A stretch of 64,000 nt of DNA. Source: Blastocystis sp. Blastoise. Taxonomy: Eukaryota > Sar > Bigyra > Opalinata > Blastocystidae. The stretch is from assembly GCA_039096225.1 (NCBI GenBank), contig JBBPEB010000024.1, forward strand, positions 310,001 through 374,000. Direction: 5' to 3'. Both the position numbers and the translations under genes were made by a program. The notes beneath the pieces were generated by a model that saw only the letters and a list, made by a program, of their open reading frames with translations, had not been told where the DNA came from and did no database searches. How positions within the stretch are numbered: the first letter of the stretch is position 1; the number at the start of each line of letters is the position of its first letter. Below are positions 1 to 64,000 of this stretch, in pieces.

Positions 1-809
1 ATATATGTAAGGATATAAAATAAACAGCATTAAAAATATCTTTTGTTTTTAATATATCAACATCATTTCCATTTCCATAATATCTATATATATATATATA
101 AAGTATTATATACACATATATAAAATAAATAGATATACTAATGGATAGAAATATGAATATATATATAAATATAATAGATAAATACATATTGGTAGATATA
201 TATGAACATATATTTGATATTATTTAATAAATAATAAAAAAAGAAATATTAATATGTATAAAAAATAAGAATTATATATATATATATATATATATATACT
301 GATCAATAGCATTTGTATCAGTCGATCCCCAACCAATATCAGTACTTACATCTCCGGGTTGAATAACAGTAACACGAATATTATATTTTTTCAATTCTCT
401 TCTTAAACCTATTGATAATCCCTCAACAAAATATTTTGATGCACAATAAACAGTTAAACAATCAAAATGCTATATATATAAACATATTTTTTTAAATTTT
501 TAGGTACAATAAAACAATAAATACATATAAATAAATATCTAAAATAAAAAATGTATATAATAATAATAGCAATAATCATTGACAAGGGATACATTAATAT
601 AAATAATATATATTAAAGCTAATATATAACAGAAGATATATTTTAATAATATAAAAAAATATACATAAAAAAATATATACGCAAAAAAAAATATACATAT
701 ATATATACTCTTTTACCTGCATCGCTAGAAATATTAACAATATGACCAAAATTTTGTTTTTTCATAATTTCTACGCATGCACCAACTCCATTTAATACTC
801 CCTATAATC

Positions 810-842
<33 letters not shown>

Positions 843-1292
843 AATAGACATATCATCATAAAAATAATGTAAAAAACAAAAAGCAAAAAGAATAATAATA
901 ATACTAACAAAATTAGAATAGAAATAGCAAATGTATTCATCATATACTTTACAGTTAACATCGACGATCGTGTTCCACTCATCTTCATGAACATTTTCCA
1001 TCAATGTAATTGGCATAACACCAGCATTATTAATCCAAATATCTATTCGGCCGAATTTCTCAAATACTTTATTAGCAAATTCTTTAAGTTGTTCACGTTT
1101 TGTTACATCAGCTACTTGATAGTATACCTCACATCCTAAAGCTTCTATTTTATGACCAAGATCAACAATATCACCTTCTTTTCTTGAACAAATACCAATC
1201 TTATAATTCTTCTTAGCAAATCCTAAAGCTAATCCAGCACCAATACCACGAGAGGCACCTGTTATACATACAACTTTCTCAGTTTCACTCAT
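1..1292 (-). CDS. Short-chain dehydrogenase/reductase (SDR), 3' end outside window
   Basis: NAD(P)-dependent oxidoreductase of the classical SDR family; substrate unknown. Exons 948-1292, 709-801, 300-469 and <1-83 join in frame at GTATAT...TAG introns (phases 0, 0, 2). The first exon starts MSETEKVVCITGASRGIG, which contains the Rossmann TGxxxGIG cofactor motif, and later has NNAG. The second exon carries the strand with the catalytic Ser (HIVNISSDAG). The third carries the active-site YCASK (YxxxK) and a VIQPGDVST motif typical of SDRs close to the bacterial YdfG/clavaldehyde dehydrogenase type. The fourth exon resembles the C-terminal 'edIanaV' region and runs off the left edge. The start is the first ATG in frame with the Rossmann motif, and there is no leader peptide. 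The family is clear; the exact enzyme is not. Confidence 0.9.
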
Positions 1293-1638
1293 ATTTGAAA
1301 AGATTAACAACTCTATAAAAATGTAAATTTTCATAAATATTTTGATACTTTCCCTTAATAAATAAAAAAAATCATATTTTACTGAAATCATTATTTTTTT
1401 AAAAATATAAACGAATTAAACTATTTATTAACTGTATGTTAACAAGTGTCAAAGGTTGTGATTATTCAAAATAAAAATATAAAAGTATCACTGAATATAT
1501 TATTTAGTAAAAGAATAATCATGATGTTTTTTTTTGTAAATTCACATGAAAGACATATTAAATAGTAAATCCAAATTATTTTGTGTAATATTGTTTAGTG
1601 AAAAATAAAAACAACATGAATAACGTTCAAAAACTTAA
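1293..1638. other. Intergenic spacer between SDR start and MutS homologue end
   Basis: About 350 bp of AT-rich sequence without a convincing ORF. Both flanking genes are on the minus strand, so this should hold the terminator of the MutS gene and the promoter of the SDR gene. No specific site was recognised. Confidence 0.5.
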
Positions 1639-7532
<5,894 letters not shown>

Positions 7533-8136
7533 TCAAAATATAAGGAGGGAAAGAAATGGAAAAAATTTTAAAATTTTTTTTAATTTATAATTTTATTAAT
7601 CTACAAAAATTTTATTAAACTTTTATTAATTTTATTGTTCTTTTAAATAAACATTTATACAATAATTTACACATACTCAATAGCACACATTGTTATATAC
7701 ACAATTAATGAATTGAAAATGGTGTCTATATTCCATGTATTACTTTATTTTCTCAATTTTTATATGTCAAATGGTAACAAATAAAGGAATAAATATAATA
7801 CGATTCTATATTCTGACTCCTAAACTTCTTTGACACAAATAAAAAAAAGGAACATTGAAACAGTCATTCGTCATTTTTCCGTTGACGTGATTGACATGAT
7901 AATTGGATAAAAAATCAAATTATCCAATAGAAATGCACAGAAATTGCTAAGAATAATCATGTAATCACTACGAAAATAGGCACTTTTTGTAAAATAACCG
8001 AAAAACAGCTTCTTCCAAGCCTAAATAAAACCATTAAGGTCATTACATTTTATTTTATTTTTCAACTTGAAACTATAAAATTGTAAGTGTATATTCGACT
8101 ACTTGTATTTAATTATACTGTTCATCTATAGTCACA
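7533..8136. promoter_or_regulatory. Shared upstream region of the divergent MutS and IleRS genes
   Basis: About 600 bp separate the two start codons, which point away from each other. The region is AT-rich but less simple in sequence than the introns and has no ORF with coding character. It must contain both promoters; no individual element can be identified by eye. Confidence 0.5.
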
Positions 8137-9790
8137 ATGGAAAATACTGCTGCTAAACTCGACAACGCTCCAGATCATATAAATTTTTCTGAAGCTGAAA
8201 CAAGTATCTTAGAATATTGGAAGAAAATTGATGCTTTCAAAACTTCCTTAAAGTTATCTGAAGGAAAACCTGAGTTTTCTTTTTATGATGGTCCTCCATT
8301 TGCTACTGGTCTTCCTCATTATGGTCATATTCTTGCTGGTACTATTAAGGATATTGTCACTCGTTATGCTCATCAAACTGGTCATCATGTTACTAGAAGA
8401 TTTGGTTGGGATTGTCATGGTCTTCCTGTAGAATATGAAATTGATAAGAAACTTAATATTACTTGTTCTCAAGATGTTGATAAGATTGGTATTGCTACGT
8501 ATATTTTTATTTCTTTTTTGTTCTATTTATATATATAATTGTTTTTACTTTTTGATTTAAAAAAAATTGTTATTATTTATATGTTTTTATTTATAATTAA
8601 ATTATTTATATATTATATATATATATATATATATATTATATAGTTATAACGCTGAATGTCGTAGTATTGTATCTCGTTATACTAAAGAATGGGAAGAAAT
8701 TGTAGGTAGATTAGGTAGATGGATTGATTTTGAACATGGTTATAAAACATTAGAACCCTGGTATATGGAAAGTGTTTGGTGGGTATTTAAAACATTATTT
8801 GAAAAAGGATTAGTTTATAGAGGTTTTAGAGTAATGCCTTTTTCTACTGCTTGTACTACTCCTTTAAGTAATTTTGAAGCTAATTTAAATTATAAAGAAG
8901 TTAGTGATCCTGCTATTATTTTAAGCTTTAAGATGAAAGAAGATGAAAGTATATATAGAGTTTTGTTATAATTATTATTTTTTTTTATTTTTTAAATATA
9001 TATATATTTTTATTATGCTTTTTTAATTTTTTAATTATTATTTTTTTTTTATTTTTTTAAATATATATATATATATATATATAGGTGTAGCCTTTTTAGC
9101 TTGGACAACAACTCCTTGGACATTACCTTCTAATTTAGCTCTAGTTGTTCATCCTGAATTTAAATATGTAAAAATACATGATATAGCTCAAGATAAGAAA
9201 TGGATTGTTGCTGAAAGTAGATTATGTGCCTTATATCCTAAGATGGAAAAGAAAGGCTATAAAGGTATATTTATTATATTTATTATTATATTTATTATGT
9301 TCATTATGTTTATTATTATGTTTATTATTTTTATTATTATGTTTATTATGTTTATTATTATATTTATTATTATATTTATTATGTTAATTATGTTAATTAT
9401 TATTTTTATTATGTTAATTATTATTATTATTTTTTATTATTATTATTATTATATGTTTATTTTTATAAATATAAATATTCTTTTTTTAAATATAATATTC
9501 ATTGATAATAATACTATATATATATATATAGGTGGTGAATTTGAAGTATTAGAAAGTTATATAGGTAAAGATTTAGTAGGTAAAGAATATGTACCTTTAT
9601 TTGATTACTTTAAAGATTGGCCTAATGCTTTCCATGTTATTGCTGATACTTATGTTACTGATGATAGTGGTACCGGTATATATATATTATATTATATTTA
9701 TTATGTATTATTATGTTTATTATTATTATATTATATTATATTTATTATGTTAATTATTATTATTATGTTTATTATATTATATTTATTATG

Positions 9791-9848
<58 letters not shown>

Positions 9849-11605
9849 ACTATATATATACCTATATATATAGGTATTGTACATTGTGCTCCTGGTTTTG
9901 GTGAAGATGATTACCGTGTAGGTTTAGCTAATGGTATTATAGTATTAGGAGGAGATGTACCTTGTCCTATTGATCTTAATGGTAAATTTGATAGTAAAGT
10001 ATACTTATATTATATAATTATATTTATATTATATAGTTATATTTATTATATTTATTATATAATTATATTTATATTTATTATTATTTTTATTATGTTAATT
10101 ATGTTTATTATGTTTATTATATGTTTATTATTATATTTATATTTATTATGTATTATATAGTTTTATATAATAAATAAATAATATATATATATATAGGTAT
10201 CTGATTATCAAGGTAGATATGTAAAAGATTGTGATAATGATATTATGACACGTTTAAAGAAAGAAGGAAAGCTTATTAATAAAGCTTCTATAAAACATAG
10301 TTATCCTTATTGTTGGAGAAGTGAAACACCACTTATTTATAGAGCTATTTCTAGTTGGTTTGTTAGTGTCACTTCTATTAAAGAACAATTAATTAAAAAT
10401 AATGAACAAACTTATTGGGTACCTGCTTTTGTTAAAGAAAAACGTTTCCATAATTGGTTAAAAGATGCTAGAGATTGGAATATTAGTAGAAATAGGTATA
10501 TATATATGTTTTATTTTTTATTATTTATTTATTTTATTTTTTTTTTTTATTTTATTTATTTTTTTTAAATTTTATTATTTTTTTTAAATTTTATTATTTT
10601 TTTTTTAAATTTTATTTTTTAATAATAATAATAATAATAATAATATATAGATATTGGGGTACTCCTATACCTATTTGGATAAGTGATGATGGTGAAGAAA
10701 TAGTAGTAGTAGGTAGTATACAAGAATTAAGAGATTTAACAGGAAATCAAGATATTAAAGATATACATAGAGAATCTATTGATTCACTTACTATTCCTTC
10801 TAAACAAGGTATTTATATATATATATAGTTTATTTATTTATTTATTTATATTTATTTATTTTATTTATTTATTTATTTATTTATTATATTTATTTATTTA
10901 TTTATTTATTATATTTATTTATTATATTTATTATATTTATTTATTATATTTATTATATTTATTTATTATATTTATTATATTTATTTATTATATTTATTTA
11001 TTATATTTATTTATATTTATTTAATGTATTATGATTATGATTATTATATATATATATATATAGGAAAGGGTATGTTACACCGTGTATCTGAGGTATTTGA
11101 TTGTTGGTTTGAATCTGGGTCCATGCCTTATGCCCAACAACATTATCCTTTTGAAAATCAAGACTTATTTAGTATATTGTTATATAGTTATATAGTTATA
11201 TTATTATTTATTATTTATTATTTATTATTTATTATTTATTATTTATTATTATTTATTATTTATTATTTATTATTTATTATTTATTATTTATTATTTATTA
11301 TTTATTATTATTTATTATTTATTATTTATTATTTATTATTTATTATTATTTATTATTTATTATTATTTATTATTTATTATTTATTAATAAATATATATAT
11401 AAATATATAGAGTCTATATATCCTGCTGATTTTATTGCTGAAGGTTTAGATCAAACAAGAGGATGGTTTTATACTCTTATGGTCTTATCTACTGCTTTAT
11501 TTGATAAACCTGCTTTTAAAAATCTTATTGTTAATGGTATATATATATATTAAGATTTTTATAGTATACTATTATTATTTTTTTTTTATATATTTTTTAT
11601 TTTTA

Positions 11606-11645
<40 letters not shown>

Positions 11646-13704
11646 AGTACTTGCTAGTGATGGTAAGAAGATGTCCAAGAGACTGAAGAATTATCCTGAT
11701 GTATATATATATATATATATTATTATTATTATTATTTAATATATATATATATATAGCCAATGTTATTAGTAGATAAATATGGTGCTGATGCTATTCGTTT
11801 ATATCTTATTAATAGCCCTGTTGTTCGTGCGGAACCCTTAAAATTCCAAGAATTAGGTGTTCAAGGAGTTATTAAAGTATATATATATATATATAATGTT
11901 ATTTATTATTATTATTTATTTATTATTTATTATTATTTATTATTATTTATTATTAATTATATATATATATATGTTTAGGATGTATTCTTACCTTGGTATA
12001 ATGCTTATCGTTTCTTAATACAAAATATAGATTATTGGGAACATAAAAATAATAAGAAATTTATTCCTAATGTAGAACAAGCCATTCATAGTGATTCTGT
12101 TATGGATAAATGGTTATTAGTATATATATATATATATATATAGTTTATATATATATAGTTTATTTTTATTATTAATTATTAAGTTTTAATACATTTTTTA
12201 TTATTATTAATAACATATATATATATATATAGGCTTCTGTACAAGATTTAGTATGTTTTGTTAAGAAAGAAATGGAAGGATATAGATTATATACTGTTGT
12301 TCCTAAACTTATTGATTTCATTGAAAAACTTACTAACTGGTATATATATTTATATATATATATATTATTATTATTATTATTATTTTTTTTTTTCTAAATA
12401 TATTTTTTTAATAATAAATATATATAATATATATAGTTATGTTCGTTTGAATCGTTTACGTATAAAAGGTGGTGATAATGAATCTTATACTTCATTATGT
12501 ACTTTATATGAAACATTATTAACATTATGTCGTTTAATGTCACCTTTTACTCCTTTCTTTACTGAATATTTATATCAAAATCTTAGAAAAGTTCATCCTG
12601 TATATATATATATATATATATATATATTAATAATAATAATTAATATAATAAATATTATATATAAAACAAAACAAATTATATAAATAAATATTATATATAT
12701 AAAAAAATCCAAATAATAAACACTATATATATATAGAATTATAATAATGAATCTGTAGCTATTGATGAAATAGGTAGAAGTGATAGTATACATTATGTAA
12801 TGTTCCCTTCAACTGATATGTTTAGTGAATGTGATGATCCTATTATACGTAGACAAGTAGATAGACTTATGCAAGCTATTGAATTAGGTAGAATCTTAAG
12901 AGAACGTAAAACTATATCTTTAAAGATGCCTATACGTTCTATGACTATTATTAGTGAAAATAAAGAAATATTAAATGATATACAATCATTAGAAAATTTC
13001 TTAAAAGATGAATTAAATTGTTTTGATATTATTTATGAATCTAATGAAGATGAATGGTGTACTACTTCATTTAAACCTAATTTTACTGTTTTAGGTAAAA
13101 AATTAGGTAAAGGCATTAAAGATGTTAAAGATGGTTTAGATAAATTAACTAGTCATGATTTAAAAACTATTAATACTGAAGGAAAAATTACTGTATATAT
13201 ATATAGATATTTATTTTTTTTTTTTAATTATTATATATATATTTTTTATTATTATGATTTTATTTAAAATATATATATATATAGGTAGCTGGATTTGAGC
13301 TTCTTAAAGAAGAATTATTAATTGTTCGTGAAATAAAGAATTTAGCTTCAAATTATGAAGGTAGTGTCACAAATGATTTTTCATTTATAGGTGCTATTAA
13401 TTGTGAACAAGATCAAGAAGTAATTGATATGGGTATTGCTAGAGAGTTTATTAATAGAGTTCAAAGATTAAGAAAGACAGCTGGATTAGTAGCTAAAGAT
13501 ATGATTAATGTTTATTATGAATTTGAAGGTGAACATTATGAATCTATTCAAAAGAGTGTTGAAACTACAAAACAACATATTTCTGATAGATTAAATAGTC
13601 CTATTGATTATATTCAAAATATACCTTCTAATGCTTCTATTATTATTGAAGAAAAGAATGATATTAATGATATTCCTATTAAATTTATACTTACTCATGC
13701 TTAA
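8137..13704 (+). CDS. Isoleucyl-tRNA synthetase, cytosolic (EC 6.1.1.5)
   Basis: Class I aminoacyl-tRNA synthetase that charges tRNA-Ile. Sixteen exons: 8137-8498, 8644-8948, 9085-9264, 9532-9675, 9874-9998, 10197-10495, 10651-10808, 11064-11171, 11411-11536, 11642-11700, 11757-11876, 11979-12119, 12233-12339, 12437-12599, 12737-13192, 13285-13704. They total 3273 nt, or 1090 aa, close to the yeast enzyme. Hallmarks are the HIGH-type signature [13 protein letters not shown], the CP1 editing domain ([13 protein letters not shown] and [10 protein letters not shown]), [31 protein letters not shown], and [15 protein letters not shown] (KMSKR loop). The C-terminal extension is of eukaryotic type. 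There is no leader peptide. Thirteen of 15 donors read GTATAT. Two junctions are odd: exon 10 lacks an AG acceptor where one is expected, and the exon 13/14 join gives NCYVR instead of the conserved NWYVR. Confidence 0.97.
9265..11410 (+). repeat. Simple-repeat-filled introns of the IleRS gene
   Basis: Each intron carries its own short repeat. The 9265-9531 intron is built from TTTATTAT/GTTTATTAT units, the 9676-9873 intron ends in (ATT)n, the 10809-11063 intron is TTTA/TTTATTATA, and the 11172-11410 intron is ATTATTT. The coding strand of these introns is T-rich and almost lacks C. The exons between them (see the CDS entry) are unaffected. Confidence 0.85.
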
Positions 13705-14346
13705 GGTAATATTATCGAATTCAAAAAAGAATTTTTTTTTTTGAAATAATATTTATATATATATATATATATTTTATTTATGTTTATATAACAAATTTAT
13801 CGACAATACTTACATATAATATATTTATTTTTAAAATAGTATTTGTCCTACGCTTTAATATATATTTTTATTTAACATTTATCTATTAATTCTTTAATAA
13901 ACTCACTTGTTTTGCTTTTAAATAATTTGAAATGTTTTTATTATCCATAATAATATAGAAATAACTAAATACAATCATGAATTATGGTAAAACAACAGCA
14001 AAAAGTGCAAAACATAAAATTAATTGTCATACACAATGAATCAAAAGCATCTTAATTATTCATAAATCACTAATTATACATATTACAATGTTCATAAACT
14101 TGTTTTGAAAACATAATTATTTTACCACCAAATACATTTGAGTCTATTTCGATTTATTTCCAATAAATAAATTTATATATAATCTTGTTATTCTTATGAA
14201 TAAACCTAATATAAAAAAATATTAAAATTCATAGAAATATGAAGAAAATAAATTTTTTAACAAACAAAAATATTTTATTTACGAAATTTTGTCTATTAGT
14301 TTAAATTAAATTAATTATAAATATATTTACTTGAACTAAAATAAAT
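13705..14346. other. Intergenic region between IleRS and the RFWD3-like gene
   Basis: About 640 bp of AT-rich sequence with no coding-like ORF. It follows the IleRS stop and precedes the next gene on the same strand, so it should hold a terminator and a promoter. No motif was recognised. Confidence 0.5.
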
Positions 14347-19395
<5,049 letters not shown>

Positions 19396-19632
19396 TAATA
19401 AAAACTAGTTTATTCTTTTATTTAAAACTAAACAATATTTATTTCTTTAAAGACAGTTTTTATAAAGAGAACATATAAAAAAATAAGATTATTTAAAAAT
19501 ATATAAAGAATGATAAAAATATTGCAACTAATAAATAAACAAATAATGAATTAATTATAAAAAAATATATATATTTATATAACTATATAATTACAAATAG
19601 AGGATGATAAATAATTATATATAATAAATTGT
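19396..19632. terminator. Convergent 3' region of RFWD3-like and 145-aa genes
   Basis: The two genes end towards each other with about 237 bp between their stop codons. The 3' ends and polyadenylation sites of both must lie here. AATAAA-type strings are frequent, but AT-richness makes them uninformative. Confidence 0.4.
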
Positions 19633-20070
19633 TTAGACTCTAGCTAATTCACTACGTAATATATCTACACTTTGTTTAACTTCTCTAAAAGTAACAGCAG
19701 AATCACGATATTTATTAGCTTTAGCATTTGTAAATGGTGTAGCAAGAATACCTACTCCAAATGTAACAAAAGTAGTAATAACAGCAGTAGTACCTGTAGT
19801 AGCATTCCATCCTGTTCGACAATCTTCACAGAATTTTTCATTACGAGAACAATAATTTTCAAGATCATCCATAATTGATTCTAATTCATTTTTACATTCT
19901 TGAATGTTATATTGTGTAGGTCTCACATCACTTACTTGTCCCGATAATCCAAGCATACGAGAACGAAGAGCATCATCATATTGTTCAGTACCATTAGCTT
20001 TACTAATTAAACGAGAAAGACGGCTTACGATACTACTAATTTGATTAACAGCGTTAGCGTTATAACTCAT
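19633..20070 (-). CDS. Unrecognised 145-aa protein with one hydrophobic segment
   Basis: Intronless ORF starting MSYNANAVNQISSIVSRLSR. Residues 1-85 look helical and heptad-like (ISSIVSRLSRLISKA, ECKNELESIMDDLENYC) with three Cys at about 73-84 (NYCSRNEKFCEDCRTG). Then comes a hydrophobic, Gly/Thr-rich stretch of about 22 residues (TGTTAVITTFVTFGVGILATPF) and a basic, helical tail ending LARV. This could be a small membrane-inserting helical protein or a two-helix protein with a Gly-rich turn. Codon use is clearly coding and less AT-rich than the surroundings. I do not recognise a family. Unlike its neighbours it has no intron. Confidence 0.85.
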   Translation of the reverse strand: MSYNANAVNQISSIVSRLSRLISKANGTEQYDDALRSRMLGLSGQVSDVRPTQYNIQECKNELESIMDDLENYCSRNEKFCEDCRTGWNATTGTTAVITTFVTFGVGILATPFTNAKANKYRDSAVTFREVKQSVDILRSELARV

Positions 20071-21200
20071 ATTATATATATATTAATTCTAAATTAAACT
20101 TTAACTTTATTCTTTAAAATAAAAAGAAATATGATAAATAATAGTTTTGATTTTCAAAAATATTAAAAAAAAACTAAGAAATAAAACCCCAAAAATTCGT
20201 TTCATTTGAATTAGTTTTTTCTTTTATAGTTATTATAAAGTCTTCAAACAGTTATTTAATAAAAAACTAATTACTTTATCCGACAAAAACTATAATTTCA
20301 TTCTATTGGATCAAACATAATCAAAAACAAATTTTCTTTGTATATTATTTGAAATAGAGAACCTTTTTCAAAAATCTATATTTTTTTATAGTTTTTTTAA
20401 ATATATTCTGAGGATTGCATAGAATTATTCTAGAAGTAAATTGAAACTCTGTAGTTCATTAGTCATAAAAAAAACTGAAAATGATTGAATTGAAACTTAC
20501 GAAAAATGTTGAATTTATTTAAAACTAGATTCTAATATTGTAAATATAAATATAATACTCATATAAGATATTTAAAAATATAATGAATTGCTATAATAAT
20601 GAACTTTGTAGCAAAATGGTCGTGATTTCAAATAAAATCACAATATGAACGAATTGGTTTTCATTGCTATATAATACAATAGTTTAATCGCATATATTTA
20701 TAAGCTAATAAATTACTTTATATGCATATAAAAATGAAATTGATTATTTTTAACTTGGATTCTATATGGAAGAATTGCTATAGTTTTTTTCTATGACTAA
20801 ATAAGTATTTCTGATCAAATAAGATACATAAATAGCAACATAATTTATAGAAAAAGAATGATTTCAAAAAAATGATGGTATTTTTTAGAAATCATTATTG
20901 TGAAATGATATTAGCAATTCTAGAATATATAATCAAATGACTTATATCTTGATATAATAGTCTCAACATAAAAAATGATTCAATTATATAATTATGTGCT
21001 TTGAAACTAAGTTATCTAAGTATATATTTGTTTGAACTGTCTATATATTCTATAAAATAGAGTTGATATCTATAATTTATCACAAAAAACAGTAAAGTGA
21101 TCTTGTTCATAAAAACACAATTTAATTCTATTTCATGCCTGTTTTCAACAAAATTCTCATAAATTTTAAAAATGAAATTTGTTTTCTTATTATTTATGTA
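20071..21200. promoter_or_regulatory. Divergent intergenic region, 1.1 kb
   Basis: AT-rich sequence between the 145-aa gene (minus) and the WD40-like gene (plus). No ORF with coding character and no recognisable RNA gene. It must hold both promoters. Confidence 0.4.
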
Positions 21201-22607
21201 ATGAATACGGAAAACCAATTAGAAATAAAAGAGAACATTCATAAGGACAAAATAACATGTATTAGAGCAGGAAATTCATGTATAGTATCTGGTGATGCTA
21301 GTGGTTCTGTGTTTATTAGAGACTTTAACTTGAATTTTGGAGAGAAACTAGGTTATCATCACTCGCCAATTACTGTTGTTGATCAGATTTCAGATAATCT
21401 TATTGTTTCTGGATCTTCTTATGGCCAAATAAAAGTATTCTACATTGTTTTTATTTGCATTTAGTCATTTTTCTATTCTTATAAACACTTTAAATCTTAT
21501 TAAAACATTATTTTTTTTAGATATGGAATAAAAATACAAAACAATTTGTTTGTAAATATAAACCTTATAAAAATTTAGGAATACGAGCATTACGAGTAGA
21601 AAATAATAATATTATATTTGGAGGATATACAAGAGATAAATTAGTTTCATTACAAGTATTTATATATATATTTTTTTTGTAATAAATCTATATATATATA
21701 TATATATATTTAGATTTATGATATCCAATCAGAATGTATTAAAGATTGTTCATCCAATAGTTTTGAAAGAATTCGAGATATTATTCCTTATAAAAATGCA
21801 TATATTGTTGCTACAAATAGAAGTGTAATTGTATATAGGTTATTTATTATATTAATTATATATTATATATATTATGTTTCATTATTTTTTATTTATTTTA
21901 ATATATTATTTATTATATTTATTCTATAACAATAGTTATATGATTTTCGTGAAAAAGATAATACTAATATAATAACAAATAATAATATTAATATTATTAA
22001 TTATAATCCAGATAATGATTTATTATATGCAACAAATAAAATAGGTGGCTATTATCAATTTGAAATGGATACACTATCTATTCTCGCTGAAACACATGTA
22101 TATATATATATATTATTATTATTATTATCTTCTTAATATATAAATAAATATATATATATTATTATAATCTTCCTAACGTATAAAAATATATATATATATT
22201 TTAAGAATATAAAAAAACCAAAATGTGAACAAATATCATCATCGTTAAATGGAAACTGGCTTCTTTTGCAGGGAGGAATAATTCAGGTATATATAATAAT
22301 ATATAATATAATATTATATTAATATAATAATATATTATATATACTCTATATATATGCTTTTATATATTAAACTTTATATATGTATGCTTTTTTTTAAGGA
22401 ACAAAAACCGTTAAGTTTTTCTGTTTACACAACATATCATAATCCCTCACCAGTCACGTGCTTTTGTACTTATGAAGATCAAATATATACTGGAAGTATA
22501 AATGGAAGTGTTTATGTACATATATATACATATATAATATTTATAAGTATTATTCCCATGATTATTTATATATAGAGAACACCTACTCTATTCGATTCAG
22601 ATACAAG

Positions 22608-22674
<67 letters not shown>

Positions 22675-22712
22675 TTATATATATATAGTGTGAGGAGTCA
22701 ATAACAATATAA
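21201..22712 (+). CDS. WD40/beta-propeller repeat protein, 301 aa
   Basis: Probable scaffold protein made of WD-type blades. Eight exons: 21201-21434, 21521-21655, 21714-21830, 21936-22097, 22206-22286, 22399-22515, 22576-22611, 22689-22712; 906 nt, 301 aa. Every exon length is a multiple of three, so all seven introns are phase 0. Blade-like strings are KITCIRAGNSCIVSGDASGS followed by VFIRDF, ITVVDQISDNLIVSGSSYGQ followed by IKIWNK, LRVENNNIIFGGYTRDKL, and VTCFCTYEDQIYTGSINGSV. The start MNTENQLEIK was chosen over an upstream ATG at 21135 because the 22 intervening residues look like translated leader sequence. The protein ends CEESITI. Exact orthology is unknown; it resembles small F-box/WD or Sec13-like propellers only in general. 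Confidence 0.8.
22612..22688 (+). repeat. (TA)n intron in the WD40-like gene
   Basis: The last intron is essentially a TA run from its GTATAT donor to its TATAG acceptor, with only a few T insertions. It is one of the simplest introns in the window. Confidence 0.8.
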
Positions 22713-23028
22713 TAGTCACTAAATATTTATTATTTTATTTAAATTTCTGTATAAATTGTATTAAAAATATATATATATTTTTTTTTATTTTGTTATTCTT
22801 TATTTATTATTTAACGAAATCTAATTAAATTATATTTCAAGTATTTAATATATTTATAACAAAAGAAACTGAACAAAATAATAAAATATAAAAATAATAA
22901 TATAATCATCAATTTTAATATTATTATTTACATATAGTAAATAAAATATTTTCAAGTATCATATAAAGTAATTAAAACAAAAAATAAAATTATCAATAAA
23001 ATATATTAAAAATGTACACAATAAATAT
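22713..23028. terminator. Convergent 3' region, WD40-like gene and BTB-LRR gene 1
   Basis: About 316 bp of A/T-rich sequence between two converging stop codons. No ORF. It holds the 3' ends of both genes. Confidence 0.4.
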
Positions 23029-24849
23029 TTATTTAAAATCAAAACGTACATGGTTTTCTTGAATAAATGAAGAATCATTTAATAGCTGTTTATATATACT
23101 GATTCTCTCATCAAAAGTATTTCTAACTAAAGAATAAAACTATCATATAAATAACTATATACATACTAATCCCAAAACTAAGACTTTCTAATTTTGGTAA
23201 TTTTCCATTAGTAACAAAATTGATAAGTTTTGATAGGTATTCTTCATTATAATTATCTATAAAATTATATATATAGTATATAAAATATTTATAAAATACC
23301 TATTTTTAAAGTTCTTATATTTTGAGTTTTATTATCATTTATACAATCAAGTAACGTTTCCATATCGTAGTTATTCATGATTTTTTCTATATATACATAA
23401 TATACTTGTGATATATATATATATATATATTTCTATATACCTTTTGTATCAATAATTATATTTATACATTGATTATCATCATATTTACATCGATGAATTG
23501 AATATTCTGGATTATAAGTATAACCACCGTAATAATCATTTTTTGATTCTATAGAATTATATAATATTATTAAATATATGAATAAAATTATTTTATTTAT
23601 GACATACCACATAATCGGAAAATAGTTGAGGATAAAAAGTTATTATTATTTATATATTTAAAAAATGTTCTAATAAAAAAAAACCACCATTCAATATTTT
23701 CATAATCATCTATACATATATATGTTATTTAATAAAAATAACTATTAACTATGATAAGATTATATATAAATATATATAATTTTTAATAAAAATAATAATG
23801 ATTTATGTTAGTATATATACACAATTCTATATGTTTTAATTGATGGAAATTATCTGTAGTATATAGTTTGCAAAAATCATCATCTGGTTCATCATCATAA
23901 TCTAAATTATTATTCATAAAAATATTAACATGAAATATAAAATATATTATAAGTAAAACATTATATCATTTAATATATATACGTAGATATAATTCAATTG
24001 TATTATGAAAGTAACCTTTAAGAATTAGTTGATTTATAAAATTCATAAGACAATCTAATAATAATAATTTAAATGAATTAAATAAATTATTATTATAAAT
24101 AATAATTATATATATAAATAATTACATTCTATTGTAACCATAGAAGCCTTAGGAATTAATTTCTCCATTATATTTTCATAGTCAGTTAAATATTCAGAGG
24201 ATGAGTATTCTTCATTACATACTATATATATATATTCATATGCTTTTTAATAGAATATACAATTAATCGTTAATTCATATATAGTATTAAACTTATTGTT
24301 ATTAAATAAATTTGACATCCATTTTAAATATTGTATACTTATATCATCAACTATAGATATTAATAAAAAACATAATAATATATATAAAGAATATACATGA
24401 AATGGTTAATTCACTCAAATGTTCTAATACATTACTTTTTAAGAATCTTTCTAATGAATTTCTTAAGTCATTATTATTATTATCATCATTATCATCTATA
24501 AATGAATATATTAGTATTATATATATAAGCAACACATTTATAAAACATAAATAGATACCTTCAAATCTTATTTCTAAGCAATCAATATTTTGCTTATTAT
24601 TTTCAATATAATCGAATATTTTGATATTTTCAAAACGAGTAGAATTAACTTTATATAATAGTATTTACATAATATATAATATATAAAAGAATTCAATAAA
24701 ATAATAAAGAAATAGTTCGTACTAGAAAGACAAAGAAACGTAATAAGATTTTTCTCTAATAATTCATTTAAATGTGGAAAATAATAAACAAAATAATCTA
24801 TAAAAAAAGTAAATAAATAAAATTAATTATATTAATAGTACTTTGATCC

Positions 24850-24888
<39 letters not shown>

Positions 24889-25168
24889 CATGCATATGTA
24901 TCAATAATATCAATATGAATTGAATGTGTATAAACTAGATTATCTAAAAGAATAGCTACTTCTTCTTTGGGAATACTATCAATTCCATGTATACGAATAG
25001 TATCAATTATAGATATTAAATTCACTGGAAATAAAGAATCAAAATTGTCAGCTTCTAAATTAAGAATAACATTTCATTATTAATATATAAAAATACTTAT
25101 TGTACAATTGTAATTGATAATGTGTAATTTAGGGAAACATTGTTTATTTATTTTAGATAATTGGAAAG

Positions 25169-25227
<59 letters not shown>

Positions 25228-26887
25228 TATAAAAATCATCATATATAAGTTCAGTAACATTTGGAAATATATGAGTTGTCATTATTTTATTAAACAAATC
25301 ATTATCTATATCGCGCATTATTGCTTCGACTATATAGATAATAATATTAATAATAATAATATCTTAAAATAATACAACTGAAAACATCAAATACAGTTGA
25401 AGAATCGAGAATTCCTTCTTCAAATAATTTCATAAATATTACAGAAGTATATTTTGTTGAATTATCTAAAAAATATTTTTCTTTAATTTATTTAATATAT
25501 TAATTTACATGTTCTTAAATGATTTTTGAAATAGATAAATAGGAAGGAAGAAGTAATAATTGAGATATACCATGCTCAGTAGATACTTGATCAATACTAT
25601 TTATTATATATATAGTATATAATAATATAATAAAATAATATAATTATTTACATGAATGTTTTATCATTTGTTTGATCTATAAATATAATAATAAAATATA
25701 TAATTCTATAATATATATACCATGATATTCAATTTTAACTTGATCATTAAATATATATTCATCTTCTGTTTCACTTATTTCGACATTTGAATAATCACTT
25801 GTATATATAGCTTCTTTCACAATATCTTTATATAATTTAGGTAATTCATTCTTTTGTCTTTTGTCATTATAGGAATCAATTATATCATGAGAATAATATA
25901 TTTTATTAAGATCTAAAGAAGAAATCTTAGTATATTCATTCATCTCGGATTCAGTATAATATTCATATTTTTTACGTTTAGATATTCTAGATTCATCTTT
26001 ATATAATAAACGAATATATTCCATTATATATTCATCACTATTTGGATTTAATAATAGTTCAGTCTTCTTATAATGCGTATTCGCTTTATATATATAATAA
26101 TAAAATATTGATAATATAGATATTATTACCATATATATCTATAATTTCTAATGATGGAAATATATCTTTAATACATGATGGACATATATATTCAATTGGA
26201 ATATTTGATGAATAATCATCTATATTAAGTGTTATTTATTATATATTAAATATATATATACATTCTATTTCAACTGTAGTAATATTCATCATTTTAATAA
26301 GAAGAGAATAATAAAATAATTCTTCTTTTTGTTGAGGAGTTATTAATCCTATATATATATATATATATATATAATATAATATAATATAATATATATATAT
26401 ACCTTGAATACATATTTTTTTCTTTTCTAAATTGTACAATTCCATAGGCATATGTAATTTTTTGTCTTCACAATAATATCCAGGTACATCATAATTATTG
26501 TCTTTTAAATAGTTGTAGAATAATTCTTTTAAATGAAATAATAAATCACTTTGAATTTCATTATTAATTGTAACTGAATATTCATAAAGTATTTTATATA
26601 TATCATAACTATCTCGTAGATTTAGTGACTCAATATCTACGTTATCTTCCATTAAAAATGAAATCACTTTATTCATGCTCAATGAAGGTATATCTATATA
26701 ATAACTACCATCATCATATTTCTCAGAGTGCTGAATAATATCATAAAACGATAATTGACGATATTTCTCAATAAATTTTCTAGGAATCCATAATTGCGTC
26801 TCATCTTGAAACGTAAATAAATCTAAATAAATAGCATATTGTTAATCATATTCAAATACATTTATCTTCAAATAATTCTTCTGACAT
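23029..26887 (-). CDS. BTB (T1-type) plus leucine-rich-repeat protein, copy 1
   Basis: BTB proteins commonly recruit CUL3 ubiquitin ligases, and LRRs bind substrates; that role is inferred. Exon 1 (26861-26887, starts MSEELFEDK) joins exon 2 (about 26403-26822), which carries the BTB fold: FTFQDETQLWIPRKFIEKY, then DDGSYYIDIPSLSMNKVISF and LNLRDSYDIYKILYEYS. About 20 short exons of 60-150 nt follow, separated by GTATAT...TAG introns. They encode LRR-like strings such as DIFPSLE and, near the end, SKLINFVTNGKLPKLESLSF. A mid-protein block has LLNPNSDEYIMEYIRLLYKD. The last exon ends NHVRFDFK and stops at 23029-23031. Copy 2 at 31176-43380 is collinear throughout, which supports the model. Some internal exon ends are approximate. 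Confidence 0.75.
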
Positions 26888-28421
26888 GACTTTTTAATCT
26901 ATATAAACACAGTGATCACAAAAAAAAACTCAAAAAAAGACTATATTTTAAACTACACTATATATAGATTCATGAAACATACTGTAATAAAATGAGTTTA
27001 TGAGAATATTTAAATTATTTGTGAAACAACACAACAAAATAAATATGAAATAAGATTTTTTGTAATTTAAAAAAAAAAAATTTTAATTTTTCTAGTATTT
27101 CTTGATAACTATGAAAAATGATAAAACTACGATTAAATAATAAAATGTGGTTTATAATGGTAAATTTCTACAATTATTTTTAAAGAAAGAAAAACACAAA
27201 ATAATCGTGATTTATTTCATTTTTTTTATTTTTTTATTTTCTAAGTGTTAGTCGTTTATATTAATAATATCTGCATCAATTGATTTCATAAGATTATGCT
27301 TCTTATCTACTATTCATTTGAAAAATATTGTAGTATTTAATAACAGAATTATTGTCGATGAGTCACTACTTATTGACTTATAGTATTTTTATTATACTAT
27401 TAAAATTATGGGAGACATTTTAAATATATTATTACAATACATTTATGAACTATTGCTGATCTTTTGAACAATGAGTTGAAAATATGGTAAACTAAATATT
27501 ATTGATATGCTATTATCTTTAAGATATCTAATCACAATGAATATCATGGCTTATTATTTAATAATTAATAAAAAATGACACTATTTTCTTTGTAAAAGAA
27601 AGAAGTATTTGTAATTGTTTTATTTATTGCTTATCTTTTCTTTATTATGAAATAGGACTGCTATTGAATAGTTTAATGTCAACAGAAATCAATGAAAATA
27701 AGTAGAATTGCTGGATATATAATAACTAACTAGATACTTTTTTTTTGAACAATTATAATAACAGCAACTTACTGTATTGTTTAACAAATATGAAAAAAAA
27801 TAGAATGTTTAATAAATAACAAATATTTTGATAATAATAATTTTTAATCTATATTATTTTAAATAATTATATTTTTCATTTCTATTTTATAACATATGAG
27901 AAAGAACTGAATAAAAAATATAGAAAATGGAAATACATAATTTTTATAGAGAGTATGTATATTATTTAAGTTACTAATTTAAATAATAACAACAACTTTG
28001 ATATATTATTATTTCAAACATCAATATGAATTATTAATATATATTTTGGTTAGTCTTATAAAAACTTCTTCATTGTTTGTCTTAATAATAATAGTACATA
28101 TTTTAAAGTATATATATATATTAATCTAATAATTTTTTCGTTTTATTTTTATGTTTCTTGAACAATTCTTTTAATAAGCCATGGCCATTAATACTTAATC
28201 TATAAAACAAATGAATAAAACAAAGTTGTACAGAGTAGTAAACAAGAAACGTATCCATAAATTATAAACATAATAAATTATTTAAAAAATATTAAAAATA
28301 TAAAATAGTATATAAAATGTCTTTTTATCATGATTAATGATTTATAGAAATATTAAGAAAAGGGAGTATAATATAAATTATACATGTATAAAAAATTTGA
28401 ATATATATATGAAATACTATT
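26888..28421. other. Intergenic region, 1.5 kb, nothing recognised
   Basis: AT-rich sequence upstream of BTB-LRR copy 1 and downstream of the BTB-TLDc gene. No coding-like ORF, RNA gene or repeat was seen. Confidence 0.4.
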
Positions 28422-29952
28422 TTATATTCTTCCCCAGACTTCATAATCTTCTACTGTAAAATTGTTATAAGAATTAGCATCATTTGTATTTACAAATAAT
28501 TTTGATTTTGGAGGAGTATACACTCCAGAATAATAATACGCAGAACAACGAGAACTAGTATTACTATGACATTCATCAGATATATAGATATCATAATAAC
28601 CAAATGTTGGACCAGAAGAAGAAGAACAAAGTATAGCGTAACGTTTATCATTATTTACATAATCATATTTAGTAGGAGGAATACCATGTTCATTACTTAA
28701 TGTAAATAGAAATTCTTTTGAATAAGATTTACAATCTATATAATCATATTGAGTTACTATATAAATGAATAAATATATTACCTGAACCAGCCCAACTTTG
28801 ATCTGTATAGCCTCCAAATATATTAATATGATTATTATAACCGATATGTTTGATTATAGTTACTGTTTCTCCTTTATAATCACAATATCTATGAAATTCA
28901 CTTGCTTTATATTCATGTTCACTTGCTCTAAATAATAATTTCCATTTCTTTTCTTTACCAAGCCAATTCATTAAGGGTATTTCCATGGATTTATTAGTAA
29001 GTATTCGTGTATAGGGGAAATATGAATAAGGGATCATGCATTCATACACTATTTCTCTTCCTGTATCACCAAATAAACAATACATTTCATTCTCTAATAA
29101 ATCTCTATTTATATTCTTAGTTTCTTCTTCAGAAATATAAATACAATTATATTGAATATATTCATATATATGATCAATATATTCAAGATACATCTTCATA
29201 AACATTTCATTATTCTTTTCGTCATAATCTACATATCCATAACAATTTCTTTTAATAACATTATTTAATAATCCATTTTTCTTTAAGTATTTTTTTAATC
29301 TATCATCTTTCTTATGGTTTATATATAGAATAACATCATCATCTTCTTTATATTGTTTCATATTATGACCTATTCTATATATAGTCTTCACTAATTCTTC
29401 AGGAATAGGTAATTCACAATATTCAAACATTTTTAATAAATCAATTTGATTTTTCATCATTAAGTTTTCAATATTCACTTTCTTATTCATTAAAGAATCA
29501 ATTAATAAAGGAAAAAGTGTTTCATCACCACGATAATCTAAATAAATACTTCCATCATTAGCTCTTTGATTTTCTTGAGAATATTCATACAGAAGACTAC
29601 CCACTAAACTATTTGTTATTCTTTTAGGAAGACAATAAACTGGACCATTACTTGTAAACCGAATATAATCAATTCCATTATCATCATCATTCATAGTAGC
29701 AACATTTTCATTCAGAAAAGAAGATTCTTGGATAATTATACTTGGATCATCACCATTCTTATCATCCATTCCTTCACAATTTCTTACAGATTGTTTTACC
29801 AATTCATTTATAGATTCACCTGAATGAATACAGAAACTTATTGACTTACTTAAAATACCAATCAAATCACCAATCAGTCTTTCAAAATGAATTACATCCT
29901 TCTGAATATCACCCATCTTATTCGCATCAAATTCTAGCTTCTCTTTCACCAT
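28422..29952 (-). CDS. BTB plus TLDc domain protein, 501 aa
   Basis: Two exons, 28782-29952 and 28422-28756, joined by a GTAATA...ATAG intron (phase 1); 1506 nt. Residues 1-60 are helical and begin MVKEKLEFDANKMGDIQ. Residues about 93-185 form a T1-like BTB domain (DYIRFTSNGPVYCLPKRITN ... DGSIYLDYRGDETLFPLLID). Residues about 335-501 are a TLDc domain: WKLLFRASEHEYKASEFHRY, GETVTIIKHIGYNNHINIFG, GYTDQSWAGSG, then FLFTLSNEHGIPPTKY and the terminal NFTVEDYEVWGRI. TLDc proteins act in oxidative-stress resistance or as V-ATPase regulators in other eukaryotes; BTB-TLDc proteins are expanded in several protists and fungi. The specific function here is unknown. It sits between two BTB-LRR genes on the same strand. 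Confidence 0.92.
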
Positions 29953-31175
29953 TCTAAATAATAAAAAAGGAGTAAAAGAACAATGAAAATTCTTTTTAAA
30001 ACTCTTTTTCTATCTTATATAGAGAAATGTGGTTCTCTAATTCAAAATTCTAGTTAAAAAACTCAATTGCGAAATATATTCTTTTATAGAGATAAATTTA
30101 ATTATAATCGTAAATATTTATGAAAAACTAGGTTTTCATCAATTCACGATTATTTTTGTTTTATTACTTTTATTTGATAATTAATCGTGATCTAAATCCA
30201 TTTTTTCATTTATTTTTTTTATTCCCTTATTATTCATTTAATTTGCATTTTGAATGATAATTATTTCATTAAGCCATCTCTTAACTATCTAATCTATAAG
30301 AATATTGTTAAAATAGACTAAAATAATCAACTGATTGTCATTCTTTGTTCAATTAGCTATTGTAAAAAATCTATTCTCTGTAAATTATTAATTAAGATAT
30401 TCTTTATGTTATTAGTTAATATTTATTACTTCGAAATATCTTCATTTATTCACGTTTTGGTTTGTAATCTTCTTCATATGATTTATTTGAATATCAATCA
30501 CTGTTTATCATTATTCCGATAATTATAATTCACATGAATCACTGATATAAATTATGATTATGGAATTTCTTTTGATAATCATTCAAATTATTTCCTAAAT
30601 TTGGTATCTTTATATATTTTTTATATTCATACTATTATTCTCTATTCATTCAATATTAATTTATTTCATTCAATTTCAATATCCTTCTAGTTATTCCAAA
30701 ACTCATTATCTTCTTCTTGTTATATCTTCTAAGAATTCTTCCCACAAAATATTTTTTACTCCTTATAATCACTAAGAAAATTAGTCAATAAACTCCATTC
30801 AAATAGCTATTTCATATAGTATATTTATAAAATTTGTTTTTAAAAATCATCTAATTATCAATATTATATCTTTATATTTAACTTTTATAAAACATTTATA
30901 GCTACAAATCCTTTATGATATTATTATAATAAAAATAAATCTTTAGAAACACTTATTATCCAAATTTAATACACAATAAAATATATAACAATGAATGCAT
31001 AATAACCAACACGTTGTATTAAAAAATTTATATGCTTAAAACATTAATCTAAATATAAATCGTTTATTTCATTATTTTCAAAATTAAACACTAATTTATA
31101 AATAACCCATAGAAACCTAGATACATACAAAAAAAATATATATAGCAACACAACAATAGATAAAAACATCAGCTT
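29953..31175. other. Intergenic region, 1.2 kb, nothing recognised
   Basis: AT-rich spacer upstream of the BTB-TLDc start codon and downstream of BTB-LRR copy 2. No ORF with coding character. Confidence 0.4.
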
Positions 31176-34100
31176 TTAATATATTGTATTGAGATCATAC
31201 TTAACATGATTCTCATTAATAAATATAGAATCATTCAATTGTTGTTTATATACACAAAACCTGTTATTTGAAATAATTTCACCTATGCAAAGCATAATCC
31301 ACATAAAAAAACGATATATATACAGATATATATTATAAATTCTTTTAATTTAGGAATCTTTCCATTATTTATAAAATTGATAATTTTTGATAATTGTTCC
31401 TCATTATAAACACCTATAAAATAGAATAATATAAATAATTAATATATATATATACATATTTCTAAACTTCTTAAATACTGAGTTTTATTTTCATTTATAC
31501 AATCAAATAATGCTTCTATTTCATATTCAGTTATTACTTTATCTATATACAAATATATACTACATTAGTTACACATATATACCATTTGTACATTTAATTG
31601 TATCCATAAATGAATGAGTATCCTGTTTATATCGAAAAATAGAAGTATTAGGATCATAAATATAATCATTAGAAGAAGAAATAAAATCTATAGAAATAGA
31701 ATAATAATAAATATGCTAAAATCTGCTTTATATATATATACCACTTAATTGAATAGTAGTAGATGATAGAAAGTTTTTATTATGTATATAATTACATAAT
31801 TTCAAAATAAAATCAGTCCATAATTTTTTAATCCGATATTTATCTATATGAATATAAAACATATAAAAAAATATGATTATTGTAAAATAATACTAATGTT
31901 ACATAAATAACTAAGATTAATGATATAATAGGTATTATTACTATTAATATATACTAAGTTTGATAGATTTTAATTGATGAAAATTGTTTTTAGTATATAA
32001 TTCACAAAAGTTATCATCAGGTATATCATTGATTACTAGAAAAATATTCGTATGAAATAGAATGATAAATATTTAATATATAATAATCAAAACATAATAT
32101 CTACATGGATATATTTACGTAGAGTTAACTGATTTGTATTATGGAAACAACCTTTGAGAATTAGTTTATTTATAACAGTCATAGAGCAATCTAAGCAAAT
32201 TTATGATTTAAAAACTTATTTATAATAATTTATAATAATAATAATATATATATAAATACTGTCTATTCTAACGATAGAAGCCTTAGGAATTAGTTTCTCC
32301 ATTATATTTTCATATATAGTTAAATATTCAGAGGATAAGTCTTTCTTAATATTTGGTACTATATATATATATGTTTTATAATATAATATACAATCAAAAA
32401 ATAATTCATGCATAGTATTAATTTTGTTTTCATTAAAAAGACTAGATATCCATGTTAAATATTCTATACTTAGATTATCACAAACTATAAAAATATATAA
32501 AACATAATAAGAATATATTTAATAAAGAATATACATTTAATAGTGAAACTATTTAAATGTTCTAATAAACTGTTTTTTAAGAATCTTGTTAAAGAATTAT
32601 TCACATCAATTTCACTTATAATATCATCCTGTTGTTTATTATCTAGTATAGAATAAAATATATTATTTTAATTATGTATTTAATAAATATAAGTGAATAC
32701 TTTGGAATGTAATATCTAAACATTCAATATTGTGTTTATAGCATATAATGTAATCTAATTTTTTGATATTAACAGAATCAGAAGAATTAACTTTATATAA
32801 TAAATATAAAATAATATATTTAAATATATATATACTACAAAGTTTATGAATAGAAATAAGATCTTTTTCTAATAATTCTTTCAAATGTGGAATATAATAA
32901 ATCATACTATCTATATATAGAAAATAAAAAACTATTGTTAATTCTATAAAACAATTAATAGTCATAAATAATATAAATACCAATTCCATCAATATGAATT
33001 AAATATTTATAAGCTAAATCATCTAAAAGAAAAGCTAAAGTTTCATTTTGAGTGGAATCTATTTTATGTATTTGAATTGAGTCAATCATAGATACTATAT
33101 TCATAGGAAATAACGACTTGAAATTATTCATATCTATAGAAAAAATAATACTATGTACATAAATTATTTATTTACTAATTGTTACCCAATAATTTATAAA
33201 ATGTAATTTTGGAAAGCATTCTTTCTTTATTGATGATAATGAAAATAATTCTATATTTATTATATACTTATATATATATATACCATTATCATATATTAGT
33301 TTATTAACATTTGGAAATACATGAGTTGTTATTATTTTCATATATAGATTCGTGTTATCTTTATTAGTCAATTTTTCAACTAGATTGAACAATACTATTG
33401 AGACAAATAATAAATAAAATACTTCTATAGCCATTTAATGTAGTTAAAGAATCCAGAATACCCTCTTTCAATGCTTTTATAATAATTATAGATTCATATC
33501 TTGTGTAATCATCTATAATAAATTAGTTCATCTATATATATATATAATTATTTACATAAGTTTTTCTCATTTTGGGATATAGAATAATAGGAGAGAAGAT
33601 GTAATAACTGAGATATACCACATGTAGAAAATACTTGATAAATTCTATATGATATTTATTAAATAGATTAGTAATATAAAAAAGATATTAGTTAAACAAT
33701 ATAATTATATACATGAATGTTTTATCATTTGTTTTTTCTATATATATATATAATATAATGATAACATTATAAATGAATTTATTGTATACACATACCGTCA
33801 TATAGAATACCAATTATATTCTTATAACTATTTTCATCATCTGTTTCATTAATGTTCACATTCAAGTAATCATTTGTATATATAGCTTCATTAACTACAT
33901 ATTTATATAACTTTGGTAACTTATTAATTTCTCTCCTTTTATTATAAGTATCAATCAAATCAAAGGGATAATATATAGTATCAATATCAAAAGAAAAATA
34001 ATGATTAAATTCATTCATTTCTAATTCGTTATAATAATCATAATCCTTATAATTCTTTATTTTATATCCACATTTATTAAATAATCGGATATATTCCATT

Positions 34101-34795
34101 ATATAGTCATCACTATTTGGGTTTAATAATTGTTCTGTTTTCTCATAATTTGTAATCACTATATATTAATAATAATAATATATATATTTACCAATAATTT
34201 TTAATTCTTCTAATGAAGGGAATATATCTTTAATTTTGGAAGGATATATATATTCTAATGGAATATTTGAGGCATATAAATCTATATTATTATCATTTAT
34301 AGTATATTCTATATATATACATGTAATTTCAACTTTAGTAATATTTATCATTTTAATAAGAAACGAATAATATAGCAACTCTTCTTCTCTTTTAGGTGTA
34401 AATAATCCTTTATATATATTCAATGTATTACTTATAAATATCAATATAAAAATACCATCTATTCTCATCCTTTTCTTATTTGAATCAAATAACTTCATAG
34501 GCATATATAACAAACTTTCTTTACCATAAAATTGATATATATCATAATTATTTTCTTTCAAATATTCTATAAATAACTCTTTAATATGAAAAAATAAATC
34601 ACTTTTCATTTCACTATTAGTTGAAAATGAATATTCAAGAAGTGTTCTATATATATCATAGCTATCTCGTAGATTTAAAGAAGAAATATCTTGGTTTTTG
34701 TCCATAAAAAATGAAATCACTTTTTCTGTATGAAATGGAAGCATATCTATATAATAACTACCATCTTCATATTTCTCAGAGTGTCCAATAATATC

Positions 34796-34803
34796 ATAAA
34801 AGG
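34796..34803. repeat. 8-bp target-site duplication, left copy (ATAAAAGG)
   Basis: ATAAAAGG immediately precedes the element's first bases CAGCGACTTCC. An identical 8-mer follows the other end at 43226-43233. Confidence 0.85.
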
Positions 34804-34850
34804 CAGCGACTTCCAAAAGGCCCTTTTTTTTTGCGGCGTCGCAATTGTCA
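34804..34850 (+). repeat. Left terminal inverted repeat of the hAT-like element
   Basis: Imperfect inverted repeat of 43179-43225. It begins CAGCGACTTCC and shares TTGCGGCG at the same distance from the end. Confidence 0.7.
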
Positions 34851-35720
34851 GCAAAATTTGTGACACAAAAATGAAAAATGATAAATAACTTTTTTGTTTT
34901 TAATTTTAAAAATATAAAAAAAATATTTTCAAACTCAGCTCATCAAGACACGTCGATTTACACACTTTTCATGAAAAAAGGACCGGGTGACATAAAAAAG
35001 ATAATTCATTCATTGACTATTATATTATGACGTGACAGTTTTTGACTAAAAACGTATTATTTTGATATATAATGTATGACTATTTGAAAATAAGTCAAAT
35101 AAAATATTTTTTGTGACACATGTTGTGACAGATACATGACTGAAAAGTATATAAGTCATCAAATAACAACAAGTATGATTCCTATGTTTGACTATTCGTG
35201 TTAAGTTGGGTGACAAATAAAAATATTTTGTGACAATAGTCAATTGTTTATATACTTTTTTTAAGCTATTTCAAATAGTATTATTTATGTGTTATAATGA
35301 ATAATATTGTCAATAAACTCTAAAATAATATTATAAAAAATAATAATGTAATTAAAAAGTTTTTGTTTTTGTTAAATATCACGAAGTAGTCTTGTAGGGA
35401 CTCTACAGATACACCCTGACTAGTAATAAAAAAAAATAAACGAAAAGCATATTAAAATAATTATTTTCAAAAACCAAACAAAAAACAACAGTATGAACAA
35501 AAGTCAGATTTTAAAAAACAATACTTCAGACAAAATGTTTTTTAATAGCCTTTAAAAATGGTTTTAAAATGTATTTTACATGTAGAATAAGTCACACAAC
35601 ACATTTATAATATTTATATTGTAAAATATATTATTTTTATGTTTAAAAAGGGAAAAATAAAAAAAGGTTAGTAGTCACTGGTTTTATAATTATTATATGA
35701 CTTGATGATAAATATTATAT

Positions 35721-35794
35721 AAGGGGTATTTGGTCGAATGGTTTATGCGCATAAAATTTTTACATGGTCGACGGATCGATCCTTATAGGGGACA
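35721..35794 (+). repeat. tRNA-like (SINE-like) sequence A
   Basis: TGGTCGAATGG fits a pol III A box and GGATCGATCC resembles a B box about 40 bp later. It is followed by GGGGACATTTT and a T run. No full cloverleaf can be drawn. It ends like sequence B at 36081, so the two may be a small family. Confidence 0.35.
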
Positions 35795-36080
35795 TTTTCT
35801 TTTAAATTTTTTTGACAACTATTTATAATGATTCAATCAACTCTGCGTCATTTTTAGTATTTAAAAAACGTTTACATCACTGAGGTGTTCTTTTTGAGTT
35901 CATTATCACCACATCAATAGACAATTTATTTTCAAAAATTAATAATTTCTATTTAATAGTTATTCTAAGCATGTCTATACTGACATAAATGTTATGAAAG
36001 ATAATGAATATAAAAATTTGAAGATTTAGCTATATTTAAATTTATTATATATATTATATAAAAACAAAAAATTGAGAGAA

Positions 36081-36150
36081 TTGTTGGTATAGTTGGTCAG
36101 CGCTATAGTTATAATGGTTATTGTCGCTGGTTCAAATCTTATCTGGGGCA
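36081..36150 (+). pseudogene. Decayed tRNA, anticodon loop like tRNA-Ile(UAU)
   Basis: AGTTGGTCAGCGC matches the D arm and A box, TTATAA matches the loop of tRNA-Ile(UAU) (T33 followed by TAT), GGTTCAAATC matches the B box, and CTGGGGCA looks like a 3' acceptor strand followed by T runs. The 5' acceptor strand and T stem no longer pair, so this is a tRNA-derived pseudogene or SINE head rather than a working tRNA. Confidence 0.5.
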
Positions 36151-36829
36151 TTTTTATTTTTTTACATGTATTGTTTTATTTTTGAATTATAATAGTCAAT
36201 ATATTATTACTATTATAAGAATCTATATAAAATTCTTTGTTTTCAGAGGTTAATAAAATTATAAAATTACTCTTTTTCTTTACAAAAAGTCTATTTGATT
36301 ATCAATTAATTTATAAATATATTATATAGTTTTTAGCATGAATTATTTAATTACAACATATATATTTAGATGTTACAGAGATAAAACCGTGCTATTTTAA
36401 CACACTATGATTTCAATTAAATATATTTGTCAGTTATATTAATAAAATAGCATTCTGCTTAAGATATAAATCTTATACAGAATAAAAATATATAATCAGT
36501 ATAGTTATTTATTAAGATGAGATTCACAATTTATAAACATTTCTTGTGTAACATGTCTTATTTAAATCAATTATAGATTATTATACATATATAAATAAAA
36601 TAGATAATATCTGAAACGTTTTACAACCTATCATTAACATAATAAAGATTATATTTTTATAAAAAACTAATGTTGAATTATTTATATTTTATTATTCTCT
36701 ACTAGAAAAGATATCTGTAAATCAACTAATTCTAAATATCTACCAAACAAGAAGAATATTATAATTAAATATGACATAGTACAATTTTAATAATATAATA
36801 GATAATATGTAAAAAATTAATCATTATAA

Positions 36830-39800
36830 TATATATATGGAAACTCTTTCCTATCCTATATAAACTAATTATAAAACTATGAATAATTTAAATAAATATA
36901 TATATAGATAAATACATACCTTTATATAAAAATGTTGTTGTCCTATAATATATATAAAATCATTTGTATATACTGTTAATAATAAAACTGATCTATTTAT
37001 TATCTATATATAATATAATATGATATAAAGAAAATACATATACATTTCCATAAATTAATATTGCATAACTATATAATAATTATAATAATAATATAAATAT
37101 ATATACCTATCAGTTTCTATACGAGTTTCATTCTTATATATTTCTATATATAATTCTTTTGATATATCTTCTTCTATTGTATTATTAAAGGAGTGATTAT
37201 TAAGAAAAAAATATTTATATTATAAAATATATATAAATAATAATATAAAAGATATATCAAAGAGATGAACATGAATGAAAATTTGATTACCAGCTATATA
37301 AGCTATATATATAAATAATAACTATAATAATATAAATATATACTTTTATTAATTCCTTCATCATCTAATAATTCTATATATATAATAATAATAAAAATAA
37401 ATAATAAATACCATTTTTTCCATAATCTTCATAATTAGGAACAGGAATAGGATTATTATTCGAAGGGAAATGAATAAATGATTGTTGAGGGTCCATAATT
37501 GATGGAGAAATAATCAATTGAAATTGTTGTTCATAATGAACTTGTTCAAGAGAAAATGTTATAGTATATGTATCAGCATCAATATAATACATTCTATATA
37601 ATAATAATAATAATAATATCTATAATATATATACTTTGTATAAATAGTATTATGATCAAAAATAAAGATAGCTGGCTTATTCCCTGTACAATAAGGTAAA
37701 TCACATACATTGAGATTATTACCCTTAGAATCAATCAATGTTGATTTTAAGAATGGTTGAATATAAGTAGGGTTAATATCATTACCATAAATATCTCGTG
37801 GATGAAATGTACAATTGAATTCTATTCCTGTAGTTAATTCATCAGGACAAAGTAAATAAGAAGGAGATCCAAGAAGATCTATATAATAATATTATTATAT
37901 ATTATATATTATATATATACTCAAATTAGGATAAGCATAAGCAGTAGTAGTAAGTATTTCTATATAGGGTTGATCTTCAAAGGATGTAGAAATAGTAATA
38001 GTATATAGATCTCGATAAGAAGAAAGATGAAGAGGAGAATCTATTAGAAACTATATAAATATTATAAATTATATATGATTATATATATACATGGATATGA
38101 TTATTATTGAGAGTATAAGAATAGAGAAGAGGAGGAGAAGAAGTTAAATTGAATTGTTGATTTATAGGAATAGGACTATATAATAATAAATAATAATATA
38201 TAAAAATAAATATACATTTCATTATTATGAATATCTTTAACAATAACATCTAATTCTCTTCTTATTTCAGGTACAAATCCCATACTGAATGTTCCTGAAT
38301 AGGTTGATAATAAAGAATACTTTAAACATGTGAATGTAGTAATTGTCACTGATATATCCAATATAGGCATATTATTATATAATAATATAAACGTATAATT
38401 ACGAGCAGTAGGAAGATGAGGTATAGTTGTATATAGATTAAAGAAAATAATAGTGTTTAATTATTATTAATATATATATATATAAAAGGATATTTATAAG
38501 TACCAGGTGATGTAGTTTCAACTATATACATGATTCCATCATAATAATCTTCATCTATATTTATCCTATATATATATATTCATTTATATTTATATATAAT
38601 AATAATAATAGAATACCATTTAAGATTAGATTGTTGACCCGTAATAATATGTTGATTTTCATCAAATATTTGAAATAAAAAGAATGGATCAGTTTCTAAA
38701 TTGACATTTAATATCGATGATACATGAAATTTAAGAGGAGATGTTAATCTATACAGATATTGAAAATAATAATAAAAAATATATATACATGAATAGAGAA
38801 TAAGGAAGAGAAGATAGAGTAACAGGAATATCTTTAGAGAATAGATTATCTTGTTTATTTTGAAAGAATAGACGTATATATAAATAAGGATATTCTGATT
38901 CAGTAAGACCAATAATAGAAGACATTTCAACAATATAATGAATATGAATACTATAAATAAATAATAAATATAAATAATAATATTAAATATACGTATTATT
39001 GAGTATATGTTTATCTACAGTGAAAGGAGTATCTTCTAAAGTATCAGCTCGTCGAATATCTATATCAATATATTCTCCTTCATGATTATATATAGAAAAA
39101 GAAGGATCTTCTTTTGAATATCCACCTTCTTCAATATAATATGTAGCATTCAATGAATTAAAATATTCATCCTATTATAAATATATAATAATAATAATAA
39201 TAAATAAATACTTTTAAATTCATATAGATATCTCCACAAATAGAAATATTAGTAGAATCACAATAAGAAACAAATTCAATTCCAGTACCATGAATATCAG
39301 TATGAGCAATATAAAGAGTACCAGGAACAACAGCTATTATAGATAATATATATTATAAATATAAATATATTTACTTAGATAAGAATCATAGATATTTCCA
39401 GAAACTAATGTAATCAATGAAATCTTATGGAATCCTGATACTTTAGCAGGTATAGAACATGTACTAAGAAGACTTATTGAATCTGGATTCATAACATCAT
39501 AATAAGTATTTCGATCTATATAAAATTATATTCAAATTATATATATTTAAATATACCTTCTACATAACTATAATCACATATTTTATACACACTTTGTAAA
39601 TTAATTACTGAATTATTATATCTATAAATAATATATAAATAAAGAATAATAAATAATTACATATCAAAGAATTTGATGTTTATAGGAATAATATCACCAG
39701 CAGTATAAAGAGAATCATGAGTTACTTTTATTGTAGATGTACTATATATATATAAGAGAATAATAATAATTAATATACATTTCAGTAGAAGGTATAGTAG

Positions 39801-41569
39801 TGATATTCCATTCTAAAGAGGACCAAATATTATCTTCAGATAAACAATCTATTTTCACAGTTATATTTCTAACTTTTGAAGGTAATTGAATAAATGTATA
39901 AAGAGGACAAATAGAAGTATATTGATATTCTTGTGTATATATATCAAGAGAAGGAGATGTTGAAAATGAATAAAAGGATTTCTGAGTATACTATATATAA
40001 TAATAATATATTAAATAAATATATATATACTTCTCCATCACCTTTAATATACACTTTATATTTATCTCTTCGATTATCTAAACAATATCCATCATCATAT
40101 ATATCTCTTGTATATATATACATATACGTTAATGTGCCTGCAAAACTAATAGGACTGTAAAAAGTAGAATTAAGAAATATATATAATATTATTATTGAGA
40201 GAATATAATATAAAATAACTAATAAAAGGATATATAGATTTCAGTTTTCGAGCAATCATTAGGACTAATTCTACTTTGAATAGTACAATATATATAAGAA
40301 TTAATTGTATCAATATCTTCTTCTTCTTCTTGATTTAGAAGACGTACATATAAATGACCATTAGAAATCTCACGAAAGAAACGAATGGATAATGTATATT
40401 GTGAAGTAGAATCCATAGTGATTCTATAACTAAAGAATTGATCGGATTCCCCTGGAAATAAAGGAATATCAAATCCTTCTGAAGATGTTACATATAATTT
40501 TATTATAAAATTATTCTGATTCACTAAATTATAATAACGATCTCTTACTATTAATGTAAACTATATATATTATTTTTATTTTTATTATTATTATATATAT
40601 ACATCAACACTTCTATATAAAGGAATAATTGAATAGATAGTAGAGATAGAAGAGTAGAGATAAGAAGGAACATCACTATATACTGATAATTGGAATGGAG
40701 TATTAATCACAGATAAACCATTCACACTATAAAAATATTATTATTATTTATATAAATATTTATATATATATACATCCATCTAAAATAAACAGATTCTGAA
40801 GTATACGAAACAAATTGATATATTAATTTTTCATGTAATGGATCTATATATATATAATAATAATAATAATAAATAAATAAATAAATAAATACCTTCTTTT
40901 GAAGTAAAGAAATAAGATTGATCTGTATTTAATAGAATTGTTCCTGTAAATAATGTTGTAGGAACTGTATTATTATATTCATCACGAAAATATATTTCAA
41001 AATCATCTATATATATATATATATTATTAAATAAATATTAATTAAATAAATATATACGAATAATGCCAACACTAGTAGTTCTATTTGGTGGTATAAAAAT
41101 AGTATTTGAAGGAAGAAGAGAACCATGAGTTACTGTCCATGCAGATAAAAATGGAGAATAATGAATAGGAATACCATCTACTGTTATATAAATATCATAT
41201 ATAGCTACATAGATAGCTTTTAAATATAAATAAAGAGAAGAAGAAGAAAGATAGGAGAAGGTATATGTAGGAAGAGATGGAACTATATATATATAGAATA
41301 ATAATAAATATATATAATAATAAATATACCCTTTCGATCACTAATAAAAGTGATTTTAATTCGTTTTTCGAGATCAATATCTATAGGTATTTGTCCACAT
41401 CGACTATTAAGGAATAATTGAAGTGGATATATAGATCCTGCAGTACTCGTGAAGAAGAGAGGATATTCAGAAGGAGTAATAGTAGTAGAAGTCAAAGGAA
41501 TCGTTGATACTGTAGGAGATATCAATTGGATGCCCTAATAGATAGATAGATAGATAGATAGATAGATGA

Positions 41570-41626
<57 letters not shown>

Positions 41627-42174
41627 ACAAAATTTGTTATTTTCGTTTTTAACTAGCAAACAAAAGCACAGAATTCAAGAATGGCAATAAGAAATAAATT
41701 TTCTATATAATATATAAATTGATGATAAATATAAAACATAAATAAAATAAATAAAAATTAAATAAATAATTTTAATAGGAAAAAAAGAAAAAGAGAAAAT
41801 GTGTCAATGTAATAAAGAAACAAATAGATATATTTATATACCTTCAATATTGCTTTGATTTGTTATTTGGAAGAGGTATAGACAATAATAACCAAGAAAC
41901 CTAAATGAATTAAAAAAGGAATTAGATAAAATACCTTATAAGAATCAAATCAACGATTCCATGTTATAAATGTATTTGAAATAGACCAAGGAGACTGTTT
42001 GAAAGGAAGAGGAAATCCAAAATGGGGAATCTAAAAGAATAATGTAAAATAATATGATATATTAGATAAATAAATACTTACACAGCATTAGGATTGCTTA
42101 AAAGCATCTATAGTCCTCGTAATAAGTTCTATTTCTACATAGAGACAACAAATTAAATATAAAAATGTATTCAT
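36830..42174 (-). CDS. Secreted protein with repeated Ig/filamin-like domains, cargo of the hAT-like element
   Basis: About 30 short exons with GTATAT...TAG introns. The first exon (42139-42174, MNTFLYLICCLY) joins 42084-42107 (MLLSNPNA) and 42030 downward (IPHFGFPLPFKQSPWSISNT), giving a good signal peptide. The next one or two joins are unresolved. From 41534 to 37330 the exons read as beta-strand-rich modules with a recurring D-x-Y-x-N motif: FRDEYNNTVPTT, VRDRYYNLVNQN, DEYFNSLNATYY, FHPRDIYGNDINP. A turn of the type WTVTHGSLLPSN also recurs. Such motifs are typical of filamin/Big-type Ig folds in adhesion or cell-surface proteins. No kinase, protease or transposase motif was seen. The 3' exons left of 37300 (for example EEDISKELYIEIYKNETRIE) are less certain. 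The gene lies wholly inside the element. Its role is unknown; a surface or extracellular protein is the best guess. Confidence 0.6.
41536..41625. repeat. (GATA)n followed by (TA)n in an intron of the cargo gene
   Basis: About seven GATA units followed by a roughly 45-bp TA run. Both lie within an intron between the small LKTKITNFV exon and the GIQLISPTVS exon. Confidence 0.8.
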
Positions 42175-43178
42175 ATTTAAATTCAAATCTTTCAGTCAAA
42201 TACTAAAAATATTCTTAAAAATACATTTTTTATTCTTCAGTTTTTTTTTGAGATATTCTATTAAGATTATTAGTTTTAACGCGTCAGACAATACATTATT
42301 TACACAATTCTATTGTATCCCACTACTTTTAGCTTCTCAAAAATAACTCATTTTCTTTGACTTTCTGATCTGTTTATATACTCGTCTAAAAACTACTGTT
42401 TTCAACTTCAAATGCTTTTCTATTACATAAAATTACTCTAATAGCAACTTTTAAAACGACTTTTATTTGATACTAAAAAATAACTGCTTAGTTTAAACTT
42501 CTGACAAAAGTTTTTGATGCGGAACCTTTAATTATACTAAAATATAATGTAAAAACTATTCTAAAATCTTTTTGTGCTTTGATATATAACAAAATATAAA
42601 CAGACTCAGTTTTGGACAAGAAAATTATTCCCGTAAATACAAAAGAATCAAAACTCTGGTCTTTTATTCAGCCAAACAAATAGGCTCGGTTCATTCTTTC
42701 AGTGTAAAAAAATAATTTTTTGACTTTTTGACTTGGTTGTCGTTTTGACTCATAGATGTCATTTTATTCACTTTTACACATGTTTATGAATTTAAGAGGT
42801 CTTTCACTTTGAACAGAGCTATAAAAAATTCTAAAATATTGACCCCATTATTGTCAAAATGGCGACTTAGAATGAAACAGAAACGTTTTTGATATTGTAT
42901 AACACTTTAGAATAATATAAAGATGTCAATTCATTGATAAAATATGCTTAATAGTTTTTTTGAGTCTAAATCATTAATCTACATAAAACTTTCCTGAAAT
43001 ATTCTTCTTTTGTATTCAAGTCTTTTATTTATTGAATTATTATTGATTAAAAATGTTCTTATGCAAAAATAAGCCATGAAAAAGCTTTAAATAGTCAAAA
43101 GTACCTATCAGTGAGAGAAATCACAATCTGGCTTCAGTTTATCGAATTCAGCCGAATTAAGCATGGCTGAAAAAAGTG
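42175..43178. other. Non-coding right arm of the hAT-like element
   Basis: About 1 kb between the cargo start codon and the right terminal repeat. It is less AT-biased than the introns, with no ORF of coding character. It presumably contains the cargo gene promoter. Confidence 0.4.
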
Positions 43179-43225
43179 TCACAAAAGTGTCGCCGCAAGT
43201 GTCACAGACACTCGGGAAGGCACTG
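43179..43225 (-). repeat. Right terminal inverted repeat of the hAT-like element
   Basis: Ends GAAGGCACTG on the plus strand; its reverse complement starts CAGTGCCTTCC. It contains AGTGTCACA and GTGTCGCCGC, matching the left end inverted. Confidence 0.7.
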
Positions 43226-43233
43226 ATAAAAGG
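43226..43233. repeat. 8-bp target-site duplication, right copy (ATAAAAGG)
   Basis: Identical to 34796-34803 and directly follows the element's CACTG end. After it the BTB exon resumes. Confidence 0.85.
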
Positions 43234-43380
43234 TAAATTGAGGATATTTCTCAATAAATTCTCTAGAAATCCATAATTTCGTCTCATCTTGAAACGTAAA
43301 TAAATCTAAAAACAATAAATCGTTTTTGTTGATATTTAAATACATTTCTCTTCGGTTAATAAAGACTCAGTGGTTGACAT

Positions 43381-43997
43381 TACAAGAATTAAACTATAAT
43401 GATAACATAATCATACATTATTATACATAAGAAATATATTTTTATATAATTTGAGTAATAAATACTTTTAAAATGACTATATTATAATAAGAAAGTAATG
43501 AATTAATGTAAACAAGAGAAAATAAAACTCTGAAAAGAAAATTTTATTTTTTTCTAGGAAATAAATAAAAAATGACTTTAATGATTCAAATATTCGGAAC
43601 ATTTTATTTTTCTCATAAAAATATATATATTCACTTTTCAAGGTGATTCTCAAGTGTATTTTCGAATAATAATATATCATGTGTTCACATGAAAGTTTCA
43701 AATATATTTTTGATCAAGAATACCAAAAACATCACTAATTTCTTCCATCAAATTATTAAAAAGGAATAGATAATTCTTGTGATTATTGAGAATATACATA
43801 GAATTATTTATAGTATCAAATCACTAGCTTTCTTTCATGAAATTAACTTTTTAAACACACTTTTTCTTAAATTTATTATATAATTATTTTATTTTATATA
43901 TCAGACACATATAGATATATATATTTTGACTGTATACAATAGATTCAAACTTTTTATATAAACTATTTTTATATAGAAAAATATATAGTGTTTAATA
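43381..43997. other. Upstream region of BTB-LRR copy 2, no gene seen
   Basis: AT-rich sequence. It ends in a small perfect hairpin (ATAGTGT / ACACTAT, 43986-44004) overlapping the start of the dispersed repeat. Confidence 0.4.
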
Positions 43998-44387
43998 CAC
44001 TATGGACATTTTTTCAGGTTTCTGTCAAAAGGTCCAACGACTTTTTTGTTTTGGTTTCCCCAGTGGTGAGCAGTGAAAATTTTTAAATATGTAGCTGACA
44101 AAAGGTTATTTGATTTTTCTGTTTGGTTTCCCCAGTGGTGGAGCAGTGAAAAAATTTTAAAGGGTAGCTGACAAAAGGTCCAACGACTTTTTTGCTTTGG
44201 TTTCCCCAGTGGTGAGCAGTGAAATTTTTTGTCAGAGTTTCAGTGATTTTATAAAATCGAAAAGCAGTGCAAAAGTATGACGCACCTTAAAACAATAATT
44301 GGCGAATAAAAATGGTTTTAAATATTCTCTATTTTTTCATTTATTGGCTTTTTTTATTCTTTTTGTGGTGTAATAATAAACGATATA
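43998..44387 (+). repeat. Dispersed 0.39-kb repeat, copy 1
   Basis: Begins CACTATGGACATTTTTTCAG and ends near TGGTGTAATAATAAACGATA. The body has three tandem subunits of about 60-80 bp, each of the form CTG(A/T)CAAAAGG, then GGTTTCCCCAGTGGTGAGCA, then GTGAAA. A unique tail follows (AGTATGACGCACCTTAAAAC, AATTGGCGAATAAAAATGG). Copy 2 at 52896-53276 matches along the full length with few differences. It is more GC-rich than its surroundings. No ORF. It could be a MITE/SINE-like element or a structured RNA gene; the middle subunit has TGGTGGAGCAG, which fits a pol III A box, but no B box is clear. Confidence 0.85.
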
Positions 44388-44539
44388 ACAAAACAAACAA
44401 ATTAAATATTATCAAATAATCATAAAAACAAATAATAGAAAACAATAATAATAAATATATAAAAAAAAGATAATAAAACATATAATAAATAATATAATAA
44501 AATATATATAATATTTAATTTATAATATTTCAACCAGGA

Positions 44540-45231
44540 CAGTTTCAGTCTTTAATTTGCATTTAAGCCTAACCAACCTATATAAAGAGATGATATTAGT
44601 TAAGTATTACTAATAATAATATATATATAACATTTTAAAATAATAATAAAATAAAAAATATATACCTTTTCTAATCATTACAAGACAGGCAAGGAATCAA
44701 AGACAAAGAACCATCCTATAAAAGATATATGATAAATAGTATAATGAATAAAACAATATAATTAAATATATATATATACTTTTTATAAACCATTCTCCAA
44801 TTGGCCAACAACGACAGCAACAGAACTTATGGAAACCTATATAAAGATAGAGTGAGTTGTAGAATATAATAATATATGATATAATAAAATAATATAGAAT
44901 AATAAAATATAAATATATACATTACTCCTATATAAATATAAAGTGGGGTTAGTTATATAATATGTAATAGATAATATAGATATATATGTACCTTTTATTC
45001 ATGTTGATTCCCTTCATTCTAGACCCAAGCAGCATAACTATAAAAATAATTAGAAAAAAGAAATATATATATATATACCTATAAGAGAACCATAACCACA
45101 CACAAGAAGGAGCAGAACACTTAAGGAGACCAGGAATAGCCACAGCAAGAAGCAGAGACAGCTACTATAGAAAATGAATGAATAGAGTAGAAAAAATAAA
45201 ATATAAAGAAACAGCAAACACCTACCATCAT
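44540..45231 (-). CDS. Small spliced gene for a signal-peptide protein (tentative)
   Basis: Exon 1 is only ATGATG (45226-45231), followed by a GTAGGT intron. The next exon begins LSLLLAVAIPGLLKC, giving the leader MMLSLLLAVAIPGLLKC, then SAPSCVWLWFSY. Further short exons at about 45034, 44838 and 44716 have several possible joins; one open path gives VSISSVAVVVGQLENGWFFV before a stop near 44680. Another uses the Cys-rich frame FHKFCCCRCCWPIGEW. The leader and the exon-intron pattern are convincing; the C-terminal part is not settled. No family is recognised. A similar small gene with firm exon joins lies at 59657-60220. Confidence 0.4.
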
Positions 45232-47070
45232 AATAGTATCATATGATATGAAATAAAGTAATAATTTAATAATACATCATTATAATGATATAAGATATAA
45301 TAAAATAAATATGTGATAAGTCATGTAGGATTTTGTTTTGTTATAAAAGGGTGTAATAGGAATTTAGAAGATATAGCTGAAATAATGAAAATAAACATGA
45401 ATAATCTCATATCTACTAAATATAGAGAATCTTCATCATAAATAAAATGAATGGTTAAGAATAAAAGAGAAAGAGAAATTTTATTTCTATGAGGAAAATG
45501 GATATTGTTATTGTTATTTTCAATTTATCCTAATTATTATTAATACTATAAAAAATGTTTTATTTTAAAGAATTATATATTTATTTATCATTATAATGTT
45601 TTATAATTAGTTTAGACGACAGAAGAGTCATTTTTATAGTTAATTATCAAAATTATTCTTAGTATCACTTTGTAAGTATAACTTATTTTTTAAATAAACC
45701 TAGGCTATAATACAGACTTATAGAGAAGACCCTGAGACTTCTAATCCCAAAACAAAAGTGATTCATATAATTCAGAATGATTGTCTGAATCTTCATTTAG
45801 AGTATTAATTTGAGTCACATACTTTCAATAAAATGATTAAATAAAGAGAAAGATGATAAAAAAGGTCTAGAGTCAAAATTGTTATGAAATATCAACTTTT
45901 TAATCTATTTGTGTAGATTTTCAATTATTTTAATATCATAATATGACTGAAAAGAAACAAAAAACATTTTAAAGTCAATTAAGTCAACAATTGTAATCAA
46001 GTAAAAGTCTTTTAAAACCTCTTCATAAACTCAAAACGTATAGAGTGAGTGTTTTCCAGTTAAAATAATGTTTATTGTTACAATAATATCAAAAACAAAT
46101 CAAATTATTATTTTATAATTACTCAAGAACAACTTTTTCTATCAACTAAGGACTCATAGCTATCAAATATGCATATGAATAAGCAAAAATAATATTTTGT
46201 ATATTTTTAATTGAAAAGTCAGAATCGTGTTGATAGTTTACTATAAAACAAATGCAAAAATCACTTTTTTATCAAAAAAATGTTTAATCTCATTAATCGT
46301 TATATTCATGATTTATTCATTGTCTACTTACCGTGTTTAATCATCTTCAGTGATTTTTAGTGAAACTAAAATTATTTCAAATACATATTTTATTTTCAAT
46401 AATAACAGAAACGTCTCATATTGCATATTTAGTGTCTAAATGAAGTTTAAACATGACAGTGATATCAATTAATCAAAAATTATAAAATATAAAGAATCTC
46501 CATTTTTATGACTTGTCTTAAATCATGTTAAGAGTAAATGAATGAATAGTTTCATTAGTCATCTGTATGATTTTAGTATTATTTTCAAAATATTTTGTTT
46601 TTTAACAAGAATAAATTCTTAATTTATTGTTTATCAAGTCAAAAATGTATTTAAATGATTTTTTTCTACTGTACAAGGATACACTGATCATATGAAAAAA
46701 AAATTGCACAGAATCTTTTGATAATCTATTTTTGAAAATGAGAATTATTTTTTGGAACTAAACTAATATTTTACGTATAAACATTATAAAATCTCCTGAA
46801 CAATCTTTTGAGAAGATTCTGTGTTCGACAATACACTTAATTAAGTAATTGATAATTGTTGGAATATTTTTGTATTGAATAAACTGTTTTGAATGTTTCT
46901 ATGAATCATCTATATACAACTAATACATTTAATGATTAAATAAATACACATATAAAGAAAAAAATAGTAATTAACATAATTGATCTTCACCTCTCTGAAT
47001 ATATATTTTTTGAAAATCTTATACAATATGAATATTAAAACCTATATATACATAAAATAGTTATATAAAC
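45232..47070. other. 1.8-kb AT-rich region, no gene recognised
   Basis: No ORF with coding character, no clear repeat and no RNA gene seen on either strand. Confidence 0.4.
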
Positions 47071-47071
47071 G

Positions 47072-47140
47072 ACCTTAAGACAGGAATTGAACCTGTTTTC
47101 AATCATAAATTGATTGAAACTTACCAATTTAAGCTTAAGG
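47072..47140 (-). tRNA. tRNA-like gene (possible, anticodon unclear)
   Basis: On the minus strand CCTTAAG at the 5' end pairs perfectly with CTTAAGG at the 3' end (7 bp). ACAGG-TTCAATT-CCTGT forms a perfect T arm with a B-box sequence. GATTG pairs with CAATC around a 7-nt loop (AATTTAT). TTGGTAAG supplies the D-loop GG. Problems: the D stem is only about 3 bp, the position before the putative TTT anticodon is A rather than T, and the variable loop is short. It could be a divergent or organelle-type tRNA or a tRNA pseudogene. Confidence 0.45.
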
Positions 47141-47389
47141 ATAATATAGAGGAAAAGTAATATAAAGGGATATATAATAATACGAAAATAAGTATGAAAA
47201 AAAATATATGTATAAGAGAAAACGATGCTAAATATAGGAGGGAAAAATGAAAAGAGAATAAATAGAGAAAAATATAAAGTTAATGAGATAGGGATAATTA
47301 ATGAAATTAATAAAAAAGAATTAAAATAATAATATAGAGAAAAAAAAATATAAATATAGAGATCTATAAGTAAGGTATTGAAGAGAAGA

Positions 47390-51239
<3,850 letters not shown>

Positions 51240-51249
<10 letters not shown>

Positions 51250-51700
51250 ACATACCTAATAGAAAAAAATGAATTTGGTGATGTTGAGTCATAGGGAAAG
51301 ATAACCAACAGAAACAGTAGAAAACAACCTAAATAAATAAATAATAATAAATAAAAATATAAAAATAATGAAAATAAATAATAAAATGAATTAGAATTCT
51401 AATTCAAGAAAAAAAAAAGAAAGTTAATAATAGATAGAATGAATATACGATAAGTATTTTATCATATAATATTACAGCAATATAAAAAATAAAAAGATAA
51501 GAGATAATTATAAAAATAAATAAATACATATATACTTTGAAAACAGTTTGACATCATAGACGTTGTTGACATGGACTGAAGAGGACTCTTATAACCACGG
51601 ACGAGCAGGAACCTATACATGCTAGAGAATGGGAGAATGTTAATATGGGTAAAGAATAAAAAATAGCAATATACATACAAGGGAACAGTCTGAAGTTAAA
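51240..51700 (-). CDS. Possible small spliced gene, hydrophobic product (weak)
   Basis: Two consecutive pieces join in frame across a GTATAT...TTTAG intron: one encoding FLLVRGYKSPLQSMSTTSMM then SNCFQ, and one encoding SCFLLFLLVIFPYDSTSPNS then FFSI. No start codon with a clear leader was found upstream (the frame meets a stop), and the 3' side enters the purine-rich block. It may be a fragment. Confidence 0.2.
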
Positions 51701-51779
51701 ATGAGCTTCTATTTTTAAAAATAAAGGCAAATAAAAATAGAATAAAAATAAAAAAAATATGTAACAAATGAAATATTTT

Positions 51780-52815
51780 CTAAGTCAATAGGCTCAATAG
51801 CGTATGGGTGTCTTCAGGTCTTAAAAGAAAAATCATTTTTGCGGGAATATCAAGAAATTCAAAAAAGTATATTTTCCCTCCTTTTTTCGCTGTCACTTTT
51901 TTTTAATATTTTTGACTTTATAGTATTAAAATCGATTCTTACAGGCATGTATAGACACTTTATACCACTTTTGAAACTAAAAATCAAATATTCAAAAATG
52001 AGTGAAAATCACAACAAGCAAGAAAAACAATTTTGTAAGCTGAGTATGTTGTGTATAAGTATGTCTAACAACAGAGATGATAAAAACGCACAACTCCTCT
52101 TGGTTTAGGACATAATTATGAATTCTCTTAAAAAAGCTATTTTAAACCTTAAAACGATACCCTGAACTATAAATCAAGTCCTGAATGATATTCTAAAGTC
52201 ATATTTTTAAAAACAGGTTTATTGACGATAATCAATAAACAAAAACAAGAGCTTCTGTTTTACTTTTCTTTTTTGAATTTTTAATTGTTTTGACTTTCTA
52301 GGGTAGTTGGCTAAAAGAATGCTGTCGTCTTTAGGCTAAAAAATTATGAATAAAAAAGTCAAGTCATTTTATTGTTTTTTCCTTGGGAAATCAAAAAGAA
52401 GAAATTTTTAGGTGTGTGTTGATTTAGGCTGTATAATGGTTTATATTGTAAAAGGACTTGACGAGAATGATTGAAATGATAATATATCACTCAGAGAATA
52501 CACAAATTTTAAAAACTTCTCACTCATGTAATCCATTCCTGAATTATAGACTTCAGAGAAAAAATTAAAGTCTTTTTGGTTTTAAACAGTCATTTTAAAT
52601 CATAAAACACTGTAAAATAGTCAATATTTAGAATGTCTATGATTATATAAATAAACAATATATTTTGTAGAGTTATTTTTAAGTTTTTCTCGTCAAAAAG
52701 AGAGAAACTTGACAAGTTGGCGGACACTCTTTTCTCGAGTTTAGGCCAACGTATTTTTGATTAAAAAATCCCAGTCATTTTGTTGTTTCTCTTACGGGAA
52801 ATAGGGTCAAAAAAA
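51780..52815. repeat. Degenerate repeated unit upstream of dispersed repeat copy 2
   Basis: Two related segments occur about 410 bp apart (about 52300-52390 and 52710-52805). Each runs GTTGGC..., then TTTAGGC, then GTCATTTT(A/G)TTGTTT, then GGGAAAT. A fainter third match is near 51790-51880. No ORF. The sequence is less AT-biased than its surroundings, suggesting a decayed repetitive element. Confidence 0.4.
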
Positions 52816-52819
52816 CACA

Positions 52820-52909
52820 AAATGTCCATAGTGATATATAATAATTTTTTTTATTTATTTTTCATATAACACAAACCATACAACTTTATTTACATCACTA
52901 TGGACATTT
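52820..52909. repeat. Inverted repeat at the start of dispersed repeat copy 2
   Basis: AAATGTCCATAGTGAT (52820-52835) is the inverted copy of ATCACTATGGACATTT (52894-52909), about 58 bp apart. The right arm is the first 14 bp of the dispersed repeat plus two bases. Confidence 0.85.
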
Positions 52910-53276
52910 TTTCAGGTTTCTGTCAAAAGGTCCAACGACTTTTTTGTTTTGGTTTCCCCAGTGGTGAGCAGTGAATTTCTTTAAATATGTTGCTGACAAA
53001 AGGTCCAACGACTTTTCTGTTTGGTTTCCCCAGTGGTGGAGCAGTGAAAAATTCTAAAGGGTAGCTGACAAAAGGTCCAACGACTTTTTTGCTTTGGTTT
53101 CCCCAGTGGTGAGCAGTGAAAATTTTCGTCAGAGTTTCAGTGATTATATAAAATCAAAAAGCAGTGCAAAAGTATGACGCACCTTAAAACAATAATTGGC
53201 GAATAAAAATGGTTTTAAATATTCTTAATATTTTCATTTATTAGTTTTTTTTTTTTTGTGGTGTAATAAATGATAT
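52896..53276 (+). repeat. Dispersed 0.39-kb repeat, copy 2
   Basis: Same orientation and structure as copy 1 at 43998-44387: three subunits with GGTTTCCCCAGTGGTGAGCA-type cores and the AGTATGACGCACCTTAAAAC tail. The second subunit keeps GGTCCAACGACTTTT, which is altered in copy 1. The copies differ by scattered substitutions and a shorter T run near the 3' end. Confidence 0.85.
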
Positions 53277-54283
53277 TAAATTGAATTTAACAAACAAAAT
53301 ATAATGATAACCACGAATAATTTAAAACATCAAAAATAAAATGACAACTAATAATAAAAAAGCTATAAAATTATTAAATATATATAGAATTCTGGTTTTC
53401 GATAGATGATAATAATAAAAAGCACAACTTATATATTTCATTTCACATATCTATATAAGATAATATTAGTATTAAATACATTAAGTTAATAAATAATTAG
53501 CATAATCATAAATATGTTATTTATAAGATATAGAAGAATAGAAAACAATAATATACCTTAGTCATATCAGCATAAGTATTAGACAAATAACTCACTAAAT
53601 AGTCACCTATATAAATTGATAATCAGCAGGATTAATATAAGAATCGATAATAAATAAATACCTCAGTTATATATTTCATGATCTTACAAGAAATACCACT
53701 TTACACCAACATCAAATAGCCTATATATAGAACATAATAAGTAAAAAATGAAATAGATAAAAAAAGTTATATAAATGATAAATATATGCAACTTCATACT
53801 ATATAAATAAAAAGCTTGGTTATTTAAAAAAAAAGTAAAAAAGATATATATAATAGATATATACTTTATTGCCAATTGACTAATACTAACCCATTGCATA
53901 CTTTAAATCCATAAATAAAAGAATATAACAGAGATTCTAAGGTAATCATCAATAATCCACAGAATATACCAATTTCTATAGAAAACAAATAGTTATATAT
54001 TAGAAGCAATAAAAGAAATACGTAATTATTCATTAAGTCACTAAACAATATAAGTAAACATAAGTTCTGTTATACAAAAGCTATTAACAACAGATAAAAA
54101 TATTAAATAATACAATTTTATGTGTAATGTGGATTGCTTTAATAATATATGGATAGAAAAATAATCCAATAATATGTGTTAAATAATAAAAGAAATACAA
54201 TTTGATGATACTGCGTCAAATTGACTGAGTAGTTGTCATTACTAAATGAATGGTTATCATAACAAAAAAAAATCTTTATTCTA
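53277..54283. other. AT-rich region with a possible small membrane-protein ORF
   Basis: The only candidate is a minus-strand frame at about 53868-54035 (MNNYVFLLLLLIYNYLFSIE ... LVLVNWQ), with a leader-like start and TA-type introns nearby. A further downstream piece, DYLVSYLSNTYADMTK, at about 53570-53620 lies next to a TATAG acceptor. No single splice path joins these pieces without a stop, so this is not called as a gene. Confidence 0.25.
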
Positions 54284-54287
54284 ATAA
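54284..54287. repeat. 4-bp target duplication ATAA, left copy
   Basis: ATAA directly before the CTGTCAAACG terminus; repeated at 56861-56864 after the other end. Confidence 0.65.
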
Positions 54288-54338
54288 CTGTCAAACGCGT
54301 ATCGTTTTTTTCTCAAACGCGTATTTTCTCACGATTAT
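54288..54338 (+). repeat. Left terminal inverted repeat, piggyBac-type element
   Basis: 51 bp matching the inverse of 56810-56860 except one base (C/T at position 16). It includes two copies of TCAAACGCGTAT separated by a T run. Confidence 0.95.
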
Positions 54339-54428
54339 ATGTTTTTCTTTTTTGTTATATCTTTATTATAAAATATCTTTTTTTAGTTTGATGAAGAGAT
54401 TTACAATATATTTATCAATATAAAAAGA

Positions 54429-56325
54429 ATGCCTAAACTGAAGCCAAAAAGAGTCTCTCAACAAAAAGAAAATAATACTCTAAAAATTCCGTCTCAACAT
54501 GATATACTAAAGACAATAGACGATAACATAGAGCTCATATATCAAGATGGATTTGTTTTATGTGATGAACCAATAACACCTAAATTTACTCCAGCTATCT
54601 CAATATTGAATGAAAACCGTCTTTATTCGTTGCTTGACTCGTTTTTATTAATCATTAATGATGCATTCTTGGACATACTTTTAAAATTTATTAATGAAAA
54701 AATATGTACATATAACTTATTAAAGCACAAAAAATATGGGTCAATAAGTAAAAATGAACTTTATCAGTTTTTTGGATTTTATTTTGCCTTAACTTCAGAG
54801 GATGTACCAAAGAAAAGAAATATAGAAATAGCATTTCGTTCTGTCTGTAAACAAATAAGCAATGATAAATCTATAACATATTCTCGATATAAATTTATAA
54901 AACAACAAGTATTATTGTCCTGTTTTCAGATTAACACTCTTTGCTCCTTAATTTCTGAGAATTGTCAAAAACTTTTCATTTCTTTTAATACAGTTGCTAT
55001 TGATGAAACAATGATATCATATAAGATGTCAACTGGAAGAAAAAAAGTGTTAGAAACTATGGTAGAACCTACAGGTCTTCGTCATATGGAACGTAAACCA
55101 CATCCTGATGGTTTTTTGATTTATCAAATGGCTACATATATTAAAAATTACGAAAAGAAAATTCCTTTTTCTCTTGGTATGTTTTGTGTTTTTGAAGAAC
55201 AAAATGCTACTCCTGTAGAAGCTCTTAGAGAATTATTAAGCTAGTATATATATATATATTATTAACAATAAAATTCTTTTTTTTTTAATTATTATTAACA
55301 TTATTATTAGCTGAATCTTTTTATTATTATATTCTATTCGTTATACTAAATCTTAATATATTTTTTTGTTTTACTTTTTCTCCTGTTGAAAATAATAAAT
55401 TATTTCATAGTGTTCAGAATAGAAAAGATCTGCTCATTGTTGCTGATTCTGCATTTGGTACACGTGATGGTTTGAATACAATTGCTAGTTTTCAGTTTGA
55501 ATCGCTTGTGTCTACACAAAATGCAATTTTTAAAAAATATTCTTTAGCCTTAACTTATGGATTATTAGTTGGAAACCAAAGAATTTTCTTTAACAAACAA
55601 AATGAATTTCTTTCTGTAAAACATGTTGAACATCATGAAGATAAGAATTACATTTGTATTTCCACTTCACTATATGATCTTGATGGTGCTATGATTCTTC
55701 AAAATTTAAAAAAAATCTCATTTAGTATGCATATATATATTATTTTTAATTGCTTTTCTTTAACACTATCTTAGTATATTTGTAATAGTACTTTTTATGT
55801 ATTTATTATATATGTTGTTACTCAATAAACTATAATATTTATATTTATATTAATTTAGCTGATAGTGATAAAAACCAACAGTTTCATACAAGAGAAATGC
55901 TAGAAAAAATGAACATTGATGAAATAAAAGGTTTGGCTGTCTTTCAAAAAATGTCTAAAAATTATTTAAATAAAAGTGATTTAATTTCAAAAGTGTTACA
56001 GTACGAAGAAAAACATTTCATTGGATTCCGTCATCAGGATGTTTTGAGTGGTTTTAGTAATGGAAATAGGTATATATTTAACAATTCAATCCATGAATAT
56101 TACCATGAATACTTTGGCTCAATTGATCAAATTGACAGAATTCTATATTCTATTCCACATGTTCACCCAATGAGATCAATGGAACTTAAAGCTTTCTTAA
56201 AAATGATTGATATTGTTTCAATAGATAGCTTTCATCTGTATACTTCGAAATGCAGTCATTATAACTATTTAGAATACCGAAAGAGACTTGGTATAAAGCT
56301 CATCAGAACATATCCTATTTATTAA
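54429..56325 (+). CDS. piggyBac-like DDE transposase (DDE_Tnp_1_7 family), 531 aa
   Basis: Cut-and-paste transposase. Exons 54429-55243, 55411-55724 and 55859-56325 (phases 2 and 1) total 1596 nt. It starts MPKLKPKRVSQQKENN with a basic N-terminus. The N-terminal domain has LYQFFGFYFALTSEDVPKKR, like the helical piggyBac domain. The RNase-H-like core has FNTVAIDETMISYKMSTGRK (first Asp), LLIVADSAFGTRDGLN (second Asp) and YFGSIDQIDRILYS (third Asp, equivalent to MGGVDxxD). After it comes an SMELKAFLKMIDI helix typical of the family. No Cys-rich C-terminal zinc domain is evident (only a single Cys in TSKCSHYNY). Both introns use host-like GTAT...TAG signals, and the first contains a TA run. The catalytic assignment is by motif alignment from memory of the family. 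Confidence 0.88.
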
Positions 56326-56809
56326 TTTTTATATTATTTCTAGTTTTCTTTCATTATATTTGCTTATCTATAATAGTATATCTATTCACAACACATATTG
56401 TAGCTTTTATGCCTGTAATGTAACAGATTAAAATTTTTGTTGTGTTTATTTCAGATAAAAAATATATTATCTAATTACAAATATGAATATAAACATGAAC
56501 CTAATATCAAAGGAGAAAAATAGAGACAAGCAACTTTATATCGTCAAGAATTATCATATTTGAATATTTATTTGTAACATAAAATGATATGAATTTATTT
56601 ATAAATGTGATTTAAAGCCTATAGCTGCTAAATAAAGAAGTCTTAATAGCTTTTTATTGAAAATGAAATAATTTGGATTGTCTAATTTTCTCTTCATCAG
56701 TAATCAAGGAGGTCAAGGTTTTTCTTGGTTTATATAACTACATATGATATGCTCCTGAAGGCAAAATAACTAAGCCAAATCAAACACTGGTGTGATTATT
56801 TAAAGAAAA

Positions 56810-56860
56810 ATAATCGTGAGAAAATACGCGTTTGAGAAAAAAACAATACGCGTTTGACAG
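56810..56860 (-). repeat. Right terminal inverted repeat, piggyBac-type element
   Basis: Inverse of 54288-54338 with one mismatch; followed by ATAA at 56861-56864. Confidence 0.95.
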
Positions 56861-56864
56861 ATAA

Positions 56865-59656
56865 TCTGAAAAAGAATTTCTTCTCCACAAGTTGCTTCCT
56901 CTTTTACTAAAGATTAAAGTGGTTTCCCTTTAAAACGGAAGCTTTAGTCAACTTGTATTTAAACCATTATCATTGAATATATCTATTCGATTATAAAATG
57001 TTTTATGTGTATACTCTTTACTGATAGGCATAATAAAAATACACTATTAATTCTGAATGATTAATACAATTCGTAATTCTCATATATTTTAATAAACCAT
57101 TCTTGTATTTTATCTTAATTCATAGAGCTATATTTAAATAGTTTGCAATTATTATTGTATGAAAATGATTTCTTTTATACTGTAAATATAGTAAAATAAC
57201 CGTTTTAAACAATTAAATCACGTTTTTACTGATATTTCATTATCAATACATAAAAAATATGCTTAATAGCAAATAGAATGAACAAACATAATCAATATTT
57301 CTTAGATAAATATCTTTCAATCATTAACTAAGCATTCAGATCGATTAACATAGCATATATATTAATAAAAAGAAATATACTAAATCAAAAATAAAAAACA
57401 TGTATTTGAAATGTGTAATATTTGTTACGAAGTCACACTAAAAGCAGATTTTAATAATCATTTTATGTTATCCGAAACAAAATAAGTATAAAACTGTTTT
57501 TTTTCTAATTTTAATGGAAAAACTAAACCTTCTAAAACATTATATATATAAATAAAGTAAATTTTCAGTTTATTTATTAATTAGCTAGTTTTATTTTATT
57601 CATAATAATCAAACTATATCAATGATATATTCCTTTTAAAGCAGTCTTTGTTTGCTTCGTTATGCGTATTAATATATTAAAAAACTATACTTTGATTGTG
57701 AGTGAATGAAATAAGAAAAATACTAGACTGTTAATACTTAGAATATATCGCCATACTATATATACAAAGTCTTCTTATTCTATTAATATTGACATAGAAG
57801 TGATGATTACTTCATTTTTATTCAAGTATGCAAATAGTAGTCTTAGAGTATCACCTCAAACATGTATAGACTAAGCCATACGTCTTGGTATAATTATATA
57901 TTTTTTAATAAAATGAATTATTGTTTCATTTTGCTTTTTAAAAGATTAGTAGCTGAATTTTAAAGTTTAGAATATAAACAATATTATCAATTAACTCGTC
58001 AATGAATTATAAGAAAATATAAAGTATGTAGTGATTTGAAATTCAGTAACACAAACTAAAATAGCTACATTGTATTAATAAGAACTCAATATGTTATGGA
58101 AACCAAAAAGGAAAGTAGCATATAAATATTTTAGAATTTATAATCTGATGTATTTTAATAATTTCAAATAGTTCACCCTATTATCATCGTAAACTATATT
58201 GTATCATAATAAATAATCAGACTTCATATTTGAAATAAGTTATGTAATTAAATACACGTAAATGAATGTGTATTACGCACTAACTGCTGAAAAAGAAATA
58301 GTTATAATTGTATCTAATAGAATAGGTATAAACGCATCTATATAAATGTTAATAATTAATATAGCAACTAGATAGATCAATATTTAAATAAAATAATCAT
58401 AAGTGAACTATATATATTATATAATATGCTTATGAAAGAGTTAGATCTATTTATAAGATTTATATGAAGAAATTACTAAATAATATGGAAGATGTTTATT
58501 AATAAAAAATTATATAAAGAAAAATATATGGATAATTACATACAAAAAATTAAAAGTTATGTTGAATGAATAAATGAATCTAAGAACCAGTGTTGAAATG
58601 CAACTGATATAATTATTTGAAGTAGTAATAAGAAGCAAATAAGGTTAAATACACAGTATTTCTATTAAAAACATGATGAATATGATGAAGAAGAGATGAA
58701 ATAAATTACATAGAAAGCTTGAAAATAAGATATAGAAACCATACTTTAAAAAGTAATGCACTAAATGGTATTGAGAGCCTATATGAAAGTAATTGAATTA
58801 GTATATTAAAGCAGAATAAACAAAAATACAATAAAGGTATTAAATAAAATTAGAATCTAAGAAAAAATACAATTATCATTCAAATAAAAAGTAATTGAAT
58901 TAGAAGCATAATGATTAAAAGTAATATGGTATCAACTAGTTATATAATATATACTACAAACACCATACACCTAAGAACCATGAAATAATCTTTAAACGGA
59001 CAAAATATAGAAGATTATATCAATAAAAAAACATGGATAGTAGATAAGGGAGGAATTAATTGAATAAATAATAAAGAAAAATAGAAAAGGAAATATTAAA
59101 AAAGGAAAATCACAATATTTCAAACAAGAACAAATTGAATAATTTAAAAACAAAAATAGAAATATAATTTTAGAATAAGAAAAAATGATAAATATATTTA
59201 TACCGATAAAGGACAAAAAATAAAAATAATAAATGAACATAAGAAAACTATTTAGTATATAGGTTATCTAATTATAGTATGAATAATACTCAAACGACGG
59301 AAGAAATACTAATTAAGAATAGTACTTGCTGACAATGAAGAATATTTTACATAAAAGAAGAAAGAGTAACTACAATTAACCGAAAAGGTATTTATATAAC
59401 TAGCATAATTAAGGAGTAGAAATTCATTAAAAAGAAGGTCTTTCTAAAGATATAATTAGCATAGAAAAAAAGCGAGAAGAAATAAAAAGGAATTACATAT
59501 ATTTACTATGGTGATCAAATATTAATAATAGAATAAGAATAATAATCAATATAATAATAAGTCTAAAATATAATTATAATAAGAAGTATAATAAGGATCA
59601 TAATAAGAATATATACCTCTAGGAGTAGTTATATAGATATTCATTAACAATGTTGG
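56865..59656. other. 2.8-kb gene-free AT-rich region
   Basis: No ORF with coding character, no RNA gene and no conspicuous repeat was found. Stop codons are dense in all frames. Confidence 0.45.
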
Positions 59657-60220
59657 CTATTTCCAATATACTCCTTCTTTGTGATTGTCGATTAATATAT
59701 CATAACACTTCCATAGTCTGGTATTCGCGAGAATTATCTGCTCATGAGGGTGATAATAACTATAACCATAAAAATATTATATTAAAAAATTATCATGTAA
59801 TAAATAATTAATATATAAATATATAAATACATATATATATATATATATATATATAACCATCTCTTTTTTTGGCGGTGAAACACAAATATTGGCGGTTACA
59901 CATCCTTTCTGTTAATATAATCTAAATAGGTTAAATAATATTTCATTATAAACTGTTGATCGACACTATGAAGGTTGAAAATAGCTTAGATTATATATAA
60001 AGTAATATATATAGTAATTTATTTTCTTTAATTAATATATATATATATAGATTATTAGATATAGAAATATATATAAGATCATATATATATACCTATTAAG
60101 ATTAGACTGATAGACTTTTGATTTATTAAATTGAGAAGATGTGTAATTGCTTTCATACGCAATTAAAACAAAGAAAAGAACACATATATACAATCCATAT
60201 ATTGAAATAAACAAATACAT
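59657..60220 (-). CDS. Small secreted protein, 98 aa, three exons
   Basis: Exons 60093-60220, 59900-59965 and 59657-59759 join in phase 2 twice and give 297 nt. The protein starts MYLFISIYGLYICVLFFVLI, a textbook signal peptide ending near AYES. It is followed by a mature part of about 75 residues with YYLTYLDYINRKDVYYHPHE and QIILANTRLWKCYDILIDNH, ending EGVYWK. It has a single Cys outside the leader. Introns are GTATAT...ATAG and GTAACC...ATAG. The last exon is less AT-biased than the surroundings. No family is recognised; a secreted or lumenal small protein is inferred. An ORF scan alone misses it because no exon exceeds 130 nt. Confidence 0.6.
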
Positions 60221-61110
60221 TTTGGTTCATATTTAATGTGGGAAATTCAGCATTTTGAAATAGTTATAAAGATTGGATTGTTCTTCTAGTAGTTCTTCCT
60301 TATTTAATACTAATTGTAATCTAAGAGATAATAATTAGGAGGATCCTCAATTTCATGTTATACCTCTCACTATATCTTACCGTAGGTATTAATACAATTC
60401 CAAATTCGATAGTCTATATACTGAGATAATGCTGTAATAAAAGTTCAATATATATATACTAAATATAATATATATAATTATATATATATAAATAAAAAAC
60501 ATAATAACATATGATAATAATAATATATTCATATATACAGGATCAGCAAATGTTGATATATAATAAGAAAAAAACATGGATTTAAAAACTAGAAAAAAGA
60601 ATTTAGCAACAAAAGAATTCAGGACATATTGCTGATGAGAAGACAAAAAGAAAGAAAGGTAAAGCTTAAGGAAGCAAACTTCAGAGTCGAGTAGAACCAT
60701 AAACATACAATAATACGATAAACCATACCATCTGCTAATATTACAAAAATACTGTATCAAAAATCGAACTTAAAAAATGAAGATATATGGAGAAACATTA
60801 ATTCAATAATAAAAAATAATATAAATACCTAATAAAATCAATATATAAAAAAATATAAATAATTACTAGCAAATAATATAATTGATCTAAAGGAAATTAG
60901 AATTAAATACACTAATAATGATATAATAAAAATTGAGAATTAAATAAAAAGAAGAATAAAACCAAATAACAAAAATTGCGACGATAAAAATATAATACTA
61001 CGTAAATTTGAAAAAAAGAAAATTACCTATATATAAAAAGAGACAGAATAAATAATGATAATTTTTAATATATAAAAAACGAAATTGAATATATAATAGT
61101 AAATGTGTAT
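60221..61110. other. AT-rich region with an unproven leader-like ORF
   Basis: A minus-strand frame at about 60615-60725 starts MVYRIIVCLWFYSTLKFASL and is hydrophobic like a signal peptide, but stops after 35 residues and no downstream exon was convincing. Nothing else was seen. Confidence 0.25.
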
Positions 61111-61116
61111 ACAAAA

Positions 61117-61440
61117 AAATGAAATGAAATAAATAGATAATAAATGTATTGATAAAAAATGAAATAAAATAAATAGATAATAAATGTATTGATAAAAATG
61201 AAATAAAATAAATAGATAATAAATGTATTGATAAAAATGAAATAAAATAAATAGATAATAAATGTGTATACAAAAAATGAAATAAAATAAATAGATAATA
61301 AATGTGTATACAAAAAATGAAATAAAATAAATAGATAATAAATGTATTGATAAAAAATGAAATAAATAGATAATAAATGTGTATACAAAAAATGAAATAA
61401 ATAGATAATAAATGTATTGATAAAAATGAAATAAAAACAC
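61117..61440. repeat. Minisatellite, about 9 copies of a 35-42-bp unit
   Basis: The unit AATGAAATAAAATAAATAGA followed by TAATAAATG is repeated with two alternative tails, TATTGATAAA and TGTATACAAA, in mixed order. Several copies lack one AAATA block. The open frames on the minus strand here are by-products of the repeat. Confidence 0.9.
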
Positions 61441-63463
61441 GAAATATGTTAGATAAAAGAAAATGAAAACACAATAAGAAATAAATTAAAAGAATTTAGC
61501 AAACATGCTTATTCTAAAAGTATATATAAATACAATAATCAGAACATGGTTATGTGTTACCTATATAAACAGTGTGTGCTATAAAATATATATATATATA
61601 TATAGGAAAACGTGACATAATATAAGAATTAAAAAACATATTATAATTATATATACTAATACAAAATAACATAATAAAAAAATATATACAATTCAAGACG
61701 ATAAGTATTATGTAGAAAAATAATATCGTGTAATCAAGATACTCTCAAAGTTGAAATGAAAGAAAGCAGAGTATAATATAAATATAGAAGTATAATTCAT
61801 AAATTTGAAATAAAGTAAAGCCGAGACATAATAAAGAAGTAAATCAAATGCGTATCTAAAAGAATTGATAAAGAAAAGTTATATTTATGTTAATTCCAAG
61901 AAATGTATTAAAAAAAAATAGAAATAACAGCAACTACATATTAAGAAAGGTACAAATCGTTTATTCAAGAAGAAAAAAGTTAAAAGAAATATTAAGACCA
62001 ACAAGAATCAATAAATTAAAAAAGAAGATGATTATATACACGTAAAACAAAATTCTGTAAGTAGGATAACGTATAATACAATGAAGAAGCCTTAAAATAA
62101 GAGAAAAATAGTAGCTCAGTCAATATGTGGAAATGAGAATGGTGACGAAAATAAATAGATCGCGTTGAGATAGATCCTAAACAAGTATTAGAGAAAGACA
62201 AATCACTGTAAAACGACAATACGTAAGAATAATTGCACAAAGAGAACAAGAAACCATTTCTTTATATAAAAAGTCTAAGAAATTTTTTGTTATTTTGTTT
62301 TTGAATAAATACTTAAAGGCTGATATTCGTTGGTTATGACGCAATTTGTATTCAACCCATACATATTGAAGCAGGAAATGATAAAAATTATGAAAAATAT
62401 TTGATCTACTGATTGAATTTTGAAATAATGAAGATTATGAAGTCTAATTTAGAACCAAATGAAGAGAGTAACTGTATATAATGAGTAGAATAGTTGAGAT
62501 TCACATCAATAATTCTTCTATAATCCTTACAAGGAATCTTTAAAGAATGATAATACTCTGTTTCAAAACTTGTGAAACTTGTTTGACTGATTATTCCAGT
62601 TATCAAGGCAACTTATTTAGCTCTTTCAAATAACGAAGTTTGATGATGGCAAAAATCTCCTTTATTAAAATATATCTTCTGATTTAAAATGGTATCTCAA
62701 GCTTGTCTCAATGTATTCTATTTATAATGTTAGCCATAATTATTCAATTCATTAAAATATTAGCGAATTTAGTCATATATATATATATAATCAATACAAC
62801 AAAATAACGTGTTCTAATACGAAAATTATTCAATCTTAAATAGTCTATATAGACAAAAAATAGAGAACACATTATAATAAAATAAATTATTTGATAAATA
62901 AATTACTAACAAATAAATAACTATTAAATTAATATTAACACATAATATATATAAATAAAAAGAATTGATATTAATATATTTTTGTATATACATAAAACAA
63001 ATTAGCATAGATTATGTAAATTCTGATAGTAGAAACGATACTCTTATTTAGTCCATAAATGGTTTTAGACATCAAATTAATAAGAAAGTAGACATAATAT
63101 AAATATTAAAATAGAAGCCACTGTACATTATAAAATAATATAACCAATAATTAAGAATAACGTGTGACTAGTTATCCTATATATGATATATATTAATATG
63201 TATATAAATAAAATATGTCTTTATAAAAGAATTATATATATACAAAATACGATATTCATACCATAAAAATATAGAATAGAATATGTTTAAATGATAATTA
63301 TATACAAGTGAAACAAATCCACTAAATGTCACTAATGTTCTACATATAAAAGCATCAGCATCATCATTTTCATATATTACAATGAATTATTACATATTAA
63401 ATAGAACTCTATAATTAGATACAAAATTATCGACAAATAAGTAAAAATAAATACAAACAGATA
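61441..63463. other. 2-kb AT-rich region, no gene recognised
   Basis: Short minus-strand frames at 62016-62249 and 62406-62606 lack introns with matching frames and any recognisable motif. They may be chance ORFs or exons of an unresolved gene. Confidence 0.35.
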
Positions 63464-63988
63464 TTAAGATATAATATATACATATATTCCATCATCAACA
63501 ACTATCAGGTTCGACTGAATAATCCATTCTATTGGAATGACATAATCTAAAGTAAACTCATTCGGATTGAAAATAATTCCATATAAATTGTTAGTATCAA
63601 ATTTAAAACTCTTGAATTTTTTACCAATAATAAATAGTCTCGATTTGATCTTAATTATTTCTTGGACCTGTAAACAGAATACATTCTTAATAGACTTAAC
63701 TCCATTTTTATAATAGCAGATAAAACTTGAATCAATACACTTGACATTTGGCTTAAACGAAGGCTCAATGAATATATTTTTATTTTCTACATATTGTAAC
63801 ATAGTACAAATATTACTTCTATTTATTAATGATACTTTCTCATCAGTATGTACATCAAATTCAGCATTACAGAAAGGAAAAATAAATTGATTTCTTTCTA
63901 TACAAAATTGATATATCACTTTAATATCTTCATCACTTATTATAAGACTTTTATGACGATCATATTTCCATTCATTATCATCAGACAT
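63464..63988 (-). CDS. Unrecognised protein, 174 aa or first exon of a longer one
   Basis: Starts MSDDNEWKYDRHKSLIISDE near the right edge. The composition is clearly coding (charged, Cys/Phe-bearing, not simple repeat): YQFCIERNQFIFPFCNAEFD, FICYYKNGVKSIKNVFCLQV, KSRLFIIGKKFKSFKFDTNN. After VVDDG the frame runs into GTATATATGTATAT, which resembles a donor of the local type, so the final IYVYIIS may be intron read-through and more exons may follow to the left. None was identified. No signal peptide or membrane segment. Family unknown. Confidence 0.6.
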   Translation of the reverse strand: MSDDNEWKYDRHKSLIISDEDIKVIYQFCIERNQFIFPFCNAEFDVHTDEKVSLINRSNICTMLQYVENKNIFIEPSFKPNVKCIDSSFICYYKNGVKSIKNVFCLQVQEIIKIKSRLFIIGKKFKSFKFDTNNLYGIIFNPNEFTLDYVIPIEWIIQSNLIVVDDGIYVYIIS

Positions 63989-64000
63989 AACATCGTATTC

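Follow-up and report, generated by a model that had tools for sequence, protein, structure and literature searches.

An 8,422 bp element at positions 34804-43225 of the analysed window, a 64,000-nucleotide stretch of the Blastocystis sp. Blastoise genome, is best supported as a non-autonomous hAT transposon, because a hAT-type transposase is held by elements whose ends are related to its own and whose 8-bp duplications are exact. It carries a captured host gene, and copies that are otherwise nearly indistinguishable differ in the introns of this gene. We consider it likely that the element is mobilised in trans and that its transcribed copies have recently lost introns through an RNA intermediate.

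Both ends of the element are fixed by a perfect 8-bp direct duplication, ATAAAAGG, found at 34796-34803 on the left and at 43226-43233 on the right, as the initial annotation had claimed; the chance of one exact 8-mer match at the given base composition is about 1.6e-4. The CAG(C/T)G inverted ends described there are likewise present, the terminal inverted repeats being CAGCGACTTCC on the plus strand at the 5' end (34804-34814) and, reverse-complemented, CAGTGCCTTCC on the minus strand at the 3' end (43215-43225). GCGGCG does lie at the same distance from both termini, 29 bases in on each side (34833-34838 on the plus strand; 43191-43196 on the minus strand, where it reads CGCCGC), and both this hexamer and its complement occur once within the window. 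The subterminal GTGACA clusters are inverted in orientation, as proposed, but unequal in size, with seven motifs at 34860-35235 on the plus strand (out of ten plus-strand sites in the window) and two inverted TGTCAC copies at 43177-43205 on the minus strand (out of nine in the window, with one further copy inside the element at 38344). These repeats are possible binding sites for the transposase.

The element sits in an exon of one member of a pair of collinear paralogous genes, both on the minus strand. The downstream part of the exon, in the sense of the gene, lies at approximately 34169-34795 and the upstream part at 43234-43305 (upper limit approximate), while the uninterrupted paralogue, with the frame of its matching exon at 26242-26841, serves as an empty-site control. 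Flanks joined via one 8-mer align to this paralogue over 1.9 kb with some gaps, and the reading frame is unbroken across the restored joint, which bears out the collinearity asserted earlier. On the preferred reading, a single recent insertion broke the host gene. The BTB-LRR label given to these genes is not upheld, as Pfam scans of four of their exon frames returned neither BTB nor LRR at E<=1. The notion of an introner spliced out whole was rejected, since the ends of the element are CAG..CTG within an exon rather than splice sites.

A search for other copies with the same ends had been recommended, and the ends indeed recur at many sites in the genome. Exact 8-bp duplications flank 10 of the 11 end pairs tested, the C10 pair having no matching duplication, and CAGNG is found at both ends of nine of the 11 (the 5' end of C19 is CAGCC, and the 3' end of C10 does not conform). 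The target preference of hAT elements is nTnnnnAn; the ten exact duplications have T at position 2 in six cases and A at position 7 in four. No transposase is encoded in the window copy, as already reported; the 13 transposase matches listed all fall outside it. A transposase gene is present inside five elements of 16.3-27.7 kb with verified duplications (C15, C28, C8, C29 and C19), among them a 19-kb relative on C15 that shares the 5' region of the window element (34804-36161, plus strand) at 83%. The assignment to the hAT superfamily, formerly inferred, is now backed by these transposase-bearing relatives and their exact duplications.

hAT transposases have an RNase H-like fold with an inserted helical domain. 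In the genome scan, the C-terminal hAT dimerisation domain PF05699 scored 21.7 bits in C15 and C28, just above the cut-off of 21.4, and 19.7 bits in C29, below it; the C15 frame scanned alone gave 20.3 bits, and P0003 and P0005 gave 16.0 and 15.6 bits, respectively. A profile search with the transposase retrieves proteins annotated with PF14291 and PF05699, which our own scan confirms for one of them, P0012; PF14291, which belongs to the precomputed annotation of these proteins, was absent from our own Pfam scans of P0002-P0005. The structure model of the transposase (three sequences) had a mean pLDDT of 31.8 and was left unused. The P and KDZ superfamilies also make 8-bp duplications, and the marginal transposase Pfam matches could suit an element of such a superfamily that merely resembles hAT at its ends, yet PF05699 exceeds the cut-off in C15 and C28 and the profile search recovers PF14291 and PF05699 proteins, confirmed for P0012, which makes that origin very improbable.

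More than half of the element is cargo, a 4.5 kb host segment with its introns at 37023-41537 (minus strand). It corresponds to a 5'-truncated multi-exon gene of 94-95% identity to copies lying near contig ends (C30 and C8), where the source gene family is located. The capture boundaries agree against these two donor-like loci, and beyond the captured piece about ten extra 5' exons are present in the gene model of C30. Pfam gave no match to the cargo model at E<=0.1, and a protein search with the cargo matched one cluster, a Blastoise protein. With host coding DNA between terminal inverted repeats and no transposase, the window element is a Pack-hAT, that is, a Pack-TYPE transposon. Two of the transposase-bearing relatives carry a piece of the host gene UTP20, and a relative with UTP20 is nested within a second hAT of 16.2 kb, whose family has an 8-bp duplication in both cases tested. 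The C33-type repeat was considered as an element of the first family and rejected, its constant outer flank indicating a first-family copy inside the second hAT. The captured multi-exon gene, like the intron differences between its copies, is additional to what the initial annotation described.

Five copies with identical 5' ends have five distinct intron sets, and the three that were read through the cargo show no mismatches. The window element and C17 are identical at all 4,474 cargo sites compared, with one 41-nt intron missing, and the window element and C13b at all 4,433, with two introns missing; the sets of C13a and C20, judged from match positions, differ again. All of the following features lie on the minus strand. 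Intron 20 (41 nt, 37594-37634) is absent from C17 and C26, intron 18 (40 nt, 38051-38090) from C13b, and intron 19 (42 nt, 37879-37920) from C13b, as read, and from C13a, according to match spans. Match positions also place C13a without intron 15 (51 nt, 38566-38616) and without an AT-AC minor-type intron of 65 nt (38429-38493). At 37737-37738 the window element has a clean exon-exon joint at the site of intron '19b' of C26, C30 and C8, and C17 and C13b likewise lack this intron. A 155-nt GT-AG 'intron 16' in our first exon model was replaced by the AT-AC intron, given the 65-nt absence in C13a.

All nine whole-intron gaps displayed at base level, seven in one alignment and two in another, coincide exactly with splice junctions. 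Introns next to each other are often jointly absent, namely 2-5 in C26, 18-19-19b in C13b and 19b-20 in C17 from base-level reading, and 15-16 and 19-19b in C13a from match positions; single absences are those of intron 13 in C30 and intron 20 in C26. A three-intron probe, judged by span, found all three introns retained in seven of 12 spanning copies, with at least one missing in four of six element copies versus one of six other copies, small numbers that include one shared absence. Reverse transcriptase genes are present in the genome, 20 of 21 PF00078 matches lying above the cut-off. Intron loss is usually inferred via comparison between species; here, the intron content varies among three copies whose 4.4 kb of cargo shows no substitution, and therefore the length of tracts, adjacency, any bias in position and what becomes of minor AT-AC introns are directly measurable. 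Such near-identical copies would let intron loss be seen shortly after the event, which is rarely possible.

Could the missing introns have another cause? If the consensus had been polished with spliced RNA reads, a repeat that is expressed would have been stripped of introns in some of its copies, with the same appearance, the hAT element itself being real; the absences do fall in a multicopy, presumably expressed gene with ambiguous mapping of DNA reads. However, the isoleucyl-tRNA synthetase gene in the same window (8113-13701) retains 15 introns in its model, and therefore polishing did not strip that one gene, and seven of the 12 spanning copies kept all three probed introns by span, so that we regard an assembly artefact as unlikely. 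A purely DNA-based route, in which microhomology or the repair of double-strand breaks deleted the introns, might be favoured by their short length and many simple repeats, but it is extremely improbable given that the nine displayed gaps are exact to the splice junctions, that the joints have no consistent direct repeats by eye, and that neighbouring introns are missing jointly, the AT-AC intron behaving likewise. Presence or absence alone does not give the direction of change, and introners have been reported in many eukaryotes, so the variable introns might be gains. Against this, the near-contig-end copies C30 and C8 hold introns of similar sequence where element copies have none; intron presence is therefore probably the older state, and gain is highly improbable.

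Under the preferred reading of RNA-mediated loss, an ancestral element would have taken up a 4.5-kb piece of the multicopy near-contig-end gene at the DNA level, with introns kept. Transposase from the larger related-end elements would recognise the CAGNG termini, possibly along with the GTGACA repeats, excise the element and reinsert it with an 8-bp stagger, as the common ends and duplications suggest. At its new positions the captured gene was probably transcribed and spliced, and reverse-transcribed or otherwise RNA-templated spliced copies may then have recombined into individual elements, a process that would remove introns exactly, often neighbours together and the AT-AC minor intron included. 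It is conceivable, though rather doubtful, that loss is coupled to hAT movement itself, with spliced cargo RNA or its cDNA as the template for repairing excision breaks. If true, major and minor introns alike would be lost with each round of movement, more quickly than base substitutions build up, and a host gene on a DNA transposon would lose its introns while spreading.

These results show hAT elements capturing genes in a stramenopile, with two such genes, one of them on transposase-bearing elements, and one hAT nested in another. Within the collection of papers searched, our literature search for Blastocystis hAT transposable elements had a sole match, which concerns a diatom, and a search for Blastocystis Blastoise found no paper. 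ToxhAT, reportedly a 14-kb hAT of fungi with effector cargo that moves between fungal species, is also a large cargo element and hAT by name, whereas the copies described here are dispersed within one protist genome. Pack-TYPE (Pack-hAT) transposons are known in plants (Gisby and Catoni 2022, PMC8903248) and, as outlined there, are similarly non-autonomous, with terminal inverted repeats, a duplication and captured host coding DNA in place of a transposase; the present case differs in its protist host, its single 4.5-kb intron-bearing gene piece, the exact intron loss between copies and the transposase-bearing relatives that also hold a captured gene piece. In Pseudocercospora fijiensis, a hAT took up the histone H3 gene and multiplied it (Dhillon et al. 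2019, PMC6710886); the 8-bp duplication, captured housekeeping gene and many copies are shared with the present case. Those elements are fungal, about 9.5 kb long and RIP-inactivated, whereas here the captured genes are UTP20 and another, unrelated one, and intron loss, proposed here, is not mentioned in the excerpted account of that system. CACTA transposase genes, which are likewise genes of DNA transposons, have lost introns, and mediation by reverse transcriptase has been proposed (Buchmann et al. 2014, PMC4158355); those losses span divergent plant families, whereas ours separate near-identical copies of a captured gene in one genome. In the excerpts of the Blastocystis ST7 genome paper (PMC3129679), 'transpos' occurs only for repeat masking. 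Blastocystis has been noted for fast turnover of minor introns (PMC10639083).

The window element occupies positions 34804-43225 (8,422 bp) and is flanked by exact ATAAAAGG duplications. Its termini read CAGCG at one end and CAGTG at the other, GCGGCG lies 29 bases in from both ends, and GTGACA clusters (7 sites on the left, 2 on the right) are inverted around the interior, which bears out the insertion with 8-bp duplication, CAGNG ends and inverted subterminal motifs described in the initial annotation. The collinearity and frame claimed for the restored gene also held: once one duplication is taken out, the joined flanks and the paralogue form a 1.9-kb alignment, gapped in places, and the reading frame is unbroken across the joint. 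The name BTB-LRR given to the interrupted gene found no support when four exon frames were scanned with Pfam.

Further copies with these ends, for which the initial annotation proposed a search, are present in the assembly (33.3 Mb in 34 contigs; copies are named here by contig). The 5' 187 bp yielded 40 scored matches among 62 candidates, 6 of them full-length identical, and the 3' 196 bp yielded 34 matches (5 identical), none of these 34 belonging to copy C20. Exact 8-bp duplications were found in 10 of the 11 end pairs for which both sides were fetched, the C10 pair having none, and the ten elements so delimited range from about 8.3 to 27.7 kb. With the first 120 bp, 23 of the 40 scored matches cover just the terminal 62-65 bases and are perhaps short derivatives. 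Large element sizes are in part due to nesting, since the C26 copy contains a 2.87-kb repeat three times and the C29 element contains two related copies. In the C26 element this repeat (sequences L061 and L062) has a hairpin-like end and occurs as a tandem pair plus a single copy.

A protein predicted for Blastocystis sp. Blastoise matches the cargo at 97%. The captured segment, 37023-41537, has 94-95% identity to the donor-like loci on C30 and C8, with equal limits in both. The C30 gene model has about ten additional upstream exons, so the element carries a 5'-truncated gene copy that retains introns and was thus captured as DNA. The gene is also found at nine loci outside elements, eight of them at distances of ~23-108 kb from the end of a contig, with the ninth on C14. 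Between the window and C26, C30 and C8, exons are 98.7-98.9% and introns 94.7-95.5% identical, and against C8 non-synonymous differences (17 in 2,453 sites) are rarer per site than synonymous ones (21 in 679 sites); constraint has therefore acted on the gene family, and some of that branch may be older than the capture. Window and C26 elements are 99-100% identical over element positions 1-1600 and 7201-8422, 98.1% over 6831-7200 and just 94.0-98.5% over 1601-6734, perhaps through gene conversion between the cargo and relatives near contig ends. A candidate second AT-AC minor intron of the captured gene, beginning ATATCCTT, was placed at 40157-40233 (minus strand) instead of the GT-AG intron of a first exon model.

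The captured region of the window aligns with that of C17 with 0 mismatches in 4,474 sites and a single 41-nt gap, and with that of C13b (one of two copies on C13) with 0 mismatches in 4,433 sites and gaps of 40 and 42 nt; each gap corresponds to a single intron, and the exons on either side join cleanly. Over the entire element, the differences between window and C17 are two neighbouring bases and the 41-nt gap. At their 3' ends, C13a and C13b match the window over 1,438 bases and then shift, so both hold a slight change in length that lies outside the cargo. The first 1,687 bases are identical in five copies (window, C17, C13a, C13b and C20), and these have five intron sets: the window lost 19b, an absence common to C17, which also lost 20, and to C13b, which also lost 18 and 19; C13a lost 15, 16, 19 and 19b, and C20 none in the part covered, these last two sets being judged by match positions. 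Of the introns missing from C13a, 15 measures 51 nt and 16 measures 65 nt (ATATCC..ATATAC). C26 is without introns 2-5 and 20, C30 is without intron 13, and C8 keeps all those aligned. An intronless 451-nt probe over three introns was spanned by 12 of 15 matched copies; judged by span, C13b keeps none, C13a one, the window, C17 and one non-element C13 locus two, and the remaining seven all three.

These absences point to a spliced-RNA template, because the losses are exact, adjacent, affect both intron classes and occur in a genome with reverse transcriptases. The main rival reading, an artefact of assembly polishing with RNA, is unlikely; a single gene speaks against it, IleRS, which has 15 introns as modelled here. 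Reverse transcriptase genes lie at 20 places in the assembly, with open frames up to 2,787 residues, and some are paired ~8.6 kb apart.

Plants (PMC8903248) and fungi (PMC6710886) already offer established cases of gene capture by hAT elements, and intron loss through RT has been proposed for CACTA genes (PMC4158355). One survey of Blastocystis ST1 gives 253 minor introns, 77% of them AT-AC (PMC10639083). A narrow literature search found no report of intron loss among transposon copies; as far as could be searched, the host lineage, the combination and the losses between copies without substitutions are new.

The window element contains no transposase gene, as the initial annotation had it, and we infer that it must therefore be mobilised in trans. 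Relatives with a transposase, for which it proposed a search, exist: five elements with verified duplications (C15, C28, C8, C29 and C19; 16.3-27.7 kb) contain the gene. In C24, C18, C10 and at another place on C15 the gene follows a match to the 5' end on its downstream side, with no duplication verified; C23:50514 is decayed. The window and C15 (18,978 bp) elements have in common the 5' 1.37 kb (83%) and the 3' 80 bp (85%). When the genome was scanned, the hAT dimerisation domain, PF05699, scored slightly above its cut-off in C15 and C28; in single-protein scans it fell below. A profile of four family members recovered three remote proteins, PF14291 being listed for all three and PF05699 for two; one of them, P0012, gave PF14291 and PF05699 at 72 and 39 bits in its own Pfam scan, and PF14291 was absent from the own scans of the family proteins P0002-P0005. 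The motif order in the alignments (D, D, C-x2-H, TR[FW], S-x3-S) is consistent with hAT transposases.

A piece of the host gene UTP20 occurs in C15, C28 and 17 further places, with a longer match in C34 (143.9 bits). As far as tested, the 17 belong to a larger element whose ends read CAGGG..CCCTG; it has exact duplications in both copies tested, and 12 of its left ends match a thirteenth although the flanks differ. This second hAT family carries a 5'-truncated UTP20-hAT and probably numbers about 17 copies, of which the two whose length was measured (G000:C33:553466-569685 and 359030-375249, G000 being the assembly) are each 16,220 bp long.

Elsewhere in the window, the first (54387-55241) of the frames at 54387-56322 (plus strand) matches PF13843 (DDE_Tnp_1_7, piggyBac-type; 24.2 bits), and nothing was found for the two frames that follow. 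Positions 47000-51000 have a GC skew of ~0.8-0.9 and GAA-type repeats, and an open reading frame at 28747-30009 (minus strand) has a TLDc domain (PF07534, 39.8 bits).
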